Source: Desulfocarbo indianensis (GTDB lineage: Bacteria; Desulfobacterota; Desulfarculia; Desulfarculales; Desulfarculaceae). From it: a DNA stretch of 64,000 nucleotides. Position numbers and translations under genes: made by a program. Location of the stretch: positions 147,444 through 211,443 of the forward strand of contig LBMP01000002.1 in the NCBI GenBank assembly GCA_001184205.1, in the 5' to 3' direction. The notes below the pieces were generated by a model. It was given only the letters and a program-made list of their open reading frames with translations. It searched no databases and was not told where the DNA came from. This document shows, piece after piece, positions 1 through 64,000 of this stretch. Within the stretch, counting starts at the first letter, position 1. Every line of letters begins with the position of its first letter.

Positions 1-1415
1 TACAGGACCAGGTAGTTGACCAGGCGGTTGAGGCGGTTTTGCAAGAGGGAGGCCTCGGCCTCCTGCCGGGTCGCCTGGGCGTCCAGCCATACCTGCATGG
101 ATTCGGCGCCGGCGCGGTAACGCGTCTCATAGGTGCCTTCGACTTGCTCGGCGAGGGTCAGCGCCTCCTGGAGCTTGACCCCCTGGGACGCATAATGTTG
201 CCGCGAGGACAGGGCGTCCTCCACTTCTTTCAAGGCCGCGTACAGGGTCTGCCGGAACTCGACCACCGCTTGTTCGTACTGGGCCTGGGCCAGTTCATTG
301 CTGAGCTGCATCTCGTTCCATTGCAGGAAGGGGAAGCTCAGGCCGGCCAAGAGGCTGGCCACCGGGTTTTTGACCACTTCCAACAGGGCGGAGCTGGCGG
401 AGCCCAAGGTGCCGGTGAGGGATAGGGTCGGGTAGTAGCTGGTGCGGGTGGCGTCCACGTTGGCCAGCGTCTTGCGCAGCCTGCTTTCCGCGGCCCGCAA
501 GTCCGGCCGGCGGGACAATACCTCCGCGGGCAGCCCTGCCGCCACCGTGGGCTGCGGCCCGCGCGGCAACCGTTGGGGATCGGCGACCGCTCCCTGGGGC
601 GGCCCGTCAAACAGGATGGCCAGCGCGGTGCGCTTGGCCGCCAGTTGGCGCTGCAACTCCTCCTGGTTGGCCTGCAAGCTGGCCAGGGAGCGCCGCGCTT
701 CCATCTCCGCCAGGGACGAGTCGGCTCCGGCGCGGTGGCGGACCTGGGCCAGCTCCAGGGATTTGCCGGCCCGGTCGATGTTTTTCCGGCCCAGGGCGAT
801 GCTTTCGTTCAGGTAGGCGGTTTGAAAATACAGCTCCGCCGTGGTCTCGAGCAGGGTGAGGGCGGCGCTACGGAGATCATCCTCGGTGGCGGCGGCCTCC
901 CATGCGGCCATGTCGCGCTGACTGGTCAGCTTGCCCCAAAGGTCCACCTCGTAGCTGAGCGATCCGCTGGCTCCATGGGAGGTGCTGTTCTGCCCATTGT
1001 TCAGGTTGCTGGCGTACTCGCCGCTGAGATTGGCGCTGGCCGTGGGATAGAGGGCGTCCGCCTTCAGGCCGGCCTCCAGGCGGGCCTGGCGCACCTTCAG
1101 GGCCGCCACGGCCAGGTCGTTGTTGCGCTGTAGGGCCAGCACCAAGAGGCGGCCCAGTTCGGGATCATTGAAGCCCAGGGCGCGGGTGGCCAGGGAGTCC
1201 GGGGCGAGGCCCGCCAGGGCCGCGCGGTTTTTGTCCTCGGCCTCGGCTTGCTTGTCCTTTGCCTTGGCCCGCTCCCCGCTGGCGCCCTGCCAGGCGGCGG
1301 GAAGGTTGAGCTCCGGCCGTTGATAGGGTGTGCTTTGGCAGGCGCCGCCTGCCATCAGCAGCAGCGCCAAGCCCAGCAAGGCCAGCCAATGCAATATGCG
1401 TGGTTTGGTTCTCAT
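1..1415 (-). CDS. RND/MacAB-type outer-membrane efflux lipoprotein (TolC/NodT family), 3' end cut by window edge
   Basis: This is probably the outer-membrane channel of the MacAB-type pump encoded just upstream. The frame opens with ATG at 1415 ([20 protein letters not shown]) and has a lipobox ending in GGAC about 26 residues in, so it should be a lipid-anchored outer-membrane factor. The reading frame stays open to base 1, so the C-terminus lies outside the window. The start overlaps the macB stop in an ATGA at 1412-1415, which implies translational coupling. The rest is Ala/Leu/Gln-rich and fits the helical barrel of the OprM/CusC/NodT group. The exported substrate cannot be told. Confidence 0.85.
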
Positions 1416-3370
1416 TCTCTTGCCAAGGCCTCCACCGGGTCCAACTGCGCCGCGTTCTTAGCCGGCAGGTAACCGAAAACCACTCCCACCATGGTGGCGC
1501 AGGCAAAGGCCGCCAGGATGGAAGAGGTGGAATAAATCATGCGGAAATGATCGCTTATCCAGGAAAACGCCACGCCCACCAACAGGGCCAGGACGATGCC
1601 CATGACCCCGCCGCAGAGGCACACCAGCACCGCCTCCACCAGGAACTGGCGCATGATGTCGCCCCGGCGGGCGCCCACCGCCATGCGCACCCCTATCTCC
1701 CTGGTGCGCTCGGTCACCGAGACCAGCATGATGTTCATCACCCCGATGCCGCCCACCACCAGTGAGATCAGGGCGATGGCGGATATGAGCAGGCGCATGG
1801 TGGCGGTGGTCTGCTCTATGGTCTGGCGAATGGCGTCGGTGTTGAGGGTGAAGAAGTCCTTGAGCCCGTGCCGCCGGGTCAGGAGCCTGATGATGCCCTG
1901 CTCGGCCGCGCCGGTGTCCACCTGGTCGTTTACCCGCACGTTGATGGAGCTCAGGTAGGACTGGCCGATGACCCGCCACATGGCGGTGGTGTAGGGCACC
2001 CACACCTGGAGATTTTCGCTGTTGCCGAAACCGGATTGCTTCTGCTTGGTGACTCCCACCACCCGGGCGGGCACCGTGCCCAGAATTATGACCTTGCCCA
2101 CCGGGTTGGCGTCCCCGGCAAAAAGCTTGTTAAGGGTGTTGTGGTCGATCACCGCTTCCTGGGCCTGATGCTTCACCGCTTCCTCATCGAAAAAGCGGCC
2201 CATCTCCAGCTCGTAGCCGCGCACCCGGAAATACTGCTCGCCCACCCCGATCACCGAGCCGGACAGCGACAGGTTGCGGTAGCGCAGGCTGGCGGTCTTG
2301 GAGAGCTTGGGGGTGACGCTGTCCACGAAGGGCTGCTGCCGCAGGGCGTCGGCGTCGCGGGGCACCAGGGTTTCGATGCGCCCGCTGCGCTCGTCCCCGA
2401 AATCCTTGCCCGGAAACACCTCGATGGTGTTGGTGCCGATGGAGCTGATGTCCTTCAGGATGCGCTGCTGCGAGCCCTCGCCCAGGGCCACCACCGAGAC
2501 CACCGAGGCGATGCCGATGATAATGCCCAGCATGGTCAAGAAGGTGCGCAAACGGTGCGAGCCCATGGCCAAGAGGGCCATGCGCATGGCCTCGCTGAAC
2601 TGATCCCAGCCGGAACTCCAGGCGTGCCCAGGCTTTGGCGAGGGCCCGGCCATCCCCGGAGCGGACCGGTCCTGGGCCGTGTCGGAGCGCCGGTCCGAGA
2701 TTATCTCGCCGTCGCTTATCTCGATGATGCGTTGGGCATAGGCGGCCACCTGGGGGTCGTGGGTCACGATGACCACGGTGTGCCCCTCCCGGTGCAGCTC
2801 TTCCAGCAGCTCCATCATTTCCTGGCCGCTGCGCCGGTCCAGGGCTCCGGTGGGCTCATCGGCCAGGATCAGGCGGCCCCCGTTCATCAGGGCGCGCGCG
2901 ATGCTGACCCTTTGCTGCTGCCCGCCGGAGAGCTGGCCCGGCCGGTAAGCGAGGCGATCGCCCAGGCCCAGGCGGCGCAAGAGCGCGGTCCCCCGTTCGC
3001 GCCGCTGGCCGCGGCCGCGGCCGGCGTAGATGGCCGGCACCTCCACGTTGCCCACGGCGCTCAGGTCGGAAAGCAGGTGATAGCGTTGGAATATGAAGCC
3101 GAAATGCTCGCGGCGCAGCCGGGCCAGCTCATCGCTGTCCAGGGTGCCGGTGTCGCGGCCGTCAAAAAGATAGGCGCCGCGGGTGGGGCGGTCCAGGCAG
3201 CCCAGCAGGTTCATGAGGGTGGACTTGCCCGAGCCGGAGGTGCCGATTATGGCCACCATCTCTCCGGCGGTGATGGTCAGGTTGACGTCCTTGAGCACCG
3301 CCACCATATCCTCGCCGGAAGGATACTCCCGGTACACGCCCCTGAGCTCTATCAAAGGAGTGGCGCTCAT
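1412..3370 (-). CDS. macB: MacB-like ABC transporter, fused ATPase-permease (652 aa)
   Basis: This inner-membrane ABC protein drives a tripartite efflux pump with the adaptor and outer-membrane factor beside it. The ATPase is N-terminal: Walker [10 protein letters not shown] at residues 43-51, then signature LSGGQQQR and Walker [13 protein letters not shown]. The FtsX/MacB half follows, with a first transmembrane helix near [18 protein letters not shown], a large periplasmic domain and three C-terminal helices (one is [14 protein letters not shown]). The length matches MacB at about 650 residues. The frame is open further upstream, but [11 protein letters not shown] at 3370 is where family homology begins and it sits two bases after the macA stop. 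Family members export macrolides, lipopeptides or toxins; the substrate here is unknown. Confidence 0.93.
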
Positions 3371-3372
3371 GC

Positions 3373-4584
3373 CTATAGCCCCATGGGCGGCGGCCGGCGG
3401 CCCTGGCTCTCCTGGTTGGCGGCGTCCGCCTCGCCGATGACCACCTGTTCGCCCTCCCGGATGCCTTCCAGCACCTGGGCCTGGTTGCTGTCGTTGATGC
3501 CCACCGCGACCCAACGGTCCGCGGGCCGGTTGCCCGCGCCTAAGACCCTTACTAGGTAGCGGCCCCGCGAATCCCTGGAGCCCAGGGCCGAGGAGGGGAT
3601 GCTGACGGCCTTTTGGGCCTCGGCCACCACGATGGTGCACTGGGCGGTCATATAGATGCGCAGCCTGCCGTCCTGGTTGGGCACGTCGAACAGCCCGTTG
3701 TAATAGATGGCCGAGCTGGAGGAGGAGGTGGCGGAACTGCCGCCGCTGGAGGAATTGGAGTCTTCCTCGGTAATGGATTCGGGGGCGGGTTCGATGGCCC
3801 GCAGGCTGGCGTAGTAACGCTGGTCCGGCTGGCCCAGGATGGTGAAGTAGACCTTCTGGCCGGGCTTGACCCGGACCACGTCGGCCTCTGATATCTCCGC
3901 CTCCACGGTCATGACGTTCAGCTGGGCGAGCATGACGATGGTGGGCGCCGACTGGCTGGCGTTGACCGTCTGGCCCTCCTTGGTGATGATCGCCACCACC
4001 ACCCCGTCCATGGGCGCGGTGATCTTGGTGTAGCCCAAGTTGACCTCGGCGTTGGAGACGTTCACTTTGGCCTCCTCCAGCTGGGCTTCAAGGGCGGCGA
4101 TCTCCTCCTTGGTAACCTCCCGGGTGGCCAGGGCGTCCTCGTAGTCCTGCCGCGAGCCGGCGTCCTTGTCCGCCAGCAGCTTCTTGCGGGCCAGGGAGGC
4201 CTCGGCCTGGCGCAGGGTGGCCCGCTTGCCGCGCAGTTGGGCCTGCACGTTCTTGAGGGCGGCCTGAGCGGTCTTGAGATCGTTCTGCTGGGTGAGCGAG
4301 TCGATCTCCGCGATCAACTGACCCTTGGCGACCTCGTCGCCCAGCTCCACCTTGAGGGACTTGACCTGGCCCGAGGCCCGGGAGCCCACGCTCACCAGCT
4401 TGGATGCCTTCAATTCGCCGGTGGCCAATACGGTGTCTTCGAGATCGGCCACCGCCGCCTTGGCGGTCAGGAAACGCGGCGTGTCGGCGGCGGGGAAAAA
4501 ATACACCTTGACCCCCGCCCCCAGGACCAGCAGGGCCAGCGCCGCCAGCAGCCAGCGCCATATTTTAGGGAAGTTCTTTTTCAT
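3373..4584 (-). CDS. macA: MacA-like periplasmic adaptor (membrane fusion protein, 403 aa)
   Basis: This adaptor links MacB to the outer-membrane factor. It begins [11 protein letters not shown] with an N-terminal signal-anchor helix (about residues 11-30). A biotinyl/lipoyl-like half follows ([20 protein letters not shown]), then a long alpha-hairpin of Ala/Leu/Lys/Glu heptads (about 100-210) and the second lipoyl half ([10 protein letters not shown]). The C-terminal beta-barrel region carries a Ser-rich insert ([14 protein letters not shown]) that is unusual for the family and probably a surface loop. The ATG at 4584 has AGGCGG just upstream; an in-frame extension to 4695 is not protein-like. 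The gene heads the macA-macB-OMF operon. Confidence 0.92.
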
Positions 4585-4861
4585 GTTCGGTCCGCCTGGG
4601 GTTTCATGCCTGCTTCGGTTCCTTCCTGCCCCGCCGTCCGGCCCGGCTTGGGTGGCCGGCGGGTTTAAAAAAAATATAACGAGCCGATTCGGCAAAAGCG
4701 GTTAAGGAACCGAAATGGGTGTGTAAAGATTATGAAAAAGTGGGCTGTTCGCTTGTTGGGGTTCTAGAAAAAGGCCCAAAGGCAGAGTAGCTTTAATCTG
4801 AATCTTGCCGGGTCGGCTCGTCCCCTCCCGGCAAAGGGGAAACCCGAAGGAGGCCCTGGCC
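4585..4861. promoter_or_regulatory. divergent control region between macA and the response-regulator gene
   Basis: This 277-base gap separates the minus-strand efflux operon from the plus-strand two-component pair. An AT-rich stretch lies around 4665-4775. At 4723-4738 the sequence GTAAAGATTATGAAAA resembles the tandem GTAAA half-sites bound by CpxR-type regulators. That match is loose and the second half-site is imperfect, so autoregulation and control of the pump are inferences. A strong Shine-Dalgarno (GAAGGAGG, 4846-4853) ends the region. Confidence 0.4.
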
Positions 4862-5572
4862 GTGGGCAAGCAAGAGATGCAAGCCGAAATACGCGTGCTG
4901 CTTATCGACGACGACGCCGAGTTGGGCTCCATGCTCACCGAGTACCTGGGGGGGGAAGGATTCACCACCACGGTGGTCTACGACGGAAAGGCCGGGGTGG
5001 AGGAGGCGCTGCGCGGCGAGCACGACGTGGTGGTCCTCGACGTGATGCTCCCCCTGCTCAACGGGGTGGAGGCGCTCAAGCGCATCCGCCAGGCCAGCGA
5101 CGTGCCCATCATCATGCTCACCGCCAAGGGCGATCCCGTGGACCGCATCGTGGGCCTGGAAATGGGGGCCGATGACTACGTGCCCAAGCCCTGCTACCCG
5201 CGCGAGCTGGCGGCCCGGCTGCGGGCGGTGTTGCGGCGCAGCGAGGGCGGGGCGGGCCGCCAGCGCGGCCAGGCCATGGTGTTGGGAGACCTCAAGCTGC
5301 AGCCGGCCCAGCGCCAGGCCTGCTGGCGGGAACGCCCCCTTAATCTGACGGCCACCGAGTTCAACATTCTGGAGGCCCTGCTGAGCGGCGGCGACCGGGT
5401 GTTGTCCAAGGACGAGCTGTCGGAAAAGGTCCTGGGACGCCCCCGCGAGCCCTACGACCGCTCGGTGGACGTGCACGTGAGCAATCTGCGCCAAAAGCTT
5501 TCCGCCCTGGCCGGGGACGCCGTGGAGATCGAGACCGTGCGCGGCGTGGGCTACCGCCTGAGGGGGAAATAG
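4862..5572 (+). CDS. OmpR-family response regulator, CpxR-like (236 aa)
   Basis: This is a cytoplasmic transcription regulator, phosphorylated by the kinase encoded two bases downstream. The receiver domain has the acidic pair DD at 17-18, the phospho-acceptor D60 (VVVLDVMLP), T87 and K109. The C-terminal winged helix (LTATEFNILEALL through VHVSNLRQKL and GVGYRLRG) is of the OmpR/PhoB type. I chose GTG 4862 because GAAGGAGG ends eight bases before it; ATG 4877 is a second option and the more upstream frame is not conserved-looking. The divergent position next to macAB suggests it controls efflux, which is inference. Confidence 0.92.
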   Translation: MGKQEMQAEIRVLLIDDDAELGSMLTEYLGGEGFTTTVVYDGKAGVEEALRGEHDVVVLDVMLPLLNGVEALKRIRQASDVPIIMLTAKGDPVDRIVGLEMGADDYVPKPCYPRELAARLRAVLRRSEGGAGRQRGQAMVLGDLKLQPAQRQACWRERPLNLTATEFNILEALLSGGDRVLSKDELSEKVLGRPREPYDRSVDVHVSNLRQKLSALAGDAVEIETVRGVGYRLRGK

Positions 5573-5574
5573 AA

Positions 5575-6921
5575 ATGCGCTTGCGCTTGTTCTGGAAAAT
5601 CCTTTTCCTCTTTTGGCTCACCTTCATGCTCATCGTGGAGGGGATGTGGGTGATCTACACCCTGTTCGGCGGCCACCACCGGCCCCTGGACGTAAGGGTC
5701 GCCGAACGCTTCGCCCGGCAGCAGATGGCCACGGCCGAGGCCGTGCTGCGGCGCGAGGGCATCGACTCCCTGCGCGCGGTGATCGACGCCTGGCCCGCCG
5801 GGGAACAAACCTGGCTCACGGTGCGACCAGTCTCCGGCGCTCCGGAGCCCGCGCCAATCAAAAGCCACCAGCGCAGCCTGCCGCCCCTGGCGGCCAGGGT
5901 GGCGGCCCCGGACGGGGTCATCTATCTACTTAGCTATGACACCAGCCAGCTGCAGGCCGAGTTCCGGCCGCCGGGTCCCCTGAACATACCCCTCCCCCTG
6001 GTCACCTTCGGAATCGTGGGAGGCTTGTTGTTCGCCGCGGTCCTGGCCTGGTATCTCACCAATCCCATCCGGCGCCTGCGCGACGGTTTCTCCCAGTTGG
6101 CGCAGGGCCATCTGGGGGTGCGGCTGAAGGAACACGTGGGGCGCCGCCGTGACGAGCTGGCCGACCTGGCCCGCGACTTCGACCGCATGGCCGAGCGCCT
6201 GCAACAGCTCATCACCTCCCGGGAACGCATGTTGCACGTGGTTTCCCATGAGCTGCGCTCCCCCCTGGCGCGGCTGCACGTGGCGGTGGGTCTGGCCCAG
6301 CAGGACCCGCGCCGCCTGTCCGCCACCCTGGAGCGTATCGAGCTGGAGGCCAGGCGGTTGGACGAGATGGTGGGCGAAGTGCTGGCCCTGGCCCGCACGG
6401 AATCCGGGAGCCCCCAGTTGGATGACTACCTCGATTTGAACCGGCTGGTGCTGACCGTGGCCAACGACGCCAGTTTCGAGGCCCAATCCTCCAGGGTGAA
6501 GGTGGAGACCGATCTGGGGGAGGCCGCCAGCCCGCCCCACCCCACGGTCAAGGGCAACGCGGAGTTGCTGCGCCGCGCCCTGGAAAACGTGGTGCGCAAC
6601 GCCCTGCGCCATTCCACCCGCGGACAGACGGTGCGGATAGAGGTCGCCCCGGATTGGGCCGGCAAGTTCTTCACCATCAAGGTTCGCGACCAGGGGCCGG
6701 GCATGGAGCCCAAGGCGCTGGAGAGCTTTTTCGAGCCCTTTGTGCAGGGGCACGGTTGGGTGGATGGGCAAGGCTTCGGCCTGGGGCTGGCCATCGCCCA
6801 AAAGGCGGTGCAGGCCCATGGCGGATCCATCAGGGCGCAGAATCTGGCGGATCTGGGGCTGGCGGACCGCGGGCTGATGGTCACCATCCAATTACCCTTC
6901 GGCCCCCAAGGGTCCGCCTAG
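5575..6921 (+). CDS. sensor histidine kinase, CpxA-like (448 aa)
   Basis: This inner-membrane sensor is the partner of the preceding regulator. Transmembrane helix 1 spans about residues 9-30 and helix 2 about 139-162, enclosing a periplasmic domain of roughly 110 residues. HAMP follows (NPIRRLRDGFSQLAQG, about 163-215). The HisKA phospho-acceptor is H225 in HVVSHELRSPLARL. The ATPase domain shows the N box (RALENVVRNALRHS), G1 (DQGPGMEP) and G2 (GFGLGLAIAQKAV). Only two bases separate it from the regulator gene, so the pair is co-transcribed. The signal sensed is unknown; envelope stress is typical of Cpx-like systems. Confidence 0.92.
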   Translation: MRLRLFWKILFLFWLTFMLIVEGMWVIYTLFGGHHRPLDVRVAERFARQQMATAEAVLRREGIDSLRAVIDAWPAGEQTWLTVRPVSGAPEPAPIKSHQRSLPPLAARVAAPDGVIYLLSYDTSQLQAEFRPPGPLNIPLPLVTFGIVGGLLFAAVLAWYLTNPIRRLRDGFSQLAQGHLGVRLKEHVGRRRDELADLARDFDRMAERLQQLITSRERMLHVVSHELRSPLARLHVAVGLAQQDPRRLSATLERIELEARRLDEMVGEVLALARTESGSPQLDDYLDLNRLVLTVANDASFEAQSSRVKVETDLGEAASPPHPTVKGNAELLRRALENVVRNALRHSTRGQTVRIEVAPDWAGKFFTIKVRDQGPGMEPKALESFFEPFVQGHGWVDGQGFGLGLAIAQKAVQAHGGSIRAQNLADLGLADRGLMVTIQLPFGPQGSA

Positions 6922-7251
6922 GGATGGCCATGGAATCGAGGCCGCAGAATGCGGGGACAGCCTGAAAAACAGCCCGGTTTTATGGTAATGGAGGCCCGGC
7001 GCGCGGGCGGCGTTGCCTTGCTCCGGGTCTTTAGCCGGCATCCGCCAATCCTGGCGCCCGCCAGCAAGGAAGTTAATTTTTCCCGCCATACTCGTTATGC
7101 GCAGTGCAGGGAACTCGCCCATGCGCCGCCTTGCCAGCCTGGTCAGTCGGGATATTTCAGCCCCGGCGCTACAGCCGCCAAATAAAAAGCCGCGAGCAGG
7201 CGCTGACCCGCCAACCAAACGGCCTTGATCAAACATAAGGAGAAGCATCTC
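6922..7251. other. gene-free spacer before the amidohydrolase-like lipoprotein gene
   Basis: About 330 bases between the kinase and the next gene hold no convincing coding frame; the short frames here have no family-like sequence. A Shine-Dalgarno (ATAAGGAGA, about 7235-7243) precedes the next ATG. No clear promoter hexamers or strong inverted repeats were noticed. Confidence 0.5.
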
Positions 7252-8664
7252 ATGAAAGCTATCGCGCTGCTGATCGCGGGCGTGTCTCTGTGCCTGCTGG
7301 CCGCTTGCATGAGCCCCCGCCATTCGGGTGACCGGCCCGGTCCGGGCCGGGAGCCCGGTTTCGACGCGGACCAGGGGCGGGGCCGCGAGCCCTTGGATAA
7401 ACAGACCTTGGCCCGTCTCCAGGCCATCGGGGTGATAGACACCAGCGCCCACTTGGTCGGCATGGACGGCGCGGGCAGGGGAGACGGTTCCGCGGATTAC
7501 GGCGCGGCCCTAAAAAATGCCGCAATCATGATGGATCGCTTGGGCGTCCGCAAGACGATCCTGGCGCCGGTGGCCTATTCCTTCCAGGACTTGGTCATCG
7601 TTCCGGCGGAAAAATACGCCGGAAATATTTTCAAGGACCAGCAGCGCTTCGCCTTTCTGGGCGGCGGCGGCACCCTCAACCCCATGATGGGCCAGGCCGT
7701 TTCCCAGGGCCAGCTCACGCCCGCCGTGTGGCGCCATTTCGAACAGACCGTCAAAGATCTTCTCGGCATGGGCATTAAGGGGTTCGGCCAGCTCAGCGCC
7801 CTCAGCTTTGCCCGCGACGATAAGCAACATTACATCTGCATGCCTCCGGACAATCCCCTGATGCTGCGGCTGGCCGATTTGGCCGCCCAGTATGGGGTGC
7901 CCATCGACCTGAGTATGGAACTGGTCAGCCAACCCTCGGTCCTGCCTCCCCACCTGAGAGCCACGCTGAATCCCTATGACCTGGAGCCCAACCTGGCCGC
8001 CTTTGAACGGCTCCTGGCGCACAACCGGCGGGCCAAGATCGTCTGGGCCAACGCGGGCCGCTGCAACACCGGCCAACGCACGGTGGAGGCCATGACCCGG
8101 CTGCTGGCCCAACACCCCAACCTGTATATGGCCATCTCCGTTTCGCCCGATGACGGCCTGCGCGAAACCAGTCCCATGGGGCCGGGGAGAAAAATAAAGC
8201 CCCAGTGGCTCGAGATGCTGAAGAGATTCCCGGACCGCTTCGTCATCGGCAGCGGCCAGCAGTTCATGGCCGCCTCGGAGCAGGGGCAGGGCCCCGGCGG
8301 CTCAGGCCGCAGGGGCGGACCCGGCGGCGGCATGGGCGGCCCCGGCGGTGGCATGGGCGGCCCCGGCGGTGGCATGGGCGGCCCCGGCGGTGGCATGGGC
8401 GGCCCCGGCGGTGGCATGGGCGGCCCCGGCGGTGGCATGGGCGGCCCCGGCGGTGGCATGGGCGGCCACGGCGGTGGCATGGGCGGTCCCGGCGGTGGCA
8501 TGGGCGGTCCCGGCGGCGGGGGCGGAGGGGACCGCCGCGGCCCCAGCCTGGTCATGACCCTGCTGCCCACCATGGAAATGCTGGCCGCGCTGCCAGAGGA
8601 CCTGGCCCGCAAGATCGGGCATGACAATGCGGTGATGCTCTACAACCTGCAAGCCCAGCCCTGA
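7252..8664 (+). CDS. lipoprotein of the amidohydrolase-2 (TIM-barrel) family, probably non-catalytic, with Gly/Met/Pro repeat (470 aa)
   Basis: This is an exported lipoprotein: the signal ends CLLAAC, so C19 would be lipidated. The body resembles metal-dependent hydrolases of the amidohydrolase-2 group (IGVIDTSAHLVGMDG, GIKGFGQL, VPIDLSMEL, KIVWANAGR, DRFVIGSG). At each place where that family normally has a metal-binding His or Asp, this protein shows Ser, Asn or Gly (DTSAH, IDLSME, WANAG, GSGQ), so the site may be dead or changed. Near the C-terminus about 75 residues are Gly-rich, with nine GGM units at 21-base spacing. ATG 7252 follows AAGGAGA. The gene stands alone. Confidence 0.7.
   Translation: MKAIALLIAGVSLCLLAACMSPRHSGDRPGPGREPGFDADQGRGREPLDKQTLARLQAIGVIDTSAHLVGMDGAGRGDGSADYGAALKNAAIMMDRLGVRKTILAPVAYSFQDLVIVPAEKYAGNIFKDQQRFAFLGGGGTLNPMMGQAVSQGQLTPAVWRHFEQTVKDLLGMGIKGFGQLSALSFARDDKQHYICMPPDNPLMLRLADLAAQYGVPIDLSMELVSQPSVLPPHLRATLNPYDLEPNLAAFERLLAHNRRAKIVWANAGRCNTGQRTVEAMTRLLAQHPNLYMAISVSPDDGLRETSPMGPGRKIKPQWLEMLKRFPDRFVIGSGQQFMAASEQGQGPGGSGRRGGPGGGMGGPGGGMGGPGGGMGGPGGGMGGPGGGMGGPGGGMGGPGGGMGGHGGGMGGPGGGMGGPGGGGGGDRRGPSLVMTLLPTMEMLAALPEDLARKIGHDNAVMLYNLQAQP
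8322..8520 (+). repeat. 21-bp tandem repeat, nine GMGGPGG-type units inside the lipoprotein gene
   Basis: The codons for GGMGG recur with ATGs at 8331, 8352, 8373, 8394, 8415, 8436, 8457, 8478 and 8499, an exact 21-base period. Most copies are identical. One unit has CAC for CCC (His for Pro, near 8467) and the last two have synonymous GGT-for-GGC changes, so array ends have begun to diverge. The period is a multiple of three, so unit gain or loss keeps the frame. Confidence 0.95.
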
Positions 8665-8675
8665 TCCTGGCGAAA

Positions 8676-8728
8676 GCTCCTGGCCTGCTCCGGAAAGGAG
8701 CCATTGCCGCCCTGCGGAGGCCAGGAGC
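8676..8728. terminator. terminator-like inverted repeat after the lipoprotein gene
   Basis: GCTCCTGGCC (8676-8685) is exactly complementary to GGCCAGGAGC (8719-8728), with a smaller nested GCTCC/GGAGC hairpin in the loop. It lies 12 bases after the stop codon. No run of T follows, so it may be a transcript-end stabiliser rather than a classical intrinsic terminator. Confidence 0.55.
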
Positions 8729-8804
8729 ATGACAATTTTCACCCTCAGCGGACAGCGGGATGAGTCGGGCTCTTAGCTCTGGGCAGTTGTTTTTGGGAAG
8801 GGCA

Positions 8805-8823
8805 TCTCTCCAAAGAGGAGAGA
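8805..8823. terminator. small inverted repeat beyond the gntR stop
   Basis: TCTCTCC (8805-8811) pairs with GGAGAGA (8817-8823) across a five-base loop, about 30 bases beyond the end of the minus-strand GntR gene. It could end that transcript. No T-run is seen on the relevant strand. Confidence 0.35.
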
Positions 8824-8853
8824 CAAGTTAACAGAGCGAAATACTGAAAAGAA

Positions 8854-9567
8854 TCAGAATTTATTCAGGTTTTCGAAATAATCCATGACAAAGTTGATGT
8901 GCGAGCGCATGTAATCGAAAGCGGCGTGGGTGTCGTGGGCCTTGATGGCCGACAATACCCTTTCGTGCTGCAAATGCACCAGGTCCACGTTGACCACATC
9001 CTGGTAGAGAATCTGCAGGTTCTCGCGGATGCCCACGGCCATGTAATCGTAGAAGTGCTTCATGAGCTGCACCTGCAGCGGGTTTTTACTGGCATAGGCT
9101 ATGCGCATGTGAAAGTAGACGTCTTCGGAGCTTCCCAGGCCCCCCTTTTTGATCTGCTTCGACATCTGGGCCAGGCTTCTTTCCAGCAGGGCGATATCCT
9201 CCTCGTCGGCCCGGCGGGCGGCCAGCACCGCGGAGTTGCACTCCAGGCCCAGGCGAACTTCCAGTAGCTGGTGGAGGCTGACGGCCTGCCCCTCCACCAT
9301 CAGGCTGAGGGGGTTGCGCTTGCCGCCGTCGTGATGGTTGGCCACAAAGGTGCCCTGGCCTTGTCGCTGATCCACCAGGCCCAGGCTGACCAGGCGGCCC
9401 ACCGCGTTGCGCACCGTCGGCCGGCTCACTCCCATCTGTTGGGCCAGTTCCCGCTCCGGGGGCAGCCGGTCCAAGGGCTTGAGCTGACCGCGGAAAATCA
9501 TGTCCCGCAGCTGCTCGAAGACCTGGTCCGATATCTTCTTGGGTTGCACCGTTTTAAAGCGGTCCAT
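8854..9567 (-). CDS. GntR/FadR-subfamily regulator with FCD ligand domain (237 aa)
   Basis: This DNA-binding regulator is probably responsive to the hydroxyacid taken up by the divergent TRAP operon. The N-terminal winged helix (ISDQVFEQLRDMIFRGQ, LPPERELAQQMGVSRPTVR, GLVDQRQGQGTFV) is standard GntR. The remaining 150 residues are helical with the FCD-type pattern (LEVRLGLECNSAVLAARRA, HMRIAYASKN, HERVLSAIKAHD). ATG 9567 gives the usual FadR-group length and has GGGAG upstream; the open frame continues to 9708 without family-like sequence. The group includes PdhR and LldR, which bind TGGT-N3-ACCA, and such a site lies at 9894-9904. Confidence 0.88.
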   Translation of the reverse strand: MDRFKTVQPKKISDQVFEQLRDMIFRGQLKPLDRLPPERELAQQMGVSRPTVRNAVGRLVSLGLVDQRQGQGTFVANHHDGGKRNPLSLMVEGQAVSLHQLLEVRLGLECNSAVLAARRADEEDIALLERSLAQMSKQIKKGGLGSSEDVYFHMRIAYASKNPLQVQLMKHFYDYMAVGIRENLQILYQDVVNVDLVHLQHERVLSAIKAHDTHAAFDYMRSHINFVMDYFENLNKF

Positions 9568-9754
9568 AACTGCTCCCGGCGTTAAAGGTGGCGCTGATAT
9601 CGCGCTAACGGCCCGGTCCTGGCGTGGACATGATTCAGCTTGCTTGGGCCGTGAGGCCCAGGCGACGGCCCCGGCCGCCGAGTTTACCTCCCACTCATCT
9701 TCGGGCAAGGGCCTTTAAGCATCCAGGACCTCCATACGCTCATTAAAATAGCAA

Positions 9755-9783
9755 TTGGTATATTAAAATATTCTTAATACCAA
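9755..9783. promoter_or_regulatory. inverted repeat TTGGTAT-N15-ATACCAA, candidate second GntR site
   Basis: Two perfectly complementary seven-base arms, TTGGTAT (9755-9761) and ATACCAA (9777-9783), lie in the AT-rich gap between gntR and the TRAP operon. Each arm holds the TGGT/ACCA half-site of the downstream operator. It could be an auto-regulatory site for gntR; this is inference from half-site similarity. Confidence 0.45.
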
Positions 9784-9858
9784 ATTACCTTACCATGCAA
9801 TCAGACTGAATAAAACTGATTATACAACATATTGTCAAGAGAAACGTAAAATTTATTG

Positions 9859-9904
9859 TTGACATCACTCAGGCTATTTGCGTATTTTGAAATTGGTCTT
9901 ACCA
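9859..9904 (+). promoter_or_regulatory. sigma70 promoter with overlapping TGGT-N3-ACCA operator for the TRAP/oxidation operon
   Basis: A perfect -35 (TTGACA, 9859-9864) is followed after 18 bases by TATTTT (9883-9888) as -10. The expected transcription start falls on TGGTCTTACCA (9894-9904), the operator form bound by FadR-group repressors such as PdhR and LldR. Repressor binding here would block initiation. The leader to the dctP ATG at 10111 is about 210 bases and holds no convincing gene. Confidence 0.65.
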
Positions 9905-10110
9905 GTTAACCTTAGATCGTCGCAGGGCCGCAGACTCCGCCCTCCCGCCGGGAAGCGGATAACGCGCGGGCCTTGGCACTGGCCGAAATCGATACGCCAG
10001 CGGATGGCGTCGCTAGCAAATAAACCCGTCCGCGCCTGGGAAGAGCGGCTAAAAAGGCGGCTGGCCGCGGCGGGCAATGACCTGAACGCAAATTTACAAG
10101 GGAGGTAGGC

Positions 10111-11193
10111 ATGCACAAGGCAGCCAAATTCGTGATGCTGGCCATGGCCCTCAGCCTGCTGGCGGCGGCGCCGGCCCTGGTCCAGGCCAAGGAACAACCC
10201 GTCCTGCTTAAAGTCCCGGTCACCTTTTCCACCGAACTGCCCGGCCTCGGCTCCACCATCAAATGGGTCTCCGAGCGCATCGACACCTTGAGCGGCGGCG
10301 CCATCAAGATGAAGGTCTACGAGCCCAAAAAGCTGGTGGCGCCCTTCGAGATCCTGGAGTCGGTGTCCAAGGGCAAGGTGAACGCGGGCTATTCCATGTC
10401 CGCCTATTGGGCCGGCAAGATCAACGCCGCCCCTATTTTTTCGGCCATCCCCTTCGGCCCCGACGCCAGCGAGTACCTGGCCTGGATGTACTACGGCAAC
10501 GGGCTGAAGTTCTGGCAGGAGATGTACGACAAGAACGGCTACAACGTGAAGGTCCTGCTCTGCGGCGTCATCGCCCCCGAGACCTCCGGCTGGTTCAACA
10601 AGGAGATCAACAGCCCCGAGGATCTCAAGGGCCTCAGGATGCGCTTCTTCGGCTTCGGCGGCAAGGTCATGCAAAAACTGGGGGTCTCCACCAGCCTGCT
10701 GCCCGGCGGCGAGATTTTCCCGGCCCTGGAGAAAAAGGCCCTGGACGCCACCGAGTTCTCCATGCCCGCCATCGACAAGCGCCTGGGCTTCTACAAGGTC
10801 GTCAAATACAACTACTACCCCGGCTGGCATCAGCAGGCTTCCTTGTTCGAGCTTCTCATCAACAAGGACACCTGGAACGCCATGAGCAAGCACCAGCAGA
10901 TGTGTCTGGAGATGATCACCCGGGCGGCGACGGCCGATTCCCTGGCCTTCGTGGAGTCCCTGCAGGCACCGGTGATCAAGGAAAACGTGACCAAGCGGGG
11001 AGTGGTCAACAAGTATTGGTCGCCGGAGATGCTGGCCGCCTTCAAGAAGGCCTGGATGGAGGTGGTGGAAGAGGAAAAGCAGAAGGACCCCTTCTTCGCC
11101 AAGGTCTGGGACGACCTGAGCCAGTTCCGCGAACAGTATGAGTACTGGTCCTCGGTGGCCTTCCTGCCGCGGCCCGAACCCAAGCTGAAGTAA
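10111..11193 (+). CDS. dctP: TRAP transporter solute-binding protein (DctP family, 360 aa)
   Basis: This periplasmic receptor delivers an organic acid anion to the QM membrane subunits encoded next. The signal peptide (residues 1-26) ends at VQA-KE. Family landmarks are visible: GLRMRFFGFGGKVMQKLG, the Arg-containing stretch that binds the substrate carboxylate, and ALDATEFSMPAID. The long PALEKKALDATEF and PGWHQQ pattern resembles the subgroup that binds 2-oxo acids or lactate (TakP-like); that assignment is a judgement from motif layout. GGGAGGTAGGC precedes the ATG. The operon's oxidases suggest a hydroxyacid substrate. Confidence 0.92.
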   Translation: MHKAAKFVMLAMALSLLAAAPALVQAKEQPVLLKVPVTFSTELPGLGSTIKWVSERIDTLSGGAIKMKVYEPKKLVAPFEILESVSKGKVNAGYSMSAYWAGKINAAPIFSAIPFGPDASEYLAWMYYGNGLKFWQEMYDKNGYNVKVLLCGVIAPETSGWFNKEINSPEDLKGLRMRFFGFGGKVMQKLGVSTSLLPGGEIFPALEKKALDATEFSMPAIDKRLGFYKVVKYNYYPGWHQQASLFELLINKDTWNAMSKHQQMCLEMITRAATADSLAFVESLQAPVIKENVTKRGVVNKYWSPEMLAAFKKAWMEVVEEEKQKDPFFAKVWDDLSQFREQYEYWSSVAFLPRPEPKLK

Positions 11194-11222
11194 CCTCGCC
11201 CCGCGGGGCTTATGCACTCCTA

Positions 11223-11254
11223 GACGGGGCGGTGGTCCGCGCCGCCGCCCCGTC
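11223..11254 (+). terminator. hairpin between dctP and dctQ (attenuator or mRNA stabiliser)
   Basis: GACGGGGCGG (11223-11232) pairs perfectly with CCGCCCCGTC (11245-11254). Stem-loops after the binding-protein gene are common in TRAP and ABC operons. They let the receptor be made in excess over the membrane subunits by partial termination or 3'-end protection. No T-run follows. Confidence 0.55.
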
Positions 11255-11304
11255 CTCCTCGTAAGCGGCCCGGCCTGATCAGCGGGCGGCCACGGAGGCG
11301 GCCA

Positions 11305-11833
11305 ATGAGCGGTGAATCCAGGGAGACACCCGTTATCTGTAAAAAGCTGGACCGCTTCGTCATCAGGATAGGCAAGGCGGCGGCCTGGAGCAACTGCGCG
11401 CTGGTGCTGGCCATCATCCTCAACGTGGTGCTGCGCTACGCGTTCGGCAAGGGCCAGGTCTGGCTGGAGGAGCTGCAATGGCACCTCTACGGCCTGGCGG
11501 TGATGATCGGCCTGTCCTACTCCCAGGCGGTGGACTCCCCCATCCGGGTTGACATCCTCCACCAGCGTTTCTCCCGGCGGGGCAAGGCCGCCTGGGAGAT
11601 CGTGGGCAGCCTGCTGTTCCTGCTGCCCTGGGTGGTGGTGCTCATCTGGATGGGCGTGGATTTCTGGAGCGAGTCCTGGCGGGTCGACGAGGCCTCCGAC
11701 TCGCCCCTGGGCCTGCCCTTCCGCTGGATCATCAAGGCGGTGATTCCCATCTCCTTCGCCCTGCTGGGCGTGGCCGCGGTCAGCCGTTTAATCTCCAGCA
11801 TCGCCACCCTGCTGGCTCCCCGAGGGGTCCGCC

Positions 11834-11844
<11 letters not shown>
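11305..11844 (+). CDS. dctQ: TRAP transporter small membrane subunit (DctQ, 179 aa)
   Basis: This is the four-helix inner-membrane subunit that pairs with DctM. Hydrophobic segments lie at about residues 27-47 (NCALVLAIILNVVLRYAFG), 60-75, 95-118 and 138-160. WLEELQWHLYGLAVMIGLSY is the family pattern after helix 1. The ATG at 11305 has GGAGG upstream. Its end overlaps the dctM start by 11 bases. Confidence 0.9.
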
Positions 11845-13219
<1,375 letters not shown>

Positions 13220-13240
13220 GCGGCGGCAAGGAGGGCGGTC

Positions 13241-13729
13241 ATGGCCTCGGCGAGCAAGGTTTTATTGGCGGTGGATTTTTCCGAATACAGCGGCGACACG
13301 GTCTCCGCGGCCGGCAAGCTGGCCGCTTGCCTGGAGGCCGAGCTGGTGGCCCTCAACGTGCTGCACCAGCGCAGCGTGGAGGAGCTTAAGTTCATCCAGG
13401 ACAGCACCGAGCTGCTGCGGAGCGATCAGGTAATAGAACAGCGCCTTGCCTCGCGCCGGGAGCGGCTGCAGGCCCTGCTGGATCAGCGCGGCCTGAGCGC
13501 CCGGGTGCTGGTGGAGGTGGGCGTGCCCTGGGAGGTCATCCTGGAGGTGGCGGCCCGCGAGGGAGCGTCCTACATCGTCATGGGCACCAAGGGCCGTAGC
13601 GACTTTTCCCGCACCCTGCTGGGCTCCAACGCGGACAAGGTCTACCGGCACAGCCCGGTGAGCGTGGTGTCGGTGCGCGGCGAGCGCCACCGCCGCCACC
13701 TGGCCCGCTCCCAGGACACGGGGGCCTGA
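13241..13729 (+). CDS. universal stress protein, UspA family (162 aa)
   Basis: This small cytoplasmic nucleotide-binding protein is often found in TRAP operons, where it can bind the membrane subunits. It opens with KVLLAVDFSEYS and ends with the ATP-binding pattern GTKGRSDFSRTLLGS followed by HSPVSVVSVRG, so it belongs to the ATP-binding subclass. GGAGGG precedes ATG 13241. The stop shares bases with the next start (TGATG at 13727-13731). Confidence 0.9.
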   Translation: MASASKVLLAVDFSEYSGDTVSAAGKLAACLEAELVALNVLHQRSVEELKFIQDSTELLRSDQVIEQRLASRRERLQALLDQRGLSARVLVEVGVPWEVILEVAAREGASYIVMGTKGRSDFSRTLLGSNADKVYRHSPVSVVSVRGERHRRHLARSQDTGA

Positions 13730-14958
13730 TGAGCCGCGCCCTGGCCATAGGCGGCCTGTTCCTGGCCGCGCTATTGCTGGCTCTGGCCCCGGCCGCGCCG
13801 GCCTGGGCCGCGGCGCAGCCGTCCCCGGCGGAGTGCCTGCAATGCCACGCCGCCGAGGGCCTGGCCGATGGAGGAGGCCGCGACCTGGGCCCGCACGGGG
13901 CGCTTTCTTGCCTGGCCTGCCACCAGGGGGTGGAGATATATCCCCATGACAATCCGCGCCTGGCAGCCTGCGTAAGCTGTCACCCGCCCCACAACGAGGA
14001 GACCAGCGGAGACCTGCACGCCGGGGTCTCCTGCCAGGCCTGCCACTTGGGCGGTCCGGCGGGCCCCCACGCCCTGCTGCCGGCGGGCCGGGAAGCCTCG
14101 TGCCGGCGCTGCCATTTCGCGGGCAACCAAGAAGGGGCCCCGGCGGCGCTGCTGCCGCCCAAGAGCCTGCTCTGCCTGGCCTGCCACACCGCCACCTTGA
14201 AGCTCGCCGACTGGCCCTCGCGCATCGCCCTGGCCATCTTGGCGCTGGGCCTTGCCGGCTCGCTGGGCTTCTGGCTAAGCGGCGGGGGGGCGGGGCCGGC
14301 GCCAGCGGCGAATCACCGGAGCCCCTGGCGCTTGGGCCCGGCCTTGGCCGCCCTGGTGATGGACGGCCTGTTGCAGCGCCGCTTGTGGCGGCTTTCGCCG
14401 GGGCGCTGGCTGGCGCACGCCCTGATCTTCCTGCCCTTTGCCGCCCGCCTGGCCTGGGCCCTGGCGGCCCTGGTCCTGGGGCGTTGGGAGCCGGGCAGCG
14501 GATTGACCCAGACCATGCTGGCCAAGAACAACCCGGCCACCGCCCTGTTCTTCGACCTCACCGGCCTCATGGTTTTGGTGGGGGGCTTCTTGGCCCTGGC
14601 CCGCCGCTTGGCCCGGCGCGGCCATACCGTGCCCGGCCTGCCCCGGCCCGATTGGCCGGCCCTGGCCCTCTTGGCGCTGGTGGTGCTCAGCGGCTTTGTC
14701 ACCGAGGGGGCCCGCCTGAGTCTCACCGGCCACGCCGGCCCGCCTTGGGCCTTCCTGGGCGCGGCCCTCTGCGGGCTGTTCAGCGCCGGGCCGGACCTGC
14801 AAGAGGCCTACGCCTATCTCTGGTACGCACACGCCGTGTGCTACGCCGCTTTCGTGGCATATCTGCCTTTCAGCCGCCTGCGCCATATCGTGCTGGCCCC
14901 CCTGTGGCTGGCCATAAGGGCGGGCGGCCAAGCGAGACAAGGAACGCAAGGGACATGA
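13729..14958 (+). CDS. six-heme cytochrome c fused to a cytochrome-b/NarI-like membrane domain (409 aa)
   Basis: This protein probably passes electrons between a periplasmic multiheme head and the quinone pool. A signal peptide (to about residue 27, ending AWAAA) leads into six CxxCH heme sites within about 130 residues (CLQCH, CLACH, CVSCH, CQACH, CRRCH, CLACH). From about residue 165 there are five hydrophobic segments of the NarI/HdrE type, with His residues in helices suited to heme b ligation (RWLAHALIFLPFAARLAW, YLWYAHAVCYAAF). It lies between the transporter genes and the GlcD/CCG genes and overlaps the glcD start by ATGA. It may be the membrane electron acceptor or donor for those soluble oxidoreductases. 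Confidence 0.8.
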   Translation: MSRALAIGGLFLAALLLALAPAAPAWAAAQPSPAECLQCHAAEGLADGGGRDLGPHGALSCLACHQGVEIYPHDNPRLAACVSCHPPHNEETSGDLHAGVSCQACHLGGPAGPHALLPAGREASCRRCHFAGNQEGAPAALLPPKSLLCLACHTATLKLADWPSRIALAILALGLAGSLGFWLSGGGAGPAPAANHRSPWRLGPALAALVMDGLLQRRLWRLSPGRWLAHALIFLPFAARLAWALAALVLGRWEPGSGLTQTMLAKNNPATALFFDLTGLMVLVGGFLALARRLARRGHTVPGLPRPDWPALALLALVVLSGFVTEGARLSLTGHAGPPWAFLGAALCGLFSAGPDLQEAYAYLWYAHAVCYAAFVAYLPFSRLRHIVLAPLWLAIRAGGQARQGTQGT

Positions 14959-16334
14959 AAACCGAGACCAAAGACCGGCTCCGCGCCATCTTGGGCGAGG
15001 CCAATTTCAGCGATCAGCTCATCGACCTGGTGAGCTACAGCTCCGACGCCTCGGAGCACCTCCACCGCCCTGACGCCGCGGCCTGGCCCACCAGCGCCGA
15101 GCAGGTGCAGGCCGTCGTGCGGCTGGCGAACGAGGAGGGTTTTCCGGTAACCGCCCGGGGGGCGGGCACCGGGCTCAGCGGCTTGTCGGTGCCCTCCCGG
15201 GGCGGCCTGGTGCTGGACCTAGGCCGCATGGACCGGATCCTGGACATCAGCATAGGGGACCGGGTGGCGGTGGTGCAGCCGGGGGTGGTCTACGCCGACC
15301 TGGCCAAGGCCCTGGAACCCCATGGCTACATGTTTCCGCCCGACCCCGCCTCGGGCAAGGCCTGCACCCTGGGAGGCAACGTGGGCACCAACGCCGGCGG
15401 GGTGAAGGGGGCCAAGTACGGCACCACCCGCGATTACGTGCTGGGCCTCACCGTGGTGCTGGGCGACGGCCGCCTGCTGCGCGTCGGCAACCGGGCCATG
15501 AAGAGCGTCTCCGGCTTTGATCTCACCCGCCTGTTCGTGGGTTCGGAGGGCGTCCTGGGCATCGTCACCGAGATCATCCTCAAGATCAGCCCCCAGCCCC
15601 TGGCCACGGCCACCACCCTGGCCATCTTCGACGACCTGGAGGACGCGGGGCGGGCGGTGAGCGGGGTGATGGCCAGCGGGGTGATCCCCAGCGTGCTGGA
15701 GATCATGGGCCGCGAGACCTTGCGGGCCATCAACCAGAACACCGACCTGGCCCTGCCCGAGGTGGACGCCATGCTCCTGGCCGAGACCGACGGCTGCACC
15801 CAGGGCGAGGCCGATTACCAGATGGAGCGGGTGGTGGAGCAGTTTAGGGCCCACAACCCCCGCGAGGTGAAGCGGGCCGAGAGCGCCGCCCAGGCGGCCG
15901 GGCTGTGGAAGGCGCGCAAGAGCTGCTACCCGGTGCTGGCCCGGCTGCGGCCCAACTTCATGCTGGAGGACATCACCGTGCCCATGAGCCAGGTGGCCCC
16001 CATGCTGCGGGGGATTCAGGATATAGCCGCCCGCCACCGGGTGCAGATCGCCACCTTCGGCCACGCCGGCGACGGCAACCTGCACCCCCAGATTCTCTAC
16101 GACGCGGCCGACCCCGCGGAGAAGGAGCGGGTGGAGGCCGCGATCCACGATCTCTTCGCCTTGGCCGTGGAACTGGGCGGCACCCTCACCGGCGAGCACG
16201 GCATCGGGCTTTCCAAGGCGCCCTACATGGACCTGGAGCACAACCCGGTGGCCATGGAACTGATGCGCTCCATCAAGAAGGTCTGCGACCCCAACAACAT
16301 CCTCAACCCCGGCAAGATGGGCCTGGACGGATAA
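14955..16334 (+). CDS. glcD: GlcD-type FAD-linked 2-hydroxyacid dehydrogenase (459 aa)
   Basis: This flavoprotein should oxidise a D-2-hydroxyacid (lactate, glycolate or similar) to the 2-oxo acid. The FAD_binding_4 domain has GAGTGLSGLSVPSRGG (about residues 69-84), and the C-terminal FAD-oxidase domain has GHAGDGNLHP and LTGEHGIGLSK. It ends with the usual DPNNILNPGKM. The true start is ATG 14955, overlapping the cytochrome stop in ATGA; the open frame further upstream is the cytochrome gene in another frame. The Fe-S partner follows in a TAATG overlap. Substrate preference among hydroxyacids cannot be read from sequence. Confidence 0.9.
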   Translation: MKTETKDRLRAILGEANFSDQLIDLVSYSSDASEHLHRPDAAAWPTSAEQVQAVVRLANEEGFPVTARGAGTGLSGLSVPSRGGLVLDLGRMDRILDISIGDRVAVVQPGVVYADLAKALEPHGYMFPPDPASGKACTLGGNVGTNAGGVKGAKYGTTRDYVLGLTVVLGDGRLLRVGNRAMKSVSGFDLTRLFVGSEGVLGIVTEIILKISPQPLATATTLAIFDDLEDAGRAVSGVMASGVIPSVLEIMGRETLRAINQNTDLALPEVDAMLLAETDGCTQGEADYQMERVVEQFRAHNPREVKRAESAAQAAGLWKARKSCYPVLARLRPNFMLEDITVPMSQVAPMLRGIQDIAARHRVQIATFGHAGDGNLHPQILYDAADPAEKERVEAAIHDLFALAVELGGTLTGEHGIGLSKAPYMDLEHNPVAMELMRSIKKVCDPNNILNPGKMGLDG

Positions 16335-17437
16335 TGATGACTGACCAACATCCCCTCTTGGAAAAGTTCCGCGATCAAATCCAGCGCTGCTCGCGCTGCG
16401 GTTTCTGCCAGGCCCATTGCCCGGTGTTCGGCGGCACCCAGCGGCCGGCCCTGAACGCGCGAGGCAAGATGCTGCTCCTCAAGGAGGTGCTGGAGGGCCG
16501 CCTAGAGCTGGGCCAGGAGCTGGTGGAGAGCCTTTTTCAGTGCACCTCCTGCGCCTCCTGCGCCGCCAATTGCCCCTCCGGGGTGGACGTGCCCGCCATC
16601 ATCAAGGCGGCGCGCAAGGAGATGGTGGGCCTGGGCACCTGCCACCCCGCCTTCAGCGGCATGGACCAGGTGCTGGACGAATCCGACAACATCTACGCCG
16701 AGGATGAGCCCGGCGACTTCGACCGCCAACGGGGCGGCCGGGCGGAGGTGGTCTACTTCATGGGCTGCGTGGGCCAATACCGCGAAGAGGAGGCCACCGA
16801 AGCGGCCCTGGATTTGCTGGACCACTTGGAGGTGGACTACACCCTCATCGACGAGGTGTGCTGCTCCGGGGTGCTGGAGGACGTGGGCTTCGCCATCAAG
16901 CCCCGCCTGGCCCGGGCCAACATGGAGCGCATCCTGGCCACCGGGGCCAAGACCCTGGTCACCGGCTGCCCCTATTGCTATCGCACCTTCGGCAAGCAGG
17001 AGGCCTACGCCCCCTTGCGGGAGGCGGGCCTGGAGATCACGCACCTGAGCCAGTTCCTGGCCGGCCGCGACCTGGGGCTGCACAGCGACCTGAAGGTGAC
17101 CTACCACGACCCCTGCGACCTGGGCCGCCATTGCGGCATCTACGACGAGCCCCGCCGCACCATCCAGGCGGTGGCCCCGGATTTCGTGGAGCTGGCCGAC
17201 AACAGGCAGGATGCCCTGTGCTGCGGGGCCGGGGGCGGGGTGCGCGGGGCCTATGCCAAGAACTCCCTGGTCATGGCCCGGCGGCGGCTGGCCCAGGTGG
17301 AGGAGAGCGGGGCCCAGGTGCTGCTCACCGAGTGCAACTCCTGCGTGCACAATCTTGCCAACGCCAAGCTGCGCGCCCAGAAGTTCAAGATAATGACCAC
17401 CCCTCAGTTCCTCATGGAACTGATCGAAGAATCCTGA
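16334..17437 (+). CDS. GlcF/LldE-type Fe-S oxidoreductase with two CCG domains (367 aa)
   Basis: This protein probably takes electrons from the GlcD flavoprotein. Two ferredoxin-type 4Fe-4S sites lie near the N-terminus (CSRCGFCQAHCP and CTSCASCAANCP). Two cysteine-rich CCG domains of the HdrB/HdrD kind follow (DEVCCSG...GCPYCYR and HDPCDLGRHCG...CCGAGGG...CNSC). This architecture is that of GlcF, LutA-like and HdrD proteins. ATG 16334 overlaps the glcD stop. The CCG motifs could hold a non-cubane cluster acting on disulfides, which matters because a lipoyl-carrier gene follows. Confidence 0.9.
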   Translation: MMTDQHPLLEKFRDQIQRCSRCGFCQAHCPVFGGTQRPALNARGKMLLLKEVLEGRLELGQELVESLFQCTSCASCAANCPSGVDVPAIIKAARKEMVGLGTCHPAFSGMDQVLDESDNIYAEDEPGDFDRQRGGRAEVVYFMGCVGQYREEEATEAALDLLDHLEVDYTLIDEVCCSGVLEDVGFAIKPRLARANMERILATGAKTLVTGCPYCYRTFGKQEAYAPLREAGLEITHLSQFLAGRDLGLHSDLKVTYHDPCDLGRHCGIYDEPRRTIQAVAPDFVELADNRQDALCCGAGGGVRGAYAKNSLVMARRRLAQVEESGAQVLLTECNSCVHNLANAKLRAQKFKIMTTPQFLMELIEES

Positions 17438-17458
17438 TCCAACCGCGAGGTGATTGTC

Positions 17459-17884
17459 ATGGAGATAAACGGCTACAACTTCCCCGAGGAGCTTTACTAC
17501 GATCCGGAGCACTACTGGGTGCGGGTGGAAGGCGACGAGCTGGTCATGGGCATGGACGACTTCGCCCAGAAGCTGGCCGGCGACATTGTCTTCGCCCAGC
17601 TCCCGGACGAGGGCAAGAAGCTCAAGAAGGCCAAGAAGCTGGCCAAGGTGGAATCCGGCAAGTGGCTGGGCAAGATACTCTCGCCGGTCAACGGCGAGCT
17701 GATCGCGGTCAACGAGGAGTTGGAGCTGAACCCGGAGCTGATCAACCAGGACTGCTACGGCGCGGGCTGGATGTACCGCCTGCGGGCCGATGACCTTGGC
17801 GAGCTCGAGGACCTGCTGCACGGGGCCGAGGCGGTGCGCCCCTGGGTGGAGGCCGATATCGCCAAGCACGCCCCGCAGGGCTAG
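17459..17884 (+). CDS. GcvH-like lipoyl-carrier protein (141 aa)
   Basis: This is a small lipoyl-domain protein of the glycine-cleavage H family. The lipoylation site is K68 in VESGKWLGKILSPVNGE, matching the ESVK site of GcvH. The preceding EGKKLKKAKKLAKVES stretch is far more Lys-rich than in ordinary H proteins. No gcvT or gcvP is nearby; the neighbours are two CCG Fe-S proteins and a lipoate ligase. It may therefore be a carrier like the lipoate-binding proteins of sHdr sulfur oxidation, which is inference. ATG 17459 follows GCGAGG; GTG 17450 in frame is less well placed. Confidence 0.85.
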   Translation: MEINGYNFPEELYYDPEHYWVRVEGDELVMGMDDFAQKLAGDIVFAQLPDEGKKLKKAKKLAKVESGKWLGKILSPVNGELIAVNEELELNPELINQDCYGAGWMYRLRADDLGELEDLLHGAEAVRPWVEADIAKHAPQG

Positions 17885-18153
17885 CCCGTCTGTAACCCGA
17901 GGGCTGGGGGGCATCTCACAGCGGGTCAGGATTGGTGGAGCCGTTATGCAAAATATTTTCGAATTGGCGAGGTGCGGTCTGTGTCCCTCCCCGGCGCAGA
18001 CCGCCGCCGGCAAACAAGGTGTCCGGCACACGCGGGCCGCGGGCGCGGCAAAAGCCACCGCAAGGCCCGAGCGCAGCCAGCAACACGGCGTGCCGGCGGC
18101 CGGCGCGGCCGGACGCACGGCCCTCATGGAATACGCGGGCTAAGGAGCGCGCC
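17885..18153 (+). other. spacer between the lipoyl-carrier and second CCG gene; possible small frame
   Basis: About 270 bases inside an otherwise tight operon. A frame from ATG 17946 to 18143 (65 residues) has a weak GGTGGAG upstream but an Arg/Ala-rich, low-complexity product with no recognisable domain. I do not call it a gene. AAGGAG at 18142-18147 serves the next start. Confidence 0.4.
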
Positions 18154-19338
18154 TTGAACAACCGTCTTTACAGCAAAGGTCAGCTCCTCTCCCTGGAGGC
18201 CTGCACCGGCTGCGCGGCCTGCGCCGAGGCCTGCCCGGCGGTGGCCGCCTCGGGCGACGGCCGGCTCTCCGGTTTCTACCGCCTGGATTGGCGGCGGCGG
18301 GCGGGCAGGGCCGGCTGGCTGCGGCGGCTCCTCGGCGGCCGCCCGCCCGATGGCGAGGAGTGGCGCGCTTTTTCCGAGACGGTGTTCCGCTGCACCCTGT
18401 GCGGCAACTGCGCCGAGGTCTGCCCGGCGGGCATCGGGCTCAAGGACCTGTGGCTCAACCTGCGCCAGGAGCTGGTGGAGCAGGGGGCCTACCCGGCCAA
18501 GGTGGATATGATCCGGGAGCACCTTGCCCAAAGCCGCAACGTTTTCGGCGAGGACCAGGAGGAGCGGGCCGAATGGGTGGAAGACCTGGACGAGCCGCCC
18601 GACGACCTGTTCGTCAAGGAGCGGGCCGAGGTGGTCTATTTCACCGGCTGCGTGGCCTCCTTCTTTCCCCTGGCCCAGCAAATACCGATCGCCCTGGCCG
18701 AAGTGCTGCGGGCGGCGGGGGTGGACTTCACCCTCTTGGGCGAGGATGAGTGGTGTTGCGGTTTCCCCCTCCTGGGGGCCGGCAACCTGCCCGCCGCGCG
18801 GGAAATGATGGAGCACAACCTGGCCGCCGTGAAGGCCAAAGGGTCCCGCCAGGTGGTCTTCGCCTGCCCCTCCTGCTACATGATGTGGCGCGAGCACTAC
18901 CCCGAGGCCGGCCTGCGGCTCAGCCACGCCACCCAGTTCTTGGACGGCCTCCTGAGCCAGGGGCGCCTGCCCCTCAAGGAGCGCAAGCTGACCGTGACCT
19001 ACCACGACCCCTGCGACCTGGGCCGGGCGGCGCGTATCTTCGAGGAGCCCCGGCGGGTGATCCGGGCCCTGCCCGGCGTGGAACTGAAGGATCTGGCCGA
19101 CAACCGCGAGCACTGCCTTTGCTGCGGGGGCGGCGGCAATCTGGAGATGATCGACCAGCCGCTCAACGCGGAGATCGCCCGGCGCAAGGTGGAGCAGGTG
19201 CTGGCCACCGGGGCCGAGGCGGTGGTCAGCGGCTGCCAGCAATGCCTGCGCACCATGGCCACCCACGCCCGGCGCAACAAGCTGCCGCTCAAGGTCATGG
19301 ACGTGGCCCAACTGGTGCGGGCCTCCCTGGACATCTAG
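18154..19338 (+). CDS. second HdrD/GlcF-like Fe-S protein with two CCG domains (394 aa)
   Basis: This is a paralogue-type partner of the first CCG protein. It has two 4Fe-4S motifs (CTGCAACAEACP and CTLCGNCAEVCP) separated by an Arg-rich insert, then two CCG domains (EWCCGFPLLG...ACPSCY and HDPCDLGRAAR...CLCCGGGGN...CQQC). I chose TTG 18154 because AAGGAG lies six bases before it and the ferredoxin motif begins soon after. The same frame is open further upstream without family-like sequence. Having two CCG proteins around one lipoyl carrier points to an electron-transfer complex related to HdrBC/HdrD or LutA rather than plain glycolate oxidase. Confidence 0.88.
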   Translation: MNNRLYSKGQLLSLEACTGCAACAEACPAVAASGDGRLSGFYRLDWRRRAGRAGWLRRLLGGRPPDGEEWRAFSETVFRCTLCGNCAEVCPAGIGLKDLWLNLRQELVEQGAYPAKVDMIREHLAQSRNVFGEDQEERAEWVEDLDEPPDDLFVKERAEVVYFTGCVASFFPLAQQIPIALAEVLRAAGVDFTLLGEDEWCCGFPLLGAGNLPAAREMMEHNLAAVKAKGSRQVVFACPSCYMMWREHYPEAGLRLSHATQFLDGLLSQGRLPLKERKLTVTYHDPCDLGRAARIFEEPRRVIRALPGVELKDLADNREHCLCCGGGGNLEMIDQPLNAEIARRKVEQVLATGAEAVVSGCQQCLRTMATHARRNKLPLKVMDVAQLVRASLDI

Positions 19339-19343
19339 GCGTT

Positions 19344-20342
19344 ATGCACCTCTACCGCCTGGGCCGCGTCTCCTGGCAGGATTCCCAGCTTGCCTACCAC
19401 GCCCTGGCCCACCTGGGCCGCGAGGGGCTGGTGCTCTGCTCGCCGGAGCGGCCCTACCTGTCGGTGGGCTATTTTCAGGACCCGGCCCAGGAGCTGGACC
19501 TGGCCCATTGCCAGGCGGCCGGGCTGCCGGTGTTCCGCCGCGAGGTGGGCGGCGGCGCGGTCTACCTGGACCGCCACCAGATATTCTGGCAGGTGGTGCT
19601 GCGCCGGGAGAATCGGCTGGTCAGTCTGAACCGCCGGAAATTCTACGCCCGCCTGCTGGCCCCGGCGGTGGCGGTTTACCGGGACCTGGGGGTGCCCGCC
19701 CGCATAGCCCCGATCAACGACGTGGCCGTGGGCGAGCGGCGCATCGCGGGCACCGGCGCGGGCGAGATCGGCCAATGCGTGGCCTTTGTGGGCAATCTCA
19801 TGCGCCGCTTCGACTGCGCGGCCATGGCCCGGGCGCTGCGCGCCCCGGATGAGGCCTTCCGCCGGAGCTTCCAGGCCCACATGGAGCGGCAGCTCACCTC
19901 TCTGCGCCGGGAACTGGGCGCCCGATGCGAGGCCGAGCTGGACGACGAGGCGCTTTACGACCGGCTGGCCGCCCGCTTCGCCGAGGCGCTGGGCCCCCTG
20001 GAAGAGCGGCCTCTCGACGCCGAACTGCGCCGGGCCATGGAACGCCTGGGCCGCCGCCTGCTCTCGCCGGCCTGGACCTACTTCCCCCGCCGCCCCAGGA
20101 CCCAGCGCAAGGTCAAGGTGCGGGCCGGCATGTTCCTGCACTACTGGTCCCAGGACACCAGCCGGGGTAGGATCAGGGCGCAGTTCACCAGCCTGGACGG
20201 GAAGCTGGTGGAATTTAGCTTGCGGGAAGGGCCGGAGGAACCGAAGGGTTTGGAAAATCGCGTGCTGCGGGAACTCATGGGTGGCGACGTGCGGCTCTTG
20301 CAGAAATATTTGGGCGACATGGCCATCACCCTTACTAATTAA
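19344..20342 (+). CDS. lipoate-protein ligase A family protein (332 aa), catalytic Lys position is Arg
   Basis: This enzyme probably attaches lipoate or octanoate to the operon's own H-like protein. The LplA/BPL fold is shown by RREVGGGAVYLD (residues 65-76), which matches the RRxxGGGAVYHD lipoyl-AMP loop, and by PINDVAVG (123-130). A C-terminal accessory domain (about 230-332, RKVKVRAGMFLHYW) is present, as in full-length LplA. The Lys of the usual GRKISG motif appears as Arg (ERRIAG, R133). ATG 19344 begins six bases after the CCG gene. Its stop overlaps by eight bases the end of the convergent LysR gene. Confidence 0.85.
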   Translation: MHLYRLGRVSWQDSQLAYHALAHLGREGLVLCSPERPYLSVGYFQDPAQELDLAHCQAAGLPVFRREVGGGAVYLDRHQIFWQVVLRRENRLVSLNRRKFYARLLAPAVAVYRDLGVPARIAPINDVAVGERRIAGTGAGEIGQCVAFVGNLMRRFDCAAMARALRAPDEAFRRSFQAHMERQLTSLRRELGARCEAELDDEALYDRLAARFAEALGPLEERPLDAELRRAMERLGRRLLSPAWTYFPRRPRTQRKVKVRAGMFLHYWSQDTSRGRIRAQFTSLDGKLVEFSLREGPEEPKGLENRVLRELMGGDVRLLQKYLGDMAITLTN

Positions 20343-21261
20343 GCTGTGGTCCCAATAATAGCCTTTGGATCAAGGCTTGGTTATTGTCGAGAAAACGTAA
20401 AAAATGCCAGGCGGAAGATGATAAGTTACGTTGGGTAACATAGCCAACCCCCACATCCAAAAAAGGCGATCCTTCCGCCAGCCTCAGGGCTTTTAATTTT
20501 CCTTTTCTCAGCTCATCCAGCACAGCATATCTGACCACAAAGCCCAGGCCCTGTCCTTGTCCGACCAGTTCCTTGATCAAGTCCACGCTGGCCGATTCCA
20601 TCACGACCATGGGCCTGACTCGGTGGGTACTGAGATATTCCATGACCACATTACGCGAGGCCGAACCAACTTGAGTCAATATCAAAGGTAGGGAATCCAG
20701 TTGTTTAACCGATATTTTATTATCTGCTGAGTTAAATTTTTCAGGAGCGGCCACAAGAGTCAATTCAATCTGGAACATTGGTTTGATTTTGAATCTGGTC
20801 TCGTTGGGAATATTCCGGACAATGGCCAGTTCGTTTCTTTGTTGGATAAGGTTTTCCACCAATTCCGAACTGGTACCTTGATCCAGGCATAGATGCACTC
20901 CCGGGTGAGCGCTGTTGAATGCAGCCAGAATTTGAGGCATGAGGTATTTGGCCTGGGTCTGTGGACATCCGATTTTTAAGTTGCTCACTTTAATGCCGGC
21001 GCTGTCTTCCAGCTCATTTTCCAAGGCCCAAATCTGTTCGAAAATTGGTTTGGCTTTTTCCCAAAGGTTTTCTCCGGCGGGAGTAAGGCGCATGGAATGC
21101 CCCTGACGGGCCACCAATTTCATGTCCAAGGCGCTTTCCAGGTGCTTTATTTGCATGCTGATTGCCGGCGGAGTCACCATCAGTTCACCAGCGGCCTTGC
21201 TCACGCTTTGGTGCCGCACCATGGTGCAAAAAGCCCGCAATTGGTTGATGTTAAGTATCAC
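20335..21261 (-). CDS. LysR-family regulator (308 aa)
   Basis: This is probably the regulator of the divergent DUF89/PEP-domain/RdhA genes. The helix-turn-helix is N-terminal (LRAFCTMVRHQSVSKAAGEL, TPPAISMQIKHLE). The periplasmic-binding-like effector domain follows (LKIGCPQTQAKYLMPQIL, LDQGTSSELVENLI). ATG 21261 gives standard length. Codon use and base composition are AT-richer than the GC-rich operon before it, marking the left edge of a distinct block. The inducer is unknown; aromatic compounds are common ligands of the family. Confidence 0.9.
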   Translation of the reverse strand: MILNINQLRAFCTMVRHQSVSKAAGELMVTPPAISMQIKHLESALDMKLVARQGHSMRLTPAGENLWEKAKPIFEQIWALENELEDSAGIKVSNLKIGCPQTQAKYLMPQILAAFNSAHPGVHLCLDQGTSSELVENLIQQRNELAIVRNIPNETRFKIKPMFQIELTLVAAPEKFNSADNKISVKQLDSLPLILTQVGSASRNVVMEYLSTHRVRPMVVMESASVDLIKELVGQGQGLGFVVRYAVLDELRKGKLKALRLAEGSPFLDVGVGYVTQRNLSSSAWHFLRFLDNNQALIQRLLLGPQLN

Positions 21262-22020
21262 TTCACTTCTCTATCTCGCCCAATGATTTGCTGTAGACTC
21301 ACCGATGTTTTAAAAACGCCGGTTTAAAGGGAATGAAGGTATGGGTAATTCCCCGTTTTTGCTTCATCGGGCGTCGAATGGGCCGTTTAGTCAAACACAA
21401 TTTATACAATATATATTATTTTTATGATACCGCGCATAACAATAATTTTTAGGGCGTACTGAAATTAGGTCTCCATGGAATTCTTGGGGGACGCCGGTGC
21501 ACATTGCACGAAAGCGGCAGATAGCATGCCGATATCTTGCCATGTAAGTAAGCATGGATCGCTGAAAACATTGCCGCCTGCGCTCCGGACGGTTATGAAA
21601 AGCTCGGTTGTGATCTTTTTCTCAATATCGCCCCAGAAATATCGTGCCAGCGCAGTGTGTCGGCAAGGGTCAAATGACGTGTAATCGCCGGATAAAGTTT
21701 GGCCTCTAAGTCCATCCGGTTCAAAATAATCGAGGAATCAATCAACTGAAGATAATATAGTCTACCATATCTTGCGACAGGGCGGAAGCTGTCAGCCAAC
21801 CAGTATATATATCAACAATCACACCATCTTATCCCAGTTAAGATATTCTTAATAATCATTAAGTTTAATTGGTTTGCATGTTTGTGCTTGGGTGTTTATG
21901 CTCGGCTAGTTATCTGAATTGATACCGGGACAAAAGAGAGCCGCGGTCATCCGCTGAAAACATTTTATATATTTTATGTGTGGTATTTTGCTGATCCTAT
22001 AAGAATTTGATGGGATATCA
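21262..22020. other. 759-base AT-rich divergent control region
   Basis: The gap lies between lysR and the DUF89 gene and is markedly AT-rich, especially 21390-21450 and 21780-21880. Two short frames, one on each strand between 21475 and 21799, overlap each other and have no recognisable product, so I left them out. A palindrome at 21848-21863 is listed separately. No ribosome-binding site beyond TGATGGGATATCA before 22021 stands out. Confidence 0.5.
21848..21863. promoter_or_regulatory. palindrome CTTAAT-N4-ATTAAG, candidate LysR-type box
   Basis: Perfect six-base arms flank AATC. The element contains T-N11-A (T21850, A21862), the general LysR-regulator binding pattern. It lies about 160 bases before the DUF89 start and downstream of lysR's own start in the divergent gap, as expected for the recognition site of the adjacent regulator. 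Confidence 0.45.
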
Positions 22021-22893
22021 ATGTTAGTTAAACCAGACTGTATACCGTGCCTACTGAAAGGCAGCTTGGCGGCCATCAGGGTGTCAACGGATGATCCAGA
22101 TGTTGAAAAGTCTATCGCCGCTGACATACTGAATATACCGGAAATAAGAAACAATAATTGGCAAATACTAAGTCCAGAGTTATACGAAAAGGCCATAACC
22201 ATAATCAAACATCGCTCGGGGCTCTATGATCCATTTGCCGGGCTTAAGGAAAAGCAAAACAAAAGAGCAATGGAGCTTTATCCCAAGTTCAAGGCGCGCG
22301 TGGCTGAATCGGATGATCCGCTGATGGCAGCCGTCAAGCTGGCGATCATGGGCAACCATTCCGACTTGCTCATGTTCGAGAACTCATCGGATTTGGCCAA
22401 TCATATTGACAAGGCCTTGCAAGCCAACCTTCCCCAAGATATCTGGCGAGCTTTCAAGGAAAAACTGAAGAAGGGTAAAACTATTTTATATTTTGGCGAC
22501 AATGCTGGCGAAATAGTTTTGGACCGGATATTGATCGAACTTATCAGGGAGCGCTATGAAAACGAGGTGGTATACGTCGTTAAAAAGGAAGCGGCTTTGA
22601 ACGATTCCACCATGAAAGAGGGCCTGCAGGTTGGCATGGATCAGGTGGCCACTCTTATAGGAAACGGTATTGACGGACCTTTGCCGGGCACCATTATTTC
22701 ACGCTGCTCGCGGGAAGTGCAAAGGCTTTTTAAGGGCGCGGAGATGATAATTTCAAAAGGGGGAGGCAATTACGACAGCCTGGATGAAGAAGATTCCAAT
22801 AGGTCGAATATATTCTTCATGCTTTTGGCTAAGTGTTACCCTTACTGTCGGGTGTTTAATACGCACTTGTTTAGTTATGTGTTAGCCACATAA
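22021..22893 (+). CDS. DUF89 / ARMT1-like metal-dependent phosphatase family protein (290 aa)
   Basis: DUF89 proteins are metal-dependent phosphatases, several acting on damaged or unwanted sugar phosphates. The signatures are the N-terminal CIPC (C7, C10), FGDNAGE (D160, N161), LNDST (N194, D195) and SKGGGNYDSL near residue 245. The length fits the prokaryotic subfamily. It is the first gene of the divergent cluster and precedes a swivelling phosphohistidine protein. A phosphatase beside a phosphotransfer protein could serve repair or turnover of the phosphorylated product, which is inference. ATG 22021 is the first base of the frame's family-like sequence. Confidence 0.82.
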   Translation: MLVKPDCIPCLLKGSLAAIRVSTDDPDVEKSIAADILNIPEIRNNNWQILSPELYEKAITIIKHRSGLYDPFAGLKEKQNKRAMELYPKFKARVAESDDPLMAAVKLAIMGNHSDLLMFENSSDLANHIDKALQANLPQDIWRAFKEKLKKGKTILYFGDNAGEIVLDRILIELIRERYENEVVYVVKKEAALNDSTMKEGLQVGMDQVATLIGNGIDGPLPGTIISRCSREVQRLFKGAEMIISKGGGNYDSLDEEDSNRSNIFFMLLAKCYPYCRVFNTHLFSYVLAT

Positions 22894-22983
22894 TTAAAAT
22901 CCAGCAACATAACGCTTAAACAAATGGGAGGGGTGGTCAGAGACCAGCCAAGGGGTGGGCTTTTCTCAAAGGGAGGGAATAAC

Positions 22984-24714
22984 ATGAGAAATCTGGGATT
23001 AAAAATGGATTATGAGGAGCCGGACAGTATCCGAGCGATACGTCCCCAACATGGCGATGAAGGAATATTTTGGTTCCGGGATGATTTGCACAATCCTTAT
23101 CCCGTTTCCTCCTTGGGTATGAGCACGGTCCATCGCGGTCATATGTGGGGTTATGCCACTGCGGCGGAAGAGGCGAAGTTGCCCAGCAGTCGCGGAGCGA
23201 TTGTCAAGACGCATAATCAGCGGGTCTATCTTGGCTTTGTAGGGATAGAAGACCCTGAGGAAATTGAAAAAAGATTTGGCGAGTTCGTTTCGTTCGTTGA
23301 ACTCAACATCAATAACTGGGAGGAGTTTTATGGACGAATTATTGCGGAGGGCAAAAAGATAACCTGGCCCAATGTTCAGAAGGACTTAACGGTTTTAAGC
23401 AATGGAGACTTGCTGGATCATTTTCGCAAAACCGTCAGGGCCACCTTCCGGTGCTGGTATCTGCATTTCCGCGGAATGTATGTTTCGACTTCCGTCTATC
23501 TTCAGGGCGAGGAGTTTATTAAAAATCGCGGATTGTCCGAGCAGGGTTTCACCAACATGCTCACCGGACATGAAACAAAGGGACAATTAACCGACCGGGG
23601 CCAGTACCAGCTTTGCCGCTTGGCCTACGAAATACCGGCGGTCAAGGAATTGCTCCTTGGAGCGGACGACATAGCCATTGTCGTGGAAACACTGAAGACT
23701 TCCGAGAAATGTTCTCAGTGGTACCAGCAATTCAATGCCTACCTGTCCGAGTTTGGTCATCGCCTGACCGCAGCCATTTTGGACGTGAATTTTCCTACCT
23801 GGTGTGAAGACCCGACTCCGGTTATAGACAACATCCGCTCGATGATGCCCAAAATGGCGGCGGGCTGGGATTATGACCAGGAACTGGGGAAGATGCACCT
23901 CAAAAGGGACAAAGTCATCGCCCAGGCTCGTGGCCAATTGAGCGAGGAAGATCGCGCCGCCTTTGATGAGCAACTGCCCAATTGGCAAAAGGCATACGCC
24001 TACAATGAAGACCACTGGTTTTATCTGGAGCAGGTTTGTTTCAGCGCCATAAGGTACGCGGCTCTGGAAATAGGCCGCCGCTTGGCCGAGGCAAACATAA
24101 TCGAGGACCCGCAGGACGTTTTCCATCTGACCGATTATGAAATCTACGAGGTGATGGAAAGCCTGGCAGAGGCCAAAGGCCCGGCCCGCTATATCTACTC
24201 CCACCTGCTGGGGCCCCTGGTCAAACACCGAAAGGAATTATACGAAAAAGCCGGCAATCTCAAAGAGGCGCCCTTTTTAGGCAATGTACCGGAAACCGTG
24301 GAAGACCCCATTGCCATGAAGGTGTTCGGCCTTACCAACTTCATTCTGGATAAAGCGCGCCAGGAAACCACGGGAAAAACCGTCAAGGCCGAGGAAGTGC
24401 TGGAGGGCTTTCCGGGCGCGCCCGGCTTGGTCAAAGGCAAGGCCAAGGTCATAACCAGTCATAAGGATTTCCCCAAGGTTCAACCCGACGACATTTTGGT
24501 TTGTCCCTACACCTCGCCGGCCTGGACCTCCATCTTCCCCAAAGTGGCGGCGGTGGTGACCGATAGCGGTGGCATGCTCACTCACGCGGCCATCATGGCG
24601 AGGGAATACGGCGTGCCGGCCGTGGTGGGCACCTGGGTGGCCACCGAAACCATTAAAACCGGCGATACCATCATAGTAGACGGCAACAAGGGGAGAGTGG
24701 AAATTGTCCGCTGA
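22984..24714 (+). CDS. PEP-utilising swivelling-domain protein, phenylphosphate-synthase subunit 1-like (576 aa)
   Basis: The C-terminus is a phosphohistidine swivelling domain of the PEP synthase/PPDK type: SGGMLTHAAIMAREYGVP, with H534 as the predicted phospho-acceptor, then AVVGT and GDTIIVDGNKG. The N-terminal 440 residues are mostly helical. No ATP-grasp motif is seen here or in a neighbouring gene. This split layout matches what is known of phenylphosphate synthase, where the His-bearing subunit is separate from the ATP-binding one, and the size is similar. GGGAGGG precedes ATG 22984. It overlaps the RdhA-like gene by 11 bases. The substrate (phenol, another hydroxyl compound or an enol) is unproven. 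Confidence 0.78.
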   Translation: MRNLGLKMDYEEPDSIRAIRPQHGDEGIFWFRDDLHNPYPVSSLGMSTVHRGHMWGYATAAEEAKLPSSRGAIVKTHNQRVYLGFVGIEDPEEIEKRFGEFVSFVELNINNWEEFYGRIIAEGKKITWPNVQKDLTVLSNGDLLDHFRKTVRATFRCWYLHFRGMYVSTSVYLQGEEFIKNRGLSEQGFTNMLTGHETKGQLTDRGQYQLCRLAYEIPAVKELLLGADDIAIVVETLKTSEKCSQWYQQFNAYLSEFGHRLTAAILDVNFPTWCEDPTPVIDNIRSMMPKMAAGWDYDQELGKMHLKRDKVIAQARGQLSEEDRAAFDEQLPNWQKAYAYNEDHWFYLEQVCFSAIRYAALEIGRRLAEANIIEDPQDVFHLTDYEIYEVMESLAEAKGPARYIYSHLLGPLVKHRKELYEKAGNLKEAPFLGNVPETVEDPIAMKVFGLTNFILDKARQETTGKTVKAEEVLEGFPGAPGLVKGKAKVITSHKDFPKVQPDDILVCPYTSPAWTSIFPKVAAVVTDSGGMLTHAAIMAREYGVPAVVGTWVATETIKTGDTIIVDGNKGRVEIVR

Positions 24715-25891
24715 TAAGCGCAGGGATCCCAGCAAACCAACTCGGGAGCCGACATACAAAAAATATATCGTAGGCAAGTTGACCAGATTTCATGAGGACA
24801 ACACCGGTTATTCCAGGGCTGATAAAGGAGAGATTCCCGGCCCGGAATCCGCCTTGGAATATGGTCTTTTGAATAAGGCCAACAAAAACCAAATCGGGCA
24901 TCTGCGGGAGGACTTCGCCCTGAATCTGGCCGGCAGGGCCATAGACACCCTTTGCCGCAAAATGGTCCTGGGCCGGCAAAGGTTCCCCCGGCGCTGGGAC
25001 ATCCCCCATGCGGGCAAAACGGTGGACGACATTGTCTGGATGCGGGAAAAAATAAAAAAGGTCGGCAGGTGGTTCGGGGCCAGCCTGGTTGGCGTGGCCG
25101 AGCTCAACCCGCTATGGCTCTATTCCCATTGGGGCACCCACAATGTCAAGCTGGCCCCTGAGTTCAAAGTGGGGCAACCGATCGAAATGCCCGAAGGGGT
25201 AAACCGTGTCATCGTCATGGCCTTTGCCATGGACTACTACGACATCCAGCGCTCGCCGGCCGTGGTCCCCACCATCGATTTGGGCTATTCCCAACAAGCC
25301 TATACCGCCTTGATGGTGGCTGAATTCATCCGCCTGTTGGGCTATCAGGCCATCCCCAGCGGCAACGAGACGGGTTTATCCATCCCCATGGCGGTGGACG
25401 CGGGCTTGGGAGAGTTGGGCCGCAATGGCCAGCTTATCACCCTGGAGTACGGTCCCAGGGTCAGGTTGAGCAAGGTTTTCACCGATCTGCCCTTGGCGGT
25501 GGATGAACCGGTGGACTTGGGGGTGCAGCATTTTTGCGAAATATGCGGGAAATGCGCCCAGCAATGTCCGGGCAACGCCATCCCCCGAGGGGAAAGGACC
25601 GCCGAGCCGGTGAACATAAGCACCTCGCCCGGCCTCCTGAAATGGCCCGTGAACTCGGACCGCTGCCTGGCTTGGTGGAACAAGAGCGGCACCACCGGCT
25701 GCACCAACTGCATCAGGGTTTGCCCCTGGAACAAACCCGTGGGTTCCCAAATGCATAAGATGGTGGCCGGCATTATCAAAAAGACCGCGGCGCTGGACAA
25801 GATGCTGCTTTGGGGTGACGACCTGATGGGCTACGACAAACAGATAATCAGAGAGACCCCCAGTGAACTGGGGCTTAGAAAACGTTGTTAG
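24704..25891 (+). CDS. cytoplasmic reductive-dehalogenase (RdhA) homologue with two 4Fe-4S sites (395 aa)
   Basis: The protein has the RdhA core: GELGRNGQLITLEYGPRVRL followed by SKVFTDLPL. The clusters are CEICGKCAQQCPGNA and C-x11-C-x2-C-x3-CPWNKP. RdhA enzymes carry a corrinoid and remove halogens from aromatic or aliphatic compounds. This one lacks a Tat signal, and no RdhB anchor gene is nearby, so it would be cytoplasmic and non-respiratory. TTG 24704 is preceded by GGGGAGAG and overlaps the previous stop. QueG is related in its Fe-S region, but the TDLPL and CPWNKP motifs favour RdhA. A non-halogen substrate is possible. Confidence 0.8.
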   Translation: MSADKRRDPSKPTREPTYKKYIVGKLTRFHEDNTGYSRADKGEIPGPESALEYGLLNKANKNQIGHLREDFALNLAGRAIDTLCRKMVLGRQRFPRRWDIPHAGKTVDDIVWMREKIKKVGRWFGASLVGVAELNPLWLYSHWGTHNVKLAPEFKVGQPIEMPEGVNRVIVMAFAMDYYDIQRSPAVVPTIDLGYSQQAYTALMVAEFIRLLGYQAIPSGNETGLSIPMAVDAGLGELGRNGQLITLEYGPRVRLSKVFTDLPLAVDEPVDLGVQHFCEICGKCAQQCPGNAIPRGERTAEPVNISTSPGLLKWPVNSDRCLAWWNKSGTTGCTNCIRVCPWNKPVGSQMHKMVAGIIKKTAALDKMLLWGDDLMGYDKQIIRETPSELGLRKRC

Positions 25892-26082
25892 GTCTCTGAC
25901 ATTTCAAGGCGGGAGGGTGCTTTAGAAAAGCAAGAGACCGGGGCGGCCAGCTCTTAATCCTGGCGAGCGCTAAGATCATAACCATTTAAAACATCGAAAC
26001 AATTCCAGCTTGGGCCGGGATTGTCAGGGGATAGTAGGCTCAAAACGGCCCAGGAAAACAATTTGGAAAAGGGAGAAAGGGC

Positions 26083-27000
26083 ATGAAAAGAAGCTTGCTG
26101 ACGACGCTGTTGATGTTTTGCGCGTTCATTCTGCCACTGATTTTCTCATCCAACGCGGGCGCCACCGGAGGCGGCGGATTCGTGCCGGGCGTGGAAGGCG
26201 TCATGGCGGCGACCATGCCGCCGCCGGGGTTTCATTACCGGATGCAGACGTTGTTATATGACGCCGACACCCTGAGGGACAAAGATGGAAACGAAGTGCC
26301 CGTCTCGTTTTCCCTCAAGGTGCTGGCCAATGTGCACCGGCTGATCTGGATGACGGGCAAGAAGTTCCTGGGCGCTGATTACGGCGTTCACGTCATTGTC
26401 CCCTTGGTGGGCGTGGATCTGGAGCTGGGCGCTTGCCAGCATACCGAGAGCGACGTGGGCTTGGGGGACATAACCTTGGAGCCGCTGCTTCTGGCCTGGC
26501 ACGGAGAGCGTTGGGATGCTGTTTTAGGGCTCGCGCTTAATGTGCCCACCGGCCACTTCGACGCGACCGCCGGCGCCAACTGCGGAACCGGCACCTTAAG
26601 CGGCCTGCTGAACATCGGCGGGACCTATTATTTCGACGCTGAAAAGTCCTGGAGCGCCTCACTCCTCACCCGGACCCTGCTGTACGGCGAAACCAAAGAC
26701 ACTGACCTGACTCCAGGCACCGAGCTATTCATCGAGTGGGGCGTGGGCAAGCAGATAATGGCCCAAAAGGGATTCCTGGTCCGTCCCGGAATTTGCGGAT
26801 ACTCATATTGGCAGTTATCAGAGGATGACGGCGGGGGCGCCAGCAGTGACCTGGGACAGGTGCATGCCTTGGGCGCGGAAGCCAACCTTTTCTGGCTGAA
26901 CGGCGGTTACCAGGCCAACCTGCGCGTATTGCAGGAATTCGCGGCTGAGGATGAAGCTGAAGGCTTCAGGGCGATCCTGACCTTGACCAAATCCTTTTAA
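26083..27000 (+). CDS. outer-membrane channel of the SphA / phenol-degradation-associated (Phenol_MetA_deg) family (305 aa)
   Basis: A signal peptide (about residues 1-26, ending SNAGA) leads into a beta-rich protein with alternating aromatic strands and a C-terminal Phe (LTLTKSF), typical of outer-membrane barrels. The early FVPGVEGVMAATMPPPGFHYR and the later GLALNVPTGHFD resemble the family often encoded with aromatic-compound degradation genes. AAAGGGAGAAAGGGC precedes ATG 26083. It sits 190 bases after the RdhA-like gene and is followed by a strong hairpin, so it likely closes the transcription unit. A role in hydrophobic substrate uptake is inference. Confidence 0.75.
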   Translation: MKRSLLTTLLMFCAFILPLIFSSNAGATGGGGFVPGVEGVMAATMPPPGFHYRMQTLLYDADTLRDKDGNEVPVSFSLKVLANVHRLIWMTGKKFLGADYGVHVIVPLVGVDLELGACQHTESDVGLGDITLEPLLLAWHGERWDAVLGLALNVPTGHFDATAGANCGTGTLSGLLNIGGTYYFDAEKSWSASLLTRTLLYGETKDTDLTPGTELFIEWGVGKQIMAQKGFLVRPGICGYSYWQLSEDDGGGASSDLGQVHALGAEANLFWLNGGYQANLRVLQEFAAEDEAEGFRAILTLTKSF

Positions 27001-27104
27001 CTTCTGCCAGGGCTCAATGCCTGACATTTGGTAAACGCAGCTTTATGCGATCTCCGAACGCCACGGGCCAAGATAAACTTTTCAAGTGGAAATGTGCCTT
27101 CCTG

Positions 27105-27160
27105 ATTAATCTGACAATCGGCTCCTTGGCCTTCGGGGTCGATTGTCAGATTAATTTTCC
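27105..27160 (+). terminator. long hairpin with 16-bp perfect stem and T-rich tail
   Basis: ATTAATCTGACAATCG (27105-27120) pairs perfectly with its complement at 27140-27155, and five further pairs including wobbles extend the stem inward to a nine-base loop. ATTTTCC follows. It is well placed to end the DUF89-to-channel unit. The AT-rich base is stronger than most intrinsic terminators need. Confidence 0.7.
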
Positions 27161-27331
27161 TTTCCGGATTTCTTCCCGATGCTCATGTTTTTTTGCTTGG
27201 GCTGCGAAGCGCTGCGCGGCGTTTCCGCTGGCCATGCGGGAGGCGGCGCGCCTCCAGCCTTGGCGGCCTGAATTCTCAGGCCGATCCCGGCACCGAACAG
27301 GCGCCACAAATGTATTGCGGGCTCAGGCATA

Positions 27332-27395
27332 GTTTGATAAATCAAACATAGAACGAGCAACGTGACTATCTGAGCCTTGGTCCCGAACGAGCAAC
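27332..27395. promoter_or_regulatory. palindrome GTTTGAT-AA-ATCAAAC plus direct repeat GAACGAGCAAC upstream of the AraC gene
   Basis: A perfect 7-2-7 palindrome (27332-27347) is followed by two copies of GAACGAGCAAC (27351-27361 and 27385-27395), starts 34 bases apart, about three helical turns. AraC-type regulators bind direct repeats, so this may be autoregulation. The palindrome would need a second, dimeric regulator. Confidence 0.5.
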
Positions 27396-27449
27396 CTTTT
27401 GGCGGCCAATTCGCCTGAGTCCCTTGGCTTAAACAGCATGAGTGCCTAA

Positions 27450-28481
27450 ATGAAGTATGTAATGAACCTGCGGGCGCGCGACCGGCGCCCCGCCCCCCAA
27501 AGCATTGATTACCGCCTGGAAGACGCCCCCCCTCCGGAGGATGGCGGCATCCAGGTGTGGCGGCTGCGTCCCGGCTTGATCCTCAACGTGGCCCGTCTGG
27601 GGCAAGGCAAAGGGGGGAAGGCCGGCTTCGACATCTGCGAAGCCCCCATCCAGTTCGGCTTTATCCAAGCCGGCCACAACCGCTGCACCTATGATCAAGG
27701 TAAAATGGCGGGCCAGACCCACGACCTGCGCGCCGGCAGCAACGGCATCTTCCACTTGCCCAAAACCACCGGCTTCATCGAAAACGACACCCGGAGGGCC
27801 ATGTGCGTGGTCAGCGTGCTGGCCAGCCCCGAGTTTCTGCGCGGCTACCTGTCCGATGAGAATGAGCGTCTCCCCCGCGCCTTTTGCGACGTCCTGGAAG
27901 GCCGCGCCAAGGGCCAGTTCAGCTGGCAAGGCTCTCCCCAGCCCGCCAAGGAGAGCATGCTCAACCGCCTGCTGGCCCGGCCCCATCACGGCGGTTTGGA
28001 GCGCATGCGCCTGGAGAGCCTGGTTCTGGAACTGCTCTCCTGGCAGCTCCGGGAATACTTCGCCGCCGCTAAAGGAGCCTCGCCCCGGTCTCCCCGCCTG
28101 CGGGGCGATGACTTGGAGCGGGTGGCCCTGGCCAGGGAGATACTGCTCCGGCGCCTGGAGGACCCCCCCAGCCTGGGACAGTTGGCCCGGCAGGCGGGGC
28201 TCAACGAGAAGAAGCTGAAGAACGGCTTTCACCAGCTTTATGGGGCCTCGGTGTTCGGATATTTGCGCAATCATCGATTGGAAAAGGCCCGTGAGCTTTT
28301 GGAGGCTGGTCGCCTGAACGTCAGCGAGACCGCCTTCAGCGTGGGCTACGCCAGCCTGAGCCACTTCAGCCGGGCTTTTCGCCGCCGTTACGGGCTCAAT
28401 CCCAAGGATTACCTGCAGCGCCACCGTCCGTTGCCGCCAAATGAATGGAGCGGGCAAGGGATGGGAGCCAACCTGCGCTGA
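27450..28481 (+). CDS. AraC-family regulator, PchR/YbtA-like (343 aa)
   Basis: The C-terminal 100 residues carry two helix-turn-helix units (PPSLGQLARQAGLNEKKLKNGF and NVSETAFSVGYASLSHFSRAFRRRYGLNPKDY). The N-terminal part (about 1-220) lacks an obvious cupin pattern and is like that of the siderophore-responsive PchR group, whose members activate TonB-dependent receptor genes. The next gene is such a receptor, so it is probably the target. ATG 27450 was taken as start; a Shine-Dalgarno is not clear. Confidence 0.88.
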   Translation: MKYVMNLRARDRRPAPQSIDYRLEDAPPPEDGGIQVWRLRPGLILNVARLGQGKGGKAGFDICEAPIQFGFIQAGHNRCTYDQGKMAGQTHDLRAGSNGIFHLPKTTGFIENDTRRAMCVVSVLASPEFLRGYLSDENERLPRAFCDVLEGRAKGQFSWQGSPQPAKESMLNRLLARPHHGGLERMRLESLVLELLSWQLREYFAAAKGASPRSPRLRGDDLERVALAREILLRRLEDPPSLGQLARQAGLNEKKLKNGFHQLYGASVFGYLRNHRLEKARELLEAGRLNVSETAFSVGYASLSHFSRAFRRRYGLNPKDYLQRHRPLPPNEWSGQGMGANLR

Positions 28482-28768
28482 GCCAGGCTTGGGGGGGAAG
28501 TGGCCCGAAGCCGCCCCAGGGGGCGTGCGATGGCGGGCAGGCTGTGATCCCTTCTCCTTGGCTTTTGGCTGGGCCCCAAAAAGTCCCGCAAGAGCAAAAA
28601 ATGCTCCCGCCAAGATTAGACCGTTCTAACTTAAAACGCTAAATAGGAGAGCCATCCGAGTCCGTTCCGTCGCCCCTCGATCCGGAGCAACGGAGCCTTG
28701 AGCCTAATTTAAGCCTCGCCGCGGGGCTGCCCAACCCTCGGCGGCCAGGCAAACGAAAGGCTTACTTC
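28482..28768. other. 287-base leader of the TonB-receptor operon
   Basis: No gene. The stretch around 28610-28650 is AT-richer and may hold the promoter bound by the AraC protein. I looked for a cobalamin riboswitch, which often precedes TonB receptor genes, but saw no conserved core box. The Shine-Dalgarno before 28769 is weak (GAAAGG). Confidence 0.45.
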
Positions 28769-30853
28769 ATGAAGAAGCTCCTATTTTTAACGGCAAGCCT
28801 GCTTTTGTTGCCGGCGTTGTGCGCCGCCGAGTCCAGCCTCTCCGCCCCGGAGCAATCCTCCAGCGGCCGCGATCCCTATCTGTTGGAGAAGATCACGGTC
28901 ACCGCCGGCAAGCGCGAGAGCGATCTCAAGGAATACCCCGGCAGCGTCTCGGTGGTGAGCGAGACGGCTTTGGAGATGAAGGGAGCCTGGGACCTCAGCG
29001 AGGCCCTGCAAATGGTGCCCAACGCTTACATGAAAAACACCACCTCGGGCAACGCCGTGATCATCCGGGGCCTTTCCACCATCGACACCTCCCTGTTCAG
29101 CCCGGCCGGCCTCTACGTGGACGACGTGGCCTATCCCCTCAACTACATGCAGGACCTGGACCTCATGGACGTGGAGCGCCTGGAGGTTTCGCGAGGCCCC
29201 CAGGGCACCCTCTACGGGGCCAACAGTGAAGCGGGCGTGATCAATGTGGTGCTGGCCCAGCCGGGCCCCGAGACGCGGGCCAAGGCCAACGCCGAATACG
29301 GCGACTACAACCGCCTGCGCCTGGCGGCTTCGGTCTCGGGGCCGGTGTATCAGGACAAGCTGTTCATAGGGGCCTCTGCCCTGCGCACCACCACCGACGG
29401 CTACGTGACCAACCTGAGCAAGGACGACGACCGGGCGGGCAAGCGGGAAGTGACCGGCGGCCGCCTGAGCTTGCGCTATGTGCCCAGCCAGGCTTGGGAC
29501 CTTTCCCTGTCCATGGACGGCAGGAACAAAAACCTGGGCCTGGGGGCCCTCCGTTATCTCAGCGGCCCCAACCGGACCGAGGCCTATGACGTGAAATCCA
29601 ACGCCGCGGACCTGGCCCACGAAAACAGCCTGGACCAGAGCCTGCGGGTGAAACACAGCGGCGACTGGGCCGACTTCGTTTCCATCACCTCCCACCGCGG
29701 CTATGGCTATGACTTCATCATGGACGTCGACCGCAGCGCCACGCCCATGGGCGAGTCGGATGTGGACCTGGAGCTGGGCTCCTGGAGCCAGGAGTTCCGC
29801 CTCAGCTCCAAGCGGCCCGGCCCCCTGGCCTGGCTGGTGGGGGCCTATGGCAAGCAGGACAACCTGGAGGTGACCATGGCGCGCAATTTCGCCGTGGCCG
29901 CCCGCTCCTATAAGCTCAAGACCGACTCCGATCTCCAGAGTTGCGCCGCCTTTGGCCAGGCCACCTACACCATCGCCGACGGCCTGCGCTTCACCGCCGG
30001 GCTGCGCCTGGAGATATCCGGCGCCTCGGGCGACCAGCATTACAAGTCCCTCTCGGCCGACCGTAAATACAGCCGCGACCTGGACTCCACCGAGCTGTTG
30101 CCCATGGCCGCGCTGTCCTATGACCTGAACCGCCACCTCACCATGTACGCAAGCTTTTCCACCGGCCATCTGGCCGGCGGCTATAATTATTTTTCCGCCA
30201 ACAGCCTGGACGCCTTTTCCTATGAGCCCGAATACACCTATAACTACGAGGCGGGCCTGAAAACCTCCTGGCTGGAGGGCAAGCTCCTGGGCAACCTGGC
30301 CCTGTTTCACACCGACATCCGGGACAAGCAGGTGCGCGAGGAAAGCCCCGGCGGCGGGGTGGGGGTGTGGCGCTTCAGCAACGCGGCCCAGGCCCACTCC
30401 ACCGGCGGCGAGCTGGAGTTGACCGCCCGCCCCCTAAGCGGCCTGGTCATCAGCGCCGGGGTGGGCTACGCCTTCACCGAGGTGGACCAGTGGAGCGTAA
30501 ATAACGGCGGCGTCAGCACCGACTACGCGGGCAAGCACCTGCCCTGGGCCCCGGACCTCACCTACAACCTGGCCGTGTCCTATCACCATCCCTCGGGCCT
30601 TTTCGCGCGGGCGGATTTGTTCGGCGCGGGCGAGCAGTACTTTGACGCGGCTAATTCCCTTAGCGATGACGGCTACCAGCTGGTGGGAGCCCGGCTGGGC
30701 TATGAGTGGTCCCGGTGCAACCTGTCGCTGTGGATCAAAAACGCCTTTAACGAAACCCACGCCACCAAAAAGGTCCTCGACAATTCGGGCAACATCATGG
30801 TCCAGGACGGAGACCCCCGCACCTTTGGCGTTTCCCTGAACTGGAGGTTTTAA
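28769..30853 (+). CDS. TonB-dependent outer-membrane receptor (694 aa)
   Basis: This receptor imports a scarce ligand (chelated metal, cofactor or other) using TonB energy. The signal peptide ends LCAAES. The plug domain (about 40-155) starts with a TonB-box-like EKITVTAGKRES and includes NAVIIRGLSTIDTS, VEVSRGPQGTLYGANSEAGVINV-type signature pieces and YVDDVAYP. A long 22-strand barrel follows, ending in GVSLNWRF with terminal Phe. It heads a close-packed unit with a methyltransferase and an ABC importer, so the ligand probably crosses both membranes through this locus. Confidence 0.93.
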   Translation: MKKLLFLTASLLLLPALCAAESSLSAPEQSSSGRDPYLLEKITVTAGKRESDLKEYPGSVSVVSETALEMKGAWDLSEALQMVPNAYMKNTTSGNAVIIRGLSTIDTSLFSPAGLYVDDVAYPLNYMQDLDLMDVERLEVSRGPQGTLYGANSEAGVINVVLAQPGPETRAKANAEYGDYNRLRLAASVSGPVYQDKLFIGASALRTTTDGYVTNLSKDDDRAGKREVTGGRLSLRYVPSQAWDLSLSMDGRNKNLGLGALRYLSGPNRTEAYDVKSNAADLAHENSLDQSLRVKHSGDWADFVSITSHRGYGYDFIMDVDRSATPMGESDVDLELGSWSQEFRLSSKRPGPLAWLVGAYGKQDNLEVTMARNFAVAARSYKLKTDSDLQSCAAFGQATYTIADGLRFTAGLRLEISGASGDQHYKSLSADRKYSRDLDSTELLPMAALSYDLNRHLTMYASFSTGHLAGGYNYFSANSLDAFSYEPEYTYNYEAGLKTSWLEGKLLGNLALFHTDIRDKQVREESPGGGVGVWRFSNAAQAHSTGGELELTARPLSGLVISAGVGYAFTEVDQWSVNNGGVSTDYAGKHLPWAPDLTYNLAVSYHHPSGLFARADLFGAGEQYFDAANSLSDDGYQLVGARLGYEWSRCNLSLWIKNAFNETHATKKVLDNSGNIMVQDGDPRTFGVSLNWRF

Positions 30854-30856
30854 GCG

Positions 30857-31888
30857 ATGTCAGCAAGGATGGAAACCCCGGGGCCGAGCTACGCCCCGCT
30901 TATGGATTGGCTGCTGGGGCCGGTGCGCCAGGCCCTGTTGCAGACCGCCCTGGAGCTGGACCTGCCCGGCCTCCTGACCGAGACCGGCGACCCTCAGGAG
31001 CTGGCCAGGCGCCTGGGGGCCCACCAGGGCAACCTGGTGCGCCTGCTGGACGGTCTCACCGCCCTGGGCCTGGCCGAAAAACGCGACGGGCATTATGCCA
31101 ATACCCCCCTGGCCGATATCTACCTGCGCCGGGACCGCCAGACCTGGCTGGGGGACATGCTCCTTAGCCTCATTCCCATGCAGCAGGCCAACCTGGGCCG
31201 CCTGAACGAACTGGTGCTCCAGGGGCCGCCCGAGGTAAAGCGGGAAATGCGGTTGGATTCGCCGGAGCACTGGCAGCGGGCCGCCCGCTATCTGGCCAAT
31301 TACCAGAGGGCCGGTTTGGGCCGTCTGGCCGCGGACCTGGCCGAGGCCCTGCCCGAATTCCCCGGTTTTCGGCGCATGCTGGATTTGGGCGGCGGGCCGG
31401 GCTTGGTGGGCGCGGCCATATTGGCGCGCCATCCCGCGCTGCACTGCGTGCTGTGCGATCAGCCGCCAGTGGCCGCCGTGGCCCAGGAACTGGCCCAGTC
31501 CCAAGGCCTGGCCGGGCGCATGTCTTTCATCGCCGGGGACTACAACCAGGAGGACCTGGGCCAAGGCTACGACCTAATCTGGGCCAGCCACTGCCTGTAC
31601 TACGTCAAGGAGCGCACGGCCTTCATGGAGCGCTTGCTCCAGGCCCTGAATCCCGGCGGGGTGCTCTTGTGCCTGCACGAGGGCCTCACCAACCAGCGTA
31701 GCGGCCCGGCCTATTACGTGCTCTCGCGCCTGTCCCTGGCCCTGGAGGGGCAGGACGTTTCCTTTGACCAGGGCGAATTGGCCGAGCACATGCGCCGGGC
31801 CGGTTTCGCCCAGGTGGAAAGCCGGCCCATGGAGCTGGCCACCGGCCTCACCTGGCTGGACGTGGGACGCAAGGCGAGGCGGTCATGA
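30857..31888 (+). CDS. SAM-dependent O-methyltransferase-like protein, dimerisation plus Rossmann domain (343 aa)
   Basis: The N-terminal winged-helix dimerisation domain (about 10-90: LLQTALELDLPGLL, NLVRLLDGLTALGLAEK) precedes a class I methyltransferase domain with motif I MLDLGGGPGLVGAAIL (about 174-189) and a DLIWASHCLYYVKE stretch. This is the COMT / hydroxyneurosporene-methyltransferase architecture. It sits three bases after the receptor gene and overlaps the binding-protein gene (ATGA). It may modify the imported ligand; members near metallophore loci are known, but the substrate here cannot be read. Confidence 0.85.
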   Translation: MSARMETPGPSYAPLMDWLLGPVRQALLQTALELDLPGLLTETGDPQELARRLGAHQGNLVRLLDGLTALGLAEKRDGHYANTPLADIYLRRDRQTWLGDMLLSLIPMQQANLGRLNELVLQGPPEVKREMRLDSPEHWQRAARYLANYQRAGLGRLAADLAEALPEFPGFRRMLDLGGGPGLVGAAILARHPALHCVLCDQPPVAAVAQELAQSQGLAGRMSFIAGDYNQEDLGQGYDLIWASHCLYYVKERTAFMERLLQALNPGGVLLCLHEGLTNQRSGPAYYVLSRLSLALEGQDVSFDQGELAEHMRRAGFAQVESRPMELATGLTWLDVGRKARRS

Positions 31889-32853
31889 TCGCCCACCTGC
31901 TCATGGCCCTGCTGCTGGCCGCCCTGGCCCTGCCGGGGCCGGCCATGGGAGGCGGCGGAGAGTTGCGCCTCTCCGGCCCGCCGGTGGCGCAAACCCTGGC
32001 CCTGCTGGCCATGGCCGACCAGGGCCGCTTGCCCGGCACCGGCCTCAGCGCGCGCTTCACGCCCTGGCGCAGCCCGGACCAGCTTCGGGCCCAGGTGGCC
32101 GGGGAGCAGACCGACGCGGTGCTGGTGACCATCGCCACCGCCGCGGTGCTGCGGGCCCGCCAGGTGCCCTGCCGGGTGCTGGCGGTGATGGCCCCGCCGG
32201 TGTGGCTGGTCACCTCCCAGCCGGGGGCCGCCGGCCTGGCCGAACTCGCCGGCCGAGAGATCATGCTGCCTTTCGGCCCCGGCGAGATGCCCGCTCTGCT
32301 CTTGGCCACCGTGGCCGAAAAGCAGGGCGTGAAGCTGGGGACCCGCCAGGCGGGCGGTGCCCTGGAGGCGGTGAACCTTTTGATCATGGGGCGGGCCCAG
32401 GCGGCTCTATTGAGCGAGCCGGCCGCTTCCCTGGCCCTGGCGCGGGCCAGCATGACCAAGGGGGGGCGCGCCCTTTATAAGAGCGTGGACCTGCGCCGCT
32501 CCTGGGCCCGGGCTTTTCCCGCCAGCCCTCTCTTGGCCACCACGGCCCTGGTCATGGTGGGGCAGCGGGCCCGGCAGCCCGAGGTTTGCCAGGCGGTGGC
32601 CGCGGCCTTCCGGGGGCAGTGCGGCTGGGTGACAAAACACCCGGCCCAGGCCGAGGCCCTGGCCGATAAGATGTTCCCCGCCCTGGCCGGTCAATTGGCC
32701 ATGGCGTCCCAAGCCGGGCGGGACATATGCCTGTTGAACGCTGAGCAAGGCCGGGACGCGGCCTTGTTTTTCTTGAGCCGGCTTTATGAAAAATCTCCCG
32801 CCGCCACGGGCGGGGTCAGGCCGGGCCCCTCCCTGTGGGAGTCCGCACCGTGA
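31885..32853 (+). CDS. periplasmic substrate-binding protein of a SsuA/NMT1-like ABC importer (322 aa)
   Basis: A signal peptide (residues 1-22, ending PAMGG) is followed by two lobes with the NMT1/SsuA pattern: EQTDAVLVTIATAAVLRA, LAELAGREIMLPFGPGEMPALL and GRAQAALLSEPAAS. There is no lipobox, so it should be a free periplasmic receptor. It overlaps the methyltransferase at ATGA and the fused transporter gene at GTGA, so the whole unit is translationally coupled. The ligand is unknown. Confidence 0.83.
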   Translation: MIAHLLMALLLAALALPGPAMGGGGELRLSGPPVAQTLALLAMADQGRLPGTGLSARFTPWRSPDQLRAQVAGEQTDAVLVTIATAAVLRARQVPCRVLAVMAPPVWLVTSQPGAAGLAELAGREIMLPFGPGEMPALLLATVAEKQGVKLGTRQAGGALEAVNLLIMGRAQAALLSEPAASLALARASMTKGGRALYKSVDLRRSWARAFPASPLLATTALVMVGQRARQPEVCQAVAAAFRGQCGWVTKHPAQAEALADKMFPALAGQLAMASQAGRDICLLNAEQGRDAALFFLSRLYEKSPAATGGVRPGPSLWESAP

Positions 32854-34376
32854 ATGGGCGGGAGCGGCTCCAGCGCCTCAAGGGGCCGGCCTGGTCCTTG
32901 CTGGGCCTGGCCCTGCTGGCGGGGGTGTGGGAGATTTGCTCGCGCCACTATTCGGGCCTGGCCGTGGCCTCGCCCTGGGACACCCTGGCGGCCCTGGCCG
33001 GGCTGTTGGGCCAGGGGGAGTTCCTGCGCGAGCATTTGCTGGCCAGCCTGCTGCGGGCGGCCTTGGGTCTGGGCCTGGGTTTCGCTGTGGGCCTGAGCCT
33101 GGGCGCCCTGGCCGGGGCCTTGCCGCCCCTGCGCCGGGTGCTGGCCCCGCCCCGCTGGATGCTCATGAGCGTGCCTGGGGTGGTGGTGGTGATGCTGGCC
33201 ATGCTGTGGTTCGGCATGGGCGGGGTGATGGTGGTGGCCATTGTGGCCGGCATGACCGCGCCGGTGGTTTACGTGAGCGTGGTGGAAGGCCTGGACACGG
33301 TGGACCGCCGCCACCTGGAGATGGCCAGGGTGTACCGCCTGCCAACGGCCATGCGCCTGTACCGCATATACGTGATGGCCATGGCCGGCCCCCTCCTATC
33401 CGGAGGGCTGGTAGCCCTGGGCGGGGCCATACGCATGGTGGTGTTGGCCGAAGCCCTGGGCGCCGGCCAGGGACTGGGCTATTCCCTGGCCCTGGCCCGC
33501 AGCAACCTGCAAACCCCTCAGCTATATGCCCTGGCCCTGCTTTGCATCTGCATCGTGGCCGGCACGGAATTGTTAGTGCTGCGTCCGGTGCGCCGCCGGG
33601 TCCTGCGCCGGGGCAGGAAAGAAAAAGAGGCCGGGTCAAAGGCGGAGCCGCCAGCCGCGCCCATGACTTTTTCTGCCGGACCGCCTCAGCCCTTGGCCGG
33701 CTCGCCGGGGAGTAGCTCGGAGCCGGTGCTCCGCCTCCAGGGAGTGGCCAAGCGTTTTCAAGGGCGCGAGGTGCTGCGCGGGGTCGATCTGGAGCTGGGA
33801 AGCGGCGAGATCATCGGCGTGCTGGGGTCCAGCGGGGTGGGCAAGTCCACCCTGCTGCGCCTGGTGGCCGGGCTGGAGCGGCCCGACCAGGGCCGCCTGG
33901 AGGTCAGGGCGCGCCGCCTGGCCTGCGTTTTTCAGGAGCCGCGCCTGCTGCCCTGGTGCACGGCCCGGGAAAACGTGGCGCTGCCCCTGATGGCCCAAGG
34001 CCTGAAAAGGGGCCGCGCCCGCGCCTTGGCCCTGGAATACCTGGCCTCCATGGGACTGGCGGGACGGGAGAACGCGTTTCCCGCCGAGCTGTCCGGGGGC
34101 ATGCGCCAACGGGTGTCCCTGGCCCGGGCCCTGGCCCTGGGGCCGGACCTTTTGCTGCTGGACGAACCCTTCACCGGCCTGGACCACGAGCTGCGCCGCG
34201 ACATGCTGGGATTTTTGCAGGCGAGCCTGGCCCATCACCGCACCGCGGCAATCCTGGTGACCCATGACCGCGCCGAGTTGCCGGCCGCCACCGGGCGGGT
34301 GATTTATCTGGATGGGCAACGGGGACTGGTGTGCCTGCCAGGGTCCAACCAGAGGCTCGATCCCGCCCGTGTCTAA
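32850..34376 (+). CDS. fused ABC importer: SsuC-like permease joined to SsuB-like ATPase (508 aa)
   Basis: The first 250 residues are a BPD-type permease with about six helices and the EAA-like loop (EMARVYRLPTAMRLYRIYV). A Pro/Ser/Ala-rich linker (about 258-290) joins it to a complete ATPase: Walker A GSSGVGKST, signature LSGGMRQR, Walker B DLLLLDEPFTGLD and the H-loop VTHDRAE. In most relatives these are two genes. I chose GTG 32850, which overlaps the previous stop in GTGA; another GTG lies at 32835. One polypeptide would dimerise to make the full transporter. Confidence 0.88.
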   Translation: MNGRERLQRLKGPAWSLLGLALLAGVWEICSRHYSGLAVASPWDTLAALAGLLGQGEFLREHLLASLLRAALGLGLGFAVGLSLGALAGALPPLRRVLAPPRWMLMSVPGVVVVMLAMLWFGMGGVMVVAIVAGMTAPVVYVSVVEGLDTVDRRHLEMARVYRLPTAMRLYRIYVMAMAGPLLSGGLVALGGAIRMVVLAEALGAGQGLGYSLALARSNLQTPQLYALALLCICIVAGTELLVLRPVRRRVLRRGRKEKEAGSKAEPPAAPMTFSAGPPQPLAGSPGSSSEPVLRLQGVAKRFQGREVLRGVDLELGSGEIIGVLGSSGVGKSTLLRLVAGLERPDQGRLEVRARRLACVFQEPRLLPWCTARENVALPLMAQGLKRGRARALALEYLASMGLAGRENAFPAELSGGMRQRVSLARALALGPDLLLLDEPFTGLDHELRRDMLGFLQASLAHHRTAAILVTHDRAELPAATGRVIYLDGQRGLVCLPGSNQRLDPARV

Positions 34377-34580
34377 AAGGCATGAGGTTGTGGCCGGACG
34401 TGCGTCAGGGCGAAGAACGGAGTCAGATCACTAATCGGCGGCAATCAAGGCCATGCTCGCCGGGGAGTGAGCCGCGCCGGGCAAGAAGCGGCCCCGCGGC
34501 CGTGAGGCCTAGCCCCAGGATGTCCAGGAATTAGCCAAGACGGATTGAACTCTGCCGCGAAGGAGTGGGGCCAGCGCGGT

Positions 34581-35744
34581 TTATTGGTCCAGCACCTGGG
34601 CCGCGGCCGCGCGCACCTCCAGGCGGGGATGCTCCCGCAGGCTTTCGACCGCCTGCCGGCCCGCCTCGCCCAGGCCCCGCAAGGCCTGGGCCGTGGCGCC
34701 GCGCACTCGCCAGTCCTCGGACTCCAGCAGGGTCGCCAGCGCAGGGGCGGCCTCCTCTTCAGGCTGCCGCGCCAGGTGGGGCACCAGGGCCACCTGAACC
34801 CGGGGATCGCGTTCCTTGCCCAGCAACGAGCGCACGTCGCCTATCCGGTCCATGGCCCGCGCGGCGGCCAGGCGAATCTCCCCATCCACGGCGGCGAGAT
34901 AAGGCCCGATCGCCTCCCGCAGGTCATCCGGCAGCGCGGGCAGGCTCCCGGCTGCTTGCAAGGCGGCCAGGCGCAGATCGTCCGGCCCCTCTTTGAGCGC
35001 CCGCAGGCAAAGCGCGCCGGCCGGGTCCGGATAATCCCGGCAGCCCCAGTCCAAAAGCCAGGCCCGGCCTTCCAGGGCCAAGCCCTGCCAGGAGACGGCC
35101 AAGGCGTCCCAGGTCTCCCGGCCTTGGGTTTTCAGCAGGGCCTTGGCCCGCCGGCCAAGGGAGCCGCCCAGTTCGGCCAGCCAGGCGTCCGCGTTGTCCG
35201 CGGCAAATACGGGCGTCTCAAAGTCCACGTCGCAAAGCAGCGCCACCCGCACCCGGTCGGCCGGGGAAAGGCCCTGATGCTGGGCCAGCACGGTGGCCGC
35301 GGCGCGGGCCTGCAAGGGCTTTTCATGGGAGCGCAGGCAGGAGATGAGCATGCCGGTATAGCCGGATGCCGGGTCGGCGGCCAGGCGCTGGGCGCAGACC
35401 ATGATCTCCTGCATGTCGTGGGAGGAGAGGTAGGCCTCACCCAAGGCCTTGAGCGCGCGCGGGTCCTGGAAAACGGCCAGGGTGGCGGCCAGGGCCCTTC
35501 TCAGGTTGACGTCGCGGGCCCGGCCCAATTGCGCGGCCAATTCCTCCACCAGATCGCGGCCCTCGTGCGGGCCGTAGGAAACGGCCTTGTCCGGGGCCTG
35601 GCAGATGGCCGCCAGCACCGAAAGCCGCACGCCCAGTTGCTGCGAGGCCAGGGCCTCGAACAAATCCCGCGCCGTGGCTATGCGCAGCTTGGCGGTCTCA
35701 GACGAACTCAACTTCCACCGGTCCCATTTGCGCGGTGCAATCAA
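34581..35744 (-). CDS. HEAT-repeat protein of unknown function (up to 387 aa)
   Basis: The protein is a run of helical HEAT-like repeats (AKALLKTQGRETWDALAV, LRLAALQAAGSLPALPDDLREAI, RVQVALVPHLARQPEEEAAPALATLL, RVRGATAQALRGLGEAGRQAVESL, LEVRAAAAQVLDQ) and has no signal peptide. It probably acts as a cytoplasmic scaffold. The start is uncertain: TTG 35744 and TTG 35711 both overlap the end of the preceding gene (stop at 35698) and neither has a good ribosome site. It is the last gene of a four-gene minus-strand group. Confidence 0.7.
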   Translation of the reverse strand: MIAPRKWDRWKLSSSETAKLRIATARDLFEALASQQLGVRLSVLAAICQAPDKAVSYGPHEGRDLVEELAAQLGRARDVNLRRALAATLAVFQDPRALKALGEAYLSSHDMQEIMVCAQRLAADPASGYTGMLISCLRSHEKPLQARAAATVLAQHQGLSPADRVRVALLCDVDFETPVFAADNADAWLAELGGSLGRRAKALLKTQGRETWDALAVSWQGLALEGRAWLLDWGCRDYPDPAGALCLRALKEGPDDLRLAALQAAGSLPALPDDLREAIGPYLAAVDGEIRLAAARAMDRIGDVRSLLGKERDPRVQVALVPHLARQPEEEAAPALATLLESEDWRVRGATAQALRGLGEAGRQAVESLREHPRLEVRAAAAQVLDQ

Positions 35745-36843
35745 GGCAGGGCCCGGAGGCGTATTGCGAGCCGATGTCGTTGCTCAGGGTCTGGTGAAAT
35801 TCGCCGATCTGGGGCTGGATGCCCAAAAGCGCCAGCATGCCGGTGTCCATGCTGACGCCCGCGTGGAACAGCTCCAATATCTGAACCTCGGCGTACACGC
35901 CCACCCTAAAATCGAATCCCGCGGTGGTGCCCAGCTTCACGGTCATTTTCTCGGGCTCCTGGGGGATGTCGCCGGAGGAGGTGGTGCCGTGCCAGGTTCC
36001 CGAACTATCGACATAGGTTCGTTTGAACTCGGCCTTGTCTATGGTCACCGAATCGACCTGCACCTTGACCGGCACGTCAATGCCCAAGGTGGGGCCGCAG
36101 CCTATGGAGCTGCAGGTGACGTCCATCAATTTGTCAAAGGCAAGGATGACGGTAGAGGGCGCGGTGAGCACGCCGGTCGCCTCGCCGGCCGCGGCCAGGG
36201 CCACCACCAGCACCCAGAGATTGATGGGCAGCATGAACTTGGGGTGTATCTCGATGACGCCCTCGCCATCCTTATAAACGTCCTCGGCCTCGCCCAGCAT
36301 GGCGATGCTGCTGGTGAGGGTTTCCTTGATGGGCTCCACTTTCTGAAGCCAGGTTTCCAGACCCAGGGCGGCCAGGATGACGTCAAGGGCCAGCTTCAAG
36401 AAATCGAAAGACACCGCCAGTTCAGCGTTCAGCACCGCGTCCCAGGAGCCCTTCAGGTGCCAGCCCTTCCAATGCAGCTTGTACAGCTTGGCCATCAAGG
36501 CGAAATCTATGCTGACGTTGGTGCCCAGGGCAAAGCCGCCTATGGTGGAGTCTTCATCGATCTTGAGGGCAAGTTCGTCGCCCTCGATTTCGCCTTCGGT
36601 GAGAAACTTGATCGCGTAGCCGGGGCCGCAAAGGCCCATGAACACTCCCCAATCAATGGCGGCCGAAGCGCGGAAGGCCAGGATCTTTAAATCCTTGTTC
36701 AGCAGGGCGTGGGTGTTCTGGGTAAAGTGCACCCCGGCCCCTATGTTGGGAAAGGGGGGGAACAGGGCCAGGCCGCTGCAAACGTTCAGGGGATCCGAGG
36801 TCCCGATGAAGGTCTTCTTTATCTCTATGGTTCCGTCAGCCAT
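35698..36843 (-). CDS. uncharacterised protein (381 aa)
   Basis: I do not recognise this family. It starts MADGTIEIKKTFIGTSDP and has no signal peptide. Its body mixes beta-rich segments with one hydrophobic helix near 225-245 (PINLWVLVVALAAAGEATG). A few Cys residues occur in pairs late in the sequence (CSSIGCG, CLDC). Codon use is like its neighbours and the frame is intact over 1.1 kb, so it is a real gene. It lies 13 bases after the Tat-exported protein gene and overlaps the HEAT gene, so the four genes are probably co-transcribed. Confidence 0.7.
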   Translation of the reverse strand: MADGTIEIKKTFIGTSDPLNVCSGLALFPPFPNIGAGVHFTQNTHALLNKDLKILAFRASAAIDWGVFMGLCGPGYAIKFLTEGEIEGDELALKIDEDSTIGGFALGTNVSIDFALMAKLYKLHWKGWHLKGSWDAVLNAELAVSFDFLKLALDVILAALGLETWLQKVEPIKETLTSSIAMLGEAEDVYKDGEGVIEIHPKFMLPINLWVLVVALAAAGEATGVLTAPSTVILAFDKLMDVTCSSIGCGPTLGIDVPVKVQVDSVTIDKAEFKRTYVDSSGTWHGTTSSGDIPQEPEKMTVKLGTTAGFDFRVGVYAEVQILELFHAGVSMDTGMLALLGIQPQIGEFHQTLSNDIGSQYASGPCLDCTAQMGPVEVEFV

Positions 36844-36856
36844 TTCAATATCCCCC

Positions 36857-38236
36857 TTAAACCGGAATGCCCAGAATCACGGCCAGCGTCTGGTCGGCGA
36901 ATTCGCCGATGAACACCAGACGGCCCTCGCTGTCCACCTGGTCCTTGGCCGAGCCAAAGGCGATGGTTAAGAGCTCGGCTCCGCCGGGGCTCAGGAGACT
37001 GCCGCCGGTGGCCAGCAGAGAAGCGGTGGTTTCTCCATTGGAGACCAGCAGCTCCTCCTGATCGGCGCTGCAGCCCACGTAATAGAGCAGCCCGTCCGGG
37101 CCGGGGGCGGGACCGCCCAGGCCGGTGATGGTGCGGCCGGTGGGGGTCCTGTCTCCGGTGGATACGATCAGGTCGCCCCCGTGGTAGAGCTTGAGGTGGT
37201 CGGCGGTTTCATGCACCACCGCGGCCACCCGGCCGTCGGTTCCCATGCGCGGCCCGTAGTTGATCGAGCCCCGCACCACGCCGCCGGCCTGCAAGGCCTG
37301 GGACAAGTAGGTGTCCGCCGAGGCCGCCATGAGCGACAGCCCCTCGGGGCTGGGATTGTTCACGCTGCCGGTTATGATGGCCGAACCCTGCTGGACCGCG
37401 GCACCGGCGGCCAGGGGCACCGTGGGAGGCAGTTCCTGGGTGTGGGCCTGGATCACCCAGGCGCCGTCCGCGCCGCCGCCCTGGGTCAGGCCCAGCTTGG
37501 CCACGGAGCTGTTGGAGCCGGGCAGCAGGTTGCCGGCCTCCAACAAGAGGCCTCCCGGCGCGTTGGCCGCGGGGCCGGGCAGATGAAAGAGGCCCTCGGC
37601 CGCGTTATAGCCTTCCTTCTCATAATGATGGGCCACCATCAGAAGGTTGTCGCCGTCATAGAGGTCGAAGTTGCTCAGGGAGGGGGCGTATCTGGAATTG
37701 CCGGTGGGAGTGGGCACGTTGTAGCCCACGATCTTCCTGAAGCCGGTGCGGCTGCTGTTCAGGTAGACGCTTTCGGTCCTCTCGTCGTGGGTGCGCAGGC
37801 GCACCGCCACCGAGCCCTGGTTGTTGTGATCGGCCAGGCCCACCTTGACCGCCTTCTTGCCGTCGGCCAGCTCGTCGCCTTCCCGGATGACCTTGCGCTT
37901 GTCCGCGATCATGGGCTCGCCGCCGCTGAAATCCATGGTGTATTCATAATAGCCCACGCCCAGGCCGTCCTGCTGGCTGTCGGGCTCGTCGCCGGCGTGG
38001 AAGATGATCTGATGGTTGTCGTTTAGCTTGACCAGGCCGGACAGGTAATGGGCCTTGCCGGCGCCGGGCAGTTGTTCGCCGGTGCTGAAGATGCGGTAAA
38101 AGGCGTAGCCGTTGGGCATGGGCGCGCCGCTGCCGGCCCGGGCCCCCGGCACCAGGCTGAAAGGCAGCACGCTGAGGCAGACGCCGCCGCCCAGGACGCT
38201 GCCCGCCAGTTTCAGGAAATCTCTTCGGCTGGGCAT
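36857..38236 (-). CDS. Tat-exported protein of unknown function, beta-propeller-like (459 aa)
   Basis: The N-terminus is a twin-arginine signal (SRRDFLKLAG, then a hydrophobic stretch ending PGARAG), so it is exported folded, perhaps with a cofactor. The mature part has recurring strands with Asp/Gly turns (NHQIIFHAGDEPDS, GSVAVRLRTHDERTE, DNLLMVAHHYEKEG, DGRVAAVVHETADHL, PDGLLYYVGCSADQ, EGRLVFIGEFADQ) at roughly regular spacing. That suggests a beta-propeller, but I see no named family signature or catalytic motif. It lies between the barrel gene and the uncharacterised gene. Confidence 0.75.
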   Translation of the reverse strand: MPSRRDFLKLAGSVLGGGVCLSVLPFSLVPGARAGSGAPMPNGYAFYRIFSTGEQLPGAGKAHYLSGLVKLNDNHQIIFHAGDEPDSQQDGLGVGYYEYTMDFSGGEPMIADKRKVIREGDELADGKKAVKVGLADHNNQGSVAVRLRTHDERTESVYLNSSRTGFRKIVGYNVPTPTGNSRYAPSLSNFDLYDGDNLLMVAHHYEKEGYNAAEGLFHLPGPAANAPGGLLLEAGNLLPGSNSSVAKLGLTQGGGADGAWVIQAHTQELPPTVPLAAGAAVQQGSAIITGSVNNPSPEGLSLMAASADTYLSQALQAGGVVRGSINYGPRMGTDGRVAAVVHETADHLKLYHGGDLIVSTGDRTPTGRTITGLGGPAPGPDGLLYYVGCSADQEELLVSNGETTASLLATGGSLLSPGGAELLTIAFGSAKDQVDSEGRLVFIGEFADQTLAVILGIPV

Positions 38237-38252
38237 GGGTTCCTCCCTGTAT

Positions 38253-39083
38253 CTAGAATTCCCAACTCAGCCCCAAGCTGAACGCTCTCTGGCTGATAAA
38301 AGAGGCCTGGGCCGTGAGGTTGCAGGCGTCGGTTATTTTCAACCGGCAGCCCAAGAGGCCCTTGACGTTGTCCTTCAGTTTCATCTTGGCGTCATAGGCA
38401 TAGGAAATCGGCTGGGCCGGATAATCGTGGCTGCGCCAATTGCCGCTGAAGTCGGCCTCGCCATAGGCGTAGCCCACCCCTAGATAAGGCGTGAAAGCGC
38501 CCATGGTCCAGGACCCGGTCACGGTGAAATCCACCTGCCAGTAATCCAGGTGATCGTCGGTAGCCCAGTATTTATCGGCGGCATAGCCGGCGCTGGTGTT
38601 TCGCCAGTCGGAGATGGTGCGGTCGTCGTAGCGCAGGTAGCCGGCCTCGGCCACGATATCTATGCCGCTGGCCGAGCGGAAGAGACGGGCCTTGGCGCCC
38701 AAACCCCAGACGAACACGCCGTCCATTTTGGAACGCCACTGGTTGCCGCTGGCCTTGTCGTTGTTGTGGAATTCGCCGTTCCAGGCCAGGCCCAGGCTGG
38801 CCGCCAGGTTCAGCCAGTCGTTCACGCCATAGACGATGTCGACCAGGTATAGGCAGTCGCCCTCGAAGCTGGCGCTTCTGGATTCCAGGACCGCCTCGCC
38901 TTCCGATGGAGTGCGTTTGAGATCGTGGTCCTTTAATTCCATTTCATCCAGATAGGTGGCGCGCAGCCCCAGGCTCAGCTTGCCTTTCTCCACCAGCAGG
39001 GGCGGGCCGCCCGCCGCGCCGGCCAAGGAAAAGCCGGCCAGGACCAGGGTGATCCCAACGAATAAAGCTACAGCCCTCAACAT
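38253..39083 (-). CDS. outer-membrane beta-barrel protein of unknown function (276 aa)
   Basis: A signal peptide (MLRAVALFVGITLVLAG through SLAGAAG) precedes a mature protein of alternating amphipathic strands with many aromatics (WLNLAASLGLAW, FTPYLGVGYAYGEADF, LTAQASFISQRAFSLGLSWEF), ending in Phe. This is the outer-membrane barrel pattern. I chose ATG 39083 because GGAGG lies about ten bases upstream; the TTG at 39092 is too close to it. It is the first gene of the minus-strand group and may anchor the system to the surface. Confidence 0.78.
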   Translation of the reverse strand: MLRAVALFVGITLVLAGFSLAGAAGGPPLLVEKGKLSLGLRATYLDEMELKDHDLKRTPSEGEAVLESRSASFEGDCLYLVDIVYGVNDWLNLAASLGLAWNGEFHNNDKASGNQWRSKMDGVFVWGLGAKARLFRSASGIDIVAEAGYLRYDDRTISDWRNTSAGYAADKYWATDDHLDYWQVDFTVTGSWTMGAFTPYLGVGYAYGEADFSGNWRSHDYPAQPISYAYDAKMKLKDNVKGLLGCRLKITDACNLTAQASFISQRAFSLGLSWEF

Positions 39084-39738
39084 AATGGGCAACCTCCGGT
39101 AATTTGCTGATTTTCAAGAGCCGCCGATGGGGCAGGATTAACGGTGTCCTCAAACGATTCAAGGTATATAAACACATTTTAACCTGTGGCACAAGCTCAA
39201 TAATAATATAGGGTTGCGTGTTTGTTCCTTGAGCCGGAGACGCAGGCAAATTGGATGGGGCGTTTTGACGTTATTAGAACCGGTTAGACGGTCCGTACTC
39301 TGCGTGAAAAATATCAGAATAGTGTGGGCAAGTGCGACCGCCCAATCCCAAGCCAGCGGCGCTTGCGCTCCCTGCATGTTCAGGGTGGTGGTTGGGTCTC
39401 GGTCGTAAAAAGGGGTCCGCCGCCTGAATCCATCTCTTGCGTCTTTTGTAAATCCAGAGACTCCGGCCGCAGAGCTTCTAGCATGGGCTGGCCACGCCAA
39501 AAAATGCAGGGATCCGCTCTTGGGTTCCACCGGACCGGAGCAGGGCGGTTTCCAGGCGATGATCGAGGGGCTCCGGCAGGGGAAAGCGATAAGGCGGGCC
39601 CTTGTTTGCCCCCGATGAATCTTGGGGTTCCTCGGCTGCCGCCTTTACATAACGGCTAAAGTTTGCCAAGATTCCTACCATATTTCAGTGATCGACATAT
39701 TCGCCGTGCGAAAACTGGGGAGCGGAGCTGATTGCGAC
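39084..39738. other. 655-base divergent gap before the fibronectin-repeat gene
   Basis: The gap separates the minus-strand barrel operon from the plus-strand repeat-protein gene. The first 130 bases are AT-rich (around 39160-39215) and likely hold promoters for both directions. The repeat-protein frame is open from 39622, but that part lacks signal-peptide character. No clear Shine-Dalgarno, repeat or RNA feature was seen. Confidence 0.5.
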
Positions 39739-42375
39739 ATGGCCGCGGGCAACATCCAGCAAAAGATTCTGAAGCGCGGGCTCTGGCTGGTGACGGCTCT
39801 GTGCCTGGCGCTGGCCCTTCTCGCGGCCGTGCCCCCTCGGGCGGCGGACAGCGGCCAGTGCGCGGACCAGGCCTGGCTCCAACTGCCCGCGGACGATATC
39901 CTGGCCTTTCTGTCGTCGGATTATGACCAGACCAGACCCCCCTCGGTGGCCATCGCCGAGAACTACGCGGTAATCGTGTGGCCCACCGTCAATTCGGGCG
40001 GCACCAGCAATTACCAGGCCATGGTGGGCCAGGTGATGACCGACGACCAGGGGACTTTCGTCTGGTTCAATACCAACAAGGTTCACAGCGTGCCCGTCTC
40101 GGCGGCCGTCTCCCGCCCGTCGGCGGCCATCAACGACGGCGGGCAAGTGATCCTGGCCTTTGAAGCGCCCCAGCAAAGCATTTCCTATCAGGCCTGCCGG
40201 GTCACGGGCTCCGGCGATTCCCTGGGCCTGGACTGCGGCCAGGTTCACCCGGAGATCGCCCATGGCTACGACCCCAGCGTGGCGCTTTTCAACAAGGGCG
40301 GGGCCGTTATCGTCTACGAGAACTACGTGTTCCAGGATCTGTGGTATCGCGCCGGCTCGTTCAACGCCGGAGGCCTGGCGGTGGATTGGGGCGGCGATGA
40401 TTACTACGACAGCGGCACCAATCCCTATGTGGCGGTGGACCAGGGCGGCGACGGCGTGGTGGAGGTGCATCACGCCAGCGCCGACGTGTTATATCCCCAC
40501 AAACTCTTCATCAAGGTGGGCAAGCACCAAGCCGGCGCCAAAACCATAGCTTGGGGCGGGTCCCAAGACTATGAAAGCGACGGGAACTCCATGCCCAGCG
40601 TGGCCGTGTCCGGCAAAACCGTGATCGAGTTCCACCAGGCCCATTCCCACCAGCGCACCTATTACCGCTTCGGCACCTACAACGAGCACTCGGTGAGCTG
40701 GCAGGACGGCTCGGACAGGCGCCGCTGGGGCTCGGGTGATGACGGCGATTCGCTGCCCTGCGTGGCGGCCAGCCGGGACGGCAAGCTGCTCATGAGCTTC
40801 CTCAACCCGGTGACCTCGCCCTACACCATGGTCTTTGGCGGCATCGGGGCCATGGGCCATGACCACATCTGCCCCTGGCCCACGGTGACCACCAGCCCGG
40901 TGAGCAACATCACGCCCGTTGCCGCGGTATCGGGCGGCAGGGTTACCTCGCCGGGCTATTCCCCGGTAACGGCGCGTGGCGTGTGCTGGGCCACCTCGCC
41001 CAACCCCACCGTCACCGACGACAGCCACACCAGAGACGGCGCGGGCGTGGGGAGCTTCACCAGCCATCTCAGCCATCTCACGCCGCAGACCGGCTATTGG
41101 CTGCGGGCCTACGCCACCAACAGCCACGGCACCGGCTACGGCGACAGCGTGTATTTCCACACCGGCCAGGGCGCGCCCACCGCGCTCACCTTCATGCCCT
41201 GGTTCGTCACCTCGGACGCGGCGTTGGCCGCCGGCGCGGTCACCCACGGCGGCGGCGCCGATGTCATCGACCGGGGCCTGTGCTGGTCCACCTCGCCCAA
41301 CCCCACCACGGACGGCGCTCATATGAGCGCGGGCTCCGGCCTGGGCGGGTTCGAGGAGTTCATCACCGGCCTCACCCCGGACGCCACCTATTACCTGCGC
41401 GCCTACGGGAGCAATGAATACGGCGCGGGCTACGGCGCCAACCTCAGCTTCAAGACCCTGCATCCCTCCCTGGCCACGGTCTACACCGCCGACCCCCGAG
41501 ACGTCACGGCCAGCTCGGCCACCCTGGGCGGCGAGGTCACCAGCCAGGGTTCGGACCCGGTGTTTGAACGCGGCGTGGTTTGGGACGCCGCGCCCGGGCC
41601 CAACCTGAACAGCCAGCGCTCCCCCATGGGAAGCGGCACCGGCGAGTTCGCGCAGAACCTCAGCGGCTTCGCGGCTGAGACTACCTATTATCTGCGGGCC
41701 TACGCCATCAACGATTCCGGCCATTCATTCGGCCAGGAAAAGATATTCACCGCCTCCAGCGACGCCCTGCCGCGGGTGATCACCACCGCGCCCTATGGCG
41801 AAACCGCCGCCTCGGCGCTTAGCGGCGGCTACGTGACCAACAGCGGGCAATCGCCGGTCACGGCGCGGGGAGTGTGCTGGTCCACCGCTCCCAAGCCGGA
41901 TTTGAGCGGGCCGCATAGCCAGGACGGCCAGGGCATGGGCAGCTTCCACAGCGTTCTGACCGGCCTCTCGTCTCAGACCGGCTATTACGTGCGGGCCTAC
42001 GCCACCAACGGCGCGGGCACCTCCTACGGCGAGGAGTACTATTTCCACTCCCCGCATCCCGCCGCGCCCACGGTGCAGACCTTGGCCCTAAGCGATCTCA
42101 GCGCTGACAGCGTGCAAGTGAGCGGCGAGGTGGTCAGCCAGGGCGGCGGCCCGGTGACCGCCCGCGGGGTGTGCTGGGCCACCGCGCCCCATCCCAGGCT
42201 CGGCGACAATGTGGTCAACGCGGGCGCCGGCCTGGGCCAGTTCAGCGCGACCATCGGCGGGCTGCAAGCGGAAACGGTTTATTACGCGCGGTCCTTCGCC
42301 AGCAATGAATACGGCACGGCCTATGGGCACGTGGTGCGCTTCCGCACCACCTTCTGCCCCTATCCCTGCCGCTAG
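39739..42375 (+). CDS. large secreted protein with five fibronectin-III-like repeats (878 aa)
   Basis: An N-terminal signal (about residues 11-36, WLVTALCLALALLAAVPP) marks it as exported. Residues about 40-375 form a repeat-rich globular part with recurring PSVAVS/NPYVAV motifs, perhaps a propeller. From about 378 to the end come five repeats of about 95 residues, each with a RGVCW-x-T/A-SPNP core and a TGYYxRAYATNxxGTxYG strand. Repeats of this type are common in surface and exported proteins. The end (FCPYPCR) has two Cys. No sorting domain is seen. ATG 39739 is the first Met before the signal. Function may be adhesion or glycan binding. Confidence 0.8.
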   Translation: MAAGNIQQKILKRGLWLVTALCLALALLAAVPPRAADSGQCADQAWLQLPADDILAFLSSDYDQTRPPSVAIAENYAVIVWPTVNSGGTSNYQAMVGQVMTDDQGTFVWFNTNKVHSVPVSAAVSRPSAAINDGGQVILAFEAPQQSISYQACRVTGSGDSLGLDCGQVHPEIAHGYDPSVALFNKGGAVIVYENYVFQDLWYRAGSFNAGGLAVDWGGDDYYDSGTNPYVAVDQGGDGVVEVHHASADVLYPHKLFIKVGKHQAGAKTIAWGGSQDYESDGNSMPSVAVSGKTVIEFHQAHSHQRTYYRFGTYNEHSVSWQDGSDRRRWGSGDDGDSLPCVAASRDGKLLMSFLNPVTSPYTMVFGGIGAMGHDHICPWPTVTTSPVSNITPVAAVSGGRVTSPGYSPVTARGVCWATSPNPTVTDDSHTRDGAGVGSFTSHLSHLTPQTGYWLRAYATNSHGTGYGDSVYFHTGQGAPTALTFMPWFVTSDAALAAGAVTHGGGADVIDRGLCWSTSPNPTTDGAHMSAGSGLGGFEEFITGLTPDATYYLRAYGSNEYGAGYGANLSFKTLHPSLATVYTADPRDVTASSATLGGEVTSQGSDPVFERGVVWDAAPGPNLNSQRSPMGSGTGEFAQNLSGFAAETTYYLRAYAINDSGHSFGQEKIFTASSDALPRVITTAPYGETAASALSGGYVTNSGQSPVTARGVCWSTAPKPDLSGPHSQDGQGMGSFHSVLTGLSSQTGYYVRAYATNGAGTSYGEEYYFHSPHPAAPTVQTLALSDLSADSVQVSGEVVSQGGGPVTARGVCWATAPHPRLGDNVVNAGAGLGQFSATIGGLQAETVYYARSFASNEYGTAYGHVVRFRTTFCPYPCR
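40879..42348 (+). repeat. five tandem fibronectin-like repeats, about 290 bases each
   Basis: Repeat cores (RGVCW or RGLCW/RGVVW) fall near 40975, 41273, 41568, 41869 and 42160, a spacing of roughly 290-300 bases. Units two and three are the most diverged (RGLCW, RGVVW), while one, four and five are close. Differences are scattered, so these are old duplications. Confidence 0.85.
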
Positions 42376-42516
42376 GGAAAAGCCCCGGTCGCGGCCTGGC
42401 ACGATATATAAGTGAGCGGGCGAATTGGCGATGGCGCGGTCTGGTCGGGGATTATCTTAGGTCGGCTATAGTGGGGTATGGTTAATTGGATTAACTATAG
42501 ATCAAGAAGAAGGATT

Positions 42517-42990
42517 CTACTTTTCCCCTTGGGAAAGGCGCTGCCGCATGACATTTCCGATGGCTTCCAGCATGACCGACAAGGTGGCGATTTGCGACAA
42601 TGAAAACCCGTTTAAGCGCTCAACCAATTCCGCCATGTCCTTGCCATGAAACTGTTCGTGAGCGTGAAACACTTTCCAGCCCATGGGGGTGAGGCTCAAA
42701 TCATATTCCTTGTTGCTGTGCAGCGACAAGTTTTTGGTCAAGCAGCCTTTTTGAGCCAATCTTGATACCATTTGCGAGGCCGCGCTTTTGGTGATGCCAA
42801 ATAGCTGCGCCACATCGGTCACGCTTATTTTTTCATGCTCTCCGATCGCCTGTATGGTGTGGGCTTCCCGCGTGGTGACGTCGAAGTTTTCCTCGACTTT
42901 TATGGGCAGCTCTTCAATGCGGGAATACAGCTTCGCCACCCGCAGCAATTCCCTGATCGTGGCCTTGATGAAGTCGTCCTTGGTTTCCAT
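42517..42990 (-). CDS. MarR-family regulator (157 aa)
   Basis: This is a winged-helix dimeric repressor. It shows the MarR layout: an N-terminal helix, then REAHTIQAIGEHEKISVTDVAQLFGITKSAASQMVSRL (recognition region at ITKSAASQMVSRL), the wing with LHSNKEYDLSLTPMG, and C-terminal dimer helices. ATG 42990 gives standard length. It lies 315 bases beyond the TsaA-like gene, so it may or may not share a transcript with the ATPase/methyltransferase genes. Ligand unknown. Confidence 0.88.
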   Translation of the reverse strand: METKDDFIKATIRELLRVAKLYSRIEELPIKVEENFDVTTREAHTIQAIGEHEKISVTDVAQLFGITKSAASQMVSRLAQKGCLTKNLSLHSNKEYDLSLTPMGWKVFHAHEQFHGKDMAELVERLNGFSLSQIATLSVMLEAIGNVMRQRLSQGEK

Positions 42991-43305
42991 GAATTCATGG
43001 TATAGCGGCTTAACTGTGCTGTCAAGCCGTGGACACCCTTGCCCTACCGAAACCGGAACCCGGTGACGGTTACAGCGACGGGCTCGCCCCCGAATTGCAC
43101 GGGGTTCCCTATTAAGCTGAAAGCGCCTGAATCGCGAATTGAAAAAATGCTTTTTACATTAGATGATCCTCCCCGCACCAGCGGCGCATCTTTGGGGGAG
43201 GCGGCTTGCTTGTCTCCCTGGCGGCTGGCGGGCCGCGGATAATATCCACCCCGGTGGCGGGCCGCGGATAATATCCACCCCGGTGGCGGGCGGCGGTTCC
43301 CAAGT
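42991..43305. other. 315-base spacer with a 29-bp tandem duplication
   Basis: No gene is evident between the marR start and the TsaA-like stop. The stretch 43120-43170 is AT-rich and may hold the marR promoter on the minus strand. Two exact 29-base tandem copies occupy 43232-43260 and 43261-43289 and are described separately. Confidence 0.55.
43232..43289. repeat. two exact tandem copies of a 29-bp unit
   Basis: The unit begins GCCGCGGATAATATCC and ends CCCCGGTGGCGG. Copies at 43232-43260 and 43261-43289 are identical, flanked by further GGCGG bases. Each contains a CCACC/GGTGG mini-hairpin. Perfect identity suggests a recent duplication just after the TsaA-like gene. Confidence 0.9.
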
Positions 43306-43854
43306 TCAGCCCGCCATGGCCTTGGCTTCCTCCATCAGTTTCTGCATCCAGGCCGCGGTGCGCACCCCTTCTTGGGGAAACATGTCTTTGACGTATGGTT
43401 TGATATCCAAAACGGGACTTTGGTCCACCGCGTCCAGGTTGGCGACTTCCAGGACGTTGTCGCGGCGCGCCTGCAGCTTGACCACCGTCATGAGCAGGGG
43501 GTTGGGCCGGGCCGGGCTGCAAGTGGCGAACACTCCTTTCAGGGGGAGGTCCTTGCGCCCCATGGGATGCACCTGTTGCAAGGCGCGGCCCGCTGCGGAG
43601 GTTTTATGGCCCCAGTAAAGAACGAGCAAATGGGAGAAGTCGTCAATGCCGTTGAGCAGATCGCCGGCAGCGGGGTCAATGACGATCTCCGAGGTCATTT
43701 GATTGATCTCCCGCACCTTTTGCCAGAAATCCTCCACCGCGCCCTGCATCTCCAGGCCTGAGCGTTGACTGAACAGGATGGGCTCCTTGCATTGGTTCCT
43801 CACGAATCCCACGGGCTTGACCGTGAGTTCCTGCTGGCGGTTGCTTGAGGCCAA
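43306..43854 (-). CDS. TsaA/TrmO-like SAM-dependent methyltransferase family protein (182 aa)
   Basis: The TrmO family methylates N6 of t6A37 in tRNA. This protein has the fold signatures PVGFVRN near the N-terminus, IDDFSHLLVLYW, and GVFATCSPARPNPLLMTVVKL, and ends with DIKPYVKDM. The usual RSPxRPNPIGLS core reads CSPARPNPLLMT, so it may be a divergent paralogue rather than the housekeeping enzyme. TTG 43854 is supported by AAGGAG seven bases upstream. It follows a class I methyltransferase gene by 83 bases. Confidence 0.8.
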   Translation of the reverse strand: MASSNRQQELTVKPVGFVRNQCKEPILFSQRSGLEMQGAVEDFWQKVREINQMTSEIVIDPAAGDLLNGIDDFSHLLVLYWGHKTSAAGRALQQVHPMGRKDLPLKGVFATCSPARPNPLLMTVVKLQARRDNVLEVANLDAVDQSPVLDIKPYVKDMFPQEGVRTAAWMQKLMEEAKAMAG

Positions 43855-43937
43855 TTCGCACTCCTTTGATCGTATTCAACAAACGAATGTTGTTGATTGA
43901 ACCCACGTCCCTGACCATCGCGGGACCGAGGGCGGAT

Positions 43938-44537
43938 TCAGGCAATCTTGAACTGAATCAGATAGGTCTTGCCCAAATCCTGGTACGCGGTTTTCGCATA
44001 ACCGTAGGGCTTCAGGCCTTGGACCATTTCTTCCGGGGAGATACGCAGGTGTTTGGGCGGTCCCCAGGGCTGGTCCTCTTTTTTACACTCGATTATGGCC
44101 AGCCGGCCATGGGGCTTCAGCACCCGCTTTATTTCTTTATACAACTCCAGGTTGAATTTGGGGGCGGGAAATATGTGCAGCACGGTGGAGATGAGACACA
44201 GGTCTATGCAATCGTTGCCAAGGGGCAGTTCCTGGGTGATGTCAGTGAGCACGGGTTTGAGCTGCTCCAGATGCAGGTCCGCCGCCTTTTTGCTCAGTTC
44301 CCGAAAGGCGCTTTCCCAAAAGTCCAAGGCGAAGACCATTCCCTGGGGGCCCACCAGTTCCGCGGCCCGCAAGCTGTAGTCGCCGGGGCCGCTGCCCAGG
44401 TCCAAAACCCAATCCCCGGGCTTGAGGGCCAGTTGCCCGAAGACCTCTTCGGGATCGTGCATCCAAAAACTGCTGGGGCCTCTGCCATGGTGGGCGTGCC
44501 CCGCCTTGCAGTCATCGGGGTTGTAATTGCCTTGCAT
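43938..44537 (-). CDS. class I SAM-dependent methyltransferase, UbiE-like (199 aa)
   Basis: Motif I is VLDLGSGPGDYSLRAAEL (about 43-60), motif II near MVFALDFWE, and a motif with DLCLISTVLHIF follows, then VLKPHGRLAIIECK. This is the Methyltransf_11/25 pattern of small soluble enzymes acting on small molecules or metals. The N-terminus is His-rich (GHAHHGRG), which could bind a metal ion. AAGGAG lies eight bases before ATG 44537. It starts 25 bases after the giant ATPase gene, so the two are co-transcribed. Confidence 0.85.
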   Translation of the reverse strand: MQGNYNPDDCKAGHAHHGRGPSSFWMHDPEEVFGQLALKPGDWVLDLGSGPGDYSLRAAELVGPQGMVFALDFWESAFRELSKKAADLHLEQLKPVLTDITQELPLGNDCIDLCLISTVLHIFPAPKFNLELYKEIKRVLKPHGRLAIIECKKEDQPWGPPKHLRISPEEMVQGLKPYGYAKTAYQDLGKTYLIQFKIA

Positions 44538-44562
44538 GTCATATCTCCTTGACTGATTAAGC

Positions 44563-47500
44563 CTACAGATAGTGGATAAACGCGTCTATCTTGGCCTGGT
44601 CGTTTTCATCCCAGTTGCCGTCGAAATTCAGATTCAAGGCCGGCGTGCCGTGATTGCAAGCCTTGTGCAAAATGCCCAGGGCGATGCCCGTATTTTCATA
44701 GGTGGAGGATACGTTGATGATTCCGTCGATATGGGCTGGGTCGCCCATCTGCTTGGCCGCGCGGTATCTTCCGTTGGCGCCGGCGTAGAAACCCACGCTT
44801 TGATCGGCCTTTTCAGCAAGGGCGCTCAATTCATCCTCAAAGGGCGAATAATCCGCCAGGCGCAAGGACACGGATCGGATGGCTTGCTCGAGTTCATTGA
44901 GGTTGCTCTGGTAATTCTCCCCGCACTTGGCCGGATTTTGGCTCAGGTAATCCCGCCAGAACAGCCACATGAATTCGCTCATGGGGCTCAGAATTAGTTG
45001 GTGGCCCCGCTCCTCCATGTTCTTCAAGCGGTAATGGTTGAGGTGGTCGTTGAAGATCAAGAACGGCTCGCCCAGAACCAATATGCGCTTGGCCCTTTTG
45101 CGCGCGGGCAGTTCCTTTGGCAGACTCGCGGCCATCTCCTCCAGCGCCTGCAAGCTGAGCCCATCGCGGGCGATCAGTTGGAGAACCCGCTTCAGTCGGC
45201 CGGGCCGGTCTTGCATGGGGGCCAAATTGATCAAATCCCCGGCCAGGAGCGCCCGGCAGGCCGGGCCGGCCAGGCCGGGAGGCGCTTGCAGGGCGTCCTC
45301 CAGAAAGGGCGCCACGATATCCACCCGCTGGCGGCCGGTTTCATCCAGGATGGTTCTCAGCAGGCGGTTGTATTGGCCGTCGGTCTCGGCTCCTTCGGTC
45401 TGGGGAACCAGGAAGGCGGAGGCGCCGTTGTTCTTGTTGGCCTGTCCCAAAACATCCCCCAACAGGGCGGTGAGAGAAAAATATTCGCTGGTCAGGGTGT
45501 GCTTTCTGCCCAGATCGACCGAGGCCTGCGAGCTGGGCGCCAGGGCCTCGGCCTTGATTCCCCGGCGGGTGAGGATGGCCGCCAGGATGTGGGAATAGGG
45601 AAAAAGGTGGGGCAGATACAGGGTGGCCTTGTTGGCCAGCTCCGCCACCCTGGTTTTAAGCGCGACCGGGGGGCCGGCCGCCCGCGCCACGTAGTTGGCC
45701 ACCGGCTCGGCCACGGCGGGTTTTCTCGCCCGCAGGCTGTTTACAAAGGCCTCCACCCTGGTGATCACCCCCACGTCCGAGGAGTGCTCATCCACCTCGA
45801 TGTTCAGATAGGGCTTGCCCGCCATGATCTCCCTGAAAAAGTGCACCAGCATCGAATCCGGCCCGCAGCAGTGGTGGGTCAGGAAAATGGCGTAGAGATT
45901 GGGATGGCTTCTCACCAATTGGGCGGCCTCCAGGATGTGCTGGCCAAAGGGCCAATACATGTTGGGATGCATGGCGGAAAGGTCCGTCTGGGGCAGGTTG
46001 TAAAAAGTCAGCACCTTGTAACCCAGGTCCATGAGCTTGCCCGGAATCCCCATGTTGAGCGCCGGGTCGGCCACGCCATAGATCTTGGAGATAAGCACGA
46101 AGGCCTTCTCGTCGGGCTTCAGTTCCGCCAGGGTTTTTTGGCCCGCCAGCTCCATTCTCTTTTCAAAATCATGATAGGCCCGCATGCCTGCCCCCAGGGC
46201 CATTTGGGTCTCCTGTTCCGTCTTGCCCAGTTGCCGGCCCAGGCTGCCAAAACTTCTCATCATGAATTCCTTGCCTTGGCTGAAGGCAATGGTGGGGGCC
46301 AGCAATTGGATGTCGTGCTTGGCCAGCTCCATGGCTTGGTTGACGATCTTGAAGGCCAGTTGCATGTAGGCGCAGCCGAAGTTCTGCCTGGTGTGAGAGC
46401 CCGCATGGTCCACCGTGTAGAGATCAGGGAAGAAGAGATAGTCCACTTTTTTCCCCACCAGCTCGGCCACGTGGCCGTTGATCAGCTTGACCGGGTAGCA
46501 GGTTTCATCCAGGGAGTGTTCCTGGCCCAGCCGGATGGTGTCTTCGCTGGTGGGCTCCGAAAGCAGCGCGTTGCAGCCGAGCGCCTGAAAAAAGGCGTTG
46601 AACATGGGAAACATGCCGAAGGTGAACAAGGCCCGGGGAATGCCCACCGTCTTCCGGCCGCCGCCGGGACTGGGTCGGTAGCCCTGGAACACCAGATCGT
46701 TCACCCGCCGGTTGAACAGATCGTTATGGTCCTGCTTGAGAATGAGGGGGAGGCTGGCGCGGCTCTCCCGCCGGGGGGCTGGCAAATCGAATCCCTTGAA
46801 TTTGCTGGGCGCTTGGCCCGCGTTTTCGCGCGCCAGGATGGCCGCCCCCATGGCGCCGCTGACGCTGAAAAAGGGCGGCACCTGGACATCCTTGCCGGTG
46901 AGGGATCTGAAGGCGTTCACCACGCCCTGGTTAAAGGCCACCCCGCCTTGGAAGGAAATTCTTTGGCCGATCTTTTTGGTTCCCACCACCCGGTTGAGAT
47001 AATTCCTGGCGATGGAATAGCAAAGCCCGGCCGTTATGTCCTGGAGCTTGGCCCCCTGGGCCAGGTGGGCCGCCACGTTGGTTCCCATGAAAACCGTGCA
47101 TCTTTCGCCCAGGTTGATGGGCTCCCGGCTGGAAAGGGCGATTTCGCCCATCTGCTCCACGGGGATGGCGAACTTTTTGGCCTGCTCTTCCAGAAACGAG
47201 CCGGTGCCGGCGGCGCAGACCTTGTTCATCTGAAAATCGGTCACCGCCCCCTGGCTGAGGCTTATGAACTTGGAGTCCTGGCCGCCGATCTCGAAGATGG
47301 TGTCTATTCGCCGGTCCAGGCTCATGGCCGCCCTGGCCTGGGCGGTTATCTCGTCCTTGATGGCGTCGGCCCCCACCATTTCCGCGATCATGTAGCGGCC
47401 GGAGCCGGTCACCCCCACCCCCGCCACGTTTATTGCCGCGCCCAGCTTGCCTTGCAGCCAGGCCAGCCCCTTGACCACCTGGGCCGCCGGCCTGCCCAGG

Positions 47501-48543
47501 GTGCGCAGATATCTGAAAGCCACGATTCGATCGTGAACGTCGCTCAGCACCAGGTTGGTGCTGGTGGAGCCCACGTCGATCCCCAGGTAGCAAGGTTCAT
47601 CGCGGCCCAGTTCGGCCTTTGGCTCGTGCTTGCCCCGGCTGTCCGCCCGGCCGAAGGAAGCCAGACCGGGTAGCGGGGCTCCGGCCTGGACCAGGGGCGG
47701 GGCCGCCCGCAAGCGCCCCAGGAGATCCTTGATCAAAGCCGGGTCCAGGCGCGCCCTGTTTTTCAATCCCATGGCGGCCGCGCCCAAGGCCCCCAGGTTG
47801 GCCGAGCAATCCTTTACGATCAGCTCGTTTTCCTCCAGGAGCAGCACGTCCCGCAACGCGGCGGCTATGGCCTGATTCTTGGATACCCCGCCCGCGAACA
47901 GGATGGGCTTGCGGCGGGGCAGCTTTTTCATGACCGAACCGCGGTAATTCTTGACCACCGCAAAGGCCAGCCCCATCAGGATGTCCTCCACGGCCACGCC
48001 TTGCTGCTGGTGATGGGTTATGTCGGTCTTGGCGAAAACGCTGCACCTGCCGGCAATGCGGGGAATGGTCTTGGCCCTGGCGGCGCAGGGCGCATAATCC
48101 TCCAGCTCGAGCCCCAGCCTGGAGAGCTGCTCCTCCAGAAACGCTCCCGTGCCGGCCGCGCAACTTGAATTAATGGAGATCTGGATGCCCGCTTGATCTT
48201 CGGGGCTGAAGCCGGTGATGTATTTGCTGCTTTGCCCTCCCATCTCTATGATGGAACCCGCGCCCGCTCCCAGGATCAGGGCGCCTTCCACCGCGGCTTC
48301 GATCTCGTTTATGACGCACAGCCCCTCGATTTCGGATAGCAGCTTGGCTCCGCTGCCGCACGCCGCGCCCCAGGCGATCCGCTCCTGGTGGTGCTTATCC
48401 TCAAGCTCCGCCAGGGCATCCAGCAAGGCACGCCTGATCTTGCCCCGGTGGGGCCGGTACAGGTTGTCCACCATTCGCTTTTGCTCGTCGAGCAGGGAAA
48501 CTTTGAGAGAGGAGGAGCCTATATCCATGCCAAGGCTTAACAT
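44563..48543 (-). CDS. giant CoA-dehydratase-activase-type protein with two ASKHA ATPase domains (1326 aa)
   Basis: Two BcrA/HgdC-type ATPase domains come first. Domain 1 (1-270) has MDIGSSSLKVSL, MGGQSSK and SSCAAGTGAFLEEQ with C128. Domain 2 (about 320-590) has GIDVGSTSTNLVL, IGGQDSK and KVCAAGTGSFLEEQ. A long DUF2229/HgdB-like C-terminal part follows (GIPRALFTFGMFPMF, THHCCGPDSMLVHFF). Small relatives use ATP to push electrons to dehydratases, benzoyl-CoA reductases or double-cubane proteins; the partner of the large forms is not settled. Domain 1 has QSS where QDS is usual. ATG 48543 sits six bases after AAGGAG; ATG 48546 is adjacent. Confidence 0.85.
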   Translation of the reverse strand: MLSLGMDIGSSSLKVSLLDEQKRMVDNLYRPHRGKIRRALLDALAELEDKHHQERIAWGAACGSGAKLLSEIEGLCVINEIEAAVEGALILGAGAGSIIEMGGQSSKYITGFSPEDQAGIQISINSSCAAGTGAFLEEQLSRLGLELEDYAPCAARAKTIPRIAGRCSVFAKTDITHHQQQGVAVEDILMGLAFAVVKNYRGSVMKKLPRRKPILFAGGVSKNQAIAAALRDVLLLEENELIVKDCSANLGALGAAAMGLKNRARLDPALIKDLLGRLRAAPPLVQAGAPLPGLASFGRADSRGKHEPKAELGRDEPCYLGIDVGSTSTNLVLSDVHDRIVAFRYLRTLGRPAAQVVKGLAWLQGKLGAAINVAGVGVTGSGRYMIAEMVGADAIKDEITAQARAAMSLDRRIDTIFEIGGQDSKFISLSQGAVTDFQMNKVCAAGTGSFLEEQAKKFAIPVEQMGEIALSSREPINLGERCTVFMGTNVAAHLAQGAKLQDITAGLCYSIARNYLNRVVGTKKIGQRISFQGGVAFNQGVVNAFRSLTGKDVQVPPFFSVSGAMGAAILARENAGQAPSKFKGFDLPAPRRESRASLPLILKQDHNDLFNRRVNDLVFQGYRPSPGGGRKTVGIPRALFTFGMFPMFNAFFQALGCNALLSEPTSEDTIRLGQEHSLDETCYPVKLINGHVAELVGKKVDYLFFPDLYTVDHAGSHTRQNFGCAYMQLAFKIVNQAMELAKHDIQLLAPTIAFSQGKEFMMRSFGSLGRQLGKTEQETQMALGAGMRAYHDFEKRMELAGQKTLAELKPDEKAFVLISKIYGVADPALNMGIPGKLMDLGYKVLTFYNLPQTDLSAMHPNMYWPFGQHILEAAQLVRSHPNLYAIFLTHHCCGPDSMLVHFFREIMAGKPYLNIEVDEHSSDVGVITRVEAFVNSLRARKPAVAEPVANYVARAAGPPVALKTRVAELANKATLYLPHLFPYSHILAAILTRRGIKAEALAPSSQASVDLGRKHTLTSEYFSLTALLGDVLGQANKNNGASAFLVPQTEGAETDGQYNRLLRTILDETGRQRVDIVAPFLEDALQAPPGLAGPACRALLAGDLINLAPMQDRPGRLKRVLQLIARDGLSLQALEEMAASLPKELPARKRAKRILVLGEPFLIFNDHLNHYRLKNMEERGHQLILSPMSEFMWLFWRDYLSQNPAKCGENYQSNLNELEQAIRSVSLRLADYSPFEDELSALAEKADQSVGFYAGANGRYRAAKQMGDPAHIDGIINVSSTYENTGIALGILHKACNHGTPALNLNFDGNWDENDQAKIDAFIHYL

Positions 48544-48546
48544 CAT

Positions 48547-49523
48547 CGTCTCCTTGCCGTGCCGCGATTCACGATTCCCCCGGCCGGCCGCCCGCAAGAC
48601 GGGCCGGTATGGAGCGCGGTTTCGGTCCTTCCTGTTGCGCCGAGTTTCATCCGGGCGGTTCCTTCCCGGCCTTCTAACGGCCCTCGGGTCTGAAAAAGGC
48701 CGGCAGGCGGTAGCGGGCGATGGCCTGCGCCCGCCCGCGGAGGGGACGCGGCCACAGCCGGCCTGGTTTGGCCGATCAGGGGAAGGGCCAGCGCGCGTTT
48801 AAGGGCTCTCATTTGCTTCCTCGCGGCGCGGGTCCCTCAAGCCCACTTGGGAAAACGCTTAAAGCGGCAATATAATTAATAAACTTAACCATAAGCATAA
48901 AAAAATATCCTCCGGCAAATGCCGGGCTAGCAGTTCCGCGCCCTGGTCCTGGTTATAGAATAACCAGCCGATTACTTGTCATGCCAGTCAACTATCTAAT
49001 GTTGTTTCATAATGCGCAACATATCCGATTCGTCGCGTCCCGGCTGCCGTGAGCCTTCACCTCTGCTCATGCGTTCGTCTGGCAGACTGCCTCGGGCATC
49101 AGGGTTGGCTTGTCTTGAATATTATAGTAAAGTATATTAATCATATCGTCAAGTGGTCCCAACTTTTTTTGATCAACCTAACCGATTGCGGGTTTGCAAC
49201 GCTGATATCTGGTGATTTCTCACTTTATTCAGCAGCAGCGGAAGGATGGAGGAGCGGCTGGAGCAAGTAAGTCGGAGTTCGGCCGGTCAGGGCGTGCGGT
49301 CTTGGGGGGAGAGAGGTCCGCTGAGGGGCCATGCCCCTTGGTCCGAGTCCCGGTTCGTTAATTAAGCGAGCGGCGAGAGCGAACCATCGCCCGCCTCAGC
49401 CAACGAGCCCTGGCCCCGGACGCGCCGGCGCCGGGTGTCTTGGCTGAGGAGGACGAGGGCGGGCAGGCGAGAGATTAAAGCCGGCCGCCATGGCGGCGCC
49501 GCGGGCGACGCCGTCAGCCGTCT
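48547..49523. other. about 980-base non-coding region with AT-rich centre
   Basis: No convincing gene on either strand. The part 48850-49220 is AT-rich and probably contains the promoter of the giant ATPase operon, read on the minus strand. A frame from 49049 to 49270 has no ribosome site and no recognisable product. The final 130 bases hold an inverted repeat (49394-49449). Confidence 0.5.
49394..49449 (-). terminator. terminator-like inverted repeat after the molybdenum hydroxylase operon
   Basis: CCTCAGCCAA (49394-49403) pairs perfectly with TTGGCTGAGG (49440-49449), with GC-rich internal pairing in the loop. It lies 75 bases beyond the DUF2080 stop on the minus strand, where the operon should end. 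There is no clear T-run. Confidence 0.5.
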
Positions 49524-49712
49524 TCAATCCACCCTTATGATTTTTATGTTCTTGCCCAGCCAATCCAAGGGGACATAGATCCGGCCGCATTTGCCGCTTT
49601 TGGCCACCGACTTTTCGATCATCTCCTGGCCGTAGATCTCGAACTTGGTTGGCCAATGGGCTGGGCGCGCTTTTATATCGGTTCTGTTTTTCGGGTTGTC
49701 AGCGCTTGTCAT
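49524..49712 (-). CDS. small DUF2080-like protein (62 aa)
   Basis: The product matches the DUF2080 pattern: a short lead, then EMIEKSVAKSGKCGRIYVP and LDWLGKNIKIIRVD, resembling an AbrB-like beta fold. The family was named transposon-encoded but has no proven role. AGGTGG lies eight bases before ATG 49712. It starts 19 bases after the large hydroxylase subunit stop, so it is the last gene of that operon. It could be a small regulator or assembly factor, which is speculation. Confidence 0.72.
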   Translation of the reverse strand: MTSADNPKNRTDIKARPAHWPTKFEIYGQEMIEKSVAKSGKCGRIYVPLDWLGKNIKIIRVD

Positions 49713-49731
49713 GTCGTTTCCACCTTTGCTC

Positions 49732-52080
49732 TCATTTGGCTTTCTTGAGGGCCATGTAAATCCTTTCCGGGGTAAGGGGGGTCTCGTCTATGGTCAGCCC
49801 CACGGCGTCCCGCACCGCGTTCAGGATGGCCGGGATGGTGGGCATGATGGCCCCCTCGCCCACCTCCTTGGCCCCGAAGGGGCCGTTGGGCTCGCCCGAT
49901 TCCACCACGATGCAATCCACCGCCGGCATGTCCATGATGGTGGGGATGTGGTATTCGCCCAGGCTGGGGTTCATGACGCGGCCGGCTTCGTCGAACTTGA
50001 CCTCCTCGAACAGCGCCTCTCCCAGGCCCATGGCCACGCTGCCCTGCATCTGGGCCTCCACGCTGGTCAGGTTGATGGCCTGGCCGCAATCGTGGGCGTC
50101 GGTGACCCGCTCCACCGTGATCTGGCCGGTCTCCATATCCACGCTCACCTCTGCCACCTGGGCCGAGCAGCCGTAGGCCGGGCTGGTGCCCACCGCCGCG
50201 CCCTTGAATTTGCCGCCCAGAACCGGCGGCTTGTACTTGCCGGTGGCCACCAGGGTGCCCCGGCGCAGACAGGCCAGCCGGGAAGCCTCGTTGAAGGTGA
50301 GCTGCCCGCCCTCGGGCTGGGACAGCCAGCCCCGGTGCTCTTTCTGGTACCTCACGCGCAGGGGGGCGATATCCACGGCCTCGCCCGCGATCTTGACCAG
50401 GCCGCGCTTGATGTCCAGGCGCCGGCGGTCGATGCCCAGCTCCCCGGCCAGTTCGCCCAGGATGACTTCTTTCAGGTTTTCGGCCGCCTCCTTGGTGGCG
50501 TGCCCGGTCATCAAGGTGGTGCGCGATGAATAGGCTCCCAGGTCTATGCCGAAGTCGGTGTCGCCGGATTCGATGCGCACCATGTCGTAGGGGATGCCCA
50601 GCGCCTCCGCCGCGATGATGGCCATGGTGGTGTCCGAGCCCTGGCCGATCTCGGCCGCGGCGGTGAACACCTTCACCCCGCCCCCGTCCTCGTCGGCCTT
50701 GATGGTCACGGTGCAGTGATAGGTCTCCGAGCGGTAGATGGGATAGCCCGCGCCGGAGACGAAAAAGCCGCAGGCGATGCCGATGCCCTTGCCCTTGGGC
50801 AGGGCGCCTTTCTTCTGCTTCCAGCCCGAGCCCTGGGCCACGGCCTCTATGCACTGGCGCATGCCCAGGCTGCTCATGGCCAGGTCGTTGCAGGTCACGT
50901 CGCCGGTCTCCATCATGTTCTGGAGGCGCAGCTCCACCGGGTCCATGCCCAGCCTTTCGGCGATGATGTCCAACTGCTGTTCGAACAGGGCCCGGGCGAT
51001 GACTCCGCCGTGGCCGCGCTGGGCCCCGCAGGCCGGTTTGTTGGTGTAGATGCGCCGGCCGTCGTATTTCATGTTGGGCAGCTTGTAGGGCCCGCCCAGG
51101 AGAGAGCCCGCGTAATAGACCGTGGCGATGCCGAAGGAGCTGTAGGCCCCGCCGTCCAGGGTGGCGCGGTGCTCCAGGGCCATGAGGCTGCCGTCTTTTT
51201 TGACCCCGATCTTCATCTCGTGCGTAAAGCCGTGGCGCGCCCGGCCGAAGGAGAACACCTGTTCGCGGGTGTAGGCCATGCGCACCGGCCGGCCGCTACG
51301 CAGGGCCAGGAAGGAGGCGGCCAAATCGATGGGCGTGGCCGCGGCCTTGGGCCCGAAGCCGCCGCCCACGTAGGGCTTCACCACCCGCACCTTGGACATG
51401 GGCAGCCCGGTGACCATGGACACGGTGCGCTGCACGTAATGGGGCACCTGGGTGGAGCTGTGCAGGGTGAGCATGCCGTCCTGGCCGTAAATCGCCACGC
51501 ACTGGTTGGGCTCGATGAAAGCCGCGTCCTGGCGCTTGGAAACGAAGCGGCCCTCCTGAATCAGGTCGCATTCCTTGAATGCCGTTGCCACGTCGCCGAA
51601 TTCCTGGTGCACCTCGGCGCAGACGTTGTTGGGAAACTCGTCGTGTATCCAGGGCGCGCCTTCCGCGGTGGCCTCCTCGACGCTGAGGAGCCTGGGCAGG
51701 GGCTCGTACTCCACCTTGATCAAGGCCGCCGCTTTCAGCGCGGTCTCCAGGTCCTCGGCCGCCACCGCCGCGATCTCGTCGCCCACGTAGCGCACTTTAT
51801 TCACCGCGAAGAGGTCCTCGTCGTAGCGGGCCGGTGACACGCCGTACTTCACCCGGGGCACGTCGGCGGCGGTGATGACCTCCACCACGCCGGGCAGGGC
51901 CTTGGCCTTGGAGACGTCGATGGATTTGATGAGGGCGTGGGCATGGGGGCTCTGCAGCAGGGCCCCGGCCAATTCGCCCTTGAAGCGCAGGTCCTCGATG
52001 AATACGGCCTGGCCGGTGGCCTTGGGCGCGGCGTCCTTGCGGGGAACCCGGCTGCCGATCACGTCATACGCCGCGCTCAT
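49732..52080 (-). CDS. molybdenum hydroxylase large subunit (CoxL/XdhA/HcrA family, 782 aa)
   Basis: This subunit holds the molybdopterin-cytosine-dinucleotide site and hydroxylates or dehydroxylates its substrate. Landmarks are SRVPRKDAAPKATGQAVF, KVRYVGDEIAAVAAED, the FAD-partner-facing VGGGFGPKAAA, EIGQGSDTTMAIIAAE, and near the C-terminus GAKEVGEGAIMPTIPAI, whose Glu is the expected catalytic residue. ATG 52080 overlaps the small subunit stop (ATGA). Candidate substrates include xanthine-like N-heterocycles, aldehydes or aromatic acyl-CoAs. No CoxL-type active-site Cys loop was recognised, so CO dehydrogenase is unlikely. Confidence 0.88.
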   Translation of the reverse strand: MSAAYDVIGSRVPRKDAAPKATGQAVFIEDLRFKGELAGALLQSPHAHALIKSIDVSKAKALPGVVEVITAADVPRVKYGVSPARYDEDLFAVNKVRYVGDEIAAVAAEDLETALKAAALIKVEYEPLPRLLSVEEATAEGAPWIHDEFPNNVCAEVHQEFGDVATAFKECDLIQEGRFVSKRQDAAFIEPNQCVAIYGQDGMLTLHSSTQVPHYVQRTVSMVTGLPMSKVRVVKPYVGGGFGPKAAATPIDLAASFLALRSGRPVRMAYTREQVFSFGRARHGFTHEMKIGVKKDGSLMALEHRATLDGGAYSSFGIATVYYAGSLLGGPYKLPNMKYDGRRIYTNKPACGAQRGHGGVIARALFEQQLDIIAERLGMDPVELRLQNMMETGDVTCNDLAMSSLGMRQCIEAVAQGSGWKQKKGALPKGKGIGIACGFFVSGAGYPIYRSETYHCTVTIKADEDGGGVKVFTAAAEIGQGSDTTMAIIAAEALGIPYDMVRIESGDTDFGIDLGAYSSRTTLMTGHATKEAAENLKEVILGELAGELGIDRRRLDIKRGLVKIAGEAVDIAPLRVRYQKEHRGWLSQPEGGQLTFNEASRLACLRRGTLVATGKYKPPVLGGKFKGAAVGTSPAYGCSAQVAEVSVDMETGQITVERVTDAHDCGQAINLTSVEAQMQGSVAMGLGEALFEEVKFDEAGRVMNPSLGEYHIPTIMDMPAVDCIVVESGEPNGPFGAKEVGEGAIMPTIPAILNAVRDAVGLTIDETPLTPERIYMALKKAK

Positions 52081-52562
52081 GAGCTCGCCTCCCCGCTCAT
52101 CCTGTGGGAGGCCTGCATCACCGCCTCCACGATCTTCTGATAGCCCGTGCAGCGGCACAGGTTGCCCGCAAGCCCCTGGCGGATGTCGTCCAAGCCGGGC
52201 GAGGGCTTTCGCTCCAAAAGGGCCTTGGCGGAAAGGATCATGCCGGGCGAGCAAAACCCGCACTGGATGGCCCCGGCCCGCACAAAGGAATCCTGGAGGG
52301 GGTGCAGTTTATTGCCCTCGGCCAGGCCCTCGATGGTGAGCACCTCGCGGCTCTCGGCCTGCACGCCCAGCACCAGGCAGGAGTTCACCGGTTCGCCGTC
52401 CAATAGCACGGTGCAGGAGCCGCAATCGCCCACCTGGCAACCCTGCTTGGTGCCGGTGAGCCCCAGGTTTTCCCGCAGCACCTGGGCCAGGGTATGATTG
52501 GCGCTGACCAGGGCCTGATACTCCCTGCCGTTGACCTTAAGCTTCAATATATGCGCGCTCAT
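52077..52562 (-). CDS. molybdenum hydroxylase small [2Fe-2S] subunit (161 aa)
   Basis: This subunit passes electrons from molybdenum to FAD through two [2Fe-2S] clusters. The plant-type site is in GCQVGDCGSCTVLLDGEP with a fourth Cys at NSCLV. The second site is QCGFCSPGM with CRCTGYQKI. The length of about 160 residues is standard. It lies 11 bases after the FAD subunit and overlaps the large subunit start. Confidence 0.93.
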   Translation of the reverse strand: MSAHILKLKVNGREYQALVSANHTLAQVLRENLGLTGTKQGCQVGDCGSCTVLLDGEPVNSCLVLGVQAESREVLTIEGLAEGNKLHPLQDSFVRAGAIQCGFCSPGMILSAKALLERKPSPGLDDIRQGLAGNLCRCTGYQKIVEAVMQASHRMSGEASS

Positions 52563-52573
52563 GGCGTGGCCTC

Positions 52574-53449
52574 CTAGTTGCCGCGCGCCTGGGCCAGGGC
52601 CTGGCCCAGACAGCGCTTGGTCAGCGCCGCCACCATGTCGCGCCGGTACTCGGCGGAACCGCGGTGGTCGTCGATGGGGCGGGCGTCGGCGGCCGCCGCG
52701 AAGGCGGCCGCAGCGAAGGCGTCATCACCCGCCGTCGCGCCGGCCAGGGCCTTGGCCGCGCCGGGCGAGAGCATGGGGGTGGGGGCCGCCGCCCCCAGGG
52801 CCACCCTGGCCTCCTTGATGGTTTTGCCGTCCGCTTCCAGTGCGAGCCAGGCCGCTACGTTCACCAAGGGAATCTCCAGCGCCTTTCTGAGGCCCAGCTT
52901 GCCATAACCGCTGCCCTCGCCGGGCCGGGGCTTGGCCAGGAGGACCCTGGTCAGCACCTCGCTGGGGTGCAACGCGGTCAGGCCGGGGCCCAGGAAAAAC
53001 TCGGGCAAATCCACCTGCCGCTCGCCCGCCGGGCTCACCAGCGCCACCCGGGCCCCCAGGGCCAAGAGCGGCACGCACATGTCCGCCGCCGGCCGGGCGG
53101 TGACCAGGTTGCCGCCCAGGCTGGCCCGGTTGCGCACCTGGGGAGAGCCCAGCGCGCCGGCGCCCTGGGCCAGGGCCTGCGGCGCGGCGCCCCCCAGGCC
53201 GCCTGCTATGGCGGCGGCCTTGAGGCCCGCGCCCAGTTCCAGGGCATCGCCCCGGGAGCCGCTGGCCTTCAGCTCGGCCAGGCCGTCCAGGTCGATGAGC
53301 TGGGCGGGCGCTTGCTTGCCATGCTTCATGTTCACCAGGAGGTCGGTGCCGCCGGCCAGGAGCTTGGCCTGGCCGCCGAAGCCATCCAGCATGGCGAGCG
53401 CCTCGGCCAGGCCGCCGGGGCGGTGGTAGGTAAAACTTGGCAATAACAT
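52574..53449 (-). CDS. molybdenum hydroxylase FAD subunit (CoxM-like, 291 aa)
   Basis: The FAD-binding motifs are KLLAGGTDLLVNMK (about 28-41) and a QVRNRASLGGNLVTARPAAD stretch (about 103-122), followed by the CO_deh_flav_C domain. The protein has only one Cys. It therefore lacks the extra 4Fe-4S cluster insert known from 4-hydroxybenzoyl-CoA reductase beta subunits, which argues against that enzyme. The order FAD, Fe-S, Mo matches the coxMSL arrangement. The start is ATG 53449. Confidence 0.92.
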   Translation of the reverse strand: MLLPSFTYHRPGGLAEALAMLDGFGGQAKLLAGGTDLLVNMKHGKQAPAQLIDLDGLAELKASGSRGDALELGAGLKAAAIAGGLGGAAPQALAQGAGALGSPQVRNRASLGGNLVTARPAADMCVPLLALGARVALVSPAGERQVDLPEFFLGPGLTALHPSEVLTRVLLAKPRPGEGSGYGKLGLRKALEIPLVNVAAWLALEADGKTIKEARVALGAAAPTPMLSPGAAKALAGATAGDDAFAAAAFAAAADARPIDDHRGSAEYRRDMVAALTKRCLGQALAQARGN

Positions 53450-53589
53450 CTGTCACCTCAACAAGATGGCGGTTGGCCGGGGAACTCCCCATCTCCCCGT
53501 CCCATGGCCGGCAGCGGCCCGCCCAGGGAGCGGCGTCCCCCAAGGAGAGAGCCTTGCCTGGGATAACGGCTGGTAGGTGGGCAGAGACG

Positions 53590-54348
53590 TCATGGCACGA
53601 AATTCGCCCGAATCTCCTGGGCCGCTTCTTTCATCGTCCCGGTGTAGCGTTCCTGATCCCTGTCCTTGATCTGGCTTCGCAGGCCCACCGCCCAAATCGC
53701 CAGCGGCGAGGTGGGATGCCCCACGAACAGAGGCACGGCCAGGGCGCTGATCCCCACCAGGTATTCCTCGTAGTCGGTGGCGATTCCCTCCCGCCGGGTC
53801 CTCGCCAGGGCGTCTTTGTATTCCGCCTTGCTGGTGCGGGTGAAATGGAAAAAATCATTTTCGGGAATCTGCGCCAAAAGGGCGTCAAGCTCTTCTTCCG
53901 GCATCTGGCAAAGCAGCGCCTTGCCCGCCGCGCCCGCCAAAACCGGGATTCTCTTGCCGATGTTGGAGGAAATCTTGAGATCCACCGGCGAGTCCGCCCG
54001 GTCCAGGATTACGGCCCGCAGACCGGAACGCATGCCCAGAAACACCGTCAGGTTGGTCTCGGCGCAGATGCGCTCCAAAAAGGGATGGATGACGCTGATC
54101 AGGTCGGAGCGGTTCCGCGAGGCCTTGGCCAAAAGGTAAAAACCCAGGCCCAGGTTGAAATTGCCGCCGATGTTTTCCAGCACTCCCAGGTCCACCAGGG
54201 TGTGGGCCAGGTTGAAGACGGTGCTCTTGTTAAAGCCAAGCCTTTCGGCCAGTTGGCTTATGCGGAGGGGGCGGCCGGAGTTGACCAGCAAGTCTATCAT
54301 GGCGAAGCATTTGTCCACCGCGGGGACTCTTTTGAACCCTGGGGCCAC
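53590..54348 (-). CDS. IclR-family regulator (252 aa)
   Basis: The N-terminal winged helix (PAVDKCFAMIDLLVNSGRPLRISQLAERLGFNKSTVFNL) and the C-terminal effector domain (GAAGKALLCQMPEEEL, TRREGIATDYEEYLVGISALAVPLF) are standard for the family. GTG 54348 has TAGGAG seven bases upstream. It lies upstream of and on the same strand as the molybdenum hydroxylase genes, with a 140-base gap, so it is their likely regulator. Many relatives sense aromatic acids or short organic acids. A palindrome just upstream may be its own operator. Confidence 0.9.
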   Translation of the reverse strand: MAPGFKRVPAVDKCFAMIDLLVNSGRPLRISQLAERLGFNKSTVFNLAHTLVDLGVLENIGGNFNLGLGFYLLAKASRNRSDLISVIHPFLERICAETNLTVFLGMRSGLRAVILDRADSPVDLKISSNIGKRIPVLAGAAGKALLCQMPEEELDALLAQIPENDFFHFTRTSKAEYKDALARTRREGIATDYEEYLVGISALAVPLFVGHPTSPLAIWAVGLRSQIKDRDQERYTGTMKEAAQEIRANFVP

Positions 54349-54364
54349 GGCTTGCTCCTAGATA

Positions 54365-54382
54365 TGTTCTCTTAGGAGAACA
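54365..54382. promoter_or_regulatory. perfect palindrome TGTTCTC-TTAG-GAGAACA upstream of the IclR gene
   Basis: Seven-base arms are exactly complementary across four bases. The site lies 17 bases before the GTG start and next to AT-rich sequence suitable for a promoter. Bound protein would cover the transcription start, so autorepression by the IclR protein is the simplest reading. Confidence 0.6.
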
Positions 54383-54767
54383 AATATTTTCTATAATAAA
54401 CTCACTTAAAATCACGTGTCAAGCGGCATGCCCAGGCGGCGGACACGGTTTTTTTAGCCGAAAAGCCTTTGCGCCACGCCATAACCGCGCCAAAGGCCAT
54501 GGGGTATGACACCGTAATCGTTATTGATTAAAGCGAGTTACCTTCTTGGCGGTCGTGGTCGGCGCTTTGACCCCGCTTTCGTGGGGCGACGGCCCTGATC
54601 GCGCGGGCCGGCGGGGGCGACCAGGCTCGGAGCCTATGTCCCCGCGCCGCCCGTTGGTTACCAGGCTTGTTATCGTTTCCGCCCCGGCTTATCCTAGGAG
54701 GCGGCATGGCCTAGAGCCGCTGTGGTTTGGGCCAGGCTCCGGCTTAACTTGAAAAAGGGCGAACGCC
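54383..54767. other. gene-free divergent region before the PAS-LuxR gene
   Basis: About 385 bases with no gene. AT-rich bases around 54385-54415 probably hold the IclR promoter. Nothing structured was noticed between 54430 and 54760. A short GAAAAAGGGCGAACGCC leads into the ATG at 54768. Confidence 0.5.
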
Positions 54768-55994
54768 ATGGGGGACAACCCGAGCAATCCCAACCGCACC
54801 GACTACCGCGAGCTGGTCGAACTCCTGCCCCAGACCCTTTTCCAGATAAACCAAAAGGGGCATTTCACTTTCGCCAACCGTTCCGGTTTTCGAGCCTTCG
54901 GGTATGAGCCCAAAGACATAACCGAGCCTGTCAGCGCCCTAGAGTTCTTCGCGCCCGAGGACCGCGCCCGGCTGGAGCGCAACATACAACGAATCTTGAG
55001 CGGGGAGGCGGTGGCCGGCGGCGAGTACACGGCCCTGCGCAAGAACGGTTCCACCTTTCCGGTGGTGCTTTCGGCCAACGCCATCGTGGCCGATGGCCAG
55101 CCGGTGGGGCTGCGGGGGGTCATTCTCGACATAAGCGAGATCAGGCGCTCCCACGACCTGCTGCGCAAGAGCGAGGAGCGCTACAGCCAGCTTCTGGAAA
55201 CCATGAACGAAGGCTTCGCCATCGTCGACGCGCAAACCGTGCTCACCTATGTGAACGTCCGCTTCTGCGAGATGCTCGATTACTCCCTGGACGAGGTGGT
55301 GGGCAGGGAGGTGGAGGCCCTGCTGGACCGGGAAAACCGCAAGATCCTGCGGGCCAACTACGTCAAGCGCCGCCGGGGCCAGTCCGATTCCTATGAGTTG
55401 GCCTGGAGCCGCAAGGACGGCACCCAGGTGGCCACCATCATGTCGCCCAAACCGCTCTATGACGACTACGGCCTTTTTATCGGCAGCTACTCGGTCATCA
55501 CGGACGTCACCCAGCTCAAGCAGACCGAGGCGGCCTTGCGCCAGCGGGAGCAGGAACTGGAGATCAAGACGCTCAACCTGGAGGAAGCCAACACGGCCCT
55601 GCGGGTGCTGCTCAAGAAGCGGGAGGAAGACAAAAAAGAGCTGGAAGAAAGAATCATGGCCAACGTGCGCGAGCTGATAACGCCCTACCTGGGCAAGCTG
55701 AAGCGCAGCCGGGTAAGCGAGCGGCAGCGAAGCTACCTGGATATCATCGAGTCCCAGCTCCACGATCTGACCGCCCCCTTCGTGGACACGCTTTCGCGGA
55801 CCTTTCAGAAACTGACGCCCGCCGAGATCAGGGTGGCCGCCATGGTGCGCGAGGGAAAGACCAGCAAGCAGATCGCCGACATCCTGACCCTCTCGCCGCG
55901 CACGGTGGAATACCACCGGGATCGCATCCGGCGCAAACTGGGGCTCGCCCGCCGCAAAACCAACCTCAGATCGTTTCTACTCTCCCTCCGTTAA
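54768..55994 (+). CDS. PAS-PAS-LuxR transcription regulator (408 aa)
   Basis: Two PAS domains (about 12-125 and 135-255; each ends in ILDISEIRRS or VITDVTQLKQ) suggest sensing of a small molecule or redox state. A coiled-coil linker (about 255-320) follows, and then a C-terminal LuxR helix-turn-helix (LTPAEIRVAAMVREGKTSKQ then LTLSPRTVEYHRDRIRRKL). There is no kinase or receiver domain, so it responds directly. Proteins of this form are frequent in Desulfobacterota. The next gene is a benzoate-CoA-ligase-type enzyme, whose promoter gap contains repeated elements. Confidence 0.9.
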   Translation: MGDNPSNPNRTDYRELVELLPQTLFQINQKGHFTFANRSGFRAFGYEPKDITEPVSALEFFAPEDRARLERNIQRILSGEAVAGGEYTALRKNGSTFPVVLSANAIVADGQPVGLRGVILDISEIRRSHDLLRKSEERYSQLLETMNEGFAIVDAQTVLTYVNVRFCEMLDYSLDEVVGREVEALLDRENRKILRANYVKRRRGQSDSYELAWSRKDGTQVATIMSPKPLYDDYGLFIGSYSVITDVTQLKQTEAALRQREQELEIKTLNLEEANTALRVLLKKREEDKKELEERIMANVRELITPYLGKLKRSRVSERQRSYLDIIESQLHDLTAPFVDTLSRTFQKLTPAEIRVAAMVREGKTSKQIADILTLSPRTVEYHRDRIRRKLGLARRKTNLRSFLLSLR

Positions 55995-56021
55995 AACCCG
56001 CCCGGAGCCGCGGCCCCACAG

Positions 56022-56078
56022 TACGTGGTTTAACCACGTATTTTATACGTATTCTTCCTGTCTTGTTTTTAACGTATT
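56022..56078. promoter_or_regulatory. 19-bp perfect palindrome plus three ACGTATT repeats before the CoA-ligase gene
   Basis: TACGTGGTTTAACCACGTA (56022-56040) is a 9-1-9 palindrome. ACGTATT occurs at 56036-56042, 56047-56053 and 56072-56078, with starts 11 and 25 bases apart, so the first two lie on the same face of the helix. The block sits about 135 bases before the ligase start. Since TTTTAT follows the palindrome, part of it might also end the upstream transcript. Confidence 0.6.
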
Positions 56079-56212
56079 ACATTAGTTATAAAAAATTCAG
56101 TGTAAAATGAGTGGGTTTAAATTGGCATTCCCGGCGGATCTCCGAACATGGGGCATCAAATACTAGTATTCTTCGCTCGGCGGTCGCCCCCTTCCGGCAA
56201 GAGGAGTTAACC

Positions 56213-57772
56213 ATGCATACGAACTATAGAAACCTTCCTTTCTTCAACGCCGCCAGCTACTTCATAGACCGCAACATAGAAGAGGGCAGAGAGAACAACA
56301 TCGCCGTGATTTGCGATGACCGAAGGATGACCTACGGCCAGATCTCCGACGGGGTAAACCGCTTCGGCAACGCCCTGAAGAAACTAGGCATTCGCATCGA
56401 GGACCGGGTGGCCTTGCTGCTCCTGGATTCGGAAGTTTATCCCCAGGCCTTTTTCGGAGCCATCAAGATCGGCGCGGTTCCCATCTGCCTGAACACCCTC
56501 ATGCGGCCCAAAGACTACTTGTATTTTCTGAACGACAGCCGGGCCAGGATGGTGGTGGTGGACGCCTCGCTGCTCCCGGAGATCGAGCCCATTCGCGACA
56601 AACTCAAATTCCTGGAACACGTGGTGGTGGTCGGCGGCGAAGCGCCCCAGGGTGACATCGGTTTTGAATCATTCGTGAAGGACGAGTCCCGCCATCTCGA
56701 ATGCGCCCCCACCGGGCCGGATGACGTATGTTTCTGGCTCTACAGCTCGGGTTCCACCGGCAATCCCAAGGGAACCGTGCACTTGCATCATGACATGGTG
56801 TTTGCGGCCGAGACTTACGGCCGCTCGATCCTCAATATTCAGGAGTCGGACCGTTGCTTCAGCGCCGCCAAGTTGTTTTTCGCCTATGGCCTGGGCAATG
56901 GGCTCTATTTCCCCTTCAGCGTGGGGGCCAGCACGGTTTATCTGAGCGATCGCCCCACCCCGGAGGCGGTTTTCGAGGTGATCGAGCGGCATCGCCCCAC
57001 CCTGTACTTCGGGGTGCCCACGCTCTACGGCACCATGCTGGAAACCGAGGGGTCGTTGCATGAGGCGCGCATGTGCATATCGGCCGGTGAGGCGCTGCCG
57101 CCGGATTTGCTAAGGCGCTGGAAGGAGCGCTTCGGGGTGCCCATCACCGACGGCATAGGCTCCACCGAGATGGCCCACATCTTCATCTCCAATTACGGCT
57201 CCGAGGCGCGCCCCGGCTGCACCGGCAAGCCGGTGCCCGGCTATGAGGCGCGCATCGTGGACGAAAAAATGCAGGACCTTCCTGACGGCGAAGTGGGCAA
57301 CCTGTTGGTCAAAGGCGACAGCGCGGCCGCCTTCTACTGGAACAAGCACGAGAAAACCAAGGAAACCATGCTGGGCGAGTGGATCAACACCGGCGACAAG
57401 TTCTACAAGGACGCGGACGGCTTTTACTATTACGTGGGCCGCTCCAACGACATGCTCAAGGTGGGCGGCATCTGGGTCTCGCCCATCGAGGTGGAAAGCT
57501 GCGTCACCGACCATCCCTCGGTATTGGAATGCGCCGTCATCGGGGCGGCGGACGGGGAAGGGCTGATCAAGCCCAAGGCCTTTGTGGTGCTGCGGAACGG
57601 AATCGAGGCCACGCCGGCATTGGCCAGGGAGATTCAGATCTTCGTCAAATCCGCCCTGGCCCATTACAAATACCCGCGCTGGATCAATTTCGTGGAGGAG
57701 CTGCCCAAGACCAAGACCGGCAAGATAATGCGCTACGTGCTGAAAGAGCAGGAGGTCAAGGCCGCGGCTTAA
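56213..57772 (+). CDS. benzoate-CoA ligase family enzyme (519 aa)
   Basis: This ANL-superfamily enzyme activates an aromatic acid to its CoA thioester with ATP. The N-terminal FFNAASYFIDRNIEEGRENN pattern is that of the benzoate-CoA ligase group. The AMP-loop YSSGSTGNPKG, the GIGSTEMAHIF motif, WINTGDKFYKD and the C-terminal PKTKTGKIMRYVL with catalytic Lys are all present, so it should be active. GAGGAG precedes ATG 56213; the frame is open upstream to 56111 without family-like sequence. No other benzoyl-CoA pathway genes lie next to it. Substrate could be benzoate, a hydroxybenzoate or a related acid. Confidence 0.9.
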   Translation: MHTNYRNLPFFNAASYFIDRNIEEGRENNIAVICDDRRMTYGQISDGVNRFGNALKKLGIRIEDRVALLLLDSEVYPQAFFGAIKIGAVPICLNTLMRPKDYLYFLNDSRARMVVVDASLLPEIEPIRDKLKFLEHVVVVGGEAPQGDIGFESFVKDESRHLECAPTGPDDVCFWLYSSGSTGNPKGTVHLHHDMVFAAETYGRSILNIQESDRCFSAAKLFFAYGLGNGLYFPFSVGASTVYLSDRPTPEAVFEVIERHRPTLYFGVPTLYGTMLETEGSLHEARMCISAGEALPPDLLRRWKERFGVPITDGIGSTEMAHIFISNYGSEARPGCTGKPVPGYEARIVDEKMQDLPDGEVGNLLVKGDSAAAFYWNKHEKTKETMLGEWINTGDKFYKDADGFYYYVGRSNDMLKVGGIWVSPIEVESCVTDHPSVLECAVIGAADGEGLIKPKAFVVLRNGIEATPALAREIQIFVKSALAHYKYPRWINFVEELPKTKTGKIMRYVLKEQEVKAAA

Positions 57773-58334
57773 CCCGAGGCGCGCCGCCAATTAGCCGTGA
57801 ACGTGAATCGAGCTTGCCGGTCGGTCCGCTGGCGGAGAGGGGAGGCGACGCCACGCCGCCTCCCCGGTTTCCGGCCCTTTAGGGGCAGGTTGTCGGCATG
57901 GTTCCTAACCCTCAAGGCGGGGTCTGGAAGGGGGGCGCGCCCCTGGCGGCAATGGCACTGATTGGCGCGGGGGGCGTTGTATCATCAGAGATCATCGGAG
58001 TGGGCGCGGCAATCCGTCCGGCAAAGCGGGTTGCCGCATCCCACCCGAATCAGCGTTAATTTCCACCCCGCCTTGAGGTAGCTCGTTGCCACGGCCCCCT
58101 GGGCGCGCCGCGCCTTGGAGGCGGCCCGGTTACTCAATGAGCAGAAACATCGCGCCGCCGGGCTTGGCATGCGGGTTTGGCATAACCCGTGGGGGGCGTG
58201 GGCCTCGGTCTTGCAAAGGGCGGCCCCGCCCCCATTCTTTTCCCGCGCGCGCCGGCCGCCAACCCCCGAGCGTCCGGCCAGCCGCCTGGCGCGCGTCGCT
58301 TTTCCTGAATAACTCAACACGATGGCGGCTGGGC
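57773..58334. other. 562-base gene-free region between the CoA ligase and glnB
   Basis: The two flanking genes converge. Short frames here have no recognisable product. A terminator-like hairpin at 57839-57865 is listed separately. The remaining sequence, including the 58090-58310 part, shows nothing I can name. Confidence 0.5.
57839..57865 (+). terminator. terminator-like hairpin after the CoA-ligase gene
   Basis: GGGGAGGCG (57839-57847) pairs exactly with CGCCTCCCC (57857-57865) across a nine-base loop. Only a short GGTTT follows, so the T-tract is weak. It lies about 65 bases after the ligase stop. Confidence 0.55.
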
Positions 58335-58721
58335 CTAGTCTTTTTTCTTGCTCTTCTTCTCGTCGATATCGCCGGGATACATCACCGCCTCGTGGCCGCG
58401 TTCGCCGGTGCGGATGCGCACCACCTCATCCACCGGATAGACGAATATCAAGCCGTCGCCGGCGTCGCCGGTGCGCCCGGCCTTGAGGATGGCGTTCACC
58501 GTGTCGTCCAGGTTGTGATCGGACAATATGATATTGATCTGTATCTTGGGCAGCATGTCCACCTGATAGGAGCCGGAGCGGCCGGCCAGGGTTATGCCGC
58601 CCTGACGCCCGCGCCCCCGGATCTCTACCACGTTCATGCCCATGATGCCAATCTCTGCCAGGGCTTCCTTGACGTCGTTCAGCTTGTCTTCCCTGATTAT
58701 GGCTTCTATTTTCTTCAACAT
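58335..58721 (-). CDS. glnB: PII nitrogen-regulatory protein (GlnB/GlnK, 128 aa)
   Basis: This trimeric signalling protein binds ATP and 2-oxoglutarate and gates the ammonium channel encoded upstream. The fold signatures are KKIEAIIREDKLNDVKEAL, the T-loop (GRGRQGGITLAGRSGSYQVD), DMLPKIQINIIL, and the B-loop AGRTGDAGDGLIFV with C-loop RIRTGERG. The uridylylation Tyr is kept as Y52; the second T-loop Tyr of enterobacterial PII is Gly here. A charged tail (DIDEKKSKKKD) extends beyond the usual 112 residues. It lies 57 bases after amtB. Confidence 0.93.
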   Translation of the reverse strand: MLKKIEAIIREDKLNDVKEALAEIGIMGMNVVEIRGRGRQGGITLAGRSGSYQVDMLPKIQINIILSDHNLDDTVNAILKAGRTGDAGDGLIFVYPVDEVVRIRTGERGHEAVMYPGDIDEKKSKKKD

Positions 58722-58778
58722 TGCCTTGCCTCCTTGGTGGCGTTGGCTTGTCCGCCGCTTGTGACGTCGGTGCTAGTA

Positions 58779-59987
58779 TCAAGAATAAGCGCGTTCGCCA
58801 TGTTCGCTCAAGTCCAGACCCACTTCCTCTTTGGGCCGGGAGACCCTGAGTCCCATGACGGCGTCCAAGACCTTGACCAGGACGAAAGTGACCACGAACA
58901 CGAAGGCTATGGTCACCGCCACGGAGATGGCCTGTATGCCCAATTGGGCCGCGTTGCCGTAGAAGAGGCCGTCGGTGCCGCCTACGTCCTTGGCCGCGAA
59001 CAGGCCGGTGGCGATGGCGCCCCAGGTGCCCGCCATGCCGTGGCAGGCCCAAACGTCCAGGGATTCGTCCAGGTTACGCTTCTGGCGGAACCGGATGGCG
59101 TAGAAGCTTATGGGCGCGGCCAAAGCGCCGATGGCCATGGCGCCCATGGGGGTGACAAAGCCCGCCGCCGGGGTGACCGCCACCAGGCCCACCACCGCGC
59201 CGGTGGCGATGCCCAGAACGCTGGGATGTCCGTCGCGCCAGGCCAGCAGCATCCAGACCAGGGCGGCGGCGGCGGCGGCGGTATTGGTGTTGACCAGGGC
59301 GTAGGCCGCCTGGCCGTTGGCGGCCAGGGCGCTGCCCGCGTTGAAGCCGAACCAGCCCACCCACAGGAGCCCCGCGCCCAACACGGTGAAGGGGATGTTA
59401 TGGGGCTCCATGGGCGCTTTGGGGAATCCGCGCCGGGGGCCTATGGCCAGGGCGAAGGCCAGGGCGCTGAACCCGGCGGCGATGTGCACCACCGTGCCTC
59501 CGGCGAAATCCAGGGCGCCCATGGCGCCCATCCAGCCGCCGCCCCACACCCAGTGGCACAGGGGATCATAGACGATGGTGGCCCACAAAAGGGAAAAGAC
59601 CAGGAACGTGCTGAACTTGACCCTTTCGACAAAAGCGCCGGTTATCAGGGCGGGAGTGATTATGGCAAAGGTGGCCTGAAAGGCGGCGAAGGCCAGATGA
59701 GGAATGGTGGAGCCCTCGTTGGGCGCGCCGGTTACGCCTTGGAAGCCCAAGAAACTGAGATCGCCGATAAATGAACCCACATCCTTGCCAAAACTCAAGG
59801 TGTAGCCGAATAAAACCCACTGCACGCCGATGAGCCCCATCATGATGAAGCTCAGGTTCAAGGTCGACAAGATGTTTTTCTTGCGGACCATGCCCCCATA
59901 GAAAAAGGCTAGCGCCGGGGTCATCATTAGCACCAGGGCGGTGCTGGTGAGGATCCAGGCGGTGTCGCCAGCGTTAATATTGGTCAT
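58779..59987 (-). CDS. amtB: ammonium transporter AmtB (402 aa)
   Basis: This is the trimeric ammonia/ammonium channel of the inner membrane with 11 helices. The twin pore histidines are visible in GGTVVHIAAGFSALA and WACHGMAGTWGAIATG. The periplasmic gate is preserved in FFYGGMVRKKN and the FGFNAGSALAA part. There is no long signal peptide; the start is ATG 59987. It is followed by the PII gene, the usual amtB-glnK arrangement, and preceded by a sigma54 site, so it is expected to be made under nitrogen limitation. Confidence 0.94.
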   Translation of the reverse strand: MTNINAGDTAWILTSTALVLMMTPALAFFYGGMVRKKNILSTLNLSFIMMGLIGVQWVLFGYTLSFGKDVGSFIGDLSFLGFQGVTGAPNEGSTIPHLAFAAFQATFAIITPALITGAFVERVKFSTFLVFSLLWATIVYDPLCHWVWGGGWMGAMGALDFAGGTVVHIAAGFSALAFALAIGPRRGFPKAPMEPHNIPFTVLGAGLLWVGWFGFNAGSALAANGQAAYALVNTNTAAAAAALVWMLLAWRDGHPSVLGIATGAVVGLVAVTPAAGFVTPMGAMAIGALAAPISFYAIRFRQKRNLDESLDVWACHGMAGTWGAIATGLFAAKDVGGTDGLFYGNAAQLGIQAISVAVTIAFVFVVTFVLVKVLDAVMGLRVSRPKEEVGLDLSEHGERAYS

Positions 59988-60358
59988 AACAGTTAACCTC
60001 CCGCTTCAGCCTAGGCCGTTTCTCTTCGCATCCGACCGTACGGTCCCGGTCGGGGCAACTGGAGCAGGTATTCAGCAATAGGGGTGCCAAGCGGCGAGAT
60101 GGCTGTAAGCTATGGATATTTATCGATAAAAATCCAAAGACCCGACGAGACGGCTTGGGGAAGCCACCTGACGGTATGATTTGCCAAATATGACCCACCG
60201 CCAGGTAGTCCTTAAGAGAGGCGTCGCGGGTTTCCGCCAAGGCGGCGGCTTGGGATTTACCGTGCTAACTAGTTGATATTCATCTATTTGATATAATGGG
60301 CCCGGAGTGGGGTTACCATTGCGTATGTATCAATCGAATCGTCTACCTATTCGTGGCG
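59988..60358. other. 371-base region with the amtB promoter
   Basis: No gene. The half nearest amtB holds the sigma54 element at 60074-60089. The half near pbpC (60240-60350) is AT-rich and has nothing assignable. No ribosome site is unusual here. Confidence 0.55.
60074..60089 (-). promoter_or_regulatory. sigma54 (-24/-12) promoter for amtB-glnB
   Basis: Read on the minus strand the sequence is TGGCAC-CCCTA-TTGCT, a perfect match to the TGGCAC-N5-TTGCW consensus for RpoN. It lies about 87 bases before the amtB ATG, facing it. Nitrogen-limitation control through an NtrC-type activator is the usual partner; no activator site was picked out. Confidence 0.85.
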
Positions 60359-62572
60359 TCATTTGCCCAGCCCCCTCACCGTGAAATTGATGGCCCTCCG
60401 GCTGCGGCCCCAATCGCCCCAGGCGGCCAGCTCCACGGTGTGGCGGCCTGGGGTTAGCTTGAGCCGCGCCCTTAAGGGATCGCCGGCATGGGCCAGAGGC
60501 CGGCCGTTCACCCGCCAGTCCGCCCCCCTGGTATGGAGCGGAGCCTGGGCCTCCAGGTTCAGCACCTGCAACTCAGGGGGCACGTCCGGGTCCAGGGCAT
60601 AGACCGCCTCCGGGGCCGGCACGATAAAGGAGATGCCTCGCGTGGTTTTCGGCGCGGCCGAGCGCGCCTGGAGCATGGCGCCGGCCCGGCCGTGCAGGGG
60701 GCAGACGCCCTGGGGGGCGCTGCCTGGCGCGAACACTTCCGTGATGACCGGGCACTCCCCTCCCGGCGCGGGGCGGGCCCCGCTTTGGGCGCACACCTCA
60801 ATGCGCCGCATGCCCGGCGGCCAGGGCGGCAGATCGCCGGGTTTTTCCTGATGCAATAAAAGCATGGCTTGCCGCCACAGGGGCCCCGCGCCGCTCACCC
60901 CGCTCACCCCGGCCATGGGCTTGCCCTGGAAATTGCCCACCCACACCCCCACGGTGAACTCCCGGCTGAAGCCCAGGCACCAATTATCCCGGTGCTGTTG
61001 GCTGGTGCCGGTTTTGACCGCCGCCGGAAAGGGCAGCTCCAACACGCCGTGGCGGCCGAAGCCCAATTCCCTGGCCCGGTCGTCGGCCAGGGCGTCGGTA
61101 ACCAGGCGGGCCGCGGCCGGGTTCATGACCTGGCGGGGCTCGGGCCGGGGCTGGCCTTGCCAGAGCAAAGGCGTCTGGTATTGCCCGCCATTGGCCAGGG
61201 CCGCGTAGGCCGCGGCCAGTTGCAGGAGGCTGGCCTCGCCGTCGCCCAGGGCCAGGCCGATGCCGTAGTGCTCTGGGTTGCGCGGCAGGCTGAAGCCCAG
61301 GGCCCTGAGCCGCAGCAAAACCGCGGTGGGGGTCAGCTCCCGCACCAGGCGCAGGGCCGGCAGGTTCAGGGAGCTGGCCAGGGCCACCCGCAGGCGCACC
61401 GGCCCCCGGTGCCGGCCGTCGTAATCCACCGGCCGGAAGGCCCCGCCGTCCACCGCCAAGGTCAGGGGCTGGTCGGCTATGACGTCGGCCAGAGTGCGTC
61501 CGCTTTCCAGGGCCAGGGCATAGATGAAGGGCTTCAGGGCGCTGCCCGGCGAGCGCGCCGCGGTGACCCCGTCCACCTGGCCGCCGGCCGGGTCCTGCCA
61601 ATCGGCCGAGCCCACCCAGGCCAGCACCGCCCGGTCTTGGTTTCTGAGCACCAGGATGGCCGCCTGCCGGATGCCCTCCTGGCGGCGCTCCCGGCACACC
61701 GTGGCCGCCAGGGCCGCCAGCCTGGCCTGCAAGCCGGGGTCCAGGAAGCTGCGCACCCGGCGTGGAGCGCCGGCGGGCAGGCGTTGGGCCAGCTCCCGCA
61801 CGAAATGGGGGGCCGGCGGCGGCGGAGGCGGCAGGGGATTCACGGCCAGCGGCGCGGCCAGGGCCTGCTCCAGGGCGGCCCGGTCCAGGGCCCCGGCCGA
61901 GGCCATGGCGCGGAGAATCCTGTCGCGCCGCGCCGTTAGCCTGGCCTGGGCCTGGGGCTTGAGCAGGCGGGCGGGGTCCTGGGGCAGGGCCATGAGCAGG
62001 GCCGCCTCGGCCGGCGAGAGGCGCTGGGGGGATTTATCCAGCAACTGCCGGCTGGCCGCGCCCAGGCCCACCAGGGGCCCGCCAAAGGGAGCCCGGTTGA
62101 GGTAATGGCAGAGTATCCGGTCCTTAGCCAGCCGCGCCTCCAGCCAGAGGGCGCGGGCCGCCTCCCTCAGCTTGGAGCGCAGGTCGCGCCGGGCCGGCCT
62201 TTCCAGGCGGGCCAGCTGCATGGTGATGGTGGAGCCGCCGGATACCACCCGGCCGGCCAGCAGGTTTTGCCAGGCGGCCCGCGCCAGGGCCAGGGGGTCC
62301 AGGCCGGGATGACGCTGGAAACGCTTATCCTCGGCGGCCAGAGCCGCGGCTTTGATCAGGGGCGTTATATCGCCCGGCTCCAGCCAGGGACCGGCCCGGC
62401 GGCGGGGATGGGCCAGGCCCCCCAAGGGGGAGCCGTCCCCGGCCAATACCAAAAGATCCGACCTGGGGCCGTAGCCCACCCGCGGCGGGTCGCCGGGCAG
62501 GCAAACCGCCGCCGCCCAAAGGGCCAGCGGCAGTATGGCGAGCGCCGCGGCTATGCCCAGCCGGCGTTTCAC
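60359..62572 (-). CDS. pbpC: penicillin-binding protein 1C (737 aa)
   Basis: This is a bifunctional peptidoglycan glycosyltransferase/transpeptidase anchored by one N-terminal helix (RRLGIAAALAILPLALWAA). The glycosyltransferase shows EDKRFQRHPGLDPLALARA and GGSTITMQLAR. The transpeptidase shows SPGSALKPF (active Ser of SxxK), SSLN and KTGTS. A C-terminal BiPBP domain follows. GTG 62572 overlaps the stop of the upstream alpha-2-macroglobulin gene in GTGA. The tight pairing with that gene is known in many proteobacteria and suggests joint periplasmic defence and wall repair. Confidence 0.93.
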   Translation of the reverse strand: MKRRLGIAAALAILPLALWAAAVCLPGDPPRVGYGPRSDLLVLAGDGSPLGGLAHPRRRAGPWLEPGDITPLIKAAALAAEDKRFQRHPGLDPLALARAAWQNLLAGRVVSGGSTITMQLARLERPARRDLRSKLREAARALWLEARLAKDRILCHYLNRAPFGGPLVGLGAASRQLLDKSPQRLSPAEAALLMALPQDPARLLKPQAQARLTARRDRILRAMASAGALDRAALEQALAAPLAVNPLPPPPPPAPHFVRELAQRLPAGAPRRVRSFLDPGLQARLAALAATVCRERRQEGIRQAAILVLRNQDRAVLAWVGSADWQDPAGGQVDGVTAARSPGSALKPFIYALALESGRTLADVIADQPLTLAVDGGAFRPVDYDGRHRGPVRLRVALASSLNLPALRLVRELTPTAVLLRLRALGFSLPRNPEHYGIGLALGDGEASLLQLAAAYAALANGGQYQTPLLWQGQPRPEPRQVMNPAAARLVTDALADDRARELGFGRHGVLELPFPAAVKTGTSQQHRDNWCLGFSREFTVGVWVGNFQGKPMAGVSGVSGAGPLWRQAMLLLHQEKPGDLPPWPPGMRRIEVCAQSGARPAPGGECPVITEVFAPGSAPQGVCPLHGRAGAMLQARSAAPKTTRGISFIVPAPEAVYALDPDVPPELQVLNLEAQAPLHTRGADWRVNGRPLAHAGDPLRARLKLTPGRHTVELAAWGDWGRSRRAINFTVRGLGK

Positions 62573-64000
62573 CGCACCACCAGCCTCCCGCCCGGCGTGC
62601 TGCCGAACACCTCCGGCGCGTACATTTCCTCGGCCCTGGCCGGCCGCAGCACGAAGCCGCCGGGAACCGTGGCCCGCAGCTTGTAGCGGAAGCCGTACAC
62701 GCCGGGGTCCAGGCGGCGGGCGTAGAGCAAAAGCCCGTCCTTGCGCAGCTCGCGCCAGCGCCAGGGCCCGCCCGGCTGGGAGCCCTGGGGCTTGCCCGTG
62801 GCCGCGCCCAGGGGTTCCAGGCCGGCGGGGAAGGGATCGTTTATCAGCACGTGATGCCTGGTCTGGGTCACCACCAGGGTCAGCAGGCATTCCATCTCCT
62901 GGCCCACCGCGGGCGTTTGTCCGGCCTGCCCCTGCACGGGTTGCAGCAGGCGGGAGAGCCCCAGGCCGGCGTTCACCGCCTCGGCGGGCGGCTGGCCCGG
63001 CGCGTAGCTCAGGCGGGCGTTCCAGAAGGGCCGCCCCTCTCCCTTGGCGCTGACCTCCAGGTCCTGGGTCTTTCCCGCGGCCAAGAGATTACGGTCCATC
63101 TTATAGGTGACCGGCGGCTGGGCCGGGCCCGTGAAGCCGTGCGTGATAAGCTCCCTGCCGTCCAGGGCCAGACGCAGCTCCACCGGCCCGCCGCCGGCGG
63201 CCTGGAGATAAGCGCCCAGGCCCCAAAGGCCGAACACGGCCTCCTGGGTGGAGATGTATTTTTGCTGGCCCAGGCTCAAGGCCACCCAGGCGGCCAGATC
63301 GGCCAGACGGGGGTAATCCGGCTTGGCCTGGGCAAGGGCCCACAGGGCCGCCGCGTTGCCCCGCAAGGTGGAGCCCAGCACCGTCTTCAAGCCGCCGGGG
63401 TCCACCGCGCTGAAATGGAGCTGGCCGGCGCTCACCTGGGAGAGGTTGTCCAGATCCTTGCTTAGCTGATCCACGGCCGCGCCTTGCCCCAGGCTGCGGG
63501 CCGCGTCCGTGAGGCAGGCCAGGCCAAAGGGCGTGAGCCCCTGCCGGCGGGTGAGGGCGGCTTGCAGGAGCGGCAGGCAGCCGTCCTTGTTTTCCCTGGC
63601 CAACGCGGCCAGGGCCAGGGCCTCGGCCAGGCGGCCGGCCAGGTCGGTCTTCTTGGGCGGCTTGGCCCGGTGCAGGCGCTCCAGGAGATACCCCGCCGCC
63701 CGCTTGCCCACCTCCGGGCCCAAGCCCGGCCCCTGGGGCTCCATGAGCCGCGCCGCCAACAAGGCATAGGCGGTGAGGAACAGATCGGGCTCGGTCATGC
63801 CCGGCCAGAAGGCGAAGCCTCCGGAGGAGGTCTGGAAATCAGCCGCCTGGGCCAGGGCGGCCCGCACGGCCTCCTGGTCGTCCGGCTGGGAGATGAGCCC
63901 CAGGCCGTCGCCCTGGTTCCGGCGGAAAGCCCTGGCCGCGGCCTTGCTGAGGCGCTGCTCCAGGCAATCCCAGGGATAATCCAGAAGCCCCTGCATGGCC
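62569..64000 (-). CDS. bacterial alpha-2-macroglobulin, C-terminal part, cut by window end
   Basis: The frame remains open at the right edge, so the N-terminal portion lies outside. Near the edge is LLDYPWDCLEQRL, in which C-L-E-Q is the thioester motif of the YfhM-type alpha-2-macroglobulins. The TED-like helical domain and a C-terminal macroglobulin/receptor-like domain follow (APGQPPAEAVNAGLGLSR, DPGVYGFRYKLRATVPGGF). These periplasmic proteins trap foreign proteases. The gene overlaps pbpC by four bases. Confidence 0.88.
   Translation of the reverse strand, partial: AMQGLLDYPWDCLEQRLSKAAARAFRRNQGDGLGLISQPDDQEAVRAALAQAADFQTSSGGFAFWPGMTEPDLFLTAYALLAARLMEPQGPGLGPEVGKRAAGYLLERLHRAKPPKKTDLAGRLAEALALAALARENKDGCLPLLQAALTRRQGLTPFGLACLTDAARSLGQGAAVDQLSKDLDNLSQVSAGQLHFSAVDPGGLKTVLGSTLRGNAAALWALAQAKPDYPRLADLAAWVALSLGQQKYISTQEAVFGLWGLGAYLQAAGGGPVELRLALDGRELITHGFTGPAQPPVTYKMDRNLLAAGKTQDLEVSAKGEGRPFWNARLSYAPGQPPAEAVNAGLGLSRLLQPVQGQAGQTPAVGQEMECLLTLVVTQTRHHVLINDPFPAGLEPLGAATGKPQGSQPGGPWRWRELRKDGLLLYARRLDPGVYGFRYKLRATVPGGFVLRPARAEEMYAPEVFGSTPGGRLVVR

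Follow-up and report, generated by a model that had tools for sequence, protein, structure and literature searches.

A 64,000-nucleotide stretch of Desulfocarbo indianensis DNA (contig LBMP01000002.1; hereafter, the window) contains four plus-strand ORFs flanked by a gene for a LysR-type regulator (Table 1). A preliminary description of this DNA had recognized a DUF89-family gene, a PEP-swivel protein, an RdhA homolog and a channel beside the divergent regulator; these assignments were confirmed by ORF and profile matches, and the spacing that it gave was borne out by a check of the sequence. The start of PpsA1 is most likely ATG 22984, because the residues upstream of it are disordered in the structure model and are not common to the relatives of the protein. 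This start leaves a 90-base gap behind the DUF89 gene; the RdhA gene overlaps the end of PpsA1 by 11 bases, and the channel gene begins 191 bases past the end of RdhA. The hairpin that was said to close the unit was also found, and it is not among the calls of a canonical terminator scan. The genes of the unit are presumably co-transcribed.

Table 1. Features of the RdhA-bearing unit, in window positions.
Feature	Position	Strand	Match or remark
LysR-type regulator	20335..21261	-	PF03466/PF00126; divergent from unit
Intergenic region, 759 bases	21262..22020	.	42% G+C; presumed regulatory role
DUF89/ARMT1-like metal-dependent phosphatase family protein	22021..22893	+	PF01937 E=1.6e-51
PpsA1, acceptor and phosphohistidine swivel half of two-component aryl dikinase	22984..24714	+	PF00391 E=2e-26; ORF opens at 22924
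RdhA homolog, corrinoid/Fe-S reductive dehalogenase family	24704..25891	+	TIGR02486; TTG start
Outer-membrane channel	26083..27000	+	PF13557 E=6.4e-44
Hairpin at end of unit	27105..27155	+	inverted repeat; 9-nt loop between arms of 21 nt with 90% complementarity

Outside the intergenic region, the G+C content is 46% in the DUF89 gene, 48% in the LysR gene, 53% in PpsA1 and 57% in RdhA, against 64–70% in the sampled flanking genes, which suggests that the unit was acquired laterally. Within the unit, G+C content rises from DUF89 toward the channel. Plasmid and phage records yielded only distant dehalogenases and QueG. The regulator was rejected as a selenium-associated LysR (NF040786, 172 bits against a cut-off of 250). 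A TonB receptor encoded downstream scores best as a siderophore type and reaches 44.5 bits with the B12 model, and B12 uptake is not claimed for it.

PpsA1 consists of acceptor and swivel domains without an ATP-grasp domain, as judged by both profile search and structure model, and in fold comparison its model matches rifampin phosphotransferase along its length, minus the ATP domain of the latter. His554, which lies in a T-x-x-G-G-x-x-x-H motif, is invariant in the alignment. PpsA1 represents the acceptor component of an aryl dikinase of the two-component type, related to PpsAB, HpeHI and CreHI; in such enzymes, known to act on phenols, HpeH/PpsA likewise comprises acceptor and swivel domains only (PMC12167813). 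With these kinases and phenylphosphoamidate synthase it shares a protein of ~600 residues with a conserved His, a separate ATP-grasp protein and linked aromatic catabolic genes (PMC12167813, PMC6114531, PMC7500099). In contrast to them, its ATP half is encoded in another cluster and an RdhA gene overlaps its own. The ATP-grasp half (PpsB) is absent from the unit, and the only standalone PPDK_N protein of the genome lies in a second cluster, C1 (G000:C1:389412-390377), and is 60% identical to the PpsB of L087, a locus that carries a close relative of the RdhA. PpsA1 is probably paired with this PpsB in trans, which suggests that the two halves of an aryl dikinase may be encoded in separate clusters. 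The swivel protein had been likened to the His subunit of phenylphosphate synthase; the likeness stands insofar as PpsA1 is the acceptor half of a phenol-acting kind of kinase, but in a midpoint-rooted tree built without characterized sequences such as the Pas-alpha of Desulfatiglans anilini, it falls outside the clade of PpsAs that adjoin phenylphosphate carboxylase (ppc), in a separate 14-row clade of its own (100*).

The RdhA homolog scores 211.6 bits with TIGR02486 (cut-off 160.35), and its structure model matches PceA and NpRdhA. Its Y195, N221 and R254 align with Y246, N272 and R305 of PceA; across 31 relatives, Y195 and R254 are invariant and N221 is conserved in at least 90%, and every Cys of the two [4Fe-4S] motifs (278, 281, 284, 288, 321, 333, 336 and 340) is invariant. 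No Tat signal (RRxFxK) was found at the N-terminus and no RdhB-like ORF directly beside the gene, and a role as a respiratory dehalogenase was rejected on these grounds; the protein thus looks cytoplasmic and catabolic. PceA, a respiratory enzyme, ranks in both sequence and fold among the nearest relatives with a solved structure and has the same active-site triad, but differs in having a Tat signal, an RdhB partner and a longer N-terminal part. The catabolic, cytoplasmic enzymes BhbA of Comamonas 7D-2 and NpRdhA, the latter among the highest-ranking fold matches, resemble the homolog in their active-site Tyr, Fe-S core and lack of both Tat signal and RdhB; unlike these references, which are about twice as long, it has 395 residues without a fused reductase part, belongs to another clade and is encoded beside a kinase half. 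Cytoplasmic RdhA homologs are known in marine sediment anaerobes, with substrates and partners unknown (PMC6797604, PMC6129605, PMC4959651). Assignment of the protein as QueG was also rejected (TIGR00276, 55.8 bits against a cut-off of 200). A separate weak match on C222 is possibly the QueG of the genome.

The preliminary description had made its reading depend on a conserved neighborhood in other genomes, and such a neighborhood exists. On the fetched contigs, all four of the closest RdhA relatives with readable neighbors (L087, L088, L099 and L067; 68, 60, 53 and 48% identical) lie beside PpsA-like and PpsB genes, and two of the four also have a related divergent LysR. The L088 LysR, which adjoins RdhA/PpsA, selects the LysR of the unit first in the genome (48% identity at 288 bits, with 93 bits for the runner-up), and the L067 LysR is 41% identical to it. 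RdhA, PpsA and PpsB occur together on five other contigs, and the gene order at L073/L118 is PpsB-PpsA-AOR-RdhA-DUF89. Near the RdhA relatives, five PpsA genes were counted in 0.96 Mb, where about 0.08 would be expected at the phylum density, as estimated from the matches listed and for genomes of roughly 3.3 Mb on average; were the density 0.5 genes per Mb, the Poisson p-value would be 1e-4, and at 1 per Mb it would be 0.003. A Fisher test of PpsA linkage within the RdhA clade (4/17) against that outside it (1/48) gave a modest p=0.015, and no PpsA is seen on 13 of the 17 contigs that could be read from this 19-row clade. DUF89 genes of the same clade accompany PpsA/PpsB at three independent loci, against 0.01–0.08 expected. 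That the genes are neighbors by chance, as unrelated cargo of one transferred patch, might be argued from the climb in G+C, since the patch may have a mixed origin; in view of these two excesses over expectation among the matches listed, it is very unlikely. Unrelated genomes repeat the pairing of kinase and dehalogenase, an indication of an undescribed anaerobic route by which phenol-like, probably halogenated, compounds are broken down.

Genes of anaerobic aromatic degradation are present in the host. The window holds 4-hydroxybenzoyl-CoA-reductase-like (hcr-like) and benzoate-CoA-ligase genes, and BamB and CobS are present in the genome. The C1 cluster, which contains genes for an amidohydrolase-2, a HAD protein, a CoA ligase, an ene-reductase, an SDR and an acyl-CoA dehydrogenase, corresponds to the remaining genes of L087 (76% identity for Amid1, 81% for HAD, 66% for the CoA ligase), and L087 combines C1-type genes and PpsA-RdhA in one run. 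Across L087, L099 and C1, the neighbors comprise CoA ligase, UbiD, amidohydrolase, SDR, acyl-CoA dehydrogenase and ABC uptake genes. These catabolic neighbors argue against a non-aromatic or detoxifying role, in which the kinase would inactivate a toxic hydroxylated compound, as is the case for rifampin phosphotransferase, and RdhA would detoxify halogenated natural products; the fold match to rifampin phosphotransferase and the position of the unit in a laterally gained patch would suit that role, which is nevertheless quite unlikely. The phenolic pathway that had been proposed gains from the kind of kinase and from the anaerobic aromatic genes of the host, but phenylphosphate carboxylase was not found in the genome (no TIGR02723 match at 1e-60), and the single UbiD adjoins a UbiA-like gene. 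This absence and the position of PpsA1 outside the phenylphosphate-synthase clade count against the explanation favored below. The channel had been associated with phenol degradation, but the family name Phenol_MetA_deg is in itself no evidence of phenol metabolism.

The explanation that we favor, at about even chances, is an anaerobic catabolic unit under LysR control, probably gained by lateral transfer, whose substrate is an aromatic compound that carries a hydroxyl and most likely a halogen. The compound would reach the periplasm through the channel; once it is in the cytoplasm, His554 of PpsA1 would take a phosphoryl group from PpsB and hand it to the aromatic hydroxyl. RdhA, with its Tyr195/Arg254, would use corrinoid chemistry to strip the halogen in the manner of PceA and NpRdhA, and the DUF89 protein would hydrolyze phosphate esters, which would restore the free ring hydroxyl or remove products phosphorylated by mistake. 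From there the ring would pass to the C1 enzymes and the hydroxybenzoyl-CoA/benzoyl-CoA enzymes of the host. Protein families and folds, the integrity of the catalytic motifs, the conservation of linkage and the aromatic gene set were established computationally; the halogenated substrate and the order of phosphorylation and dehalogenation are what we infer. Nothing in the sequence fixes either, and family membership of RdhA itself is the only halogen-specific feature of the unit. The interpretation in the preliminary description is accordingly partly supported. The association of an RdhA clade with aryl dikinases, LysR regulators and CoA-dependent aromatic degradation provides a concrete hypothesis, namely that dehalogenation is a step of anaerobic carbon use and not of respiration.

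The acceptor might instead be an aromatic amine (aniline or haloaniline), with formation of a phosphoamidate and dehalogenation of the haloaniline or its carboxylated product. The phenylphosphoamidate synthase of D. anilini makes a phosphoamidate, and its Pas-alpha, which acts on both aniline and phenol, is only 27% identical to the Pps-alpha of the same organism (PMC7500099); PpsA1 is similarly distant (about 25–32% identity) from the ppc-linked PpsAs. However, hydroxy-aromatics suit the amidohydrolase and the DHB-ligase-like CoA ligase of L087/C1 no less well, and the amine acceptor is unlikely.

It is also conceivable that RdhA removes a group other than halogen, such as a methoxyl or, by reductive dehydroxylation, the phosphate added by the kinase. 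QueG sets a precedent for reduction of non-halide substrates in the RdhA superfamily, and the 11-base gene overlap, the spread of RdhA-linked PpsAs over several PpsA clades and the missing carboxylase partner are compatible with this possibility. On the other hand, RdhA retains each of the catalytic Tyr/Asn/Arg residues of dehalogenases, the cluster in which PpsA2 works has no RdhA and, to our knowledge, there is no precedent for a corrinoid enzyme that removes phosphate reductively; removal of such a group is unlikely. Its boldest form, ATP-driven reductive dehydroxylation of phenols in which RdhA expels the phosphate as a leaving group, would be a reaction class that we do not know to have been described for the RdhA family, and is very unlikely.

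The DUF89 protein is a full-length match to PF01937 (175.8 bits, cut-off 25), has the metal-site motifs DNAGE (160) and NDST (194), and is kin to the PH1575 and AF1104 structures of DUF89/ARMT1-like damage-control phosphatases. It differs from the known members in that its scores with the named equivalogs stay far under their curated cut-offs (136.6 against 440) and in that its clade is linked to aryl dikinase genes. Its target in the unit would be a phosphorylated intermediate or by-product, as proposed above; at L220, DUF89 accompanies PpsAB without RdhA, and the protein therefore need not serve dehalogenation. Through the linkage to aryl dikinase genes, a clade of DUF89 phosphatases gains a likely metabolic partner.

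The preliminary description claimed five genes, and open reading frames and profile matches place all of them where it had put them (table). With ATG 22984, most likely the start of the swivel protein (PpsA1), the described 90-base gap behind the DUF89 gene is obtained; the RdhA gene runs into the end of the swivel gene by 11 bases and the unit ends at a hairpin, both as claimed. Because the G+C content (46% in the DUF89 gene, 48% in the LysR gene) is below that of the flanking genes sampled (64-70%), lateral gain of the unit is suggested.

Features of the window and of contig C1 of the host genome
Feature	Position	Strand	Evidence or content
LysR	20335-21261	-	profile match
DUF89/ARMT1-like	22021-22893	+	PF01937, 1.6e-51
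Swivel protein (PpsA1)	22984-24714	+	PEP-utiliser swivel domain at end of 596-codon ORF (ORF opens at 22924); PF00391, 2e-26
RdhA	24704-25891	+	start TTG 24704; TIGR02486, 211.6 bits (cut-off 160.35)
Outer-membrane barrel	26083-27000	+	PF13557
Hairpin	27105-27155		inverted repeat, 21-nt arms
AraC regulator, siderophore-type TonB-dependent receptor, O-methyltransferase-like gene	27450-32853	+	directly 3' of unit
MarR-family gene	42517-42990		start overlapped by riboswitch match
Cobalamin riboswitch match	42978-43155	-	Rfam RF00174, 34.2 bits (gathering 31.5); immediately 5' of MarR-family gene
BadF/BcrA-type activase, DUF2229 and HGD-D-like part	44563-48597	-	single 1344-residue chain
4-Hydroxybenzoyl-CoA reductase- or xanthine dehydrogenase-like subunits (molybdenum hydroxylase)	49732-53449	-	with 2Fe-2S subunit, IclR-like gene; alpha subunit 853 bits to TIGR03194, below equivalog cut-off 994.55
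Benzoate-CoA-ligase-family enzyme	56111-57772	+	TIGR02262, 665 bits (cut-off 375)
C1 cluster	C1, 374.8-390.4 kb		PpsB, Amid1, HAD, 205-aa protein, FMN ene-reductase-like protein, CoA ligase, SDR, acyl-CoA dehydrogenase, PpsA2, regulators

RdhA scores above the cut-off of the curated reductive-dehalogenase model; a QueG identity was rejected (55.8 bits, 200 needed). Its Y195, N221 and R254 align with Y246, N272 and R305 of PceA, the established catalytic residues of that enzyme. Among 31 relatives, Y195, R254 and eight cysteines never vary, and N221 is conserved in at least 90%. The AlphaFold model (pLDDT 90.4) matches PceA-type enzymes first and then NpRdhA, including its complex with 3-bromo-4-hydroxybenzoate. 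Neither a Tat motif in the protein nor an RdhB neighbour was found. In the tree, RdhA groups with the proteins of L087 and L088, two contig stretches from other genomes (support 100), within a 19-row clade (99), separate from the BhbA/Nitratireductor RdhAs and from the respiratory references, which have branches so long that their own position is uncertain.

The swivel protein model matches rifampin phosphotransferase along its whole length (TMq 0.65) but lacks the ATP-grasp domain of that enzyme. This is the architecture of HpeH/PpsA, in which the ATP site sits on the partner HpeI/PpsB and HpeHI phosphorylates phenolic hydroxyls via a conserved His (PMC12167813). The T-x-x-G-G-x-x-x-H motif is kept, with His554. 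When 51 PpsA-like proteins are placed in a tree, the swivel protein pairs with that of L087 (98); next to this pair come PpsA2, the second such protein of the host, and its relatives (99), all within a 14-row clade (100). None of the ten PpsAs with a linked phenylphosphate carboxylase is on this side of the tree. Thus, the earlier likening to the His subunit of phenylphosphate synthase holds for architecture and His554 but not for clade, and the protein is, judged by sequence, a relative of that enzyme rather than a demonstrated one.

The co-occurrence that the preliminary description proposed to seek in other genomes was found, RdhA accompanying PpsA and its ATP-grasp partner PpsB at five loci. 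L087 (Desulfatiglandales) carries, in one run, PpsB, amidohydrolase-2, HAD, a 209-aa protein, CoA ligase, amidohydrolase-2, PpsA (54%) and RdhA (68%), and L088 (Desulfobacteraceae) carries LysR (48%), RdhA (60%), PpsA and PpsB. With the L088 LysR as query, the window LysR is the first match in the host genome (288 bits; next 93). L067 has LysR (41%), PpsA, PpsB, UPF0261, RdhA (48%) and a second RdhA; its PpsA homologue occupies two overlapping frames (L067:2445-4222), a frameshift or assembly error. L099 has CoA ligase, UbiD, RdhA (53%), Liv-type ABC genes, PpsA, PpsB and a second UbiD, the first UbiD having phenylphosphate carboxylase beta as its nearest family (286.6 bits, under the cut-off of 468.95); L073/L118 has PpsB, PpsA, AOR, RdhA (39%) and DUF89. 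A further 68% RdhA match (L124) lies where its contig begins, so that the upstream side is unreadable. Five PpsA genes lie near RdhA relatives in 0.96 Mb, against about 0.08 expected from the phylum density; counting against linkage, PpsA is absent from 13 of the 17 contigs of the RdhA clade that could be read. Since RdhA-linked PpsAs belong to several PpsA clades, RdhA and PpsA have apparently come together on more than one occasion. AOR (aldehyde:ferredoxin oxidoreductase) is a second recurring partner, encoded within a few kb of RdhA homologues at L102, L107, L131, L136 and L141 (Chloroflexota, Acidobacteriota).

The linkage and the kinds of enzyme are well supported. Its novelty is claimed within the literature searched, most subscription journals lying outside, where no paper joining phenylphosphate synthase to a reductive dehalogenase was found; both terms occur, unconnected, in one paper, a review of one researcher's career. 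Cytoplasmic RdhAs of Desulfatiglans and Dehalococcoidia are, in the available portion of that literature, described without such kinase partners.

DUF89 relatives (42-47% identity) accompany PpsA/PpsB at L220 and at L247/L248 (close kin, counted as one locus), and another lies near PpsB at L243, where a PAS protein and a sigma-54 regulator are also encoded; more distant ones adjoin RdhA at L073 and L077. As the linkage is mainly to the kinase, a phosphatase acting on an aryl phosphate would fit. The role of DUF89, the order of steps and the substrate, which may be a halophenol, another phenol or an aniline, are inferred. A second, distant DUF89 (24-25% to the window's) directly adjoins PpsB (L247:9660-10571, L248:9897-10949), and in a Bathyarchaeota contig some 2 kb separate a DUF89 gene (31%) from an RdhA homologue (L152:7566-11026).

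The host genome (5.1 Mb, 98.65% complete) encodes one RdhA, three DUF89, two PpsA-like proteins and one standalone PPDK_N. Counterparts of the L087 genes sit on C1 (Amid1 76%, HAD 81%, CoA ligase 66%, PpsB 60%); the single run of L087 is therefore divided here between C1 and the window, and the swivel protein may pair with PpsB in trans. A sulfate reducer drawing parts from several clusters has a precedent in D. anilini (PMC7500099). Amid1 resembles ACMSD, 5-carboxyvanillate and gamma-resorcylate decarboxylases. The genome also encodes CobS, a single UbiD adjoining a UbiA-like gene, and the class II benzoyl-CoA reductase BamB (E=1.3e-220 to 4z3w), whose gene stands in a row with other redox genes resembling a bam cluster; no phenylphosphate carboxylase alpha was found at 1e-60. 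A hexapeptide-repeat (gamma carbonic anhydrase-like) gene lies near or beside PpsA2 in the host (L024:16787-17323) and in another genome, G105 (L209:8563-9087). On the minus strand of the same C1 stretch (L024:113-5823; G000:C1:358113-363823), ORFs of the repeated short peptides SIHAPARGAT, FNPRPRAGGD and FQSTPPRGGR look like a translated CRISPR array of several kb.
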